Part shown: positions 1 to 47,197 of the stretch, piece after piece
Numbering within the stretch: the stretch's first letter is position 1
Layout: every line of letters starts with the position of its first letter
NCBI GenBank assembly: GCA_036001065.1
Contig: DASYUQ010000167.1
Span: 1 to 47,197, forward strand
DNA: 47,197 nucleotides
Source of the DNA: Candidatus Methylomirabilota bacterium
GTDB taxonomy: Bacteria > Methylomirabilota > Methylomirabilia > Rokubacteriales > CSP1-6
Direction of reading: 5' to 3'
Notes under the pieces: generated by a model
What the model was told of the DNA's origin: nothing
Seen by the model: only the letters and a program-made list of their open reading frames with translations
The model's database searches: none
Translations under genes and position numbers: made by a program

Positions 1-1
1 C

Positions 2-130
2 AGCGCCACGGCGATCGCGCCCAATCTCCCGGGGCTCTCGGCGGGGACGGTGGACGTCCAGGTTTATTTACAGACGGGGGCCGCGAGCTTCAGTCTCCTC
101 GGCGGTAACCTCACGCTCACGGTGCGGTGA
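2..130 (+). CDS. C-terminal end of an unidentified protein (partial)
   Basis: An open frame enters from the left edge and ends at TGA 128-130, giving 42 residues that finish in a beta-strand-like tail (SLLGGNLTLTVR). The composition (Gly, Thr, Ser, alternating hydrophobics) fits the end of a secreted beta-rich or repeat protein. The family cannot be named from this much. Codon choice is GC-rich like the neighbours, and the 90-bp repeat begins 35 bp after the stop. Confidence 0.55.
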   Translation, partial: SATAIAPNLPGLSAGTVDVQVYLQTGAASFSLLGGNLTLTVR

Positions 131-165
131 GGCGCGACAGCACAGATCGGGGCCCTTTCCCCCGG

Positions 166-255
166 CTAGTGCCGTTCCAACTATTCGCGCCTAGGAAGGC
201 ACCGTGTACGTCGTTCGTGGACAGATTTAGTATCAACAAGTTGGAACGGCACTAG
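166..255. repeat. 90-bp palindrome-ended repeat, copy 1 (MITE-like)
   Basis: The ends are a perfect 17-bp inverted repeat: CTAGTGCCGTTCCAACT at 166-182 and its reverse complement at 239-255. The copies at 11481-11570 and 17438-17527 are identical to it over all 90 bases. It lies in the gap between the partial plus-strand gene and the convergent ABC binding-protein gene. CTA at one edge and TAG at the other match an insertion into CTAG with TA duplication, the known target habit of IS630. The element carries no gene of its own. Confidence 0.9.
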
Positions 256-452
256 GAGCTTACGGCCGACCACTCTCCCCGACGAACGGGAGCGCGCGGT
301 CGCCCCGCCTTCAGGAAGCGAACAACACCGACGTCGCGCCCGTGCCGGGCGGAGCCGACGTGACGCATTCCGCGCGCTCGGTGCCGCCGGCGGCGGAGGC
401 GCCGGTCACGGTGACCGACGCCACGAAGAACCAAGGGGCCCGCGACGCCGAG
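256..452. other. intergenic remainder, no gene recognised
   Basis: Between the repeat and the end of the binding-protein gene there are 197 bases without a convincing gene. One minus-strand frame just downstream of that gene (about 315-440) reads as Ala/Thr/Val-rich sequence ending at a TGA and could be a short coding relic. It has no recognisable family and no start. Confidence 0.4.
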
Positions 453-1916
453 CTACTTGGCCTTTGCCGCCCAGTCGGGCCGGTACTCGATCCCGACCAG
501 CTTCATCTCGTGCAGCTTCTCGCCCCAGAGCGCCTTCTGCTTCTCCAGACCGCGGCGCTCGGTGATCTTGTCCCACTCGCGCGCGGCGGTGTCGAGAGCC
601 TCCTTGGGCGACTTGCGCTTGGCCAGCGCCTCGGTGATCTCGAACGAGAGCTTGCGCTGGTACTCGTTGGCGCCGGGGATCACCGGGTCGGGCACCACGT
701 GGGGGAAGCTCTTCTCGATGGCATCCAGGTACTCGTCGGCGCCCGGGAAGGCCTTCCGGAACTTCTCGGAGCGGAGGTGGGAGATCCGCCAGGGATCCAT
801 GATCGTCTTGGGGTCCATCACGATCTTGAGGCTCTGGTCCGGGTGCGAGATGAACTCCAGGACCTTCATGGTGGCTTCCTTCTTCTGGGAGTAGACGGAA
901 ACCGCCATGGCCCGGCCGGGGGTGAGGGGCGGCCGGTGGATGATCTTGCCGTCGATCTCGGCGCCGGGCACGATCCCGAAGCCGGCCTTCCCGATGATCA
1001 CCGACTCGGCGGGGTTGCCGACGCGCTTGCCGGTGCTCGTCCACGAGTAGAGCATCGGCACCTCGCCCTTGATGAGCATCGTCTTGGGCTCTTCCGATTC
1101 GAAGAGGAGCACGCCGGGGGGATAGTACGGCATCGTCCGCACCATCTCCTCCAGCGCCCGGACGGCGGCGGGGCCGTTGATGAGCGGCTTCATGCTGGCG
1201 TCGAAGTACATGCCCCCGTACGAGAAGAACCGGGCGCGCCACCAGTGATAGGAGTACCCGCTGCCGCTCGGCTTGTAGGAGGCGCCGGCGCCGAAGAGCT
1301 TGCTGTCGCTGCCGTCCCACCCCCAGCCGTGGAAGAACTCCGCGGCATCGTCCCACTGCCGCCAAGTCTTGGGCGGCCGCAGCTCGTAGCCATACTTGGA
1401 CTTGAACTTCGACCTGTTCTGGGGCCGCTCGAAGGCGACCTTGTTATAGAAGAGCATGTGGATGTCGCCGTCGTACGGCATGCTGACGATCTTCCCGTTG
1501 TGCCGGAGCATCAGCTTCTTGTACACGTCCGGGATATCGTCCATGACGAACTCGAGCTTGAGCTTCTGGATCCAGGGCTCCAGCGGCTCGAAGTGGCGCC
1601 CGTAGTCCGGCATGTTCGAGGGGCCGAACATGATGAGGTCCCAGGGGCTCTGGCCGCTGTTGAACTCCAGCAGGGTCTTGGCCACGAAGGCGTCGAGCGG
1701 GATCACCTCGGTCTCGATCTTGATCCCGAGCTTGTCGTAGAGGTCCTTCTCGACGAGCGAGAGCGAGTACTTCACGTACTCGGCGTTCACCACCGCCCGG
1801 ATGGTGGTCCCTTCGTAGGGTCGCGCCGCCCCCACGTCGCGCACCGGGAGCACCCCGAGCGCGATAAGGCCGACCAGCGCGCTGGCCACCAACGCCATGG
1901 GCAAGAATCGTCTCAT
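453..1916 (-). CDS. ABC transporter substrate-binding protein, family 1 (carbohydrate type)
   Basis: A protein of 487 residues with a typical Sec signal peptide: Arg-Arg followed by a hydrophobic stretch, residues 1-31, probable cleavage after GAA near 31. The rest has the length and pattern of family-1 extracellular solute-binding proteins (MalE/UgpB-like), including a WDLIMFGPSN-type segment near residue 90 and Trp/Tyr-rich middle segments expected for sugar or polyol binding. It is the last gene of a minus-strand operon, 25 bp after a MalG-like permease, so it should capture a carbohydrate-like solute in the periplasm for those permeases. The substrate cannot be read from the sequence. No ATP-binding gene follows within the window. 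Confidence 0.88.
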   Translation of the reverse strand: MRRFLPMALVASALVGLIALGVLPVRDVGAARPYEGTTIRAVVNAEYVKYSLSLVEKDLYDKLGIKIETEVIPLDAFVAKTLLEFNSGQSPWDLIMFGPSNMPDYGRHFEPLEPWIQKLKLEFVMDDIPDVYKKLMLRHNGKIVSMPYDGDIHMLFYNKVAFERPQNRSKFKSKYGYELRPPKTWRQWDDAAEFFHGWGWDGSDSKLFGAGASYKPSGSGYSYHWWRARFFSYGGMYFDASMKPLINGPAAVRALEEMVRTMPYYPPGVLLFESEEPKTMLIKGEVPMLYSWTSTGKRVGNPAESVIIGKAGFGIVPGAEIDGKIIHRPPLTPGRAMAVSVYSQKKEATMKVLEFISHPDQSLKIVMDPKTIMDPWRISHLRSEKFRKAFPGADEYLDAIEKSFPHVVPDPVIPGANEYQRKLSFEITEALAKRKSPKEALDTAAREWDKITERRGLEKQKALWGEKLHEMKLVGIEYRPDWAAKAK

Positions 1917-1941
1917 GTGAGCCCCCTTTCTTCTCCGACCG

Positions 1942-2826
1942 CTAGCCCTTCGTCCCGCCGAGCGCCAGCCCTTTGACCAGATATCGCTGCAGCAGGAAGG
2001 CCACCGCGAACGCCGGCAGGACGCCCAGCACCACCGAGGCCGACGCCTCGCCGTAGAACGTGTCGGTGCCCCCGCTGGTGAACGTCGTCACCAGCACCAT
2101 CATGGTCTTGGTCTCGATCCCGGTCAGCACCACTGCGAACAGGAACTCGTTCCAGGTCGCGATGAAGGCGAAGAGGGCCACCACCGCCAGCCCGGGCGCG
2201 ACGATGGGGACGACGACTGTGAGCAGGGCGCGCAGGCGCGAGCAGCCGTCGATCAGCGCCGCCTCCTCGATCTCGATGGGGAAATCGCGCAGGAACCCCA
2301 CCATCAGCCACACCGCGAAGGGAATGTAGACGACCGTGTAGACGGTGACCAGGCCCAGGTAGCTGTTGGTGAGCCCGAGCACCTTGTACATGAGGTACAC
2401 GGGGATGATGAGGGCGATGGCCGGCAGCATGCGCAGCACCAGCAGGACCACGCTGAGGAAGTCGCCGCCGAACCGCCAGCGGGCGATGCTGTAGGCCGTC
2501 GGCAGGCTGACCACCAGCGCGGCGAACATGCTGAGCGAGGAGATCAGGAGGCTGTTGGTGAAGTAGCGCGCGCCGCTCGAGTGGGTGAAGAGCCGCTGGT
2601 AGTGGGCCAGTGACGGCTCGGCGGGAATCCACACCGGCGGGTAGGCGAAGAAGTCCTCGTTGCCCTTGAGCGAGGTGGTCACGATCCAGAAGAAGGGACC
2701 GAGGAAGAAGACGAGGGCCAGGGCCAGGCCGAGGTACGTCAGCCCACTCGCCGCCCAGCGTTGGACGCGATAGCGGTTTACCCGCTGCGCGGAGACTGCC
2801 GAGGTCGTGGCAGCGACGGTGCTCAT
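1942..2826 (-). CDS. ABC transporter permease, MalG-like (carbohydrate type)
   Basis: A 294-residue membrane protein with about six transmembrane segments. The first runs through residues 29-49 (LGLALALVFFLGPFFWIV). The cytoplasmic EAA loop near residue 190 reads EEAALIDGCSRL and is followed by a PIVAPGL-type turn, the site that docks on the ATPase in MalFGK-type importers. Lys-Gly-Asn-Glu and Tyr-Pro-Pro after the first helix match the MalG/UgpE/LacG group. It sits between a MalF-like permease and a binding protein. The start ATG follows a short Ala/Thr/Ser-rich N-terminus. Confidence 0.9.
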   Translation of the reverse strand: MSTVAATTSAVSAQRVNRYRVQRWAASGLTYLGLALALVFFLGPFFWIVTTSLKGNEDFFAYPPVWIPAEPSLAHYQRLFTHSSGARYFTNSLLISSLSMFAALVVSLPTAYSIARWRFGGDFLSVVLLVLRMLPAIALIIPVYLMYKVLGLTNSYLGLVTVYTVVYIPFAVWLMVGFLRDFPIEIEEAALIDGCSRLRALLTVVVPIVAPGLAVVALFAFIATWNEFLFAVVLTGIETKTMMVLVTTFTSGGTDTFYGEASASVVLGVLPAFAVAFLLQRYLVKGLALGGTKG

Positions 2827-2962
2827 AGGTCGGAGGGGGCGACTTCACAGGCGCGCCCCCCGGGCGCGACGGCCCCCTCCCAGGCCTCCCCCAGCCCAGG
2901 TTGCGCCGGCGACGCCGGCGCTCGAGGAAGGGCGCGGGACTCTTGGATTGACACAGGATGTC

Positions 2963-3868
2963 TCATGCCGCCCTCGCCTCGCGGTGGCGCTGGACTCTGA
3001 GGAAGATCAGGGTCAGGATGAGCACCCCCAGGACGATCAGGTACGACAGCGCCGAGGCGTAGCTCATCCGAAAGTCGTTGAAGCCCACCAGGTAGGTGTT
3101 GAAGGCCAGCGTCTCGGTGGACCCGCCCGGCCCCCCGTAGGTGAGGATGAAGATCAGGCCGAAGAGCTTGGTCAGGTCGATCATCCGGATCATCACCGCC
3201 ACGGCCATGGTGAACTTGAGCAGCGGCAGCGTGATGAACCAGAAGCTCTGCCAGGGCGTGGCCCCGTCCGCCTTGCCGGCGTCGTAGAGCTCCTGGGGGA
3301 TCGACTGTAAGCCGGCGAGCAGGACGAGCATCATGAACGGCGTGTTGTGCCAGATCTCGACCAGCACCACCGCCACCGTGGCGATGAACGGCGAGGAGAA
3401 CCAGTCGAAGTAGACGTCGATGATGCCGGCCTGCCGTCCAAGGTTGTTGATGGCGCCGTATTTCACGCCGAACATCATCCGCCAGGCCATGGCCGCCATG
3501 ACCGGCGAGACCATCGGGGGGATGGCCAGGAGCGCGGTGAGGATCGGGCGGGCGCGGATAGGACGGTTGAGGAGGAGCGCGATTCCGAGCCCGAAGAGCA
3601 GCTCGAGCGCGAGCGATGGGGCGATGATGACCGCGGTGTTCCAGACCGAACCCCAGAACCGCGCGTCGCGGAACAGGGCCTCCGTGTAGTTCCGGAGGCC
3701 GACGAACTCGTAGTCGGGGCCGACCGAGAGGTCGAAGTTCTGCAGCGAGAGATAGAAGGCGTACAGCAGGGGGAAGACGATGACCAGCGCGATCAGAAAC
3801 AGCGACGGCGAGGCGAACGCCAGCGGCTCCCACTGCTTGCGCTTCAGGGCGAAGGCGGATCCCCGCAT
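2963..3868 (-). CDS. ABC transporter permease, MalF/UgpA-like (carbohydrate type)
   Basis: A 301-residue inner-membrane protein with a cytoplasmic N-terminus (MRGSAFALKRKQWE), then a first transmembrane helix and the conserved YAFYLSLQNFDL segment of the UgpA/MalF group. The EAA loop reads QELYDAGKADGATPWQSFW near residues 192-210. With the downstream MalG-like permease and binding protein it forms a carbohydrate importer. A 136-bp gap separates the two permeases and holds nothing recognisable. No ATPase gene accompanies them, so energy presumably comes from a shared MalK-type subunit encoded elsewhere (inference). Confidence 0.9.
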   Translation of the reverse strand: MRGSAFALKRKQWEPLAFASPSLFLIALVIVFPLLYAFYLSLQNFDLSVGPDYEFVGLRNYTEALFRDARFWGSVWNTAVIIAPSLALELLFGLGIALLLNRPIRARPILTALLAIPPMVSPVMAAMAWRMMFGVKYGAINNLGRQAGIIDVYFDWFSSPFIATVAVVLVEIWHNTPFMMLVLLAGLQSIPQELYDAGKADGATPWQSFWFITLPLLKFTMAVAVMIRMIDLTKLFGLIFILTYGGPGGSTETLAFNTYLVGFNDFRMSYASALSYLIVLGVLILTLIFLRVQRHREARAA

Positions 3869-3959
3869 GAGCCTCCCTCGGGGCGGCTTCGGGCCCCGCT
3901 CGGACGGTGCCGGGAGCAGACCACACGCGCCCGAGACCTGTCAAGCAAGGTCCCGGTTC

Positions 3960-4251
3960 TCACCCCGTCCAGGCGTACGTGCGCGCGGCCTTCTCGTTCA
4001 GCTCCGTCCCCCAGCCCGGAGCGGTGGGGATCTTCATGTGGCCGTCCTTGATCTCCGGCAGCGCCGTGAAGAGCTCGTCGCGGAGGGGGACCGCGTCGGG
4101 ATCGCTCTCCATGATCTGCACGTTCGAGACGGCGGCGCACAGGTTCAGGTTCTGGAACGCCCTCGTCGGTGCGGATCGCGCAGAAGAGCCAGGGGCGCGG
4201 CGGCTTGAAGCCGGTGTCGACGGCGAACGTCTCGATGTGCGTGACCTTCAC
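3960..4251 (-). pseudogene. collapsed enolase-superfamily (MR/MLE-type) sugar-acid dehydratase gene
   Basis: Starting at GTG 4251, the minus strand encodes KVTHIETFAVDTGF and PRPWLFCAIRTDEG, the typical first strands of mandelate racemase/galactonate dehydratase-like proteins. At about 4158 the frame shifts and continues directly into FQNLNLCAAVSNVQIMES, then PTAPGWGTELNEKA, ending at TGA 3960-3962. That is the characteristic C-terminal tail of the same family. About 95 codons remain of a family usually near 370-400, so the catalytic barrel has been lost by an internal deletion. It heads the carbohydrate ABC operon, where an intact copy would make sense as the catabolic partner. An in-frame ATG at 4284 is an alternative start. 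Confidence 0.75.
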
Positions 4252-4356
4252 GCGGAACCTCCGGTGGTGCCGGGAGAACACCATAGGCGCCGGGGCGTGT
4301 CAAGGCTTCCTGAACTGGAGGGAGTGCCCTTCGGCGAGCGGTCCATGGGGCTCGAG

Positions 4357-4377
4357 CGATGTATGTTACGATGTATG
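4357..4377 (+). promoter_or_regulatory. tandem 9-bp direct repeat before the antitoxin gene (candidate operator)
   Basis: CGATGTATG occurs twice, at 4357-4365 and 4369-4377, separated by TTA, so the copies are 12 bp apart. It ends 4 bp before the antitoxin ATG. Tandem half-sites about one helical turn apart are typical of ribbon-helix-helix autorepressors. The function is inferred from position. Confidence 0.45.
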
Positions 4378-4381
4378 CGCA

Positions 4382-4636
4382 ATGGCCCGAATGATCCGCA
4401 AGCAAGTTTACATCGTGGCTCACCATGACCGCGTGCTCAAGGAGCGGGCCCGTCAGGACGGCGTCACCGAGGCCGAACTGATCCGTCGAAGCCTCGACCG
4501 GCTCGCCGCGGGCCCTGGCCCGGCCCCGGACCCGACGGCGTGGCAGGCGGTCGTGCGGTACGTCGCCCGGCGGCGGAAGCCGGCCAGCCGGGTCACGAGG
4601 CGGCGCTGGACGCGGAGCCAGCTCCATGATCGCTGA
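4382..4636 (+). CDS. antitoxin of a VapBC-type pair (ribbon-helix-helix-like)
   Basis: A protein of 84 residues with N-terminus MARMIRKQVYIVAHHDRVLK, then GVTEAELIRRSLDRL. A short strand followed by two helices is the pattern of CopG/RHH antitoxins, and the C-terminus is basic and proline-rich. The start at 4382 puts the conserved strand at the N-terminus; the frame is open further upstream but without homologous content. There is no clear Shine-Dalgarno, so it may be leaderless or weakly initiated. It overlaps the PIN-domain toxin by 11 bp, the usual translational coupling, and should neutralise the toxin and repress its own promoter through the direct repeat just upstream. Confidence 0.75.
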   Translation: MARMIRKQVYIVAHHDRVLKERARQDGVTEAELIRRSLDRLAAGPGPAPDPTAWQAVVRYVARRRKPASRVTRRRWTRSQLHDR

Positions 4637-5078
4637 GGTCCTCATCGACACCAACGTGCTGGTGTACGCCTACGACGGCCGCGAGCCACGGAAGCAGGCC
4701 CGGGCGCTGGAGACGCTGGGGCCTCTGGTCGCGACCGGTCGGGGCGTCCTCTCCGCGCAGGTGCTGGGCGAGTGGTACCGTGCCGTCACCCGGAAGCTGC
4801 GTCCAGCGCTGAGCTCGGCCGATGCCGCCTCGCAGGCGGCCGCGCTGCTGCGCGCGTGGCGGGTGTTCCCGGTGACGCCGCTCGTCGTCCTCGAGGCCAC
4901 GCGTGGAGCCCGGGACCACCGCCTGGACTACTGGGATGCCCAGATCTGGGCGACGGCTCGTCTCAACCAGGTCTCTGTGGTGCTCAGCGAGGACTTCGCG
5001 GACGGGCGGACCCTCGAAGGTGTGCGGTTCCGCGATCCATTCGCCCGATCTTTCACGTCCGCTGAACTGGGGATCTGA
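4626..5078 (+). CDS. vapC: PIN-domain ribonuclease toxin, VapC family
   Basis: A 150-residue PIN-domain protein. The acidic residues expected to hold Mg2+ are present: Asp8 in LIDTNVLVYAYD, Glu49 in QVLGEWYRAV, Asp104 in DYWDAQIWA and Asp123 in LSEDF. VapC toxins cleave RNA, commonly tRNA or rRNA sites, when released from the cognate antitoxin. It is encoded immediately after and overlapping the RHH antitoxin. Length and motif spacing are normal and the gene looks intact. The RNA target cannot be predicted. Confidence 0.88.
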   Translation: MIAEVLIDTNVLVYAYDGREPRKQARALETLGPLVATGRGVLSAQVLGEWYRAVTRKLRPALSSADAASQAAALLRAWRVFPVTPLVVLEATRGARDHRLDYWDAQIWATARLNQVSVVLSEDFADGRTLEGVRFRDPFARSFTSAELGI

Positions 5079-5097
5079 CGAAGCCCGGCGCCAGCCG

Positions 5098-5625
5098 GTG
5101 ATCTGGACGATCGGGCACGGCACGCGGTCGCTCGACGAGCTCGTCGAGCTGCTGCGCGCCCACGGCGTGACGCAGCTGGTGGACGTCCGCACCATCCCGC
5201 GCTCCCGGCGCAATCCGCAGTTCAACCGGGAGACGCTTCCCGAGAGTCTCGGCGCCGCCGGCATCGCGTACGCGCACATGCCGGGGCTGGGCGGGCTGCG
5301 CCGCCCGCGTCCCGATTCGGTCAACGGGGGGTGGCGGAACCAGGGCTTTAGGGGCTACGCCGACTACATGCAGACGCCCGAGTTCGCGAAGAACCTGGAA
5401 GCGCTCGTCGCCCTGAGCCGTCGCCGGTCCACCGCCATCATGTGCGCGGAGACGGTGCCCTGGCGCTGCCACCGCTCCCTCGTCGCGGACGCGCTGACGG
5501 TGCGCGGCCTTCCCGTCGAGCACATCGTGAGCGCCGGGCCGGCCGCGCCCCACGCGCTCACGGCCTGGGCGCAGGTGGAGGGCACGACCCTCACGTATCC
5601 GGCGAGCGGTCGCCCGCCGGCCTAG
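5098..5625 (+). CDS. DUF488 family protein
   Basis: A protein of 175 residues if translated from GTG 5098, the last start before the conserved IWTIGHGTRSLDELVELL opening. It shows the DUF488 hallmarks: TIGHG, LVDVRTIPRSRRNPQF, YAHMPGLGG, and a Cys pair in IMCAETVPWRCHRSL. The family's biochemical role is not established; members are often annotated as conserved hypothetical proteins. It starts 20 bp after the toxin gene and may be read from the same transcript, but a functional link is not implied. The upstream open frame overlapping the toxin gene is a shadow. Confidence 0.85.
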   Translation: MIWTIGHGTRSLDELVELLRAHGVTQLVDVRTIPRSRRNPQFNRETLPESLGAAGIAYAHMPGLGGLRRPRPDSVNGGWRNQGFRGYADYMQTPEFAKNLEALVALSRRRSTAIMCAETVPWRCHRSLVADALTVRGLPVEHIVSAGPAAPHALTAWAQVEGTTLTYPASGRPPA

Positions 5626-5697
5626 CGCCTCTTTCCTTTGGCCGGCGCCCGGAGTACAAGTTGGGCCCGGCGACTCCGCCGGGAGGAGACCACCGAC

Positions 5698-6792
5698 GTG
5701 GCCGGACTGCTGACCGTTGCCGAGCCCCAGGCGCCCGCCGTGGCGACGCGCAGCCGGATGCTCTTCGTGGATGCGCTGCGTGGCGTCGCGCTGATCCTGA
5801 TGGTGATCAACCACACGTCGCGCTGGTGGATGGACGTCTCCATGGGCTGGGGGCGCTATTACCTGGTCTACGGATCGGTGACGCTGCCGGCGGCGATCTT
5901 CCTGTTCCTGGTCGGCTTCTGCCTGCCCATCTCCTTCGGCCACCTGACAGCGGCCGAGCGCTCCGCCCCCTGGCCGGTCCTCGGCAAGTACGTCGGACGG
6001 GGTCTGGTGATCATCCTGAACGGCCTTCTCCTGAATCTCCTGGTCTTCCCGGAAGACCCGATCTGGAGCGGCGGCGTGTTACAGACGATCGGCCTCAGCA
6101 TCATCGTGCTGGCGCCGGCCCTCTGGCTCGGACGCTTCCCGGCGGCACGCTACGGGCTGCTGGCGGTGGCCGCGCTGTTCTATCTCTCGTTCGTCTGGGC
6201 GTACGCCGACCTGAGCGCGTGGCTCACCCACCATCCGCTGGTCGCCAAGATCTGGTTCCTCGACTTCGCGCCGTGGCCGTGGATCAGCATGGCGCTGATC
6301 GGCCTCGTCGCCGGCTGGCGGTGGCTCGAGGCGCGCGGGCGCGGCGAGCGGGAGGAGCGGCGGTATTTCTGGATCGTCGGCCTGGTGGGCCTCGCCTGCG
6401 TCGCCGCCTTCTTCGCCTACGACTGGTGGATGCAGACGAGCCCGCGCGTCTCGTTCAGGCGCGATTTCCTCCTCAACCGTCACTGGATCCCCCGGGGCGC
6501 CACCACCCTCTGGGTGCTGGGCATGCTGGGCGGCCTGCTGGCGGCGACGTACTGGCTAATGGAGGTGAAGAAGCGCCCGCTCGCGTGGCTGGTGGTCCTC
6601 GGCCAGACCGCGCTGATGCTCTACTTCGTCCATCAACTCATCGTGCTGACCCTGATCAATCAGTACCTGGGTCTGCGCTTCAACCACTGGGGGCTCTACT
6701 GGCTGGCCAATGCCGCTCTGATGGTCGCGCTGGTGTACCTGGGCCAGGCCTGGCTGGAGATCAAGCGCGTCGCTCGCCGGCTCCGGCGGTGA
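5698..6792 (+). CDS. multi-pass membrane acyltransferase-like protein (DUF1624/heparan-alpha-glucosaminide N-acetyltransferase type)
   Basis: A protein of 364 residues. GTG 5698 is preceded by GGGAGGAG at good spacing, so it is preferred over an in-frame TTG 60 bp upstream. The opening RMLFVDALRGVALILMVINHTSRWWMD carries the Arg-Gly and the NHT histidine of the membrane acyltransferase group related to DUF1624/HGSNAT. About nine or ten hydrophobic helices follow, with FLFLVGFCLPISFG, LNGLLLNLLVF and a C-terminal LMLYFVHQLIVLTLI segment. Such proteins transfer acyl groups onto sugars or other acceptors at the membrane; donor and acceptor are unknown here. The downstream neighbour is a gene-poor region. 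Confidence 0.75.
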   Translation: MAGLLTVAEPQAPAVATRSRMLFVDALRGVALILMVINHTSRWWMDVSMGWGRYYLVYGSVTLPAAIFLFLVGFCLPISFGHLTAAERSAPWPVLGKYVGRGLVIILNGLLLNLLVFPEDPIWSGGVLQTIGLSIIVLAPALWLGRFPAARYGLLAVAALFYLSFVWAYADLSAWLTHHPLVAKIWFLDFAPWPWISMALIGLVAGWRWLEARGRGEREERRYFWIVGLVGLACVAAFFAYDWWMQTSPRVSFRRDFLLNRHWIPRGATTLWVLGMLGGLLAATYWLMEVKKRPLAWLVVLGQTALMLYFVHQLIVLTLINQYLGLRFNHWGLYWLANAALMVALVYLGQAWLEIKRVARRLRR

Positions 6793-7037
6793 CCGCGGAG
6801 GAGGAGACGATGGCAGGGCTGGAGGGCAACGAACAACCTAGGGAGTCTCGGGCACCACCTGCGGCGGGCGGCGCTCGGGCGCGCGAGCGTCCGAGAGAGC
6901 ACCCTCATGCCCTGGCCGTTCACGATCTCGCACTCGTGGGTCGTTCGGCTCGTCGGCATCGCCCGCATCTTGGCGACCGTGAGCGCGTGCCGGAAGGTAT
7001 CGCCCAGCTGCTTCGTTTGCCCGCATCAAATGCGTGT

Positions 7038-7059
7038 GCGCGCGCCTCCAGGCGCGCGC
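7038..7059. other. GC-rich hairpin
   Basis: GCGCGCGCC at 7038-7046 pairs perfectly with GGCGCGCGC at 7051-7059 across the loop TCCA. No T-run follows on either side, so it is not a classic terminator. It lies about 110 bp from the DnaA-box pair. Confidence 0.6.
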
Positions 7060-7170
7060 GAGCCCGTCGAATGGGAGAATTCTTGCGCCGGTCCTCGCGG
7101 TGGATGAATAGACCGTCGCTTTTGGCGACCACGACCGCGAGACCGCGTCACGCCGTGCAATTCTGACGCC

Positions 7171-7197
7171 TGTGGATAACTGTGAAAATGTGGACAA
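7171..7197 (+). promoter_or_regulatory. two DnaA-box-like motifs
   Basis: TGTGGATAA at 7171-7179 is the exact complement of the consensus DnaA box TTATCCACA. TGTGGACAA at 7189-7197 differs at one base. Both have the same orientation and start 18 bp apart, in an unusually AT-rich patch for this window. Binding by DnaA is inferred from the motif only. No dnaA, dnaN, gyrB or rpmH gene is nearby. Confidence 0.5.
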
Positions 7198-7211
7198 GAT
7201 GTGGGTGCGTG

Positions 7212-7319
7212 TTACGCGGAGGTTGCCCGCCGCGTCGTCTTGCCGCACTCGCTCGGCCCCAGCAGGGTCAGGATCGCCCCCTTCTCCACGCCGAAGGTGA
7301 CCCGCGCGGCCAACCCCGG
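7212..7319 (-). pseudogene. fragment of an ABC transporter ATP-binding protein (Walker A region)
   Basis: The minus strand reads LAARVTFGVEKGAILTLLG followed by PSECGKTT, then three to six unrelated residues and TAA at 7212-7214. This is the strand before the Walker A loop and the loop itself, with Glu replacing the usual third-position Gly of GPSGCGKTT. Everything upstream of that strand and all downstream motifs (Q-loop, signature, Walker B) are missing. It begins right at the stop codon of the aldo/keto reductase gene, so it is probably the remnant of the ATPase gene of that transport operon. Confidence 0.7.
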
Positions 7320-7321
7320 GC

Positions 7322-8329
7322 TTACGACACCGCACCGACGCTGGGGAGCTGCCTCCAGAGGGCGGAGAGACGGTCCAGCGCCGGTCCCGGGAGCGGACCT
7401 TTCGCCACGCAGGCGGCGGCGTACTCGAGATGCTCGAGGCTCGAGTATCCGAGCAACACCGTGGAGATCCCCTCGGTGCCCACGGCCAGGCGCAGCGACG
7501 CCTCCACCAGGCTCTCCACGTGTCCTTCCCGCACGAGCGCGCCGAGCATCTGCGCGCGCCGCACGTCGCTGGCGTAGTCGGGCCCCGAGGCGATCGGCTC
7601 CACCTTGGGCGCCGCGATCGGGTGGCGGGCGGGGGAGCCGCTCAGCGCGCCAGCCGCGGCCACGCGGATGGCGATCACTCCCATCCCCTGCGCCTTCGTG
7701 CGCCGGAGGAGACCGCGGAAGTCCTGGGCCGGGAACCCCGCGGGCACCTCCAGGCCGGCGCTGGGATTGAGCAGGTTGTAGCAGACCTGCGCCGTGTCCA
7801 GCACGCCCGCATCGATCACGCGGTGCAAGGCCTCGGTCTCCCCGAGCGCGGTGATGCCGTAGAAGCGGATCTTGCCCTGCTGCCGGAGCTTGTCGAGCGC
7901 GGGGACGACGGCGCCCAGCAACATCCGAGCGTCGATGTCGCCGTCACGTCGCTCGAGCACGATGCGGTTGTGGAGCTGCAGGAGGTCGACCCCCTCGAGA
8001 CCGAGCCGCTGGAGACTCGCCTCCAGCGAGCGGGCGACGGCGCCGGCGATGTTCTCGACGGGCCCGGGATCCAGGCGGAACTTGGTGCCCACGTACACGG
8101 GAGCCTTCACGGCCTTGAGCGCCTGGCCCAGGTGACGCTCGGACAAGCCGTCGCCGTACGAGGGGGCGGTGTCGAAGTAGTTGATGCCGAGCTCGACCGC
8201 CCGGGCGACGGCGCGCTCCCGTTCCGCGGGCGTGCCGCGAACCATGAGCCCGCCGACGTTGCCGCAGCCGAAGCCCAGCGCCGAGACCTTGAGGCCCGTC
8301 TTTCCGAGAGTTCGATAGTCCATCGCCAT
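7322..8329 (-). CDS. aldo/keto reductase
   Basis: A protein of 335 residues from ATG 8329, which is 5 bp after the stop of the preceding gene. A second ATG lies two codons in. The AKR catalytic tetrad is visible: Asp53 and Tyr58 in INYFDTAPSYGDG, Lys83 in YVGTKFRL and His120 in VDLLQLHNR. The C-terminal third contains the NADP(H)-binding pattern STVLLGYSSLEHLEYA. This family reduces carbonyls, or oxidises sugars (aldose dehydrogenase-like), in the cytoplasm. It follows two solute-binding protein genes in one operon, suggesting a role in metabolising the imported compound, which is unknown. Confidence 0.88.
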   Translation of the reverse strand: MAMDYRTLGKTGLKVSALGFGCGNVGGLMVRGTPAERERAVARAVELGINYFDTAPSYGDGLSERHLGQALKAVKAPVYVGTKFRLDPGPVENIAGAVARSLEASLQRLGLEGVDLLQLHNRIVLERRDGDIDARMLLGAVVPALDKLRQQGKIRFYGITALGETEALHRVIDAGVLDTAQVCYNLLNPSAGLEVPAGFPAQDFRGLLRRTKAQGMGVIAIRVAAAGALSGSPARHPIAAPKVEPIASGPDYASDVRRAQMLGALVREGHVESLVEASLRLAVGTEGISTVLLGYSSLEHLEYAAACVAKGPLPGPALDRLSALWRQLPSVGAVS

Positions 8330-8334
8330 CGTCC

Positions 8335-9306
8335 CTAAGGCTGGAGCAGACCGATCTCGCGCAGGTACCGCCGCACGCCCGGGTGGATCAGCTCGGGGCG
8401 CGGCGCCGCCGCCACCGTGTTGGCGGCCGTCGTCTCGCGCGCCTGGGGCAAACGCGCGGCCAGCGCCGCCTGGCCGCGGTGGAGCGCCCGCGCCAGCCGG
8501 TGCGCGAGCTCGTCCGGCAGCGTGGGGCGCGCCATGATGAAGCTCCAGGATCCCACCGACACGATCGGCGTGTCCTGACCCGGATAGGAGCCGGCCGGAA
8601 CCGTCATCACCTTGAGGAAGGGGTGCCTGGCCTGGATGCGCTTGATGCCGTCCGCGTCCGGCGCGATGAAGCGCGCGCCGGCGGGCCCACGGGCGACCAG
8701 CGCGAACCCCGGCCAGCCGACGCCGGCGCCCCACAGCGCCGTGACGCGCCCGTCCATCACCAGCTTCGGTCCGTCGGCCGCCTGGTCCAGGAACACCGCC
8801 TGGAAGTCCCGCTGCTGGTCGAGGCCGAGCCCGTCCAGGACGTACCGCGCGAGGATGACGAGCCCCGAGCCGCGGGCGCCGAAGGCGACGGGCTGGCCCG
8901 TGAGGTTCCCGATCGTGCGCGCCGGCGAGTCGCCGCGAACGACGAACATGCCCGGCGAGGAGTACATGGCGGCGAGGATCAGGAGGTTCGCCGGCGGCCG
9001 GCCGATGCTGCTCAGAGCCTCGTGGGCCACCTCGCCCTGCACGAGGGCGATGTCGAGCTGCCCAGCCTCCAGGAGCGGCACGTTCTCGGTGCTCCCCTTG
9101 GTGTGGCGTGTCTGGACGTCCAGCGTGGGATCGATCTCGTTGATGCTCGCGGCCACGGCGTTGCCGTACACGGGAAAGCCGCCGCCCGGCGTGGCGGTCC
9201 CGAGGCTGACGACGTCCTTCTGGGCCTGAGCGGCGGTGGCGCTCATCTGGCGTACCGTATCACACCACGCCGCCGCCGGGCTCGTCAGCGGCGCGAGGGC
9301 CGTCAC
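8335..9306 (-). CDS. TAXI-type solute-binding protein (TRAP-transporter associated)
   Basis: A protein of 323 residues from GTG 9306, overlapping the upstream stop as GTGA. The sequence carries the TAXI pattern: LGTATPGGGFPVYGNAVA near residue 37, TKGSTENVPLLEAGQLDIALVQ, and the PVAFGARGSG segment. An AAQAQ site near residue 29 looks like a signal-peptide cleavage point, but the hydrophobic core before it is weak, so export is uncertain. TAXI proteins normally feed a fused TRAP membrane subunit, and none is present here. Its neighbours are an NMT1-like binding protein and an aldo/keto reductase. It may be an orphan binding protein or a sensor. Confidence 0.8.
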   Translation of the reverse strand: MTALAPLTSPAAAWCDTVRQMSATAAQAQKDVVSLGTATPGGGFPVYGNAVAASINEIDPTLDVQTRHTKGSTENVPLLEAGQLDIALVQGEVAHEALSSIGRPPANLLILAAMYSSPGMFVVRGDSPARTIGNLTGQPVAFGARGSGLVILARYVLDGLGLDQQRDFQAVFLDQAADGPKLVMDGRVTALWGAGVGWPGFALVARGPAGARFIAPDADGIKRIQARHPFLKVMTVPAGSYPGQDTPIVSVGSWSFIMARPTLPDELAHRLARALHRGQAALAARLPQARETTAANTVAAAPRPELIHPGVRRYLREIGLLQP

Positions 9307-10187
9307 GCGAGCGTCATCGTCAGGGCCTCGTAGCGCCGGTCCCGGATGTGCCCGGTCAGGCCCCACGACTCCGCGAACCTGATCGCCTCCTCGAACTCCG
9401 CGTGCGTGTACGGCTCGAAGAACAGCAGCTCGCCCAGGCCGAAGGTACCGTAGTCGTAGTCGCCGCGCAGCTCCGGCGGCACGTTGCGCACCCACAGGTG
9501 CAGATGCTTGCCGGGATGGGCCCGCAGCTCGTCGTCGGCCCGCCGGAGCGCGCGGAAGTACGCCGTGAGGATGCCTGGCTCGAGCCGCTCGTGGACCCAG
9601 AAGAGCGTCTTGAACTCCGCCAGCGCCAGCTTGCGCAGCCCGCGTATCTCGGCGATCGGGATCTCGGGGTCCAGCAGCGTGGCGGCCTCGAGCTCGCCGG
9701 CCAGCAGCCCCAGCAGGCGGCGTCCCGGCCCGCCGTAGTTGTGGATGACGATCTGATCGCGGGGCAGGACCTTCTCCAGCGTCTGCAGCGTGGTGAAGTG
9801 GCTGCCGGCCATGATGCCCACGCCCACCGGAACGCCGCGCAGATCGCTGAGCCGCGCCCGCGCCGATCCCGGCCGCACGTAGATCCCGAAGCGCGCCACG
9901 CCGTACACGTCAGGCACGAACTTGCCCATGCCGGCGCCGGCGTTGCAGACGCTTCCCCAGTGACACGCAGAGTTGGCGACCAGGGTGCCCTCGACGAAGG
10001 GCTTGTCTTGCGGCCGGGTCTTGTAGGCGTCGCCCCGGTGCCCGCTCACGCGGTGCATGACGTCGTCGAGCAGCTCGGGCTCGAGCCCCTCGGCCTCGAA
10101 GTAGCCCTCCTCCAGCGCGATCCACTCCTGGAGCCGCATGAAGTGCGGAACGATCTTGACCCGCGTGCGTTCGGCCTGCCGCGTCAT
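9303..10187 (-). CDS. NMT1/THI5-like ABC substrate-binding protein lacking a signal peptide
   Basis: A 294-residue protein beginning TRQAERTRVKIVPHFMRLQEW, then ALEEGYFEAEGLEPELLDD, the typical opening of NMT1/THI5 or nitrate/taurine-type binding proteins (GYFxxEGL). The segment SDLRGVPVGVGIMAGSHFTT matches the conserved 'L-G-k-vGv' strand. No hydrophobic signal peptide is present and a start further upstream is not available, so it may act in the cytoplasm or be exported unconventionally. It is the first gene of the operon with the TAXI-like protein and the aldo/keto reductase. The ligand is unknown. Confidence 0.75.
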   Translation of the reverse strand: MTRQAERTRVKIVPHFMRLQEWIALEEGYFEAEGLEPELLDDVMHRVSGHRGDAYKTRPQDKPFVEGTLVANSACHWGSVCNAGAGMGKFVPDVYGVARFGIYVRPGSARARLSDLRGVPVGVGIMAGSHFTTLQTLEKVLPRDQIVIHNYGGPGRRLLGLLAGELEAATLLDPEIPIAEIRGLRKLALAEFKTLFWVHERLEPGILTAYFRALRRADDELRAHPGKHLHLWVRNVPPELRGDYDYGTFGLGELLFFEPYTHAEFEEAIRFAESWGLTGHIRDRRYEALTMTLA

Positions 10188-10220
10188 GGCGTGCCCTCCT
10201 GAGCCGCGCCAGATCTTATC

Positions 10221-10241
10221 CTAGTGCCGTTCCGGCACTAG
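10221..10241. repeat. 21-bp collapsed derivative of the 90-bp repeat
   Basis: CTAGTGCCG, loop TTC, CGGCACTAG forms a perfect 9-bp stem. It equals the first 13 bases of the 90-bp element joined to its last 8, so it looks like a copy that lost its 69-bp interior. It lies in the divergent gap between the NMT1-like gene and the SDR gene. Confidence 0.75.
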
Positions 10242-10297
10242 GCGGGGGTTCCCGCGCGGCGGCAAGACGTCGGCCCCAAGAGGTGAGGTGAGCACGA

Positions 10298-11023
10298 GTG
10301 CCTGAGCCGAAGAGTTCCGAACGACCACCCGTCGCGCTGATCACGGGCGCGGGTCGCGGGATCGGGCGCGCGACGGCCGAGGCCTTCGCCCGCGAGGGCT
10401 ACGCCGTCTCCCTCGCCGAGCTGCGTCCGACGCTGGGCCTGCGCACCGAGCGGGCGCTCCGGAGGGCCGGCGCGACCGCGATGTTCCTTCGAACCGATGT
10501 CGCCGATCCCGTGTCGGTCCAGCGGACGGTGCGCGCGGTACTCCGCCGCTGGGGCCGGCTCGACTGTGTGGTGAACAACGCGGGAGTGCTGCGAGCCGGG
10601 CCGCTGGCGACCCTACCGCTGCGTGCGCTCGAGCGGACGCTCGCCGTGAACCTTCGCGGTCCCCTGGTCGTCAGCCGTGCGGCGCTTCCCGCGATGCTCC
10701 GCCAAGGCACCGGCGCCATCGTCAACGTCGCCTCGCTCCTCGGCAAGACCGGGATGGCCGACTTCGCCGTGTACTGCGCCAGCAAGTTCGGCGTCGTCGG
10801 GTTCACCGAGGCGCTCGCCGAAGAGCTCGCCGGCACCGGCGTGCGCGTCTGGGCCGTGTGCCCGGGGCTGGTGGACACCGAGATGGCTCGCCGAGCCGTC
10901 GGCGTCAGCGGCCGTCAGCGGGCGGGGCTGATCAGGCCCGAGTCGGTCGCGCGCGTGATCGTTGATCTCGCGACGGGCCACCGGCGCGCCCCCAGGGGCG
11001 CAGCGGTCGATGTCACCCGCTGA
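10298..11023 (+). CDS. short-chain dehydrogenase/reductase (classical SDR)
   Basis: A protein of 241 residues from GTG 10298, preceded by GAGGTGAGGTGAG. Rossmann-fold motif TGAGRGIG lies at residues 16-23, NNAG at 93-96, the catalytic Ser at 146 (VNVASLLG) and Tyr159/Lys163 in YCASKFG. The C-terminal CPGLVDTEMA loop is typical. It should be an NAD(P)-dependent oxidoreductase of the cytoplasm. Substrate cannot be predicted. It stands alone, divergent from the operon on its left, with a possible terminator hairpin about 30 bp after its stop. Confidence 0.92.
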   Translation: MPEPKSSERPPVALITGAGRGIGRATAEAFAREGYAVSLAELRPTLGLRTERALRRAGATAMFLRTDVADPVSVQRTVRAVLRRWGRLDCVVNNAGVLRAGPLATLPLRALERTLAVNLRGPLVVSRAALPAMLRQGTGAIVNVASLLGKTGMADFAVYCASKFGVVGFTEALAEELAGTGVRVWAVCPGLVDTEMARRAVGVSGRQRAGLIRPESVARVIVDLATGHRRAPRGAAVDVTR

Positions 11024-11051
11024 TGAGCTCTTCGCCACCGGGCCAAACTGA

Positions 11052-11072
11052 GCCCAGGACAGACGCCTGGGC
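11052..11072 (+). terminator. hairpin after the SDR gene
   Basis: GCCCAGG at 11052-11058 pairs with CCTGGGC at 11066-11072 around a 7-nt loop, 28 bp after the SDR stop. There is no T-tract, so it is at best a weak or Rho-assisted terminator. Confidence 0.4.
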
Positions 11073-11184
11073 AGGCCCTCACACGGTCTCACGCGACAGA
11101 GGCAAGGGCTAACCGGAGCGTTCGGCGTATCGCGTCAGCGCGGGTCTGGAACTGATGCTGGATTAGGGGTTCCAGACGTGTAAA

Positions 11185-11421
11185 ATGTGGGCTCTGATGA
11201 AAAGACCGGTCGCCACGAAGCCTAAGGTGGTGCCGCTCTGGCGCGCCCGGGCGCACCGCCCCCCAACCGGCGGATGTGCCAAGTGCGGCAGCACCTACGT
11301 CGCGCGCGAGCCGGCGTTCATCCACTGCCGCTTCTGCGGCAGCCTGAGCCGCATCCCGAACGGATCGCTGCTCGACCAGGAGGTCTTCGAGATCCGCTCC
11401 GGTCTTCGCCTCGCATCCTAG
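11185..11421 (+). CDS. small zinc-ribbon protein, function unknown
   Basis: A protein of 78 residues (74 if the internal ATG at 11197 is used). Cys31-x2-Cys34 and Cys48-x2-Cys51 in CAKCGSTY and FIHCRFCGS form a four-cysteine zinc-ribbon knuckle pair, which argues for a real gene. The N-terminus is basic (KRPVATKPKVVPLWRARAH), suggesting nucleic-acid contact. The first copy of a clear neighbour on the same strand is 257 bp downstream, beyond the repeat. No specific family is recognised. Confidence 0.6.
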   Translation: MWALMKRPVATKPKVVPLWRARAHRPPTGGCAKCGSTYVAREPAFIHCRFCGSLSRIPNGSLLDQEVFEIRSGLRLAS

Positions 11422-11480
11422 TCGCCCCCCGACCCCGCACTTCCGTCCGCGGCCCCTTTGACCATGCCGTCGTCTGCCGC

Positions 11481-11570
11481 CTAGTGCCGTTCCAACTATT
11501 CGCGCCTAGGAAGGCACCGTGTACGTCGTTCGTGGACAGATTTAGTATCAACAAGTTGGAACGGCACTAG
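11481..11570. repeat. 90-bp palindrome-ended repeat, copy 2 (MITE-like)
   Basis: Identical in all 90 positions to the copy at 166-255, with the same orientation. It begins 59 bp after the zinc-ribbon gene and ends about 107 bp before the dehydrogenase start. Its flanks (GCCGC left, ACTTA right) share nothing with copy 1 outside CTA/TAG, so the repeat ends where stated. Confidence 0.9.
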
Positions 11571-11677
11571 ACTTACCGCATCCATGATCGATTCCATCCA
11601 TCACCTTCGAGGCGATGCAAACGGGCGGCGGGACGAAAATCTCCTGAGGCGTCAGGATCATCAGAGCGGAGGCGAAC

Positions 11678-12571
11678 ATGCGCATTGCATTCATCGGACT
11701 GGGAAACATGGGTGGGCCGATGGCCCTGAACTTGATGAAGGCCGGCCACAGCCTCGTCGTTCACGACGTCCGCAAGGAGACGGCGGCGCCTCACCTGGAG
11801 CGCGGCGCCACGTGGGCCGACAGCCCGCGGGCCGCCGCGCAGGATGTCGAGCTGATCCTGACGTCGCTCCCGGGCCCCCCGGAGGTGGAAGCCGTCGCGC
11901 TCGGGGAAAACGGCATCATCCACGGCGCCGCACCGGGGGCCGTTTACGCCGATCTCTCCACCGGGTCGCCGAGCCTCATCCGCCGCATTCATGCTCTCTT
12001 CAAGGCGAAAGGCGTCCACATGCTCGACGCGCCGGTGAGCGGCGGCGTGTGGGGCGCCCGGAGTGGCAAGCTGCAGGTGATGGTCGGCGGCGACGAGAAG
12101 CTCTTCCGGCAGATCAAGCCCGCTCTGGAGGCGATCGGCGACAAGGTCGGCCTGATGGGCGGCATCGGCTGCGGGACGATCGCCAAGCTCGTCCACAACA
12201 TGATCGGGATCTGCACGCGGCAGGTGGTCGCCGAGGCTTTCACCCTGGGCGTCAAGGCCGGGGTGCGTCCGGAGGCGCTGCTGGCCGCCGTCAAGGGCGG
12301 GTCGTTCGGTCAGGGACTGCTGCTCACGCAGGTGCTGCCCGAGATCGTCTTCAAGGGCGACTTCGATACCGTCCGCTTCGCGCTGCGCCTGGCCCGCAAG
12401 GACCTGGGGCTCGCGACCGAGCTGGCCCGGGAGTGCAACGTGCCGATGGAGATGGCGGCGCTGGCCGAGCAGACTCTGGTGGAGGCCCTGGCCCGTGGCT
12501 GGGGCGACAAAGACTTCTCGGCGCCCTTCATGATTCAGGAGGAGCGGGCCGGCGTCCGAGTGCGCACGTAG
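11678..12571 (+). CDS. NAD(P)-dependent beta-hydroxyacid dehydrogenase (3-hydroxyisobutyrate dehydrogenase family)
   Basis: A 297-residue protein with the N-terminal Rossmann motif GLGNMG at residues 7-12, the substrate-binding DAPVSGG loop at 117-123 and the catalytic Lys170 with Asn174 in AKLVHNM. These define the HIBADH/tartronate-semialdehyde reductase family, which oxidises 3-hydroxy acids. GCGGAGGCG precedes the ATG at a good distance. A small inverted repeat (TCCTGA, GGCG, TCAGGA at 11641-11656) sits in the leader and may be an operator. The gene converges with the small gene on the other strand, with stops 21 bp apart. The exact substrate is not deducible. Confidence 0.92.
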   Translation: MRIAFIGLGNMGGPMALNLMKAGHSLVVHDVRKETAAPHLERGATWADSPRAAAQDVELILTSLPGPPEVEAVALGENGIIHGAAPGAVYADLSTGSPSLIRRIHALFKAKGVHMLDAPVSGGVWGARSGKLQVMVGGDEKLFRQIKPALEAIGDKVGLMGGIGCGTIAKLVHNMIGICTRQVVAEAFTLGVKAGVRPEALLAAVKGGSFGQGLLLTQVLPEIVFKGDFDTVRFALRLARKDLGLATELARECNVPMEMAALAEQTLVEALARGWGDKDFSAPFMIQEERAGVRVRT

Positions 12572-12592
12572 GACTCACGTTACCGGCTGCCC

Positions 12593-12805
12593 TCAGATAA
12601 GCCACGGGTCGTCGCTCGGCGTCTCCGGCAGTTGGATGGGCGGAGGCTCGGCAGGCTCCACGGACAGAATCGCGAGGTCGAGCTGCTCCAGCTTTTCACG
12701 AAGCTCGCCCAGGGCTCCGTCGATTTTGTCGTCGGGCAGGAGCATCGCCTGCGTCTCGACGGTCGCCTGGATCTTGATCCGCCTGAAGGTAGGCATAGTA
12801 GGCAT
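12593..12805 (-). CDS. small conserved-looking protein, function unknown
   Basis: A protein of 70 residues from ATG 12805, with a very good Shine-Dalgarno (GGGGAGG) 8-10 bp upstream. That ribosome site selects this start; the longer open frame running into the permease gene is a shadow. The sequence has a strand (FRRIKIQATVETQAMLL), an amphipathic helix (KIDGALGELREKLEQLDLAIL) and an acidic, proline-rich tail (PAEPPPIQLPETPSDDPWLI). It is 167 bp downstream of the peptide-type ABC operon on the same strand. No domain is recognised. Confidence 0.55.
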   Translation of the reverse strand: MPTMPTFRRIKIQATVETQAMLLPDDKIDGALGELREKLEQLDLAILSVEPAEPPPIQLPETPSDDPWLI

Positions 12806-12972
12806 CGGGAAACCTCCCCTCCGAATGGGGGAGTCGCATATTCGATGCCTAACCCCTCGGCGGCAGATTGATGGCAATTCAAGGCCTTGCCGGACAAGAT
12901 CCCATGCGGCGTGCCAGAAAGGCCCAGCGTTCGATGCCATCCCGGCTCTCGGCCGCGTGCCTCCCAGCCGGG

Positions 12973-13800
12973 TCAGCGGTTTCTGAGCCGCGGGTTCAGC
13001 GCGTCGTTGAGGCCTTCGCCCAGGAGGTTGATCGCGAGCACCGTCATCAAGATGGCGACGCCGGGGATCGTGCAGAGCCACCAGGCGCTCCGGAGAAACG
13101 TCCGCCCGGCGCCGATCATGAAGCCCCAGCTCATCGTGTTCGGGTCGCCCAGCCCCAGGAAAGAGAGCGCGGACTCGATCAGGATCGCCGTGGCGACGAT
13201 GAGCGAGCCGGTGACGACGATGGGCGAGAGGCAGTTGGGCAGGATGTGGCGGAAGATCACCCGCGCGTCGCTCATGCCCAGGCCCACACACGCCTGCACG
13301 AACTCGCGGCTGCGCATGCCGAGGAACTCGCCGCGGACGAGGCGGGCCACCGGCGGCCAACTCACCACCGCGATGGCGATGACGATGCTCTTGATCGAGG
13401 GCGTGATGATCGCCACCAGCAGGATCGCGAAGAGGAACGTGGGGATGGTCTGGAAGAACTCCGTCGCCCGCATGAGGACGTCGTCGACCGAGCCCCCGTA
13501 GTAGCCGGCGCAGCCCCCGATCAGTGTGCCGAGGAGGACGGCGACGGCCGTGGCCAGCACGCCGATCATCAGCGACGTCCGCGCGCCGTGCGCGATGCCC
13601 GCCGCCACGTCGCGCCCGAGCTGGTCGGTGCCGAAGAGGCGCTCGCCGAAGGGCGCCAGGAAGGGTCGGTCGACCTGGCGGAAGGGGCTTCCCGGGAAGG
13701 CGACCGGGGCTGCCGCCGCCACCAGGACGATGAGCGCCAGGAGCGCCGTCCCGAAGATGGCGGCACGGCTCCGCGCGAAGCGGCGCCCGAACGCTCTCAT
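12973..13800 (-). CDS. peptide/nickel-type ABC transporter permease, DppC/OppC-like
   Basis: A 275-residue protein with an N-terminal transmembrane helix (FGTALLALIVLVAAAAPVAF) followed by the OppC-type HPFGTDxLGRD equivalent, here ERLFGTDQLGRDVAAGIAHG. The EAA loop reads EFVQACVGLGMSDARVIFR near residue 165. Six transmembrane helices are expected. It is the third gene of an operon with a family-5 binding protein and a DppB-like permease, spaced 16 bp from the latter. No OppD/OppF ATPase follows. Confidence 0.92.
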   Translation of the reverse strand: MRAFGRRFARSRAAIFGTALLALIVLVAAAAPVAFPGSPFRQVDRPFLAPFGERLFGTDQLGRDVAAGIAHGARTSLMIGVLATAVAVLLGTLIGGCAGYYGGSVDDVLMRATEFFQTIPTFLFAILLVAIITPSIKSIVIAIAVVSWPPVARLVRGEFLGMRSREFVQACVGLGMSDARVIFRHILPNCLSPIVVTGSLIVATAILIESALSFLGLGDPNTMSWGFMIGAGRTFLRSAWWLCTIPGVAILMTVLAINLLGEGLNDALNPRLRNR

Positions 13801-13816
13801 CGCCGCGCTCCCGCCT

Positions 13817-14803
13817 TCATCCGAGGTGGATCCGCGGATCGAGAAGCGTGTAGGTGAAGTCCACCGCGAGGTTGACGGCGATCACCAGGCAGGTCGAGAG
13901 GAGGAAGATCCCCATCAACAGATTGAGGTCGCGGGCGAAGAGCGACTGGAACGCCAGCAGGCCGAGGCCCGGCCAGGCGAAGACCGACTCCACGACGATC
14001 GAGCCGCCCAGCAGGCTCCCCACCTGCACGCCGGCCATGGTGACCACCGGGAGGATCGCGTTGCGCAGCACGTGGGCCAGGACGATCCGCCGCTCGCTGA
14101 GCCCCTTGGCCCGCGCCGTCGCCACGTAGTCCATCCCCGCCTGCTCCAGGATCGCCGCGCGCATCAGCCGCGTGTAGAGCGCCATGTAGAAGAGCGAGAG
14201 CGTGAGCGCCGGTAGCACCAGGTGGTGCGCGATGTCGAGGACGCGCCGCCAGCCCCCGTAGAACGCCGCCACCGTCTCCATCCCGCTGGTGGGAAACCAG
14301 CCGAGCCTGAGCGAGAAGACCACGATCAGCATCAGGCCGATCCAGAAGAGCGGTGTCGCGTAGGAGACCAGGGCCAGGACGGAGATGAGCGTGTCGCGCC
14401 AGCTGTGCACGCGCACCGTCGCCAGGAGCCCCAGCCCGATGCCGGCGCTCACCGAGAGCACGAGCGCGACGCCCATCAGCAGGAGCGTCGGCCCGAGGCG
14501 CGCCAGGATGAGGTCGAGCACCGGCATGCTGTGGCGGAAGGAGAAGCCGAGGTTCAGCGTGAGGACGTTCGTCACGTAGAGGACGAGCTGGGTGCCGAGC
14601 GGCCGGTCGAGGCCGAAGCGCGCGCGGAGCTGGGCCATGTACTCCGGCGAGGCGGAGCCGGCCTCGCCGGCCAGCACATCGGCGGCGTCGCCGGGCGCCA
14701 GGTGGAGCATGAAGAAGTTCAGGACGACGATCGTGAGCAGGACCGGTACCGCCTGCAACAGGCGCCGCAGGAGGTAGCTGGCGCGGCCGCGCCCCGCGCT
14801 CAT
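13817..14803 (-). CDS. peptide/nickel-type ABC transporter permease, DppB/OppB-like
   Basis: A protein of 328 residues if started at ATG 14803, which puts the conserved SYLLRRLLQAVPVLLTIVVL helix at the N-terminus as in DppB. The longer upstream frame is Pro/Arg-rich and unlike the family. LAPGDAADVLAGEAGS and RARFGLDRPLGTQ are standard OppB/DppB landmarks, and the EAA loop is DYVATARAKGLSERRIVLAH near residue 225. It forms the channel with the DppC-like partner 16 bp downstream. The 195-bp gap to the binding-protein gene is GC-rich and holds no gene. Confidence 0.92.
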   Translation of the reverse strand: MSAGRGRASYLLRRLLQAVPVLLTIVVLNFFMLHLAPGDAADVLAGEAGSASPEYMAQLRARFGLDRPLGTQLVLYVTNVLTLNLGFSFRHSMPVLDLILARLGPTLLLMGVALVLSVSAGIGLGLLATVRVHSWRDTLISVLALVSYATPLFWIGLMLIVVFSLRLGWFPTSGMETVAAFYGGWRRVLDIAHHLVLPALTLSLFYMALYTRLMRAAILEQAGMDYVATARAKGLSERRIVLAHVLRNAILPVVTMAGVQVGSLLGGSIVVESVFAWPGLGLLAFQSLFARDLNLLMGIFLLSTCLVIAVNLAVDFTYTLLDPRIHLG

Positions 14804-14998
14804 GCGCCGGGCCGCGGCGCGGGGAGGGCAGGGGGTGGCTCGACCACGAGGCCGGCGGCCATTTGTCGTGTCGCGGCTGGGCTCCATCTGGGGGGCAGGG
14901 GCGTGTGCTCGGGCGGCGGGAACGGGTCTCGCCACCCCTTGTTATCCCCGCGCCGCGGCCCCCCGCCCGGGCCACCGGTCATGCTCGGCGTGCCGCTT

Positions 14999-16600
14999 CT
15001 ACTTGTCGAGGTACGCCCGATCGAACGTGGTGTAGATGCCGAGCGGACTGACAATGAGGTCCTTGAACTGCTTGTGGTACACGGTGACGAAGTGGAGCTC
15101 GTGCACCCACACGATCGGCGCCGCCTCCACCACGAGCTGCTGGAACTCCTTGTAGAGCGCGGCGCGCTTCTTGGGGTTCTGCTCGACCGTCGCCTGGTCC
15201 ATGAGCTGGTCCGTCCGCGGCGACGACCAGCGGGTCAGGTTCACGAAGACCGTACCCGGCCGGATCTGGTTCGAGTGGTAGAGACGGTGGACGCCGATGA
15301 CCGGGTCGGCCAGGCCCTGGATCCAGTTGTTGGTGAGCTGGAAGTCGTAGTCGGTGTAGAGGCGGCGCAGCCAGGTGGGCACGTCCTCGTAGCGGAGCGT
15401 GGCCTTGATCCCGATCTCGGCCAGCACCTGCTGGACATATTCGCCGAAGCGCTGCCACTCCTCGCCGTAGGGCGTGAGATCGTGGACGATCTCGAAGCGG
15501 ACGCCGCCGGGGCCGCGCTTGAATCCGGCCTCGTCCAGGAGCTTGTTGGCGACCTCGATCCCGTTGGGCACGTGGTAGCTCTTCACCTCGGGCGTATAGA
15601 GGCCGGTGACGGCGAAGTTCGAGCTGATGGGACCGGTGGCCGGCTTGCCGAAGCCGAACCAGACGTTGTCGATGACGAACTGGCGGCTGATCGCGTAGGA
15701 GACGGCCTGGCGGACCTTCAGGTTGTCGAAAGGCGCGCGCCTGGTGTTGAAGTCGAGCTCGACGATGGGCGAGGACATCTCGTAGCCGCGCGTGGTGGCC
15801 GCGATGTGGGGCAACTTCTCCAGCGTCCGCACGTCGCTGTAGGGGATGGCGCCGAAGCCGCCGAGGTGGGCCTCGCCCTTCTCGATGGCCGCCGTCCGCG
15901 TCGCGGAGTCGGCCACGAAGCGGGCGACGATCCGGTCGAGATAGGGCCGCCCCTTCCGCCAATAGTCGGGGTTGCGGTCGAGCCGCATGTACTGCCCGCG
16001 CTGCCACTCGACGAACTTGAAGGGCCCGGTGCCGATGGGGGCGTTGGCGTACTTGCTGCTCTTGACGTCGGTGCCCTCGAACAGGTGCCGGGGGACGATC
16101 GGCGACTCGTAGCCCGAGAGCGCCATCATCAGGTAGGGCGCGGGATTCTGGAGCTTGAAGACGGCGGTGTGCTCGTCGGGCGTGTCGATGTCGGTGACGT
16201 CGCGGAAGGTGAGGGCTCCGCGCGGATGGACCTTCCGGAGCACCTCCAGCACGCTGAACTTCACGTCCGCGCTGGTGAAGGGCTTGCCGTCGTGGAAGCG
16301 TATGCCCTTCTGGAGCTTGAAGGTGATGGTCTTGCCGTCGCCGCCGACCTTCCAGGACTCCGCCAGGCCGGGGATGGGCTTCAGATTGAAGTCGTACTCG
16401 AGCAGCCCCTCGTATACTTTCGTCGCCACCTGGCCGATCGGGCCGGAGGTCGAGAGGTAGGCGGCCAGCGTGGGCGGCTCGGGCTGCACCAGCATGACGA
16501 GGGTGCCGCCGTGCTTCTGGGCCGAGGCGGCGTCGGGCAGGAGGAGGAGCCCCGCGACCGCTGTCAGCAGGGACGCTCGGACCAGTCGGGCGAACATCAT
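14999..16600 (-). CDS. ABC transporter substrate-binding protein, family 5 (peptide/nickel type)
   Basis: A protein of 533 residues with a signal peptide (residues 1-27, ending DAASA) followed by QKHGGTLVMLVQPEPPTL. The SBP_bac_5 signature region WKVGGDGKTITFKLQKGIRFHDGKPFTSADV is present near residue 85. It should deliver oligopeptides or similar solutes to the two permeases downstream. It is the first gene of the operon and faces the heme-oxygenase-fold gene across a 113-bp divergent intergenic region that must hold both promoters, though no clear -35/-10 is seen. Confidence 0.92.
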   Translation of the reverse strand: MMFARLVRASLLTAVAGLLLLPDAASAQKHGGTLVMLVQPEPPTLAAYLSTSGPIGQVATKVYEGLLEYDFNLKPIPGLAESWKVGGDGKTITFKLQKGIRFHDGKPFTSADVKFSVLEVLRKVHPRGALTFRDVTDIDTPDEHTAVFKLQNPAPYLMMALSGYESPIVPRHLFEGTDVKSSKYANAPIGTGPFKFVEWQRGQYMRLDRNPDYWRKGRPYLDRIVARFVADSATRTAAIEKGEAHLGGFGAIPYSDVRTLEKLPHIAATTRGYEMSSPIVELDFNTRRAPFDNLKVRQAVSYAISRQFVIDNVWFGFGKPATGPISSNFAVTGLYTPEVKSYHVPNGIEVANKLLDEAGFKRGPGGVRFEIVHDLTPYGEEWQRFGEYVQQVLAEIGIKATLRYEDVPTWLRRLYTDYDFQLTNNWIQGLADPVIGVHRLYHSNQIRPGTVFVNLTRWSSPRTDQLMDQATVEQNPKKRAALYKEFQQLVVEAAPIVWVHELHFVTVYHKQFKDLIVSPLGIYTTFDRAYLDK

Positions 16601-16713
16601 GTCGGCACCTCCATCAGGCGATTGTTGCCCGGCGACGCAGGCGTGATATTAGGTCAGCGCGGAGGGCCGGCGCAATGGAGACGACGGAGGGCGAAAGGGC
16701 AGGAGGACGGGGC

Positions 16714-17412
16714 ATGACGACCGAGGGCTGGTTCGACGCCGTCACCACCGAGCTGCACGCGCGGAGCCCCTTCCGGCGCTCCGAGTACTTCAAGCGCTTC
16801 GCGGACGGCGCGCTGACGCGCGAGCAGGTCTGGGGCCACATCGGGCAGCACTATCTGCTCGTCGCCTGGTTTCCGCGGATCTTCAGCGGCATTCATGCCC
16901 GCTGCGACGACCTCGAGGTCCGGAAGGATTGCTCCCGGCACCTCCTGGTCGAAGACTTGGGTTTCTTTCACGGGCAGGTGGGCGGCACGCCCGATCACGA
17001 CGAGCTCTTCCGGCGCATCGGCGACGACCTCGGGTACGGGCGCGACGTGTACGACCGCCTCGTCCCCGTCCCCGAGATGGCGGCGATCCTCGAGTTCTTC
17101 CGGCGCCTGGCCCAGGAGGTCCCCTGGAGCGCGGCGCTGTGCGCCACCGCGTTCCTCGAGGAGGAGGTCGTCGAGATCTCGCGCACGGTCGGCCGCGCCC
17201 TCGTGCAGCATTACGGCTGCCGGCCGGAGTGGGGCGGCCTGAACTACGCGGTCCACGAGGCGGTCGAGATGGAAGAGTCCGGCGAGACGACGAAGACGAT
17301 CCTCGCCCATCTCCGGACCCCGGCGGACCGCGAGGCCGCCGAGAGCGCGATGCGCGAGATGCACCGCCTGCTCGAGGCCTATGCCGAAGGGCTCGCCCGG
17401 CGCCATCTATAG
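16714..17412 (+). CDS. heme-oxygenase-fold protein (TenA/PqqC-like, iron-containing redox enzyme family)
   Basis: A protein of 232 residues from ATG 16714, chosen because AGGAGG lies 8 bp upstream; an ATG at 16675 lacks such a site. The helical pattern and motifs fit the TenA/PqqC/HDO superfamily: AWFPRIFSGIHARCDD, then LLVEDLGFFHG (Glu80, His86) and DHDELF (His95), then FLEEEVVEIS and VHEAVEMEES (His181, Glu185). In diiron HDO enzymes the last motif is usually His-x3-Asp-x3-His. Here the third position is Ser189, so metal binding is possible but not assured. It is divergent from the peptide ABC operon, and the substrate is unknown. Confidence 0.75.
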   Translation: MTTEGWFDAVTTELHARSPFRRSEYFKRFADGALTREQVWGHIGQHYLLVAWFPRIFSGIHARCDDLEVRKDCSRHLLVEDLGFFHGQVGGTPDHDELFRRIGDDLGYGRDVYDRLVPVPEMAAILEFFRRLAQEVPWSAALCATAFLEEEVVEISRTVGRALVQHYGCRPEWGGLNYAVHEAVEMEESGETTKTILAHLRTPADREAAESAMREMHRLLEAYAEGLARRHL

Positions 17413-17437
17413 GGCTGAGGGCGGGGGAGGGGCGAGG

Positions 17438-17527
17438 CTAGTGCCGTTCCAACTATTCGCGCCTAGGAAGGCACCGTGTACGTCGTTCGTGGACAGATTT
17501 AGTATCAACAAGTTGGAACGGCACTAG
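17438..17527. repeat. 90-bp palindrome-ended repeat, copy 3 (MITE-like)
   Basis: Identical in all 90 positions and in orientation to the copies at 166 and 11481. It begins 26 bp after the heme-oxygenase-fold gene. On the minus strand its outer CTAG supplies the stop codon (TAG, 17524-17526) of the small coding relic next to it. Confidence 0.9.
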
Positions 17528-17703
17528 ACGCGGATCAGCTGTAGACGCCGTACTCGACGCGATGGAGAACCTGGCACGGCGGGAATCGTCTCACCGCGAC
17601 GAACGAATGCCAAACGATAGCGAACGCCAGCCGGGCTGCGTGGCATTGCGGGGACTCTCCAGATCGCCAGCTCAACGATGCTACCCTCCTCGTCGATCAC
17701 CTT
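17524..17703 (-). pseudogene. truncated DUF6516-like small protein relic
   Basis: The minus strand reads KVIDEEGSIVELAIWRVP, then SPAGVRYRLAFVRRGE, a pattern like the first half of DUF6516 proteins (acidic turn, 'IVExxIWxVP', 'YRLxxV'). These proteins are found in toxin-antitoxin-like pairs. No start codon with context is visible. After RRGE the similarity stops, and the frame runs into the 90-bp repeat, whose edge provides the stop. The rest of the interval up to 17846 holds only the leader of the next gene. The family call rests on pattern memory, so it is tentative. Confidence 0.4.
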
Positions 17704-17846
17704 CTGGCCGGCCCCTCGGGTCCCATCGAGCGCGCGGCACCGAGTGCCACTTGACGTGGACCCTCTTTGGGCCAATCCTCTGGCGCACCAAGCGACTCGC
17801 GTGACATCCCACCCTCGGCGCCCGGCCCGGGGCAGGGGAGGACAAC

Positions 17847-19382
17847 ATGGGCCCACATCGTCGCGTCGTCCTGGTGCTCGTAGCCGCCCTGCTGACCCTG
17901 GCCCCCGGGGCTGCCGGCCAGACGGTCCCTGCCGGCGAGGTGGTCATCGCCTGGCATGTCACCATCGCCCCGGCCTGGTTCGACCCGTCCACCGCCCCGC
18001 CCCAGATCACCCCCTTCGGGATGCTGTATGCCCTCCACGATGCCCTGGTCCGCCCGCTGCCGGGACAGAAGGTGGGCAACAGCCTGGCGGAGTCGTGGAC
18101 GGAGAGCCCGGACGGGCGCGTGTACGAGTTCAAGCTGCGCCGCGGGCTCAAGTTTCACAACGGCGATCCTGTCACCGCCGAGGACGTGAAGTTCAGTTTC
18201 GAGCGTTACCAGGGGGCGGGGGCGAAGGAACTGCGATCGCGTGTCCAGCGGGTGGAGATCGTCGACCCTCTGACGGCGCGCTTCCATCTGAAGGAGCCCT
18301 GGCCGGACTTCATGACCTTCTACGGGACCACGGCCACGGCCGCCGGGATCGTCGTGCCCAAGAAGTACCTCACGCAGGTCGGGGACGACGGCTTCAGGAA
18401 GCATCCGATTGGCGCTGGCCCTTACCGCTTCGTGAGCCACAAGCCCGGCATCGAGGTGGTGCTGGAGGCCTACACGGGGTACTGGCGGAAGGTGCCCAAC
18501 GTCAAGCGGCTCATCCTGAAATCCGTCCCCGAAACAACCACGCGCGTGGCGATGCTAAAGAACGGCGAGGCCGACCTCGCCAACGCCCTGGACGGCGAGG
18601 ATGCCGAGAACGCGAGACGGGACCCGCGCCTCCAGCTGATGCCCTCCAAGCATGCGTCCATGTACTGGATCGAGTTCGCCGACCAGTGGGATCCCAAGTC
18701 CCCGTGGCACGACAAGCGCCTGCGGCTCGCGGTCAATTACGCACTGGATCGCCAAGCGATCAACGAGGCCGCCTGTCTCGGTTTCTGCCCGCCGGCCGGG
18801 GTCATCGTGCCCCGCGTCATGGACTACGCTCTCCAGGCCGCGCCCCTACCCTACGACCCGCGGAAGGCGAAGCAACTGCTCGCGGAGGCCGGCTATCCGA
18901 ACGGTCTCGACGCCGGGGACTTCGTGCCGATTCCCCCGTTCTTCGCGGTGGCAGAGGCGGCGGTGAACTACCTGAACGCCGTGGGGATCCGGGTGAAGAT
19001 GCGGCCGATGGAGCGCGCGGCCTTTTACGCCGCCTGGCGTGAGAAGAAGCTGCGCGGGCTGTTCCTCGTTGCCGCGGGGAACTCCGGCAATGCGGCGAGC
19101 CGCGTCGAGGCGTTCATGTACTCCAAGGGAAGCTACGCCTACGGGGGCTATCCCGACATCGACGACCTGTTCCAGCAGCAGGCCCGGGAGCGGGATCCGG
19201 CCAAGCGCGAAGCCTTGCTCTATCGCATCCAGCAGCTCACGATCGAGCGGGTGATGTTCGCGCCGATCATGGATTACCGCACCCTGAGAGGAGTCGGGCC
19301 GCGGCTGGCCGAGCCCGCGCTGGACTCGGTGCATTTGTTCCCCTACCCGGCGTACGAGGACATGCGGCTCAAGGGCCAGTAA
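17847..19382 (+). CDS. ABC transporter substrate-binding protein, family 5 (paralogue A)
   Basis: A 511-residue protein with a signal peptide (residues 1-24, VLVLVAALLTLAPGAAGQ) and the family-5 core: AWHVTIAPAWFDPSTAPPQ, ESPDGRVYEFKLRRGLKFHN, GDPVTAEDVKFSFERY. GGGGAGGACAAC precedes the ATG. It is the first gene of an operon with a second, more distant binding protein, DppB and DppC permeases and a close paralogue at 23177-24718. Its stop TAA overlaps the ATG of a tiny LLM-oxidoreductase relic (TAATG). It likely binds a small peptide-like or nonpeptide solute in the periplasm. Confidence 0.92.
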   Translation: MGPHRRVVLVLVAALLTLAPGAAGQTVPAGEVVIAWHVTIAPAWFDPSTAPPQITPFGMLYALHDALVRPLPGQKVGNSLAESWTESPDGRVYEFKLRRGLKFHNGDPVTAEDVKFSFERYQGAGAKELRSRVQRVEIVDPLTARFHLKEPWPDFMTFYGTTATAAGIVVPKKYLTQVGDDGFRKHPIGAGPYRFVSHKPGIEVVLEAYTGYWRKVPNVKRLILKSVPETTTRVAMLKNGEADLANALDGEDAENARRDPRLQLMPSKHASMYWIEFADQWDPKSPWHDKRLRLAVNYALDRQAINEAACLGFCPPAGVIVPRVMDYALQAAPLPYDPRKAKQLLAEAGYPNGLDAGDFVPIPPFFAVAEAAVNYLNAVGIRVKMRPMERAAFYAAWREKKLRGLFLVAAGNSGNAASRVEAFMYSKGSYAYGGYPDIDDLFQQQARERDPAKREALLYRIQQLTIERVMFAPIMDYRTLRGVGPRLAEPALDSVHLFPYPAYEDMRLKGQ

Positions 19383-19426
19383 TGGACTTCGGGATCTTCA
19401 TGGAGTTCGAGGGGGCACGCCGCGGA
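19382..19426 (+). pseudogene. 5' remnant of an LLM-class flavin oxidoreductase gene
   Basis: ATG 19382 overlaps the preceding stop and encodes MDFGIFMEFEGARRG, the characteristic first strand of luciferase-like monooxygenases (MDFGIF-x-EF). After about 15 codons the similarity ends, and the frame runs on into the signal peptide of the next binding protein. A translation start with its own Shine-Dalgarno exists for that protein at 19469. The best reading is that an LLM gene once sat here in the operon and was deleted except for its start. Confidence 0.55.
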
Positions 19427-19468
19427 GCCCCCCAGAGAAAGCGCGACCGTACTTCGGGGAGGTGTCAG

Positions 19469-21085
19469 ATGGCGCCACGAATCCGACGTCAAGGAACGCT
19501 TGTCACCTTCGTTCTCCTCCTCGTCCTGGTCGCCGCGGTGGTCGTTGCCACCCGAGCCGCGGTTCAGGCAGCGGAGACCCCGCGCCGGGGCGGCGTCCTG
19601 CTGGCCGTCCTCGGCGCCGACGCGCCGAGCCTCGACCCCCACCAGGAGAGCACCTTCGCCAACATCCAGCTGGTGGCGCCGCTCTACAGCCTCCTGCTGC
19701 AGATCGACCCCTACAACTACCCGAAGATCATCGGCGACGCGGCCTCCGAGTGGAAGATCGCGCCCGACGGGCTGACCTACACGTTCAAGATCCGTCAGGG
19801 CGTCAAGTTCCACGACGGCTCGCCGCTGACGGCCGCCGACGTCAAGGCGACCTACGACAAGATCGTCTTCCCGCCGCAGGGCGTCCGGAGCATCCGGAAG
19901 AACGCATACTCGGCGGTCGAGCGGATCGAGGCCCCCGATCCCAGCACCGCGGTGTTCAAGCTGAAGTTCCCGTCGGCCTCGCTCCTGGACAACCTGGCCT
20001 CGCCGTGGAACGTCATCTTCCCGAAGAAGTACCTGGACAAGGACCCGAACTACTTCAAGACGAACGTCGTGGGCTCCGGGCCGTTCAAGCTGAAGAACTA
20101 CACGCGCGGCGCCGCGTTCGAGGGGGTGCGCAACCCCGACTACTTCGTCAAGGACCGGCCCTACCTCGACGGCTACAAGTTCTTCATCAGCCCGGAGACG
20201 TCTGTGCGCGCGGCGGCCATCCGGTCCGGGCGCGCCTACGTCGAGTTCCGCGACCTGCCCAACGCCGAGGTGGAGGCGATCAAGAAGCAGCTCGGCGACA
20301 AGGTCGTCGTCCAGCAGACGCCCATGGTCGGCCAGTTCGGGATCACGATGAACAACACGGTGAAGCCGTTCACCGACCCTCGCGTGCGCAAGGCCCTCAC
20401 GCTCGGCTTCGACCGCTACACGGCCGGCAAGGTGCTCTACCAGCTCACGGGCCTCCGGGACCCCGGGGCCCTGATGCGTCCGGGCACGGAGTGGGCGATG
20501 CCGCCGGCCGAGCTCGAGAAGTTCCCGGGCTTCTGGCGAGACGCCGAGAAGAGCCGGGCCGAAGCCAGGCGGCTCCTGGCCGAGGCGGGCTACCCCAACG
20601 GCTTCAAGACCGTGCTCAAGAACCGCAACGTGAAGCTGCCCTACCAGGACCTCGCGGTGTTCGTGATCCAGGAGTGGCGGAAGATCGGGATCGAGGTCGA
20701 CAACCGGCCGATCGAGACCGCCGCCTGGTTCTCCGATCTAAGAGAGGCGAACTTCGAGCTGATCATCGGCCCCACCGTCGAGTTCATGGACGACCCCGAC
20801 CAGTTCCTCAATCGCTACACCACGGGGGCCCCACAGAACTACGGCCGGTTCTCCGACCCGGCGATCGACGACCTGTTCTCGCGTCAGGCGAGGACCCTCG
20901 ACCCCGCCGAGCGCAAGAAGCTGGTCAACGAGCTGCAGAAGATCGTCCTCGAGAACGCGTACTACATGCCGGGCCTCTGGTGGACGCGGAACGTCGTGCA
21001 CTGGGCGAAGGTGAAGAACTACGTGGCCCCGCCCAGCCACTACACGAACCAGAAGCTCCAGGACGTCTGGCTGGCGGAGGACTGA
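19469..21085 (+). CDS. ABC transporter substrate-binding protein, family 5
   Basis: A protein of 538 residues from ATG 19469, preceded by GGGGAGGTG and followed directly by a signal peptide (GTLVTFVLLLVLVAAVVVATRA); the open frame 29 codons longer is an LLM relic. Family-5 features include RRGGVLLAVLGADAPSLDPH, EWKIAPDGLTYTFKIRQGVK and FHDGSPLTAADVKATYDKI. It differs clearly from the two paralogues that flank the operon. It is followed 22 bp later by a DppB-like permease, so it is the most likely cognate binding protein of the channel. The ligand is unknown. Confidence 0.92.
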   Translation: MAPRIRRQGTLVTFVLLLVLVAAVVVATRAAVQAAETPRRGGVLLAVLGADAPSLDPHQESTFANIQLVAPLYSLLLQIDPYNYPKIIGDAASEWKIAPDGLTYTFKIRQGVKFHDGSPLTAADVKATYDKIVFPPQGVRSIRKNAYSAVERIEAPDPSTAVFKLKFPSASLLDNLASPWNVIFPKKYLDKDPNYFKTNVVGSGPFKLKNYTRGAAFEGVRNPDYFVKDRPYLDGYKFFISPETSVRAAAIRSGRAYVEFRDLPNAEVEAIKKQLGDKVVVQQTPMVGQFGITMNNTVKPFTDPRVRKALTLGFDRYTAGKVLYQLTGLRDPGALMRPGTEWAMPPAELEKFPGFWRDAEKSRAEARRLLAEAGYPNGFKTVLKNRNVKLPYQDLAVFVIQEWRKIGIEVDNRPIETAAWFSDLREANFELIIGPTVEFMDDPDQFLNRYTTGAPQNYGRFSDPAIDDLFSRQARTLDPAERKKLVNELQKIVLENAYYMPGLWWTRNVVHWAKVKNYVAPPSHYTNQKLQDVWLAED

Positions 21086-21107
21086 GCGGCGGGGAGGCGA
21101 CCGCGCC

Positions 21108-22064
21108 ATGCGAACGTACGTCGCCAAGCGACTCCTCTTGGTCGTTCCCACGCTGCTCGGGGCCGCCTCCCTGGTGTTCCTGATCATGCGGGTCATCCCC
21201 GGGGACGTGGCGCTCCTGGTCCTGGGCGGCGACCAGGCGGGCCACATCGATTCGAAGCAGCTCGCGGCCGTGCGCCAGCAGCTCGGGCTGGACCAGCCAC
21301 TGCTGGTGCAGTTCGGCACGTGGCTCTGGGGGGTGCTTCGCCTCGATTTCGGCACCTCGCTGTGGACGGGGCAGCCGGTGGTCGAGGAGCTGCTCATTCG
21401 TCTGCCGCTGAGTCTCCAGCTCGCGCTCATGGCGACGATGATCTCCGTGCTCATCGCGATCCCCTTCGGCATGCTCGCCGCCGTCCGCCAGGACACCTGG
21501 GTCGATTACCTCATCCGCGTGATCAGCCTCGGGGGGCTGGCCATCCCGTCGTTCTGGGTGGGGATCCTGTGCATCCTGTTCCTCGTCATCTACTTCGGCT
21601 GGGGGCCGCCGCTGGAGTACACCCCGCCCTGGGTCGATCCCTGGGCGAACTTCTCGCAGATGGTCTGGCCGGTCGTCACCGTCGGCTATCGGTACGCCGC
21701 CGTCACCACCCGCATGACGCGGTCCACGGTGCTCGAGGTGCTGCGGGAGGACTACATCCGCACCGCCTGGGCCAAGGGGCTGCGGGAGCGGGCCGTCGTC
21801 ATCCGCCACGCGCTGAAGAACGCGATGCTCCCGGTGATCACGCTGATCGGGACGGAGTTCGCCTTCCTCATCGGCGGCCTCGTCGTCACCGAGACGGTGT
21901 TCACGCTGAACGGCGTGGGGCGGTTCGTGGTGGACGCCGTCGCCCACCGCGATTACCCCGTCGTGCAGGCCCTGGTGTTCCTCATCGCGTTCGGCTTCGT
22001 GATCGTGAACCTCCTCGTCGACCTGACCTACGCGTGGTTCGATCCACGGATCCGGTACCGGTAG
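21108..22064 (+). CDS. peptide/nickel-type ABC transporter permease, DppB-like
   Basis: A protein of 318 residues starting MRTYVAKRLLLVVPTLLGAA, with MRVIPGDVALLVLGG and RQQLGLDQPLLVQFGTWL as DppB landmarks. The EAA loop reads DYIRTAWAKGLRERAVVIRH near residue 222, followed by NAMLPVITLIG. Six transmembrane helices are expected. It lies between a family-5 binding protein and a DppC-like permease in one plus-strand operon. Confidence 0.93.
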   Translation: MRTYVAKRLLLVVPTLLGAASLVFLIMRVIPGDVALLVLGGDQAGHIDSKQLAAVRQQLGLDQPLLVQFGTWLWGVLRLDFGTSLWTGQPVVEELLIRLPLSLQLALMATMISVLIAIPFGMLAAVRQDTWVDYLIRVISLGGLAIPSFWVGILCILFLVIYFGWGPPLEYTPPWVDPWANFSQMVWPVVTVGYRYAAVTTRMTRSTVLEVLREDYIRTAWAKGLRERAVVIRHALKNAMLPVITLIGTEFAFLIGGLVVTETVFTLNGVGRFVVDAVAHRDYPVVQALVFLIAFGFVIVNLLVDLTYAWFDPRIRYR

Positions 22065-22225
22065 AGGTCAATCGTAAGATGGCCGTACATCTCCGCGCAC
22101 TCCCTGAACTCGGCACCGTTCTAGCGCCAGCGTTGCCGGCGCAACGATTGGAGTTGGTCGCCTGCGCGGCGGCGGGGCCCAGCCCGCGGCCGCCGCTCGG
22201 CTCCCGTTATCCTGGGGGGAGGGTT

Positions 22226-22251
22226 CGGAAGGGGGGCGAAGCCCCCCTCCG
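22226..22251 (+). promoter_or_regulatory. strong GC hairpin just before the DppC-like start
   Basis: CGGAAGGGGGGC at 22226-22237 pairs with GCCCCCCTCCG at 22241-22251 around a GAA loop, with one bulged A. It ends 6 bp before ATG 22258, where a ribosome site would lie, so it could limit translation of the permease. The 193-bp gap also has a smaller hairpin, CGTTGC-CGGC-GCAACG, near 22131-22146. Confidence 0.6.
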
Positions 22252-22257
22252 AGTGTG

Positions 22258-23157
22258 ATGGCGACCACCGTCCTGACCCACACGGCGGCCTCGGTCCCCC
22301 TGGCGCCGCGGCTCACCATCGGTCAGGAGGGGGTGAAGTTCATCCGGACGAAGCCGCTCGGCGCCGTCGGAGCCCTGATCATTTTGATGATGATGGGCGT
22401 GGCCGCCTTCGCGGAAGTCCTGGCGCCGTTCGACCCGTACCGGGCCGACTACGGGCTGCAGTTCGCGCGGCCGACCGCGGAGCACTGGTTCGGCACCGAC
22501 GAGTTCGGCCGCGACGTGCTGAGCCGGATCATGTACGGCGCGCGGATCGCGCTCTTCGTCGGCTTCATCGCGTCGTTCGCGGGCTGCACACTGGGCCTTC
22601 TGCTGGGTGTGGTCAGCGCGTACTGGGGCGGGAGGGTGGATCTCCTCCTCGAGCGACTGATGGACATCCTGCTGGCGTTCCCGCAGCTGATCCTCGCGCT
22701 GGCCATCGCCTCGATCCTGGGACCGGCGGTCGAGAACGTGGTGATCGCGATCTCCATTCCCATCATCCCGCGCGCGGCGCGGGTGGTGCGGGCCACCGCG
22801 CTCGCGGTGAAGGAGAACCCGTATGTTGAGGCCGTCCAGGCCCTGGGCGCCTCGCGGCGCCGCGTCGTCCTCCAGCACATCGTCCCCAACGTCATGGCCC
22901 CCTATCTGATCATGCTGACCGCGCAGCTGGGGGGCGCCATCCTGGCCGAGGCGGCCCTGAGCTACCTGGGCCTGGGCACGGCGGAGCCGACGCCCTCGTG
23001 GGGGCTGATGCTCTCCGGCTCCGCCCCGTCGTACGCCGAGAAGGCCCCGTGGATCGCCCTGTTCCCCGGCATCGCGATCAGCCTGGGGGTGTTCGGCTTC
23101 AACCTCTTCGGCGATTCCTTGCGAGACGCGCTCGACCCGAAGTTGCGGAAGGGATGA
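22258..23157 (+). CDS. peptide/nickel-type ABC transporter permease, DppC-like
   Basis: A protein of 299 residues from ATG 22258; GTG 22255 in the same frame is equally possible. After a short N-terminus the first helix (LGAVGALIILMMMGVAAFAE) is followed by AEHWFGTDEFGRDVLSRIMYG, the DppC/OppC signature. The EAA loop is PYVEAVQALGASRRRVVLQH near residue 190. It pairs with the DppB-like permease. The start is unusually close to a strong hairpin. The binding-protein paralogue B follows 19 bp later, and no ATPase gene is present. Confidence 0.92.
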   Translation: MATTVLTHTAASVPLAPRLTIGQEGVKFIRTKPLGAVGALIILMMMGVAAFAEVLAPFDPYRADYGLQFARPTAEHWFGTDEFGRDVLSRIMYGARIALFVGFIASFAGCTLGLLLGVVSAYWGGRVDLLLERLMDILLAFPQLILALAIASILGPAVENVVIAISIPIIPRAARVVRATALAVKENPYVEAVQALGASRRRVVLQHIVPNVMAPYLIMLTAQLGGAILAEAALSYLGLGTAEPTPSWGLMLSGSAPSYAEKAPWIALFPGIAISLGVFGFNLFGDSLRDALDPKLRKG

Positions 23158-23176
23158 GCGGCAAGTGGAGGAGAAC

Positions 23177-24718
23177 ATGGACCCCCATCGACGCATCGTA
23201 ATGGTGCTCATGGCAGCCGTGCTGATCCTGGGCGTGGCCCAAGAAGTCGCCGCTCAGCCGGCCCCTGCGGGAGAGGCGGTGATGGCCTGGCATGTCACCA
23301 TCGCCCCCACCTGGTTCGACCCGTCCACCGCTCCGCCGCAGATCACGCCCTTCGGGATCCTCTATGCCCTCCACGACGCTCTGGTCCGCCCGCTGCCGGG
23401 GCAGAAGATGGGCAACAGCCTGGCGGAGTCGTGGACGGAGAGCCCGGACGGGCGCGTGTACGAGTTCAAGCTGCGCCGCGGACTCAAGTTCCACAACGGC
23501 GACCCCGTCACCGCCGAGGACGCGAAGTTCAGCTTCGAGCGCTACCAGGGGGCGGGCGCCAAGGAGCTGCGCGCGCGCGTCCAGCGGGTCGAGGTCCTCG
23601 ATCCCCTCACGGTGCGCTTCCATCTGAAGGAGCCCTGGCCGGACTTCATGACCTTCTACGGGACCACGGCCACGGCCGCCGGGATCGTCGTCCCCAAGAA
23701 ATATATGGAGCAGGTCGGTGACGACGGCTTCCGGAAGCATCCCATCGGCGCCGGCCCGTACAAGTTCGTGAGCCATACGCCCGGCGTGGACGTGGTGCTG
23801 GAGGCCTACACGGGGTACTGGCGGCGTGTGCCTAATGTCAAGCGGCTGATCATGAAGAGCGTCGCCGAAGGCACCACCCGCCTGGCGATGCTGAAGAAGG
23901 GAGAGGCGGACATCGGCTATGCCTTCGATGGCCCCGAGGCGGAGGACGTGAAGCGGGACCCGCGCCTGACGCTCGTCCCCTCGCGGCACGCGTCCATCTA
24001 TTGGATCGAGTTCGCCGACCAGTGGGATCCCAAGTCCCCCTGGAACGATAAGCGCCTGCGCCTGGCGGTCAATTACGCGCTGAATCGCCAGGCGATCAAC
24101 GAGGCCGCTTGTGTGGGCCTGTGCCCGCCGGCCGGCGTCATCGTGCCCCGCGTCATGGACTTCGCCTTGCAGGCCGAGCCTTGGCCCTACGACCCCCAAA
24201 AGGCCAAGCGGCTGCTCGCCGAGGCCGGCTATCCCAATGGCTTCGACGCCGGGGACTTCGTGCCGATTCCCCCGTTCTTCACGGTGGCGGAGGCCGCGGT
24301 GAACTATCTGAACGCGGTGGGGATCCGGGTGAAGATGCGGCCGGTGGAGCGCGCGACCTTCTACGCCGCCTGGCGGGAGAAAAAGCTCCGCGGGCTGTTC
24401 CTCACCGCCGTGGGGAACTCGGGCAACGCCGCCAGCCGCGTCGAAGCCTTCATTTACTCCAAGGGCAGCTACGCCTACGGGGGCTATCCCGACATCGACG
24501 AGTTGTTCCTGCAGCAGGCGCGGGAGCGGGATCCGGCCAGGCGCGAAGCCCTGCTCCATCGCATCCAGCAGCTCACCATCGACCGGGCGATGTTCGCGCC
24601 CATCATGGACCTGCGCGCCCTCATGGGAGTGGGGCCGCGCGTGACCGAGCACACGATCACCTCGATCCCCATGAGCCCGTTCCCCTCCTATGAGGACATG
24701 AGGCTCAAGGGGCCCTAG
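23177..24718 (+). CDS. ABC transporter substrate-binding protein, family 5 (paralogue B)
   Basis: A protein of 513 residues from ATG 23177, with GGAGGAG 5-11 bp upstream. The signal peptide is residues 1-25 (VMVLMAAVLILGVAQEVAAQ). It is a near-duplicate of the protein at 17847-19382: long stretches such as LVRPLPGQK, ESWTESPDGRVYEFKLRRGL and EPWPDFMTFYGTTATAAGIV are identical, and differences are mostly single conservative changes. Two paralogues of one binding protein at either end of the same operon suggest a duplication, perhaps with altered ligand range. It is the last transporter gene before the two-component genes. Confidence 0.92.
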   Translation: MDPHRRIVMVLMAAVLILGVAQEVAAQPAPAGEAVMAWHVTIAPTWFDPSTAPPQITPFGILYALHDALVRPLPGQKMGNSLAESWTESPDGRVYEFKLRRGLKFHNGDPVTAEDAKFSFERYQGAGAKELRARVQRVEVLDPLTVRFHLKEPWPDFMTFYGTTATAAGIVVPKKYMEQVGDDGFRKHPIGAGPYKFVSHTPGVDVVLEAYTGYWRRVPNVKRLIMKSVAEGTTRLAMLKKGEADIGYAFDGPEAEDVKRDPRLTLVPSRHASIYWIEFADQWDPKSPWNDKRLRLAVNYALNRQAINEAACVGLCPPAGVIVPRVMDFALQAEPWPYDPQKAKRLLAEAGYPNGFDAGDFVPIPPFFTVAEAAVNYLNAVGIRVKMRPVERATFYAAWREKKLRGLFLTAVGNSGNAASRVEAFIYSKGSYAYGGYPDIDELFLQQARERDPARREALLHRIQQLTIDRAMFAPIMDLRALMGVGPRVTEHTITSIPMSPFPSYEDMRLKGP

Positions 24719-24813
24719 GCGAGTTCGACCACGGTCGACCTGGAGTAAAACCGTCTTTTGATGCTCTTGCACAGGAAGCCCGTCATGCGCTAATCTCCGG
24801 ACGCTGCCAGGCC

Positions 24814-27800
24814 ATGATGCATCGGTTGACGCTCCTTCAAAAGTTCTCGCTGCTCAGTTTTTTGTGCATTCTCGCGACGACGGTGGCCGTTTGCGTTCCC
24901 GGTGTTTTGGTTCTCGGGCGTTACCTCGTGGAGCACGACGCGGCCGTCGTCGGCGCGCTGGCCCGTCTCCTCCTCACGCGCAGCGTCCCCGCCGAAGCCT
25001 TCACGCAATCGCCGGCGCCGGATCCCGCGCTCTTCGAAGCGGCCCTGGCGGAGTTCGCCCGCTCGGAACACGTCGCACGTCTCGTCGTGTACGACTCCGA
25101 GCGCCGCGTGCTCTGGTCGGATGATGCCTCGCTGATCGGTCGCCGGTTCTCCGGGAACGACGAGGTGGCCGCCGCGTTGCGAGGCGAGATCACCGCGCAC
25201 ATCATCCGCCCTGGCAAGGAGGAGCACCAGGGGACGCTCCGCTTGTTGGAGCGGCTGGAGGAGATCTACGTCCCGGTGCGTTACCAGCGGGATGGACCCG
25301 TTATCGGCGTGCTGGAGATCTACCGTGACCCGCCGGCGTTCTTCGCCGCTCTGGATCGTGGGCAGGCCATCGTATGGATCCTGGGCGGAGCCGGCGGCCT
25401 CGTTCTCTATCTGGCGCTCTTCATGATCGTGCGGAACGCCTCTCGCGCCCAGGCGCGGCTGGAAGAAGAACTGGCCGCGTACGCGCGGGTGCTCGAGGCC
25501 CGGGTGCAGAAGCGAACGCAAGACCTCTCCCGGAAGACCCAGGCTCTCTCGACCCTGTACGCGATCTCCAGCACGCTCGGTCAAAGCTTCGAGATCCGGG
25601 AAATCCTGCAACGCGCCCTGGACGAGCTGCTCGCCGCCGGAGGCTTCGACGGCGGCTGGATCCACCTGCTGCCCGGCCAGGCCGGTGACGCTCCCCTCGT
25701 CGTCAGCCGGGACGTCTCTGACGATGTCATTCAGCGATTCGGCGCGGGGGCGGCTGCGGTGGCGACGTCGGGGCAGGCCCGGGTCATCGACGCCAACGCG
25801 GGGGCCGACGCCGACGAGCGCGGGGGCGCGCGGGCGGATGCGCTTCGCGCGATCTTGGTGGTGCCGATCTGCGTCGGGGACCAGCCGTCGGGAACCCTTA
25901 ACCTGGCCGGTCGTGCTCTCCATCGCTTCACGTCCGATGACGTCCAGCTCTTCTCCACCCTGGCCCGCCAGATCGGCGCCGCGATCGGGAACGCCCGACT
26001 GTACGCGGCGGCCCGTGAGCGGGAGCGCGAAGCGCGAATCCTTTACGAAACCACCCGGCACTTCGGCGAGCAGACCGACCTCGACTCGCTGCTCACCGCC
26101 ATCGTCGAGGGCGCCGTCACCATCACGCGGGGGTCGTACGGCGGCGTCGGATTTCCGGACGGCGAGGACATCGTCATCCGACGGCTCGTGACCCGCCGCG
26201 AGCAGGGCCCCACCGTGATCCGACATAAGATTTCTCAGAGTCTGGCCGGCTTCACCTATGTGTCGGGACAACCTCAGATGGCGAACGACCCCCTCCAGGA
26301 CCCGCGCCTCAATCGCGAGGTGGCGCGGGCGCTCGGCCTGCGCAGCATTGTCTGCAGCCCGCTGCAGATCCGGGGGCGGGTCATCGGGGTCCTCTTCGTC
26401 TGCAACAAGGAGTCGGGGCCTTTTACCGAGCAGGACCTGGTCCTCCTGACCGCGTTCGCGAATCACGCCGCCCTGGCCCTGGAGGACGCGCGGCTGCGGG
26501 CGAAAACGCTCCGGCGCGAGCGGGAGGCGTTCATCCTCTACTGCACCAGCGCGCGGCTGCACGCCCAGAGGGACCTGGACGCCCTGCTCACCACGATCGT
26601 GGAGGGGGCCATCGAGATCGCCAACGCCACCGCCGGCGGCGTCGCCGAGCGCATGGGAGACGAGATGGTCATGCGGACCGTCGTGGGCCTGCCCCTTCTT
26701 CCCGGCGAGACGGAGATCCGGCTGCCCGCGAAGGGCAGCGTGGCCGGCCTGACCTACGACACGGGGGAGCCGGTCATCGTCAACTCCATCAGCGACGACC
26801 CGCGCGAGGAGGCCATAGGAGAGATGTCCGCGCAGCGTGGGCTGCGTAATTTCGTCTGCGTCCCCCTCAAGAGCAAGAACGCCACCCTCGGCGTGATCAA
26901 GGTGTGCAACAAACGCGAGGAGGCCCCCTTCACGGACGACGACGTGCGGCTGCTCACCACCTTCGCCACCCACGCCGCCATGGCCATCGACAACGCCCGG
27001 CTGTTTCAGGAGACGAAGACCACCAAGGAGTATCTGGAGAACCTGATCGAGAGCTCGGTGGACGGCATTGTCACGCTGAGCCCCGGGGGGGCCGTCACCT
27101 TCATGAGCCAGGGCGCCCGGCGGATGTTCGGCTACCGGGAGGAGGACGTCCTGAGCACCTCCGCCCGCGTGTACTGGGTCAGGGGCGCCCGCGACTTCCG
27201 CGCGTTCCGCCGGCTCCTGGCCGACCGGGGTCGCCTGCAGAGCTACGAGACGGAGCTGCGCACCGCGGCGGGCGGGGTGCTGGCGGTGAACATCTCGGCG
27301 TCGCTGCTGCGGAACCCGGCCGGCGAGGTGACCGGGATTCTCGCCGTCGTCAAGGACGTCACGTCCCTGCGGGAGCTCCATGAGCAGATCGTTCGCTCGG
27401 AGCGCCTGGCCTCCGCCGGTCTGCTGGCCGCCGGCGTGGCCCACGAGGTGGGAAACCCTCTGACCTGCATCTCCTCCCTCAGCCAGGTTCTGCTCGCGCG
27501 CTCCTCCGATCCGGCCATCCAGCGGGGGCTCGAAGACATCCAGGTTCACGTCGGGCGCATCGAAAAAATCGTCCAGGACCTGGCCCACCTGACGCGGCCC
27601 GCGCCCCTCAGGATCCGGGAGAGTTCGCTCCCGGAGATCGTCGAGAGCGCGGTGCACCTGGCGCGCCACAACCCTGCCGCTCGCGCCATGAAGATCGAGG
27701 CCACTTCCGATCCCGATCTGCCACCCGTCCACGTGGCATCGGATCAACTCCTTCAGGTCTTCCTGAACATCATCCTGAATGCCGCCGACGCCGGCGGTGA

Positions 27801-28080
27801 CCTCAAGATTCGTACCGTCTGGGCCGGCGACGCCGCCCGGGTCATCTTCGAGGACACCGGTCGCGGCATGGGCGCCGAGGAGCTCCGCCGGCTCTTCGAT
27901 CCCTTCTACTCGACCAAGGACTCGGAAAAGCACATGGGTCTGGGGCTGTTCGTCAGTCACGAGATCGTTCGTCAGCACGGGGGAACCCTCCTGGGGGAGA
28001 GCCGACCCGGATCTGGCTCCACGGTGACCGTCACGCTCCCGGTGGAGCGCCTACCGGCGCTGTCGGAGAGATCCCTATGA
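24814..28080 (+). CDS. membrane-bound sensor histidine kinase with three GAF domains and a PAS domain
   Basis: A protein of 1088 residues (second ATG one codon later). Order: transmembrane helix about 11-33; periplasmic sensor about 34-182; second helix about 183-207; coiled linker (ARLEEELAAYARVLEARVQK); GAF1 about 262-400, GAF2 about 423-560, GAF3 about 588-730; PAS about 740-860; HisKA with phospho-acceptor His877 in GVAHEVGNPLTCISSL; HATPase about 930-1085 with N-box NIILNAADAGG, DTGRGMG and MGLGLF. It overlaps the response regulator by 4 bp (ATGA), so the pair is co-translated. The input is unknown; the adjoining transporter and copper-oxidase genes are candidate targets. The long open frame on the opposite strand is a GC-rich shadow. 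Confidence 0.93.
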   Translation: MMHRLTLLQKFSLLSFLCILATTVAVCVPGVLVLGRYLVEHDAAVVGALARLLLTRSVPAEAFTQSPAPDPALFEAALAEFARSEHVARLVVYDSERRVLWSDDASLIGRRFSGNDEVAAALRGEITAHIIRPGKEEHQGTLRLLERLEEIYVPVRYQRDGPVIGVLEIYRDPPAFFAALDRGQAIVWILGGAGGLVLYLALFMIVRNASRAQARLEEELAAYARVLEARVQKRTQDLSRKTQALSTLYAISSTLGQSFEIREILQRALDELLAAGGFDGGWIHLLPGQAGDAPLVVSRDVSDDVIQRFGAGAAAVATSGQARVIDANAGADADERGGARADALRAILVVPICVGDQPSGTLNLAGRALHRFTSDDVQLFSTLARQIGAAIGNARLYAAAREREREARILYETTRHFGEQTDLDSLLTAIVEGAVTITRGSYGGVGFPDGEDIVIRRLVTRREQGPTVIRHKISQSLAGFTYVSGQPQMANDPLQDPRLNREVARALGLRSIVCSPLQIRGRVIGVLFVCNKESGPFTEQDLVLLTAFANHAALALEDARLRAKTLRREREAFILYCTSARLHAQRDLDALLTTIVEGAIEIANATAGGVAERMGDEMVMRTVVGLPLLPGETEIRLPAKGSVAGLTYDTGEPVIVNSISDDPREEAIGEMSAQRGLRNFVCVPLKSKNATLGVIKVCNKREEAPFTDDDVRLLTTFATHAAMAIDNARLFQETKTTKEYLENLIESSVDGIVTLSPGGAVTFMSQGARRMFGYREEDVLSTSARVYWVRGARDFRAFRRLLADRGRLQSYETELRTAAGGVLAVNISASLLRNPAGEVTGILAVVKDVTSLRELHEQIVRSERLASAGLLAAGVAHEVGNPLTCISSLSQVLLARSSDPAIQRGLEDIQVHVGRIEKIVQDLAHLTRPAPLRIRESSLPEIVESAVHLARHNPAARAMKIEATSDPDLPPVHVASDQLLQVFLNIILNAADAGGDLKIRTVWAGDAARVIFEDTGRGMGAEELRRLFDPFYSTKDSEKHMGLGLFVSHEIVRQHGGTLLGESRPGSGSTVTVTLPVERLPALSERSL

Positions 28081-29435
28081 GCGCTTCCGTCCTGGTCGTT
28101 GACGATGAAAAGACCATTTGCGAAACCCTCGCCTGGTGTCTCCAGCAGGAGGGCCATCGGGTCGGCACGGCCGGCAGCGGGGAAGAGGCTCTGCGCCTCA
28201 TGGAGACCGAGGAGTTCGACGTCATCATCACCGACATCATCATGCCCGGCATCGGCGGTCTCGAGGTGCTGCAGAAGGCCCGCGAGCTCAACCCCCGGGC
28301 GGTGGTCATCCTGGTCACGGCCTACGCCACGGTGGAGACGGCGGTGCGGGCGTTGCGCGAGGGAGCGTCCGACTACGTCCTCAAGCCCTTCAAGCTGGAC
28401 GATCTCAAGTTCCGGGTCCAGCGCCTGCTGGAGTACCGCACGGCGTTCCAGGAGAGCGGTCTCTTCCGGCGCACCGTCGAGCACGCGGTGCCCGAAAAGA
28501 GCCTGCTGGGGGAGAGCGCGGCGATGCGCGGTGTGCGGGCCCAGGTGGCCAAGATCAGCCCGACGCCCAGCAATGTCCTCATCACCGGGGAGAGCGGAAC
28601 GGGCAAGGAGCTGGCCGCCCGCGCCCTCCACGCGGCCAGCCCTCGCCACGCGCAGCCTTTCGTTCCCATCAACTGCGGGGCGATTCCGGAGGCCCTGCTC
28701 GAGAGTCAACTGTTCGGGCATTTGCGAGGGGCCTTCACCACCGCGGTGCAGGCCAGTCCGGGCCTGTTCGCCGCGGCCGATCGTGGCACGATCTTCCTCG
28801 ACGAGATCGGGGACCTGCCGCTCCATTTACAGGTAAAGCTCCTGCGGGTGATCGAGGAGAAGCAGGTCTGGGCCGTCGGCAGCACCAAGCCCGTCCTGAT
28901 CGACGTCCGAATCATCGCCAGCACGAATCGAGATCTCGTCAAGGCGATCGAGGGCGGGGGGTTCCGGGAAGACCTCTTCTACCGCCTGAACGTCGTCCAC
29001 ATCGCCCTGCCTCCCCTCCGGGAACGGCGGGAGGACATCCCGATCCTTGTCGAGCACTTCATCCACGCCCTGAACTTGAAGCTGTCCACGAAATTCCTGG
29101 GCGTGGACCGGGACGTCCTCGGCGTCCTGATGAACCATCCCTGGAAGGGCAACGTTCGGGAGCTGGAGCACGTGCTGGAAAGCGCGATGATCCTCGGCGA
29201 GGGCGAGGTGGTGTCGGTGCGCGATCTCCCGCACTACCTGGTGACGGCCACCGAGGGGTCCACCGTGAGCTGCGCGCTCCGGGACGTGACCCGCCGCGTC
29301 GAGCGCCAGCACATTCTCGCCGTTCTCGCCCAGACCCAGTTCGACAAGAAGGAGGCGGCTCGGCTGCTGGGCATCAGCCTGGCCTCACTCTATCGCAAGA
29401 TCGGCGAGCTCGCGATTCAGACGAACGAGAATTAG
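28077..29435 (+). CDS. NtrC-family response regulator with sigma-54-activator AAA+ domain and GAFTTA variant
   Basis: A protein of 452 residues. The receiver domain has acidic pocket Asp9-Asp10 and phospho-acceptor Asp53 (IITDIIMPG), Thr in VTAYAT and Lys in YVLKPF. The AAA+ domain (about 142-370) has Walker A GESGTGKE, Walker B TIFLDEIGDLP, sensor ASTNRDL and the arginine-rich FREDLFYRLNV. The sigma-54 contact loop normally reads GAFTGA; here residues 218-223 read GAFTTA, within FGHLRGAFTTAV. A Fis-type helix-turn-helix closes the protein (KKEAARLLGISLASLYRKI). It overlaps the kinase gene. A sigma-54-like promoter lies downstream, before the multicopper oxidase gene. Confidence 0.93.
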   Translation: MSASVLVVDDEKTICETLAWCLQQEGHRVGTAGSGEEALRLMETEEFDVIITDIIMPGIGGLEVLQKARELNPRAVVILVTAYATVETAVRALREGASDYVLKPFKLDDLKFRVQRLLEYRTAFQESGLFRRTVEHAVPEKSLLGESAAMRGVRAQVAKISPTPSNVLITGESGTGKELAARALHAASPRHAQPFVPINCGAIPEALLESQLFGHLRGAFTTAVQASPGLFAAADRGTIFLDEIGDLPLHLQVKLLRVIEEKQVWAVGSTKPVLIDVRIIASTNRDLVKAIEGGGFREDLFYRLNVVHIALPPLRERREDIPILVEHFIHALNLKLSTKFLGVDRDVLGVLMNHPWKGNVRELEHVLESAMILGEGEVVSVRDLPHYLVTATEGSTVSCALRDVTRRVERQHILAVLAQTQFDKKEAARLLGISLASLYRKIGELAIQTNEN

Positions 29436-29498
29436 CCACAGTCCCTTTCTCAGTCCTTAGAATTCCACCGCCTCGGCCACACCCTGCCTGCCCGGTAG

Positions 29499-29579
29499 CG
29501 CGATCTCCCGCACTACCTCGTGACTGCGACCGAAGAAGAGACGGCTCGGTTTTCAGCCGCTCTTCCTGACCGACACTGA
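29499..29579 (+). pseudogene. duplicated fragment of an NtrC-type regulator C-terminus
   Basis: Right after a TAG, the frame reads RDLPHYLVTATEEET and then diverges to a TGA at 29577. The preceding gene contains RDLPHYLVTATEGST at the linker between its AAA+ and helix-turn-helix domains. DNA match is nearly exact over CGCGATCTCCCGCACTACCT, then drifts. It is therefore a broken partial copy of that regulator or of a close paralogue, 64 bp after the intact gene's stop. Confidence 0.7.
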
Positions 29580-29662
29580 TAAGGCCGATCTGGTGGACGG
29601 ATGCGACGCCTCAGGCCAACCTCCTGCAGACGCTCACGTAGTCTCGCTGCTCTTGGCAAGCG

Positions 29663-29712
29663 GCCGGAAACCGCAGCGCTCGCGACCGCGGGCGCTGCGG
29701 TATGTTTCCGGC
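29663..29712. promoter_or_regulatory. large inverted repeat between the regulator and the oxidase gene
   Basis: GCCGGAAACCGCAGCGC (29663-29679) is matched by GCGCTGCGG (29692-29700) and TTTCCGGC (29705-29712), i.e. 17 pairs with a four-base TATG bulge on the right arm and a 12-base loop. It lies about 135-185 bp upstream of the sigma-54-like promoter, a typical place for enhancer dyads of NtrC-type activators. It could instead be a transcript hairpin ending the kinase-regulator operon. Confidence 0.55.
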
Positions 29713-29845
29713 GGTCCGCGCGCGCTTCTCACCTTCGAGAAGGAGCCGCGCGTGTTTCTCACAGACGGGAATGTCACCAGGCGGCTGATGCTCCAGCGCC
29801 CACGTAACTCCCCGTTTTCGCGTCAACCCCATCTTTCGGAGACCG

Positions 29846-29861
29846 TGGCACGCTCACTGCT
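29846..29861 (+). promoter_or_regulatory. candidate sigma-54 (-24/-12) promoter for the copper-enzyme genes
   Basis: TGGCACGCTCACTGCT matches the consensus TGGCACG-N4-TTGCW except for C in place of the first T of the -12 box. The invariant GG and GC are correctly spaced (12 bp from first G to first G). It lies on the coding strand, between an NtrC-family activator gene and the oxidase operon. Confidence 0.6.
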
Positions 29862-30079
29862 GCTACCCGGTCCCCTAAGCGCTCGCCAGCCGTTGCTGAG
29901 CCAAGCGATCACACAAAGGGAGTCTTTCTGGGCAAACGCGCCTGACATGCGTTTGGTGTGGCTGGGGACGCGTGGCGTTCGGGAGTCATAAGCGTGCTTG
30001 AGATCGGTGAGAGGACGCTCGCGTTGCTCACGGGGACGAGGGCGGCCAGACTCAGTCAGCGTGAAAAGGAGACAGCGCG

Positions 30080-32095
30080 ATGCTGATTCGCCGGAGCAAC
30101 AAGCTCGCAGAGATCGCCAGAAGAAATCGCCAGGAGATCGTCAAGGCGCGGCTGAGCCGGCGCGACCTGTTCAAGATGGGGATCATCACGAGCTCGGGCT
30201 ACCTGGTGCACAAGAGCGGCCTGAGTGCCTGGGCGAGCTGTAATGCAGGCGAATGCGAGCCGGGCTGCAGCCCGCCCACTCTGGCCTTCATGGACCCCCT
30301 GCCGTTCCCGCCGATCTTGCCGGAACGCGACCCGGCGACCGACCCAGGGTTCACGTTCTCGCCGCCGACTGCGGTGCCCAATCGCAACATCAACCCGGCG
30401 ACGGGTATTCCGTTCGAAGGTCGCACGCAGGTCCATCAGTTCCGCGACCGGTTCCCCGCCGAGAAGTTCCACATCACCCGCATGCGGCCCAACTTCAACA
30501 CCAGGTTCAGCGACAATGCGACGAACCTTGCCCGAATCGGGCCTAATCTTACGTGGGGGTTCAACCTGGGCGGCGCGGCGTCCTCTGACGTCGGGCTCTC
30601 GCCTGGCCCCTTGATCGTGGCCCGCTATGGGGACCCGACCTTGGTCCGCCGTTTCAACGAGCTCTCCTTTGATACCAGGGGCTTCGGGGTGCCCGAGGTC
30701 TCGACGCACTTTCACAACTTCCACTCCGGGCCGGACAGCGATGGCGGCCCCTGTGACCCGGGCACGGGGGGGTTCAGCACGGACCCGCTGCAACAAGGGC
30801 GGTTCTTCTTCATCGGGCAGTTCTACGACTATTACCAGACAATGCAGCAGGCCGGGTTCGATACGCCTCAGTTCAATGGCCTCAACGTAGGCGGGACATT
30901 CGGGGACATCAGGGAGACCCTGACCACGACGTGGTTCCACGACCACCGCGTCGACCACACGGCCGAGAACGTCTACAAGGGCCTGGCCGGGATGGAATTC
31001 CTGTTCAACGCCTTCGACACCGGCGATGAGACGACGGGGTTCCGGCTGCCCAGCTTCTTCCCGTACCCGCGGTTCGACCTTCCGTTGATCTTTGCCGACA
31101 AGCTGTTCACCCCGGAAGGGGAGCTCTGCTTCGACACCTTCGGGTTCGACGGCCTCGTCGGAGACAAGTTCCTCGTCAACGGGAAGCTCCAGCCGTTCAT
31201 GAACGTCGAGCGGCGCCGGTACCGCTTCCGTCTGCTGGACGCCGGGCCGTCCCGGTTCTACCAGTTCTTCCTCACCAACCCCGCCAGCCTGAGCCAGCAG
31301 ATCCCGTACTGGGCCATCACGACGACCGACGGCAACTTCCTGACCGACCCCATCCGGGTCCAGAGCGTGCGCCTGAGCGTCGCCGAACGGGTGGACATCA
31401 TCATCGACTTCGAAGAGATCTTCCAGGCCACCAAGGGGGCCCGAACGATTCGCCTGGAGAACCGCCTGGAGCAGGTGAACGGGCGGGCGCCCACGGACAA
31501 GATCCTCCCCGCCGGCCAGGGGAACTTCTTGTTGGAGTTCCGGATCGTCGGCAACACCCCGGCGCCGGACAATAGCAAGAGTCCGCAGCAAATGATCGAC
31601 GATGCTCGAGCCGCCGGCAAAGCTTGCACGTTCTTTCCGATTTGCATCCCGCCGCGGCCGACCGACAACGCCCCCGACCAGGAAGACAGGATCCGGGTCA
31701 CGCGCACGTTCCGATTCGAGCGGGGCAACGGGCAGTGGCAGATCAACGGGCAGTTCGTCGATTGCACGCGGTTTCGGTTCGCGGTCCAGCGGAACACGGC
31801 CGAGCGGTGGATTTTACAGAACAACTCCGGCGGCTGGCAGCATCCCATTCACATCCACATGGAGGAGTTCCAGACCGTCCGGCGCAACAACCGGATCATC
31901 CAGCTCGGCGACATCGAGTTCGGCCGGAAGGACGTCCTCCGGCTGGGGTTCAACGAGCAGGTCGAGCTGCTCTTCCGGTTCCGCGACTTCCGGGGCGGCT
32001 ACCCCATGCACTGTCACAACACGGTCCACGAGGACCACGCCATGATGCTGCTGTTCAATGTTGCCGATGAGGGGGACACCATCCCCATACCGTGA
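30080..32095 (+). CDS. Tat-exported multicopper oxidase
   Basis: A 671-residue protein. The N-terminus carries LSRRDLFKMG, a twin-arginine motif, followed by a modest hydrophobic stretch, so export of a folded enzyme is likely. Copper motifs are complete: HFHNFH at residues 210-215, WFHDH at 285-289, HPIHIH at 588-593, and HCHNTVH at 644-650 with axial Met655. These form one type 1 and one trinuclear centre that couple substrate oxidation to O2 reduction. It resembles the bilirubin-oxidase/CotA-like cupredoxin group in its RYRFRLLDAGPSRFYQFFL segment. The substrate (metal, phenol or other) is not predictable. A SCO-like gene follows 68 bp later. Confidence 0.92.
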   Translation: MLIRRSNKLAEIARRNRQEIVKARLSRRDLFKMGIITSSGYLVHKSGLSAWASCNAGECEPGCSPPTLAFMDPLPFPPILPERDPATDPGFTFSPPTAVPNRNINPATGIPFEGRTQVHQFRDRFPAEKFHITRMRPNFNTRFSDNATNLARIGPNLTWGFNLGGAASSDVGLSPGPLIVARYGDPTLVRRFNELSFDTRGFGVPEVSTHFHNFHSGPDSDGGPCDPGTGGFSTDPLQQGRFFFIGQFYDYYQTMQQAGFDTPQFNGLNVGGTFGDIRETLTTTWFHDHRVDHTAENVYKGLAGMEFLFNAFDTGDETTGFRLPSFFPYPRFDLPLIFADKLFTPEGELCFDTFGFDGLVGDKFLVNGKLQPFMNVERRRYRFRLLDAGPSRFYQFFLTNPASLSQQIPYWAITTTDGNFLTDPIRVQSVRLSVAERVDIIIDFEEIFQATKGARTIRLENRLEQVNGRAPTDKILPAGQGNFLLEFRIVGNTPAPDNSKSPQQMIDDARAAGKACTFFPICIPPRPTDNAPDQEDRIRVTRTFRFERGNGQWQINGQFVDCTRFRFAVQRNTAERWILQNNSGGWQHPIHIHMEEFQTVRRNNRIIQLGDIEFGRKDVLRLGFNEQVELLFRFRDFRGGYPMHCHNTVHEDHAMMLLFNVADEGDTIPIP

Positions 32096-32163
32096 GGAAA
32101 GAGCCGAACAATCGGGAGAGGGACGGTAGCGAGATTGCAGACCGAGAAGAGGAGAAGAAAGTC

Positions 32164-32844
32164 ATGCCAGCGATGACACGGCGGGTGGGATTGACCACGC
32201 TGGGTTTGGCGACCGTCGTCGCCGGCGTCGCGGCGCGGTCGGAGAGTAAGAGTCCAGAAAACCGGGGCCAGGAGCCCGTGCGACAAAAACTATCTCCACG
32301 GGAGCGGATCCAGCAACATCACCTGCCCAACGTCGAGGTCATCACCCACGAGGGTAAGAAGGTCCGTTTCTATGACGACCTGGTCAAGGACAAAAAGGTC
32401 GCCATCAACTTCATGTACACGAAATGCACCGACGGCACGTGCCCGATCACCACGGCGAACCTCGTCAGGGTTCAGAAGTTGCTCAAAGATAGGGTGGGGC
32501 GCGACATCTTCTTTTACTCCGTGACGCTCACGCCGGAGCACGACACCCCGGAGGTGCTGAAGCGATACACCAAGGCTTACGGCGTGGGGCCGGGATGGTT
32601 GTTCCTGACCGGCAAGCCCGACGACATCGAGCGGTTGCGGCGAGCTCTCGGCTTTGCCTATAAAGATCCCGCCGAAGATGCCGACAAGACGAACCATGTC
32701 GGTATGGTGCGGTTCGGCACCGAGCCGCTGATGATCTGGGGGGCTGCGCCGGGAATGGCGAACCCCGAACATCTGCTGCGAGTCCTGCTCTGGGAGATGG
32801 ACAGGCCGCTGCCCGGCCAAGGGCGTCCGTCCCCGGTGGTGTGA
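32164..32844 (+). CDS. SCO1/SenC-family copper-binding thioredoxin-fold protein
   Basis: A protein of 226 residues from ATG 32164, with GAGGAGAAG upstream; a GTG overlapping the oxidase stop at 32092 is a less likely start. The N-terminus (TRRVGLTTLGLATVVAGVAA) is a signal or anchor. The SCO core is present: INFMYTKCTDGTCPITTANL with Cys88 and Cys93, SVTLTPEHDTPEVLKRY, and His178 in KTNHVGMV as the third copper ligand. SCO proteins usually have CxxxC; here the spacing is Cys-x4-Cys. SCO proteins deliver or reduce copper sites in periplasmic enzymes, so it plausibly serves the neighbouring oxidase. Confidence 0.9.
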   Translation: MPAMTRRVGLTTLGLATVVAGVAARSESKSPENRGQEPVRQKLSPRERIQQHHLPNVEVITHEGKKVRFYDDLVKDKKVAINFMYTKCTDGTCPITTANLVRVQKLLKDRVGRDIFFYSVTLTPEHDTPEVLKRYTKAYGVGPGWLFLTGKPDDIERLRRALGFAYKDPAEDADKTNHVGMVRFGTEPLMIWGAAPGMANPEHLLRVLLWEMDRPLPGQGRPSPVV

Positions 32845-32938
32845 GCGACCGTATCCGGGATAATCTCATTCGTGAGGTAGAGGGATGGGCGCGAAGCGTC
32901 GAGCCGCGGGGACCGATGGCGTGAAGGGAGAAGCGAAT

Positions 32939-33931
32939 ATGAGAAGGAAGCTCCTGACAAGCAAAGGCTTGTTGATTGCGCTGCTGCTCGTGGCGCTGGC
33001 GGCGTCGGCGCCGACAGGTGCCGGGGCTCAAACCACGCTGAGGGAAATTCCTCTCGACACGAGCTCGTCCTCCACGACCATGGCCACGGCCGTGGACGTC
33101 GCGGCGGCGACGACTGGCGGCAGGGGGGGTCCTGAGTCCGTCGCCTTCGATGGCACCTTCGTCTGGGTGGCGCGGCAATTCGCCGACAGCGTGACGAGGG
33201 TGCGGGCGAGCGATGGCGTCATTGCGGGGACGGTCGCCGTCGGCCAGCGCCCCGTCGCGGTCAGGTTCGACGCGTCCGGGGTGTGGGTCGCCAACCTTGT
33301 GGGCAACACGGTGACGAAGCTGCGGGCCAGCGACGGCGCGGTCCTCGGCACGTTCGCGGTCGGCGCCGGCCCGGGAGGCATCGCGGTCGACGGCGGCGGC
33401 GGCGTCTGGGTGGCGAACCGTAACGACGGCACCGTGACGAAGCTGCGGGCGACCAACGGAAGCAAGCTCGGGACCTTCGCCGTCGGCAAGCGGCCGCTGG
33501 GCATGGCGTCGGATGGCCCCAATGTCTGGGTGGCGAATAACCAGAGCAAGACGGTGATGAAGCTGCGGGCGAGCGACGGCGTCGTCCTCGCCACCATTCC
33601 CGTCGGCGACGGTCCTTTCGGGGTGGCCTTCGACGGCGCGAACATCTGGGTCACGAACTTCTTCGACGGCACCGTGACGAAGCTGCGGGCGAGCGACGGG
33701 CTCCAGCTCGGCGTCTTCCCTGTGGGCGACGGGGCCGCCGGCGTCACCTACGACGGCGTGAGCGTCTGGGTGGCGTGCAACGGCACCAACACGGTCGTGA
33801 GGCTCAGCCCGAGCACCGGCGCCGTGCTCGCGACCCACCGGGTGGCGATTGGCCCCTTCGGGGTCGTCTGGGACGGCGCGGCGATCTGGGTGGCCAACTT
33901 CGGCAGCGATTCGCTCTCGACGTCACGGTAG
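32939..33931 (+). CDS. secreted seven-repeat beta-propeller (YVTN/Vgb-like)
   Basis: A protein of 330 residues from ATG 32939 (AAGGGAGAAG upstream). The signal peptide is about residues 1-30, ending GAGAQ. Seven repeats of about 41 residues follow, each like GPFGVAFDGANIWVTNF followed by GTVTKLRASDGxxLGTFxVG; the seventh is cut after about 25 residues. They predict a seven-bladed propeller outside the cytoplasm. The repeats are also very similar at the DNA level, suggesting recent internal duplication. It follows the oxidase and SCO genes by 94 bp and may belong to the same transcript. Its role is unknown. Confidence 0.85.
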   Translation: MRRKLLTSKGLLIALLLVALAASAPTGAGAQTTLREIPLDTSSSSTTMATAVDVAAATTGGRGGPESVAFDGTFVWVARQFADSVTRVRASDGVIAGTVAVGQRPVAVRFDASGVWVANLVGNTVTKLRASDGAVLGTFAVGAGPGGIAVDGGGGVWVANRNDGTVTKLRATNGSKLGTFAVGKRPLGMASDGPNVWVANNQSKTVMKLRASDGVVLATIPVGDGPFGVAFDGANIWVTNFFDGTVTKLRASDGLQLGVFPVGDGAAGVTYDGVSVWVACNGTNTVVRLSPSTGAVLATHRVAIGPFGVVWDGAAIWVANFGSDSLSTSR

Positions 33932-34021
33932 CCCGGAACCCGGCGTCCCACCGGCTCCGTACCGTGAGAGGAGGTCGCCGCCGATACTGAGCGCGTGGAC
34001 GACGCGCCTCCTCGTCAGTCG

Positions 34022-34058
34022 GGGGCCCGCCAGATGCGAGCGGCATCTGGCGGGCCCC
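34022..34058 (+). terminator. perfect 16-bp stem hairpin after the propeller gene
   Basis: GGGGCCCGCCAGATGC (34022-34037) pairs perfectly with its complement at 34043-34058, loop GAGCG. It lies 91 bp after the propeller stop and is followed only by a weak GTTTCC, so it may terminate the copper-enzyme transcript. The same dyad could act on the opposite strand. Confidence 0.6.
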
Positions 34059-34603
34059 GGCGCGTTTCCTGCCAGCGACTCCCTGACGCCGGTCAGATCG
34101 CCTTCGAGGAGCAGCGTGACGACTTCACGAACGGCATCTTCCTGTTCAGCGGCGGCGAGTTCATCACCATCGTCGACGACAGCGGGCCGGTGAGCTTCGC
34201 CTTCAACCCGCAGCTGAACAACGCCGGAGTGGTCACCTTCACCGCCTTCCTCGACAGTGGCGAGTCGGGCGTGTTCACCGGTAGCGGGGGGCCGCTGGCG
34301 ACGGTGGCCGACAGCTCGGGTCCGTTCAGCTTCTTCGACTTTTTCGGTCCCTCGATCAACGACAGCGGAGTCGTGGCCTTCGGCGCCTCGCTCGACACCG
34401 GCGAGTCGGGCATTTTCGTGGGGCCGGATCCGGTCGCCGACCGGGTGATCGTGACGGGAGACAGGCTGGGCGGCTCGACCGTCACCGGCGCCTTCATCTG
34501 CAGCGAGGGCCTGAACAACGTGGGTCAGATCGTCTTCCTGGCCCAACTGGACGACGGCCGGACCGCGATCGTCGTCGCGACGCCGACCGGCGTAGAGCGC
34601 TAG
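34034..34603 (+). pseudogene. 5'-truncated DUF7453-like (choice-of-anchor/NxxG repeat) gene
   Basis: From about 34085 the frame reads DAGQIAFEEQRDDFTNGIF, LNNAGVVTFTAFLDSGESGV, INDSGVVAFGASLDTGESGI and LNNVGQIVFLAQLDDGR: repeated NxxGxVxFxAxLxxGxxGIF units typical of secreted DUF7453 beta-propeller-like proteins. The only ATG before them is inside the terminator hairpin, there is no signal peptide, and complete members are about twice as long. The 5' half is therefore missing. The last repeat unit and the stop look natural. Confidence 0.6.
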
Positions 34604-34697
34604 CACCTCGAGCCGATGCGCGCGGGACAAGCCGGACGGAGTGCGCATGCGCCAGAGTAGAATCAGATCGCGCATTGTTTATCAGCGGAGGGTCATC

Positions 34698-35744
34698 ATG
34701 TTTCACTTGCGCCTTTGCCGCCTCCTGGTGGTGAGCATGCTGGAACTGAGCCTGATGGTCTCGCCGTCATGGGCCCAGGTCGCACCTAGTTTTCGAGGTC
34801 TGGGGCAGTTTGCGAGCGGAATCCCGTCGAGTTTTGCCTACGACGTATCCGGGGACGGCTCGATCGTCGTCGGCGATCTGTGGCTCAACAACGGCGAACA
34901 TCACGCCTTCCGCTGGGGCGCCGCCGAGGGGGTGCAACTCCTCCCCAACGACGCCGTCGCCGAGGCGGCCTCGTTCGACGGCTCGGTGATCGTCGGGCAG
35001 GCGTACTGGCCTGACACTGACAGCCAGGCCGCCTTCCGCTGGACGGCAGGGGAGGGGATGCAGAGGTTGCCGCTGCTCGACGCGCACGACGTCTCGGCGG
35101 ATGGCAACGTGGTGGTGGCTTTCGCCTTGCGGTGGACGGCGCCGGGCACTGTAGAGAATCTCGGCGGCGGCCATGTCCTTTCCGCTGAGGGCGTCTCGGC
35201 GGAGGGTCAGGTGGTGGTGGGATGGTTCGTGACCGACATCGTCGACCGATTCGGCAACCAGGTGCATGCCTTCCGGTGGACTCCTGCGACGGGCATCAAG
35301 GACCTGGGCACGCTGCGCGACGGCACCGAAAGTATCGCCGAGGGCATTTCCGCCAACGGCTCGGTCGTGGTCGGTCAGGCGCGGGACAAAGACATGTTCT
35401 GGCATGCCTTCCGCTGGACCGCCACCACGGGGATGCAGGATCTGAGGACGCTCGGGGGAACGATGAGCGCCGCCTCCGCCACGTCAGCCGACGGTTCGGT
35501 GATCGTGGGGAGGTCGCTCATCACCAGTGCGCTCGGGTCGGAGCGCGCCTTCCGCTGGACGACCAAGAATCAGATGCAGGACCTCAGGCGTGAGTTGCTG
35601 AACGCCGGTGTGACGGCGGTGCAGAACTGGGTCTTGATCACGGCCACCAGTGTTTCCGCCGACGGCACCGTGATCGTGGGCTACGGGCGGAACCCCAACA
35701 AGCAGTGGGAGGCGTTTCGCGCCGTCCTGCCCGTCCCTCGGTGA
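34698..35744 (+). CDS. secreted HAF-repeat protein
   Basis: A protein of 348 residues from ATG 34698 with GGAGGG upstream. The signal peptide is residues 1-30, ending SPSWAQV. The rest is a series of HAF repeats of about 50 residues, e.g. HAFRWTPATGIKDLGTL and HAFRWTATTGMQDLRTLGG, each preceded by SADGSVIVG-type strands. Such repeats build a beta-propeller in extracellular proteins of unknown function. No anchor or PEP-CTERM signal is present at the end. It follows a related kind of repeat-protein relic (DUF7453). Confidence 0.82.
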   Translation: MFHLRLCRLLVVSMLELSLMVSPSWAQVAPSFRGLGQFASGIPSSFAYDVSGDGSIVVGDLWLNNGEHHAFRWGAAEGVQLLPNDAVAEAASFDGSVIVGQAYWPDTDSQAAFRWTAGEGMQRLPLLDAHDVSADGNVVVAFALRWTAPGTVENLGGGHVLSAEGVSAEGQVVVGWFVTDIVDRFGNQVHAFRWTPATGIKDLGTLRDGTESIAEGISANGSVVVGQARDKDMFWHAFRWTATTGMQDLRTLGGTMSAASATSADGSVIVGRSLITSALGSERAFRWTTKNQMQDLRRELLNAGVTAVQNWVLITATSVSADGTVIVGYGRNPNKQWEAFRAVLPVPR

Positions 35745-35776
35745 CGGTGGCGTCTCCGCCGACGCGGCAGGGGTAA

Positions 35777-35890
35777 CAGCCCGCGGGTAAGCGCTTCCAC
35801 GCCGGCGTGATCCTGTATCTCGGCCGCCGCGTCGTGCCGTTCGGAAAGAACCTCCACGCGGTGCCGATGGCGGCGCTGTGGGAGTGGTGA
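35777..35890 (+). pseudogene. C-terminal relic of a DUF4143 (AAA ATPase-type) protein
   Basis: After a TAA, the frame reads GKRFHAGVILYLGRRVVPFG and ends AVPMAALWEW, a pattern typical of the last residues of ATP-binding proteins with a C-terminal DUF4143 nuclease-like domain. Only about 37 codons remain, with no start. It is a short plus-strand relic immediately before the convergent PD40 gene. Confidence 0.6.
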
Positions 35891-35905
35891 GGCCTCCCTA
35901 TCTCT

Positions 35906-37006
35906 CTAGGCGACCCAGTCGGCCAGGAAGACGTTGAGCTCGCGCGGCGCCGCCGCGTTGCGGCTGCCGCAGAAGACGAGCCGGCTCCCGTCCCGGGAGA
36001 ACATCGGGAACGAGGCGAAGCCGTCCGCGTAGGTCACCCGCTCGAGCCCGGAGCCGTCCACGTTGACGAGGTAGAGCGCGAACGAGCGTCCCCCAGGGTC
36101 GTGGATGTTGGTCGAGAAGATGATCTGCTGAGAGTTCGGGTGCATGAAGGGGGCGAAGCTGGCGGCGCCGAGGCGCGTGACCTGCGTGACCCCGGTGCCG
36201 TCCGCCTTCATCAGGAAGATCTCCAGCCGCCGAGGTCGCACGAGCGTCAGCCGGAGCAGCGCCCGGTATTCCTCCAGCTCGGTCCTGGCCTCGGGGCGCC
36301 CGGCCCGGAAGACGATGAAGCGCCCGTCCCAGGAAAAGAAGGGGCCGCCGTCGTAACCGGGCCGGTCGGTGAGGCGCCGCGCGTTCGAGCCGTCGGCGTC
36401 CATGAGATAGAGATCGAGGTCGCCCTGCCGCAACGACGTGAAGACGATACGGCGGCCGTCGGGCGACACGGCGCCCTCGGCGTCGTAGCCTTCGTTGTCG
36501 GTCAGCCGCGTGAGATTCCCGCCGGGCTTGAGACTTTTCTCCTCGAGGTCTGCGGAGAAGATGTCGTAGCTGGGATAGATCGGCCACACGTAGCCGCCCG
36601 AGCGGTCGGGCGTCGGCGGGCACTCGGACCCGGCCAGATGGGTGGAGGCGTAGATGATCCGCTTGCCGTCGGGGAAGAAGAACGCGCAGGTCGTGCGCCC
36701 CTTGCCGGTGGAGACCAGCCGCACGTCGCTCCCGTCGTCGCGCATGGTGAAGATCTGATCGCACCCGAAGGGGGGGCGGGTGGACTGGAAGACGAGGCGC
36801 GTGCCGGTCCAGTCGAAGTACGCCTCGGCGTTCTGTCCGCCGAAGGTGAGCTGGTGGAGGTTGGCCAGCCGCCGTTCGCGCGGGTCGGTCGTCGGGACTG
36901 CCTGCGCCCGCGCGAGGCGCGCCCGGACGGACTCGACGAGCGCGGAGGCCGCGCCCGCGAGCCCCAGCTTGAGCACGGCCCTCCGGTCGAGGGCCCAGCG
37001 CAGCAC
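35906..37006 (-). CDS. Tat-exported PD40/TolB-like beta-propeller protein
   Basis: A protein of 366 residues from GTG 37006, which overlaps the TAG stop of the upstream peptidase gene; a longer frame upstream is a shadow of that gene. The N-terminus has DRRAVLKLGLAGAASAL, a twin-arginine-like export signal. Repeats such as EGAVSPDGRRIVFTSLRQGD, LYLMDADGSNARRLTD and SWDGRFIVFRAG are PD40 (WD40-like) blades of a TolB-type propeller, possibly six. It is translationally coupled to an M28 peptidase and may bind peptides or present substrates to it (inference). The stop is 15 bp from the DUF4143 relic. Confidence 0.85.
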   Translation of the reverse strand: MLRWALDRRAVLKLGLAGAASALVESVRARLARAQAVPTTDPRERRLANLHQLTFGGQNAEAYFDWTGTRLVFQSTRPPFGCDQIFTMRDDGSDVRLVSTGKGRTTCAFFFPDGKRIIYASTHLAGSECPPTPDRSGGYVWPIYPSYDIFSADLEEKSLKPGGNLTRLTDNEGYDAEGAVSPDGRRIVFTSLRQGDLDLYLMDADGSNARRLTDRPGYDGGPFFSWDGRFIVFRAGRPEARTELEEYRALLRLTLVRPRRLEIFLMKADGTGVTQVTRLGAASFAPFMHPNSQQIIFSTNIHDPGGRSFALYLVNVDGSGLERVTYADGFASFPMFSRDGSRLVFCGSRNAAAPRELNVFLADWVA

Positions 37007-38862
37007 TACCGGCGCTCCTCGAGCACCGCGTGGACTTGCTGCTCCCGTCCATCGCGGACGACGACGACCTCCACGCGATCGCCCGGCCGCCGGCTGCGCA
37101 GGGCGAACGTCAGGTCGTCCAGCGTCTTCACCTCCACGCCCGCGAACCTCACGATGATGTCGCCGGCCCGGACCCCAGCCTTGTCGGCCGGGCTGCCCGG
37201 GCGCACGCCGGTGATCCTCACGCCCGGCCGCTCCGCCTCTCCGAAGTCGGGGACCACGCCGAAGACGGGGCCATAGCCGCCGCCGCGGCCGCTCCTCGCC
37301 GGCGCCTCGATCTTCACGTAAGCCGGCGGGCTCGGCTGGGCGGCGACGGCGGCCACGACGCGGGCGGCAAAGGCGGTGACGGCCTCGAGCCCCTTGGGGT
37401 TGAGCTTCTCCCACGTATCCGTCGGGCGGTGATAGTCGCCGTGGGCGCCCGTGAAGACGAAGAGCACCGGCGCGCCCGACGTGTAGAAGGCGGTGTGGTC
37501 GGAGGGCGCGAAGGGGTCGCCGCGAAGCTCGGGCGTCAACCCGAGCCCCTGGGCGGCGTCGGCGACCACCTGGCGGAGCCCGCTCCCGCTGTCGACGCCG
37601 CCGACGTAGAGCTTGCCGTCGCGCAGGCGCCCCACCATGTCGAGATTCACCATCAGGACGGTCTTGTCCAGGCCTACCGCCGGATGCTTCACGTAGTGCG
37701 TGGAGCCGAGAAGGCCCATCTCCTCGCCGGCGAAGGCGACGAAGACGAGCGTGCGGGGCGCCCCGCCGGCCGCCGCGAAGGCTCTGGCGAGCCCCATCAC
37801 CGCCGCGGTGCCCGAGGCGTTGTCGTCGGCGCCCGGGTGGACCACGCCGATCTGATCGGGAGCCAGCGAGCCCTCGCCCCCGCGGCCGAGATGGTCATAG
37901 TGGGCGCCGATCACGATCGCTTCCTGGCGGAGGTTGGGATCGGTTCCCAGCAGGATCCCCACCACGTTGGCCGTCGTGCCGCGCTCGCGGACGAGGCTCA
38001 TCTGTAAACGGACTTTCACGCCGGCCAGCGCGAACGAGCGCGGCGTCAGGCTCTGGTCGATCGCGGCCGCGAGGTCGGCGAGGTGCTTGCCCGACGGCGC
38101 CAGCAGCGCATCCGCTACCGCGCGGGTGACGGAGGCGGCGAGGATGCCCCACGGCTGGCTCACGCCGCGGAGCGGCGGGAGCTCGTCACGCTCTCCCGCT
38201 GGGTGGCGCACCAAGAGAATCGCCCGCGCCCCGTGCTCGCGGGCGTTGATGATCTTGTGCCGGCGCTCGGAGTAGTGGTACGCGTCCGGGCGCCGGAACG
38301 GGCTCCCGGGATCCCGCGCGCGCGGCTCCTGCGTCATCGCGACGACGACCTTGCCGCGCACGTCGGGGCCGGCGTAGTCGTCGTAGTGCAGCTCGGGGGC
38401 GGTGATGCCGTACCCGACGAAGACGATTTCGCCCGTCGCGTCGCCGTCGTCGGACACCGCCAGCGGGATGAAGTCGCGGCCGACGGCCAGCGACCTGAGC
38501 TTGGAATCGGGGGCGGGCTTGGGGTCAGCGGCGGGCTTTGGGTCGAGGACGGTCAGCGCGTTGACCGCGCCGAGCCGCGTTCCCGTGGGCACCTGGAACG
38601 ATTGCAGGTAGCTTCCCGTATCGCCGCCGGGCCGGAGCCCCGCCTCCTGGAAGACGCGGCCGATGTGGCGCGCCGCCCGGTCCGCTCCCGGCGTCCCCGA
38701 GGCCCGCCCCTCCATCTCCGGCGCCGACAGGACGCGGACCTGATCGATGAGCCAGTCGGGGGCGGGAACGGTGGGGGCAGCGGCGTGAGTGAGGCCAGAG
38801 GCCGGCGCGAGGAAGGCCAGCACGATGAGAACGGCGAGCAACAGGAGGGAAGCGCGGCGCAT
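37006..38862 (-). CDS. secreted M28-family zinc aminopeptidase with C-terminal PDZ domain
   Basis: A 618-residue protein with a signal peptide (residues 1-27). The M28 zinc site is complete: His321 and Asp323 (GAHYDHLG), bridging Asp347 (GADDNASG), catalytic Glu380-Glu381 (FAGEEMGLLGS), Asp408 (VNLDMVG) and His478 (GDYHRPTDTW). Residues about 145-270 fit an inserted PA domain. A PDZ domain spans about 530-617 (ITGVRPGSPADKAGVRAGDI). M28 enzymes remove N-terminal residues from peptides outside the cytoplasm. The gene overlaps the PD40 propeller gene and is divergent from an antitoxin gene with an operator palindrome in between. Confidence 0.93.
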   Translation of the reverse strand: MRRASLLLLAVLIVLAFLAPASGLTHAAAPTVPAPDWLIDQVRVLSAPEMEGRASGTPGADRAARHIGRVFQEAGLRPGGDTGSYLQSFQVPTGTRLGAVNALTVLDPKPAADPKPAPDSKLRSLAVGRDFIPLAVSDDGDATGEIVFVGYGITAPELHYDDYAGPDVRGKVVVAMTQEPRARDPGSPFRRPDAYHYSERRHKIINAREHGARAILLVRHPAGERDELPPLRGVSQPWGILAASVTRAVADALLAPSGKHLADLAAAIDQSLTPRSFALAGVKVRLQMSLVRERGTTANVVGILLGTDPNLRQEAIVIGAHYDHLGRGGEGSLAPDQIGVVHPGADDNASGTAAVMGLARAFAAAGGAPRTLVFVAFAGEEMGLLGSTHYVKHPAVGLDKTVLMVNLDMVGRLRDGKLYVGGVDSGSGLRQVVADAAQGLGLTPELRGDPFAPSDHTAFYTSGAPVLFVFTGAHGDYHRPTDTWEKLNPKGLEAVTAFAARVVAAVAAQPSPPAYVKIEAPARSGRGGGYGPVFGVVPDFGEAERPGVRITGVRPGSPADKAGVRAGDIIVRFAGVEVKTLDDLTFALRSRRPGDRVEVVVVRDGREQQVHAVLEERR

Positions 38863-38889
38863 GTCTCAGCCATTCTAGCACTGCCTGAT

Positions 38890-38912
38890 GATGCTATCAT
38901 TGTGATAGCATC
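38890..38912. promoter_or_regulatory. perfect operator-like palindrome before the FitA-type antitoxin gene
   Basis: GATGCTATCA, spacer TTG, TGATAGCATC is a perfect 10-bp inverted repeat ending 17 bp before the antitoxin ATG, in the only strongly AT-rich stretch of the divergent gap. FitA/VapB-type antitoxins autorepress through such sites. It may also touch the peptidase promoter on the other strand. Confidence 0.65.
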
Positions 38913-38929
38913 CTGGTTCGGAGGACGTC

Positions 38930-39163
38930 ATGCCCCAGCTCTTGGTTCGTGATCTCGACGACCGCACCATCAGGCGGCTGAAAGCCCGGGCACGACACCA
39001 CGGCCGCTCGCTGCAGAAAGAGGCGAAGACCGTGCTCGAAGAGGCGGCGGCGTCTCTCACGATGGCCGAAGCCCGGCGCCTGGCGGAGCGATGGCGGCGC
39101 CGCCTCGGCCGGCGACGATTCGGCGACAGTGCTGCACTCGTCCGCGCGGACCGCCGGCGGTGA
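38930..39163 (+). CDS. FitA/VapB-type ribbon-helix-helix antitoxin
   Basis: A protein of 77 residues starting MPQLLVRDLDDRTIRRLKAR, followed by HHGRSLQKEAKTVLEEA: the strand-helix-helix of FitA-like RHH antitoxins. The C-terminus (AERWRRRLGRRRFGDSAA) is basic and should wrap the toxin. TCGGAGGACGTC provides the ribosome site. Its TGA overlaps the toxin's GTG (GTGA), so translation is coupled. It should bind the 23-bp palindrome just upstream to repress the operon. Confidence 0.88.
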   Translation: MPQLLVRDLDDRTIRRLKARARHHGRSLQKEAKTVLEEAAASLTMAEARRLAERWRRRLGRRRFGDSAALVRADRRR

Positions 39164-39579
39164 CGCGCCTCGTCGTCGATGCGAGCGTTGCCGTCAAATG
39201 GTTTCTTCCCGAAGAGCATTCCATTAACGCCCACCGATTGCTCAGCGAGGACTACCAGCTGCTGGCACCGGATCTCTTGTGGGTAGAGGTGGGGAACGCG
39301 CTTTGGAAAAGGCACCGCCGGGGCCAGCTGGCGCGGGGTGACGCGCGGGGCATTCTCCGCGACCTGCGCCGGCTGCCCCTGGCCATTCATCCCTCAGGCC
39401 CGCTGATCGGAATGGCGCTGGATCTTGCGATCCGCCGGGGCCAGACCGTGTACGACAGCCTGTACCTTGCCGTCGCCATCGCACGGCGATGCGCCATGGT
39501 GACGGCCGACGATAACCTGTATCAAGTCGTGAAGGATGGTCCGCTTTCGCGCCACCTCGTGTGGGTGGAAGATATCTGA
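39160..39579 (+). CDS. vapC: PIN-domain ribonuclease toxin, VapC family
   Basis: A protein of 139 residues from GTG 39160, which overlaps the antitoxin stop and places LVVDASVAVKWFLPEE at the N-terminus. PIN acidic residues are Asp7, Glu43 (LWVEVGNALW), Asp99 (TVYDSLYLAVA) and Asp117 (VTADDNL). This is the second PIN toxin in the window and belongs to a different subgroup from the one at 4626 (DASVAVKW rather than DTNVLVYA). It appears intact and is followed at once by a radical-SAM relic. Confidence 0.9.
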   Translation: MTRLVVDASVAVKWFLPEEHSINAHRLLSEDYQLLAPDLLWVEVGNALWKRHRRGQLARGDARGILRDLRRLPLAIHPSGPLIGMALDLAIRRGQTVYDSLYLAVAIARRCAMVTADDNLYQVVKDGPLSRHLVWVEDI

Positions 39580-39581
39580 CC

Positions 39582-39838
39582 ATCGAGATCATGCGTTGGG
39601 TGGGAGAGGAGCTTTCGCGCGACACCTATACGTCAACGTGATGGACCAGGACTACCCCGCCTGGAAGGTCACGACCGAGCCGAAGCTCCGCGACATCAAC
39701 CGCCACGTTGAAAGGGACGAGATGGAGGCGGCGTACGCCCACGCGCACGCCGCGGGGCTCTGGCGCTTCGATCGGCGCTGGCGCTCGGGCGTCGATCGCC
39801 TCTGGACGCGCCTCTGCGAGGGACAGCCCTGGCTCTGA
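39582..39838 (+). pseudogene. C-terminal relic of a radical-SAM (pyruvate-formate-lyase-activase-like) protein, frameshifted
   Basis: IEIMRWVGEELSRDT is read in one frame from 39582. After two extra bases (CTATACG where CTACG is expected) the next frame continues YVNVMDQDYPAWKVTTEP, LRDINRHVERDEMEAAYAHA and GLWRFDRRW to a TGA. 'LSxDTYVNVMDQYxP' is the familiar C-terminal segment of PflA-like radical-SAM proteins. The N-terminal CxxxCxxC cluster domain is absent, having been lost or replaced by the toxin genes. Confidence 0.65.
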
Positions 39839-39943
39839 CGTAGCTCTCTCCGCCAAGATCGCCGGCATGCCGAAACTTCTGGGTGCCGTGTCAGATCGCC
39901 CCACCCGCGTAGCACGAACCCTTGGATATCGAGTCGTTAGCCG

Positions 39944-39959
39944 TGGCACGTCCCTTGAA
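39944..39959 (+). promoter_or_regulatory. weak sigma-54-like promoter candidate before the lipoprotein gene
   Basis: TGGCACGTCCCTTGAA has a perfect -24 box and a TTG at the right spacing, but the highly conserved C of the -12 GC is A. It lies 87 bp upstream of the lipoprotein start. Reported at low confidence because that position is critical. Confidence 0.25.
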
Positions 39960-40045
39960 CGACGCTCGTCACGGATGACCAGCACGCCTCGAGCGTTTGA
40001 GGAAGGGTCCGACAACCACGTGCAGACGGTCGTGCTCACCCTCAA

Positions 40046-41368
40046 GTGAGCCCCCAACCGTCTCGGGAGCTCCGGTCACCGGCGCGTCGCCCGCAACGGC
40101 TCCACCGAGCAGCCGTGCTGGCCGCCGCAATGCTCCTTACGCTCGGCTGCGCCAGCCACGGCCGGCCGGCCGCCATCGACCCGACAGGGAAGGACTTCGC
40201 CGCGCTGCTCGACTCCGACCAGGCACGACTCCTGCTCGCCGATCTCCTGGCGCGAGGGTCCGCCGATCCGCGCCTCGCCGCCCTGGCCCCGCCCGTCGTC
40301 AGCGCCGATCTCGTCCCAGACCGGCCAAGTCCGACGCTCGATCCGGGTTGGCTCCCCGACCAGGCGTGGCTTCGCGAGCGGGCGCTGGAGGTCTCCACGG
40401 ACTTCGCGGCCCTCGCCTTCGCCCATGCGGTAGGGGCGGACGAGAGAAGCCGCGCCGTGCAGGCCGCCTTCGATCGCTCGCTGCACGACGGGGCAGCCCG
40501 CTCCGAGGAGGTCCTGCGTCAGCCCGGAGCCTTCCCGTACACGGTGCTGTTCGCACCCTCCTGGCTCTACCGTAGCCACCCCGCCAACGGAGCCGACTTC
40601 GCGCGCCAGCGCCGGCTTCTCGATCGGCTGGGGATCGCCAGCCGGCTGATCGCGACCGCCGAGAGTGGCTCGGTCGAGGACAACGCCGCGGCGGTTGCCG
40701 CCGCCGTGCGCGAGGCGGGGCAACGGCGGGAAGCCGTGATCCTGGTCAGCGCCAGCAAGTCGGGGGCGGAAGTCGCGCTGGCGCTCTCTCGCCTGCTCAC
40801 GCCGGCAGAGGCGGCCAGCGTCGCCGGCTGGCTGAACGTGGCGGGCGCGCTGCACGGCACGCCGCTCGCAGACGCCGCCCTGCGCCCGCCCGCCTCGTGG
40901 ATCGCCCGCTTCGCCTTCTGGGTCACCGGCTGGAACTGGGCCGGGCTGACCTCCATGGCGACGGGGCCGAGCCGGAGGCGCTTGGAGGGCGCCCGCCTGC
41001 CGGACTCGATCGCCGTCATCAACCTGGTGGCCGTACCCGTCTCTGGCAGCGTCGGCGCCAAGGTCGTCTTGGGCTACAAGATCCTCCGTAGTCGCGGCCC
41101 GAACGATGGCGTGGTACTGCTGACGGACACCGTCTGGCCGGGGGGAGCCAATATCGTCGCTCTCGGCGCCGATCACCTGTTCGCCGCCGGGCAGGAAGAC
41201 GCGCACGGCATGGCCCTGTTGCGGGCGACGGAGTTTGCCGTGCGGCTCCACGGCGCCAGGTCCGATCTCCGGCCGAGGGCCGAGAGGTCGGGGACGCCAG
41301 CAGAAGGCGACAGCGGCGGGGACCTCGACCCGCCGCGGCCGCAGGAGTTGGCCCCAATCCGAAAATAG
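40046..41368 (+). CDS. lipoprotein with alpha/beta-hydrolase-like features
   Basis: A protein of 440 residues from GTG 40046. The N-terminus has basic residues, then AAVLAAAMLLTLGCASHG, a lipobox with Cys35 as the lipidation site. Later segments resemble a serine-hydrolase fold: PYTVLFAPSWLYRSHPANG, AVILVSASKSGAEVALALS (a possible nucleophile elbow near residue 240 lacking the classical first Gly), VAGWLNVAGALHGTPLAD, and GADHLFAAGQEDAHG, which could supply a histidine. Activity is uncertain. It is probably anchored to a membrane and faces the periplasm. The last 40 residues are acidic, proline-rich and disordered-looking. Confidence 0.65.
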   Translation: MSPQPSRELRSPARRPQRLHRAAVLAAAMLLTLGCASHGRPAAIDPTGKDFAALLDSDQARLLLADLLARGSADPRLAALAPPVVSADLVPDRPSPTLDPGWLPDQAWLRERALEVSTDFAALAFAHAVGADERSRAVQAAFDRSLHDGAARSEEVLRQPGAFPYTVLFAPSWLYRSHPANGADFARQRRLLDRLGIASRLIATAESGSVEDNAAAVAAAVREAGQRREAVILVSASKSGAEVALALSRLLTPAEAASVAGWLNVAGALHGTPLADAALRPPASWIARFAFWVTGWNWAGLTSMATGPSRRRLEGARLPDSIAVINLVAVPVSGSVGAKVVLGYKILRSRGPNDGVVLLTDTVWPGGANIVALGADHLFAAGQEDAHGMALLRATEFAVRLHGARSDLRPRAERSGTPAEGDSGGDLDPPRPQELAPIRK

Positions 41369-41416
41369 ATCGAGCAGTCGGCGATGGTACGATAAGGCGC
41401 GCTGAGATCCACTGGT

Positions 41417-41599
41417 ATGAAACGCCTGGCCGCACGTTATGTCCTGTGTCTCGACGACTGCGGCTACCCCGAGTCCCTCGCGGTAGGTAAGGTCTATCAC
41501 CGACTCGCGGATCGAGAAGGCGCCCGCAGCGGCCTCATCAGGGTCGTGGACGAAACCGGCGAGGATTACCTCTCCTCCGCGAAAGCCAAGGTGCTGTAG
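41417..41599 (+). CDS. small conserved hypothetical protein, C-terminus probably truncated
   Basis: A protein of 60 residues: YVLCLDDCGYPESLAVGKVY, then LIRVVDETGEDYL. This pattern (C-x-D/E-N-x-G-Y-x-x-S-L-x-x-x-K-x-Y ... RVxDExGEDYLY) is common in short uncharacterised bacterial proteins, which usually continue with YPAxxFV. Here it ends SSAKAKVL, where homology is lost. The next gene lacks a proper start just beyond this point, so a deletion may have joined the two. No ribosome site stands out. Confidence 0.6.
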   Translation: MKRLAARYVLCLDDCGYPESLAVGKVYHRLADREGARSGLIRVVDETGEDYLSSAKAKVL

Positions 41600-41658
41600 T
41601 CCGCCGTCGCGTCGCCCTCGAGCTCGGCGCCCTCGCGGTCCTCGCGACGCTCTTCCTC

Positions 41659-42222
41659 GTGCTGGTCCCGGAGCGGCCGATCTTCGTCGATCTCGGGCTC
41701 GCGTTGCTGGCCCTGGGCCTGGTCGCGCTGACCGCGAGAGACACGCGCGAGCGTGTCTGGGGCGCGCCGTTCCTGTCGGCGGCCGACCGCGTCCGCCATT
41801 CGACGCGTCATCTCCTGATCGGCACGGCCGCGGTCGCGCTGCTCTTCGCTGCCTGGCGGATCGCGCTCGGCGGGCAACTCCTGAAGCCGACCCTCTTCGC
41901 GGCGCTCGTCGCCTTCGTGCCGTGGGCGCTCCTCCAGCAAGCGCTCTTCCAGTTCTACCTGCTCGGGCGCGTGCGTGCGCTCCTGCCGGGCTCGCCGCGC
42001 CTCGTCGTGGCGTCGGTCAACGGGCTCTTCTTCGGCGCCGTGCACTTGCCGGCGTGGGACCTGACGCTGGTGACCATCGTCGCCGGCAGCGTGTGGAGTT
42101 GGTACTACCTTCGCGATCGCTCCCTCCTCCCCATCGCGCTCTCCCACGCCGTGCTGGGAGCGACCTACTTCTACTGGGTCCACGGCCAGGACCTCGTGCA
42201 GCGATGGCTCGGCGCGCTGTGA
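41659..42222 (+). CDS. CPBP-like membrane protein with degenerate catalytic motif, 5' end uncertain
   Basis: A protein of 187 residues from GTG 41659, but the first hydrophobic helix extends upstream (VALELGALAVLATLFLVLVP) with no ATG, GTG or TTG in frame, so the start has probably been lost or is non-canonical. Motifs align with CPBP intramembrane glutamic proteases: LLQQALFQFYLLGR replaces EExxxR with QQxxxQ, NGLFFGAVHLPAWD keeps FxxxH (His129) and LSHAVLGATYF keeps the final His163. The catalytic Glu pair is gone, so proteolysis is doubtful. Six or so transmembrane helices are expected. It converges with the gene on the right, stops 6 bp apart. Confidence 0.6.
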   Translation: MLVPERPIFVDLGLALLALGLVALTARDTRERVWGAPFLSAADRVRHSTRHLLIGTAAVALLFAAWRIALGGQLLKPTLFAALVAFVPWALLQQALFQFYLLGRVRALLPGSPRLVVASVNGLFFGAVHLPAWDLTLVTIVAGSVWSWYYLRDRSLLPIALSHAVLGATYFYWVHGQDLVQRWLGAL

Positions 42223-42228
42223 GACTAC

Positions 42229-42507
42229 TCAGCCGCTACGCGGACCTCGCTGACACTCCTCTTCCCAGATTCGGTGGCATCGGCCGTGGAACCTGAAGAT
42301 CCGGCCGTCCGGGAATCGGTAGGCGACCTGCGCGCCCAGCTCATCGCATGCCGCGCACCTGGCCACGCCGATGGCGGTATCCGCGTTGATGTGCCCCGTC
42401 GGCGACTTCGGCCAGCCTGGCTCCGTCGTGAGTGGGGCTATCGCGCGCGGCAAGGTGCCGGCGTCGAGCCGTTCACGGATCCTCTGGGTGACGGTGTTCT
42501 TATCCAT
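42229..42507 (-). CDS. small Cys/His-rich protein, function unknown
   Basis: A protein of 92 residues. Cys51-x2-Cys54 (CAACDE), His74-x2-Cys77 (FHGRCHRIWEEEC) and Cys85 could hold a zinc ion. The N-terminal helix (TVTQRIRERLDAGTLPRA) and the C-terminal RIFRFHGRCHRIWEEEC recur in small uncharacterised proteins. Its ATG overlaps the stop of the response-regulator gene by 8 bp, so it is co-translated with it and may work in the same signalling pathway (inference). Confidence 0.7.
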   Translation of the reverse strand: MDKNTVTQRIRERLDAGTLPRAIAPLTTEPGWPKSPTGHINADTAIGVARCAACDELGAQVAYRFPDGRIFRFHGRCHRIWEEECQRGPRSG

Positions 42508-43315
42508 GTTGCGTTCCCTCGATCCTCGGCTTGTCGCGTTTCGTCATCCTGCGCACGAGCTCATTGATGCGGCGGACGGCGGTTCGAACGCTGGCGGCGG
42601 CTTCATTGGTCGCGTCGCCGGGCGCGGGCGTCGCCGGGCGATCGGCGCCGCCGAGGAGCACCCCGAGTGGGTTGTTGATCTTGTCGCCGAGGTAATCGCT
42701 CAGCTCCTTCAACCGATTCAGCTCCGCCATCGGCACCGCGACGTCGGTGCGCTCGGCGAGCGCGTGGCGTTCGGCGTCGAGCCGGGTGAGGATCTCGTCG
42801 AGCGCGTGCACGTTGGACGAGATGGTGTCGCGTACGCCCGCGTGCCGTTCCGCGTCGAGCGACGAAAGCACGACCTGGTGATAGCGGCGCGCGAACTCCA
42901 GGTCGTCGCGCAGCCGCACGAGGGCCTCCCGGTACTCTGTGCTGACGACGCGATTGACGAGCGCGTCGATCTCCTTCGCCACCTGGTCGGGCGGCACGTG
43001 CTTGGCGTCGAGGTAGGCCGTGGCCCCGAGGTCCATGCCCAGCTCCTGAGCCCGGTCTCCGATGAAGACGCTGCTGTAAAAGATGAACGGTAGGCGCGCC
43101 CAGCGTCCGTCGCGGCGGAGAGCGCGACACAACTGGAAGCCGTCCATCCTCGGCATCTTGACGTCCGACACGACGGCCGCCACCGCCTGGCCCTCCAGGA
43201 GCTCGAGGGCGGCCGCGCCGTTGGGCGCCGTAAGGACTTCGTGGCCGGCCTTGCCGAGGAGGGCTGTCAGCAGACGTCGACGGGCCAGGGAATCATCGAC
43301 GACGAGAACGCGCAT
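42500..43315 (-). CDS. response regulator with a histidine-less HisKA-like C-terminal domain
   Basis: A protein of 271 residues from ATG 43315 (AGAGGACG upstream). The receiver domain has Asp7-Asp8, phospho-acceptor Asp51 (VVSDVKMPRMDGF) and a DAKHV lysine near 105. Then come helical, coiled segments (about 120-205), and LSDYLGDKINNPLGVLLGG at 205-223, which matches the HisKA H-box (SHEINNPLGVLLG) except that His is replaced by Asp211. No HATPase domain follows. It may dimerise through a dead DHp domain or bind a kinase. It heads a two-gene operon with a small Cys/His protein, divergent from the LLM oxidoreductase. Confidence 0.8.
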   Translation of the reverse strand: MRVLVVDDSLARRRLLTALLGKAGHEVLTAPNGAAALELLEGQAVAAVVSDVKMPRMDGFQLCRALRRDGRWARLPFIFYSSVFIGDRAQELGMDLGATAYLDAKHVPPDQVAKEIDALVNRVVSTEYREALVRLRDDLEFARRYHQVVLSSLDAERHAGVRDTISSNVHALDEILTRLDAERHALAERTDVAVPMAELNRLKELSDYLGDKINNPLGVLLGGADRPATPAPGDATNEAAASVRTAVRRINELVRRMTKRDKPRIEGTQHG

Positions 43316-43510
43316 GATTTGATCGTCCTCTAACGCGCACCGCCGAGTCAAACTTTCCCGTGCGCCGCTTTCACCAATGCCGATCACGGCTTACGCGCTC
43401 CAAAGCTCCCGGAGCCTCGCCCAAGGGTTCGCTCACCTCCTGGTCGACTCGCGACATTCGTGCGACTATCGGCCGCGTCGCATCCCCTCAAACGCCCCAG
43501 GGAGGCTGCC

Positions 43511-44347
43511 ATGGACTTCGGCGTGGTGATGTTCCCGACCGACTACGCGATCCGTCCCGACCAGCTCGGCCGGGCCCTGGAGGAGCGAGGCTTCGAGTCG
43601 GTCTGGTTCCCGGAGCATACGCACATCCCGGCGAGCCGCCGCAGCCCGTGGCCGGGAGGCGCCAACCTGCCCAAGGAGTACTGGTCCGGGTACGATCCGT
43701 TCGTCGCCCTCACCGTCGCCGCGACGGCCACCACCCGGCTCCGCCTGGGAACCGGGATCTGCCTGGTGGTCGAGCGCGACCCCATCATCACCGCGAAGGA
43801 AGTGGCCAGCGTCGATCGGCTCTCCGGCGGCCGGTTCCTCTTCGGCATCGGCGGCGGCTGGAACGCCGAGGAGATGGAGAACCACGGCACCGAGTTCAAG
43901 AAGCGGTGGCGGGTGCTGCGCGAGCGGGTCTCGGCGATGAAGGAGATCTGGACCAAGGAAGAAGCGGAGTTCCACGGCGAGTTCGTGAGGTTCGACAAGA
44001 TCTGGTCGCACCCGAAGCCCGTGCAGAAGCCCCACCCGCCGATCATCATGGGCGGCGACGGGCCCACGACCTTCGACCGTGTCATCGAGTTCGCCGACGG
44101 CTGGATGCCGATCGCCCGTCCCGGCCGGAACCCCGCCGAGAAGATCCCGGCGCTCCGTCAGCGAGCCGAGAAGGCGGGCCGGGACCCCAAGTCGATCTCG
44201 GTGACGATCTTCTTCGCCAGGCCGGATCGGGCCACCGTCGATGCGCTGCGGGCCGCGGGGGTCGATCGGGCCATCTTCGGCGTCCCGTCGGAGGGCCGCG
44301 AGAAGGTCCTGCCGCTGCTGGACTCCTACATGCCGCTCTTGCGGTGA
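43511..44347 (+). CDS. LLM-class flavin-dependent oxidoreductase (F420/FMN luciferase-like)
   Basis: A protein of 278 residues starting MDFGVVMFPTDYAIRPDQLG after GGAGGCTGCC. It has the luciferase-like TIM-barrel pattern: FESVWFPEHTHIP, RLRLGTGICLVVERDP, SGGRFLFGIGGGWNAEEMEN and HPPIIMGGDGP. Members use F420 or FMN and oxidise or reduce diverse organic compounds, including sulfonates. It is the first gene of an operon with a SsuABC-like transporter, 22 bp before the permease, so it may act on the imported compound. The F420-type class is suggested by the FGIGGGW signature but is not certain. Confidence 0.9.
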   Translation: MDFGVVMFPTDYAIRPDQLGRALEERGFESVWFPEHTHIPASRRSPWPGGANLPKEYWSGYDPFVALTVAATATTRLRLGTGICLVVERDPIITAKEVASVDRLSGGRFLFGIGGGWNAEEMENHGTEFKKRWRVLRERVSAMKEIWTKEEAEFHGEFVRFDKIWSHPKPVQKPHPPIIMGGDGPTTFDRVIEFADGWMPIARPGRNPAEKIPALRQRAEKAGRDPKSISVTIFFARPDRATVDALRAAGVDRAIFGVPSEGREKVLPLLDSYMPLLR

Positions 44348-44369
44348 ATAGCGGTTGGCGTCAGTGGCC

Positions 44370-45158
44370 ATGAGCCATCAGTGGCGGACGCGAATAGTCC
44401 GGTTGACGTCGGTTGCGCTCTTCGTTCTCGCCTGGCAGGCGGCCAGCGCCTTGAACGTGCGACAGCAGTACCTGAACCCGATCCTCTTTCCCTCGCCGCT
44501 GGACATGATCCGGGCGGCGTACGACGAGGCCGTCCAGGGCATCCTGTGGCGCGACATCGCGGCGAGTCTGGCCCGCGTCTTCCAGGGGTTCGCGATAGGC
44601 GCGGTCGTCGCGGTTCCCCTCGGCTGCGCCACCGGCTACTTTCGGCGGCTGGAGGACTGGGTGGACCCGATCGTGGAGCTGTTCCGCCCGATCCCCCCGC
44701 TGGCGCTCCTTCCCCTGTTCATCATCTGGCTGGGGATCGGCGAGGTGTCCAAAGTTCTCTTAATCGCCTTCGCCACGTTCTTCCCGATCTTCCTCAATAC
44801 CACTGAGGGCGTGAAATCCACGGACCCCCTGCATCTTCGCGCCGCTCTCTCCCTGGGGGCGAACCGCTGGCAGATCTTCACGAACGTCGCGGCGTGGTCG
44901 GCCCTGCCCGGGATCATCGTCGGGCTCCGGCTCGGCTTCGCCCTGGGATTTTTCGTGCTGGTCGCCGCGGAGCTGATCGCCGCGGACAGCGGCCTCGGCT
45001 ATCGCATCCAGGAATCGAGGAACTATTTCCTCGTTGACCGGATGTTCGTGGGGGCTGCGGTGATCGGAGTCCTCGGATTCGGTTTCAATCTGGCCCTGCG
45101 GCGCCTGGAGGACCTCCTCCTCCGCTGGCGGAGCACGATCGTCCAGGCCCAGATCTAG
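44370..45158 (+). CDS. ABC transporter permease, SsuC/TauC type
   Basis: A protein of 262 residues from ATG 44370. Six transmembrane helices are expected, with FQGFAIGAVVAVPLGCATGY and PLFIIWLGIGEVSKVLLIAF as characteristic segments. The EAA-like loop is HLRAALSLGANRWQIF near residue 155. It matches nitrate/sulfonate/taurine permeases. It is in an operon with the LLM oxidoreductase, ATPase and binding protein. Confidence 0.93.
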   Translation: MSHQWRTRIVRLTSVALFVLAWQAASALNVRQQYLNPILFPSPLDMIRAAYDEAVQGILWRDIAASLARVFQGFAIGAVVAVPLGCATGYFRRLEDWVDPIVELFRPIPPLALLPLFIIWLGIGEVSKVLLIAFATFFPIFLNTTEGVKSTDPLHLRAALSLGANRWQIFTNVAAWSALPGIIVGLRLGFALGFFVLVAAELIAADSGLGYRIQESRNYFLVDRMFVGAAVIGVLGFGFNLALRRLEDLLLRWRSTIVQAQI

Positions 45159-45219
45159 GGGTGCCGGGTTAAAGAGGCGCGCCAACGGCGCAGCATGGGC
45201 GTGCCGAATGTTGGGGGCT

Positions 45220-45242
45220 TGGGGGCCATTTCGGGGCCCCCA
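45220..45242 (+). other. GC hairpin within the transporter operon
   Basis: TGGGGGCC pairs with GGCCCCCA around the loop ATTTCGG, 62 bp after the permease stop and 10 bp before the ATPase ATG. It lacks a T-run, so it is more likely to tune mRNA stability or translation of the ATPase than to terminate. Confidence 0.55.
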
Positions 45243-45251
45243 TGTGACTAA

Positions 45252-46007
45252 ATGGCCCACAAGCTGGAGGTCATCGGGGTCCGGAAAGTCTTCCAACCGG
45301 AGGACGGGCGGGCGCCGGTCGTGGCCCTGGAACGCTTCGACCTCGCCGTGGAGGACGGTGAGTTCGTGTGTCTGCTGGGTCCGAGCGGCTGCGGCAAGTC
45401 CACGCTCCTGAACATCGTGGCCGGCTTCCTCAGGCCCACCGAGGGCCGGGTGAGCCTCGATGGGACAGAGGTGAGAGGCCCGGGGCGGGATCGAGGCGTC
45501 GTCTTTCAGGAGCACGCGCTCTTCCCGTGGTTCCGGGTGGGGCAGAACGTCGAGTTCGGCTTGAAGATGGCGGGGGTGCCACGAAGAGACCGCGCGCGGA
45601 TCGCCGACCGGTACCTGGACCTGGTCGGCCTCCGGCCGTTTCGCCGGGCATTCCCCAAGGAGCTCTCCGGTGGGATGAAGCAGCGGGTCGCGATCGCCCG
45701 GGCCCTCGCCAACGATCCGAAAATTCTCCTGATGGACGAACCGTTCGGCGCGCTGGACGCTCAGACCCGCCGGCTCATGCAGGACGAGCTCACCAAGATC
45801 TGGGCGGCCACCGGCAAGACCATCCTCTTCGTGACCCACGCGATCGAGGAATCGCTCCTGCTGGCCGATCGGGTCGTGGTGATGTCGCCGCGGCCGGGTG
45901 GCGTCAAGGCGGTGCTGGCCGTCCCGCTGGCCCGGCCCCGTTCGGACGTGGCGCGCGACTTCGTCGCCCTGAAGGCCGAGATCCAGGAACTCTTACGGGA
46001 CGGTTAG
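45252..46007 (+). CDS. ABC transporter ATP-binding protein, SsuB/TauB type
   Basis: A protein of 251 residues with all nucleotide-binding motifs: Walker A GPSGCGKST (43-51), Q-loop Gln86 (VFQEHALFPW), signature LSGGM (138-142), Walker B ILLMDEPFGALD (159-170) and switch His196 (FVTHAIEES). It energises the SsuC-like permease. It is the only complete ABC ATPase in the window. The start ATG follows a hairpin and lacks a strong Shine-Dalgarno. The binding-protein gene begins 12 bp after its stop. Confidence 0.95.
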   Translation: MAHKLEVIGVRKVFQPEDGRAPVVALERFDLAVEDGEFVCLLGPSGCGKSTLLNIVAGFLRPTEGRVSLDGTEVRGPGRDRGVVFQEHALFPWFRVGQNVEFGLKMAGVPRRDRARIADRYLDLVGLRPFRRAFPKELSGGMKQRVAIARALANDPKILLMDEPFGALDAQTRRLMQDELTKIWAATGKTILFVTHAIEESLLLADRVVVMSPRPGGVKAVLAVPLARPRSDVARDFVALKAEIQELLRDG

Positions 46008-46019
46008 GGGGAGGGGACC

Positions 46020-47063
46020 ATGGAATACCGAAGGCACGACCGGCGGAGCATGCTGCGGGCAGGAGCCCTGACGGGGCTTCTCGCGGTGGGCGTTCTCTCT
46101 ACCGGGCTCGCCGCGGCCGCGGCGCCCGAACGGAAGAGCCTCGACGTCCACACGGCGCGTGACGCGCAGCTCGCGTCCCAGCTCGTGATCGGCCAGACGA
46201 AGGGCTTCTTCCGTGAGCACGGGCTCGAGGTCCAGATCAAGTACTTCACGGCGGGCTCGGAGATCCCGCCGGGCATGGCCGCCGGCAGCATCGTGATGGC
46301 CTCGGCCGGCGCGCCGAACGCGATCTCGCTGGCCGCCAGCAACTTCCCGATGCGGGTCATCGCCCAGATCGCGGACATCGCCGGAGCCCAGGGAGTCGTC
46401 GTCCGTGCCCAGGCCGGGATCCGAGTCCCCAAGGACCTCGAGGGTAAGCGCATGGGGATCGTAAAGGCGGGGCCGGCGCTCGACCTGTTCGGCCGGTTCA
46501 GTCGGACCTACGGCGTCGACCAGAGCAAGATCACGATGGCCAACATGCTGCCGCCGGACCTGCTCACCGCGTTCGTCAAGGGCGACATCGACGCCTATGC
46601 CGTCTGGGAGCCCTATCTCACGCGGGGTGAGCAAGTCGGCGGCAAGCTCCTGCACACCGGGACCCAGTCGTACATCCCCGGCGCGGAGGGGCCCAAGCGG
46701 ATCTTCTCGATGGCCTGCGTGCTCTTCACGCTCGAGAGCTTTCTCAAGGAGAACCCCAACACCACCGTCGCCCTGCTCCGTGGTCTGAGACAGGCGCAGC
46801 AGTTCCTGGACGACCCGGCCAACGCCGAGGCGGTCCTCGACATCCTCAGCGCGCCGTTGAACATCCCGAAGGCCGATCTCCGGAAGATCATGGGACGAAA
46901 CCGATACCAGCTCCAGATCGATCAGGCGCTGCTGGACTCCATGGATGGTCAGACGGAGTTTTTGCACAGCATCGGGTTCCTTCGCGGCGCGCCCAAGGCC
47001 CGGACCTACGTGGAGCCACGCTTCCTTCGCGAGGTCGACCCGGCGCTGGTGAAGATCGACTAA
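46020..47063 (+). CDS. ABC substrate-binding protein, SsuA/NMT1 type
   Basis: A protein of 347 residues with GGGGGAGGGG upstream. The N-terminus (RRHDRRSMLRAGALTGLLAVGV) has a twin-arginine-like signal followed by a hydrophobic core and an AAAA cleavage region. The mature part has DAQLASQLVIGQTKGFFREHG, PKDLEGKRMGIVKAG and FVKGDIDAYAVWEPYL, classical for nitrate/sulfonate/taurine binding proteins. It should deliver the solute to the permease-ATPase pair. The ligand could be a sulfonate, nitrate-like or aromatic compound; the sequence does not decide. Confidence 0.93.
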   Translation: MEYRRHDRRSMLRAGALTGLLAVGVLSTGLAAAAAPERKSLDVHTARDAQLASQLVIGQTKGFFREHGLEVQIKYFTAGSEIPPGMAAGSIVMASAGAPNAISLAASNFPMRVIAQIADIAGAQGVVVRAQAGIRVPKDLEGKRMGIVKAGPALDLFGRFSRTYGVDQSKITMANMLPPDLLTAFVKGDIDAYAVWEPYLTRGEQVGGKLLHTGTQSYIPGAEGPKRIFSMACVLFTLESFLKENPNTTVALLRGLRQAQQFLDDPANAEAVLDILSAPLNIPKADLRKIMGRNRYQLQIDQALLDSMDGQTEFLHSIGFLRGAPKARTYVEPRFLREVDPALVKID

Positions 47064-47170
47064 CCCCGATCCGAAATAAGCTCGCAGGTGAAAGCGGCAC
47101 ATGGCCGCGAACATGGGCGGTGTTCAGGAGATGGTTCGACCGCAGCCAGCGTCTCTATAGGAGGACGTGG

Positions 47171-47197
47171 GTGCGCACGTACCCACGCTGGCCACGG
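47171..47197 (+). CDS. possible start of the next gene (partial)
   Basis: AGGAGG at 47159-47164 is followed 6 bp later by GTG 47171 and an open frame (VRTYPRWPR) that runs off the window. GTG 47167 gives a second frame at poorer spacing. Nothing identifies the product; it could continue the transporter operon. Confidence 0.3.

Follow-up and report, generated by a model that had tools for sequence, protein, structure and literature searches.

A single 21-bp palindrome in a Methylomirabilota genome as a probable remnant of an abundant 90-bp MITE-like element

Bacterial MITEs of roughly the size considered here include MITEPsy1 of Pseudomonas syringae, an element of 100 nt which is thought to be derived from ISPsy2, a member of the IS5 family (PMC3189936). 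Shortened copies that keep their ends have also been described, and a review gives lengths of 39-400 bp for QMITE1 of Coxiella and 178-235 bp for Chunjie of Geobacter (PMC10969869). For ISY100, of the Tc1/mariner-IS630 group, cleavage is described at the 3' ends and, on the 5' side, 2 nt within the element, with insertion at TA and a normal TA duplication in 34 of 39 products (PMC2170065). Palindromes are described as forming hairpins during replication that are cut by SbcCD, in work that used palindromes of 460 bp, far longer than the parent element considered here (PMC4245961).

Here we analysed a stretch of 47,197 nucleotides from a Candidatus Methylomirabilota bacterium (hereafter, the window), which holds a 21-bp palindrome and three full copies of a 90-bp element. 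The three copies, found at 166..255 (copy 1), 11481..11570 (copy 2) and 17438..17527 (copy 3), are identical to each other, and none is assigned a strand. The element has perfect inverted ends of 17 bp and a CTAG at both borders, with 82 bp between the CTAGs. As single-stranded DNA the 90-mer folds at -24.2 kcal/mol (z -6.1) with all 17 of 17 end pairs formed, a stability reached in 0 of 200 shuffles. In its own genome of 4.46 Mb, CTAGTGCCG is followed by CGGCACTAG after 50-80 bases at 135 places, a count which is based on exact 9-bp ends and leaves out copies altered in these ends. Identity over the full 90 bp is seen in at least 40 copies, and a comparison by eye of 13 intact 90-bp loci shows flanks that are alike in nothing beyond the CTAG. 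This tetranucleotide is depleted in the window, with 22 observed occurrences versus 140 expected, and 11 of the observed 22 fall in the three elements and the 21-mer. The element is thus short and without coding capacity, with terminal inverted repeats and many dispersed, mostly near-identical copies and, judged from its sequence, is a MITE by structure.

MITEPsy1, as described (PMC3189936), resembles this element in its length of ~100 bp, its ends of 17-18 bp, the lack of a gene and the presence of copies with identical ends, as well as in its target, CTAG (or YTAA), which is found on both sides of the inserted element. The two nevertheless differ in several respects: the MITEPsy1 end, GGAAGGTCTGAAAAAGCC, is unrelated to TGCCGTTCCAACT, the end of the 90-bp element, and its inverted repeat is imperfect; it is given as 6 copies in strain 1448A compared to the 135 exact-ended places found here; and a likely parent IS is known for MITEPsy1, while none is known for the 90-bp element (PMC3189936). 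A limited literature search yielded no published description that we recognised as matching the 90-bp element, and text matches to its 9-mer end were set aside as chance, judging by titles. The palindrome described below is likely a single decayed copy of a MITE-like family, which is a kind already known, in a family that this limited search matched to no named one.

The 90-mer had no match in 35 genomes of the same family, including the same-genus genome G001, and one genome of the family (G023) carries a single 15-base end. Outside the family, ends of the element were matched in 8 of 24 relatives from the order and class. Among the matches listed, G052, G050 and G057 hold many ends of the element, with different interiors. 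With 135 exact-ended places in one genome and no match in the 35 genomes of the family, while 8 of the 24 more distant relatives match the ends, the distribution looks like that of a recent burst, perhaps after horizontal arrival.

Some variation was seen in the arrangement of the ends. Each end of copy 2 (11481-11570) forms a module of ~29 bp with a YTAG on its inner side too (CTAG...CTAG on the left, TTAG...CTAG on the right), and end modules of the same size recur in G052 and G057, even in tandem. The element's own genome includes one copy bordered by TTAG. When TTAG-bordered copies were compared in six genomes, the matches in G052 and G057 looked like one inherited composite subfamily and hence are not independent, and none were found in G050, G049 and G055. 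Tandem copies have one CTAG in common, both at C3 (113-202 and 199-288) and at L194. The tandem pairs at L194 (1501-1690, on C160) and on C93 (12585-12721) are alike in that the second copy uses the CTAG of the first and is truncated at its far end.

Evidence on insertion comes from G001, whose collinearity with the window extends, with interruptions, from 453 to 19998. Where the window reads CCGC-CTAG-[element]-CTAG-ACTTACCG at copy 2, G001 reads CCAC-CTAA-ACTTACGG. The left flank of this copy matches G001 over 325 bp and the right flank over ~18 columns (15 identical), followed by 6.6 kb of other sequence. We regard this as a probable empty site with a single CTAA. The CTAG on both sides of the element and this one site with a single CTAA may reflect a target duplication, of either 4 bp (CTAG) or 2 bp (TA). 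A TA duplication inside the CTAG, similar to that of ISY100, would agree with these borders; the cleavage described for ISY100 (PMC2170065), however, would leave a short footprint, unlike the 13 bp found in the 21-mer. No Tc1/mariner-IS630 transposase could be linked to the ends of the element in the loci that were read by eye. Around copy 3 (17438-17743 of the window) the left flank equals that of G001 up to a CTAG, and the right flank matches G001 ~440 bp further on, such that this stretch is missing beside the element. A loss of this kind is what may be expected from recombination between two copies. Another dispersed repeat, of ~140 bp, is found at 2821-2970 of the window; G001 does not have it at this place, where the sequences corresponding to window positions 2825 and 2962 abut, and carries many stretches similar to it elsewhere.

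No autonomous parent with the same ends was found in the element's own genome or in the loci inspected. In this genome, all 7 ends of the type TAGTGCCGTTCC without a G at position 34 are, by sequence, mutated or shortened copies of the MITE, in a screen that passes over any IS with a G at this position (as it did the 21-mer) or with diverged ends. At six loci with listed ORFs (L018, L021, L022, L037, L038 and L050), inspection by eye revealed no transposase. Two end pairs in G050, with ends 1-2 kb apart among the matches listed, were considered as the possible termini of an IS and rejected. In the first, on C217, an ORF that appears amidase-like by eye is situated between two separate short elements. 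In the second, on C79, the partner of the first end is only 169 bp away, and none was found for the far end. Plasmids gave two matches at E = 5. Viral contigs gave 79 stretches, among which a scan for partner ends with at most 3 mismatches returned two candidates: L204, where the pair is short (109 bp), and L235, where it is weak and its ends are in the wrong order.

The 21-mer, CTAGTGCCGTTCCGGCACTAG, is situated at 10221-10241 of the window, where the original prediction had placed a collapsed derivative of the element, and is not assigned a strand. It consists of CTAG, TGCCGTTCCGGCA and CTAG, and forms a palindrome with 9-bp arms and a TTC loop. It has a 13-base prefix and a 9-base suffix in common with the 90-bp element, which overlap in one C. 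The junction, counted from the outer CTAGs, can thus be read as 13+8, as originally proposed, or equally well as 12+9, with 69 bp of interior missing in either case. Because the 17-bp ends of the element are perfect inverted repeats, the match is the same in both directions and does not reveal which way round the parent copy lay. The stem is extended to 10 bp by pairing of C10220 with G10242, and the fold of the 21-mer, at -8.9 kcal/mol, was equalled in 0 of 200 shuffles. With arms of 9 bp instead of 17 and a single copy in the 4.46-Mb genome, the 21-mer lacks both the intact ends and the multiplied copies by which a MITE is recognised.

Could such a palindrome resemble the ends of the element merely by chance, for example as the binding site of a regulator? 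A location between divergent genes is a usual place for an operator, and palindromes with these 9-bp arms are also found in bacteria unrelated to this one: a wider contig collection contains at least 117 stretches with these arms versus ~112 expected from the size of the collection at equal base frequencies, indicating that the arms occur at chance level or above. Within the class, the pattern TAGTGCCGN{3,33}CGGCACTA matches 2 of 95 genomes, the element's own and G078, where the match is an unrelated 48-bp palindrome with other sequence. A control pattern, read backwards, matches 18 of the 95, the element's own genome included, and thus arms as long as these are no great rarity when the spacing is free. 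What makes chance unlikely is the spacing of 3 bases together with the match to the element's end over 13 bases. At the base composition of the genome, the number expected in 4.46 Mb is 1.6e-6 for the exact 21-mer and ~0.006 for the arms CTAGTGCCG...CGGCACTAG at a spacing of 0-30, or 0.02 for the arms when the density of hairpins in the window is used. The prediction had named relatives with the 21-bp palindrome but no 90-bp copies as a finding that would speak against derivation; the exact 21-mer was found in none of 94 other genomes of the class and is absent from the 117 same-arm matches listed from the wider collection. Since the 21-mer is single-copy and occurs in 0 of the 94 other class genomes, derivation from the element is strongly favored over chance, and we consider an unrelated palindrome to be highly improbable.

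A tally of the long, short and intermediate forms, as suggested with the original prediction, shows how isolated the 21-mer is in length. Including it, 136 places have exact 9-bp ends, and the shortened forms known among them are of 76, 72 and 21 bp. Among the 50 of the 135 longer places that were listed, 49 are of 90 bp and one is of 72 bp; among the other 85, lengths of 79-89 and 91-98 bp may occur, and the fraction of 3 in 136 thus refers to those shortened copies that are known. Total lengths of 48-78 bp are found at two places, both within the 135, and total lengths of 18-47 bp at one, the 21-mer itself. The 76-bp copy (C160) lost 14 bp with a microhomology of 1 bp, the lost stretch having a small inner stem (GCCT-AGGA-AGGC), and the 72-bp copy (C51) lost 18 bp with no microhomology. 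According to these counts in the element's own genome, no exact-ended copies are 22-71 bp long and there is no graded series leading down to 21 bp. QMITE1, QMITE2 and Chunjie are like the 90-bp family in that shortened copies keep their inverted ends and direct repeats, but a large share of their copies is described as shortened, in contrast to the 3 of 136 known here, one of which is down to 21 bp (PMC10969869).

Two further short forms were observed outside the element's own genome. In a Deltaproteobacteria MAG (L084, 7374-7405), CTAGTGCCGTTCCAAGCTTGGAACGGCACTAG is a perfect palindrome of 32 bp made of two nearly touching 15-base ends of the family, located just after an ORF. By its sequence it may be a second collapsed form of the family; by simple arithmetic, chance alone would give ~0.03 extensions of this kind in the 117 listed stretches. 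A short end remnant, CTAGTTGGTGCGGCACTAG, lies beside a full element at L044 of G055.

The 21-mer resides between two genes that point away from each other and are separated by 110 bp. The gene on its left (9303..10187, minus strand), whose start codon is 33 bp away, encodes 294 aa with no Pfam match at E<=0.001 and has a 96% identical protein in G001. The gene on its right (10298..11023, plus strand) encodes a short-chain dehydrogenase of 241 aa (PF00106) which G001 does not have at this place. The palindrome had been described as lying between two divergent promoters; the divergent genes are there, but no sigma-70-like promoter was found within 10100-10400. The same interval contains no terminator-like site on either strand, and hence no intrinsic terminator was recognised, and the window has no match in Rfam at gathering thresholds.

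Whether a full copy once stood here was to be seen from an alignment with close relatives, and G001 does not show one. Homology with G001 runs through the left gene to 10206 and then ends, placing a break in synteny 14 bp to the left of the 21-mer; where the window has the short-chain dehydrogenase region (10207-11158), G001 has a gamma-glutamyltranspeptidase gene (PF01019). As G001 carries neither the 21-mer nor the 90-mer at this site and its neighboring genes differ, the comparison cannot say whether a full copy was present. The 21-mer may or may not be connected with this change in gene order. A link would be provided if the outer ends of two neighboring elements had been joined within their ends, with the DNA between them lost or exchanged. 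The break itself, directly at the 21-mer, is consistent with such a fusion, as is the position of a CTAG in G001, which contains the stop codon of the gamma-glutamyltranspeptidase gene and lies 12 bp past the end of homology, near the 14 bp at which the left CTAG of the 21-mer is found; copy 3, moreover, adjoins the place where ~440 bp of G001 are missing. Homologous exchange between copies, however, would be expected to produce a complete 90-mer, perhaps the case at copy 3, and there is no CTAG within 250 bp of the point near 11159 where the swapped block ends on its other side. Between the right flank of the 21-mer and the end of the gamma-glutamyltranspeptidase gene of G001 there is only a marginal match, equalled in 7 of 500 shuffles. 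We think a two-copy fusion unlikely, and equally, or very slightly more, doubtful is its fuller form, in which the 21-mer is an end-to-end fusion scar and the ends of the MITE helped to swap the gamma-glutamyltranspeptidase gene for the dehydrogenase gene.

Abortive excision by a transposase had been put forward as a possible origin of the 21-mer. According to this explanation, excision of the element was followed by trimming and rejoining of the broken ends, so that a part of both element ends stayed behind. The element indeed looks mobile, with at least 40 identical 90-bp copies and one probable empty site. Cut-and-paste elements, however, usually leave footprints of a few bases, while 13 bp remain between the two CTAG borders of the 21-mer, and within the position-34 screen the MITE is the only element found to carry these ends in the genome. 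This makes excision the weaker of the two mechanisms originally proposed, and we give it a slim chance. A technical origin, which we consider slightly slimmer still, is that a polymerase skipped the hairpin during library preparation or that the assembler misjoined the 90-bp repeat. The parent is a strong predicted hairpin, the assembly is fragmented into 239 contigs and several copies begin less than 400 bp from the start of a contig (C3, C19, C28, C48 and C79), but one 21-bp form stands against 135 longer exact-ended places, and random skipping would seldom win the consensus.

We propose that a 90-bp MITE-like element gave rise to the 21-mer by loss of 69 bp of its interior, a reading to which we assign a probability of roughly 0.68. 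It is supported by the match of 13+9 bases with a 1-bp overlap, by the 135 exact-ended places of the parent, three of them in the window, by the two other internally shortened copies in the genome, by the predicted fold of the 90-mer and by the precedent of QMITE1 and Chunjie, and the derivation as first predicted is well supported by this identity to the ends together with the absence of the 21-mer from the 94 other class genomes. Counting against it are the lack of a full copy at the site in any relative seen, the break in synteny with G001, the lack of forms of 22-71 bp and the matches of the backwards control in 18 of 95 genomes. While the identity to the ends, the single occurrence, the abundance of the parent, the shortened copies and the predicted hairpin are observed, we infer that a full copy stood exactly at 10221. 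The inverted ends of this copy would have paired as a hairpin or cruciform during replication, after which the polymerase may have skipped the stem, or the hairpin may have been cut and rejoined with the 1 bp of microhomology. Of the mechanisms first suggested, slipped replication on a cruciform is thus possible, as is processing of the hairpin, although a junction microhomology of 1 bp is weak for classical slippage between direct repeats. Because the two CTAG borders are still present, with 13 bp between them, a rare internal deletion in a hairpin-forming repeat, rather than a cut at the ends, fits best.

With much of the 17-bp end gone and no multiplication, the 21-mer is most likely an inert scar. 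It is a one-off event of ordinary genome wear, minor in itself. The family to which it belongs, in contrast, constitutes a natural experiment, with 135 exact-ended places and none detected in the congener, in which sites can be compared as filled, empty or collapsed. Such a comparison would make it possible to count, in a natural setting, how often short hairpins undergo deletion. If the fusion reading were true, the family would shape gene order not only by insertion, but also through joins at its ends. Overall, a short intergenic palindrome can be the debris of a transposon, and its reading as an operator needs a check first.
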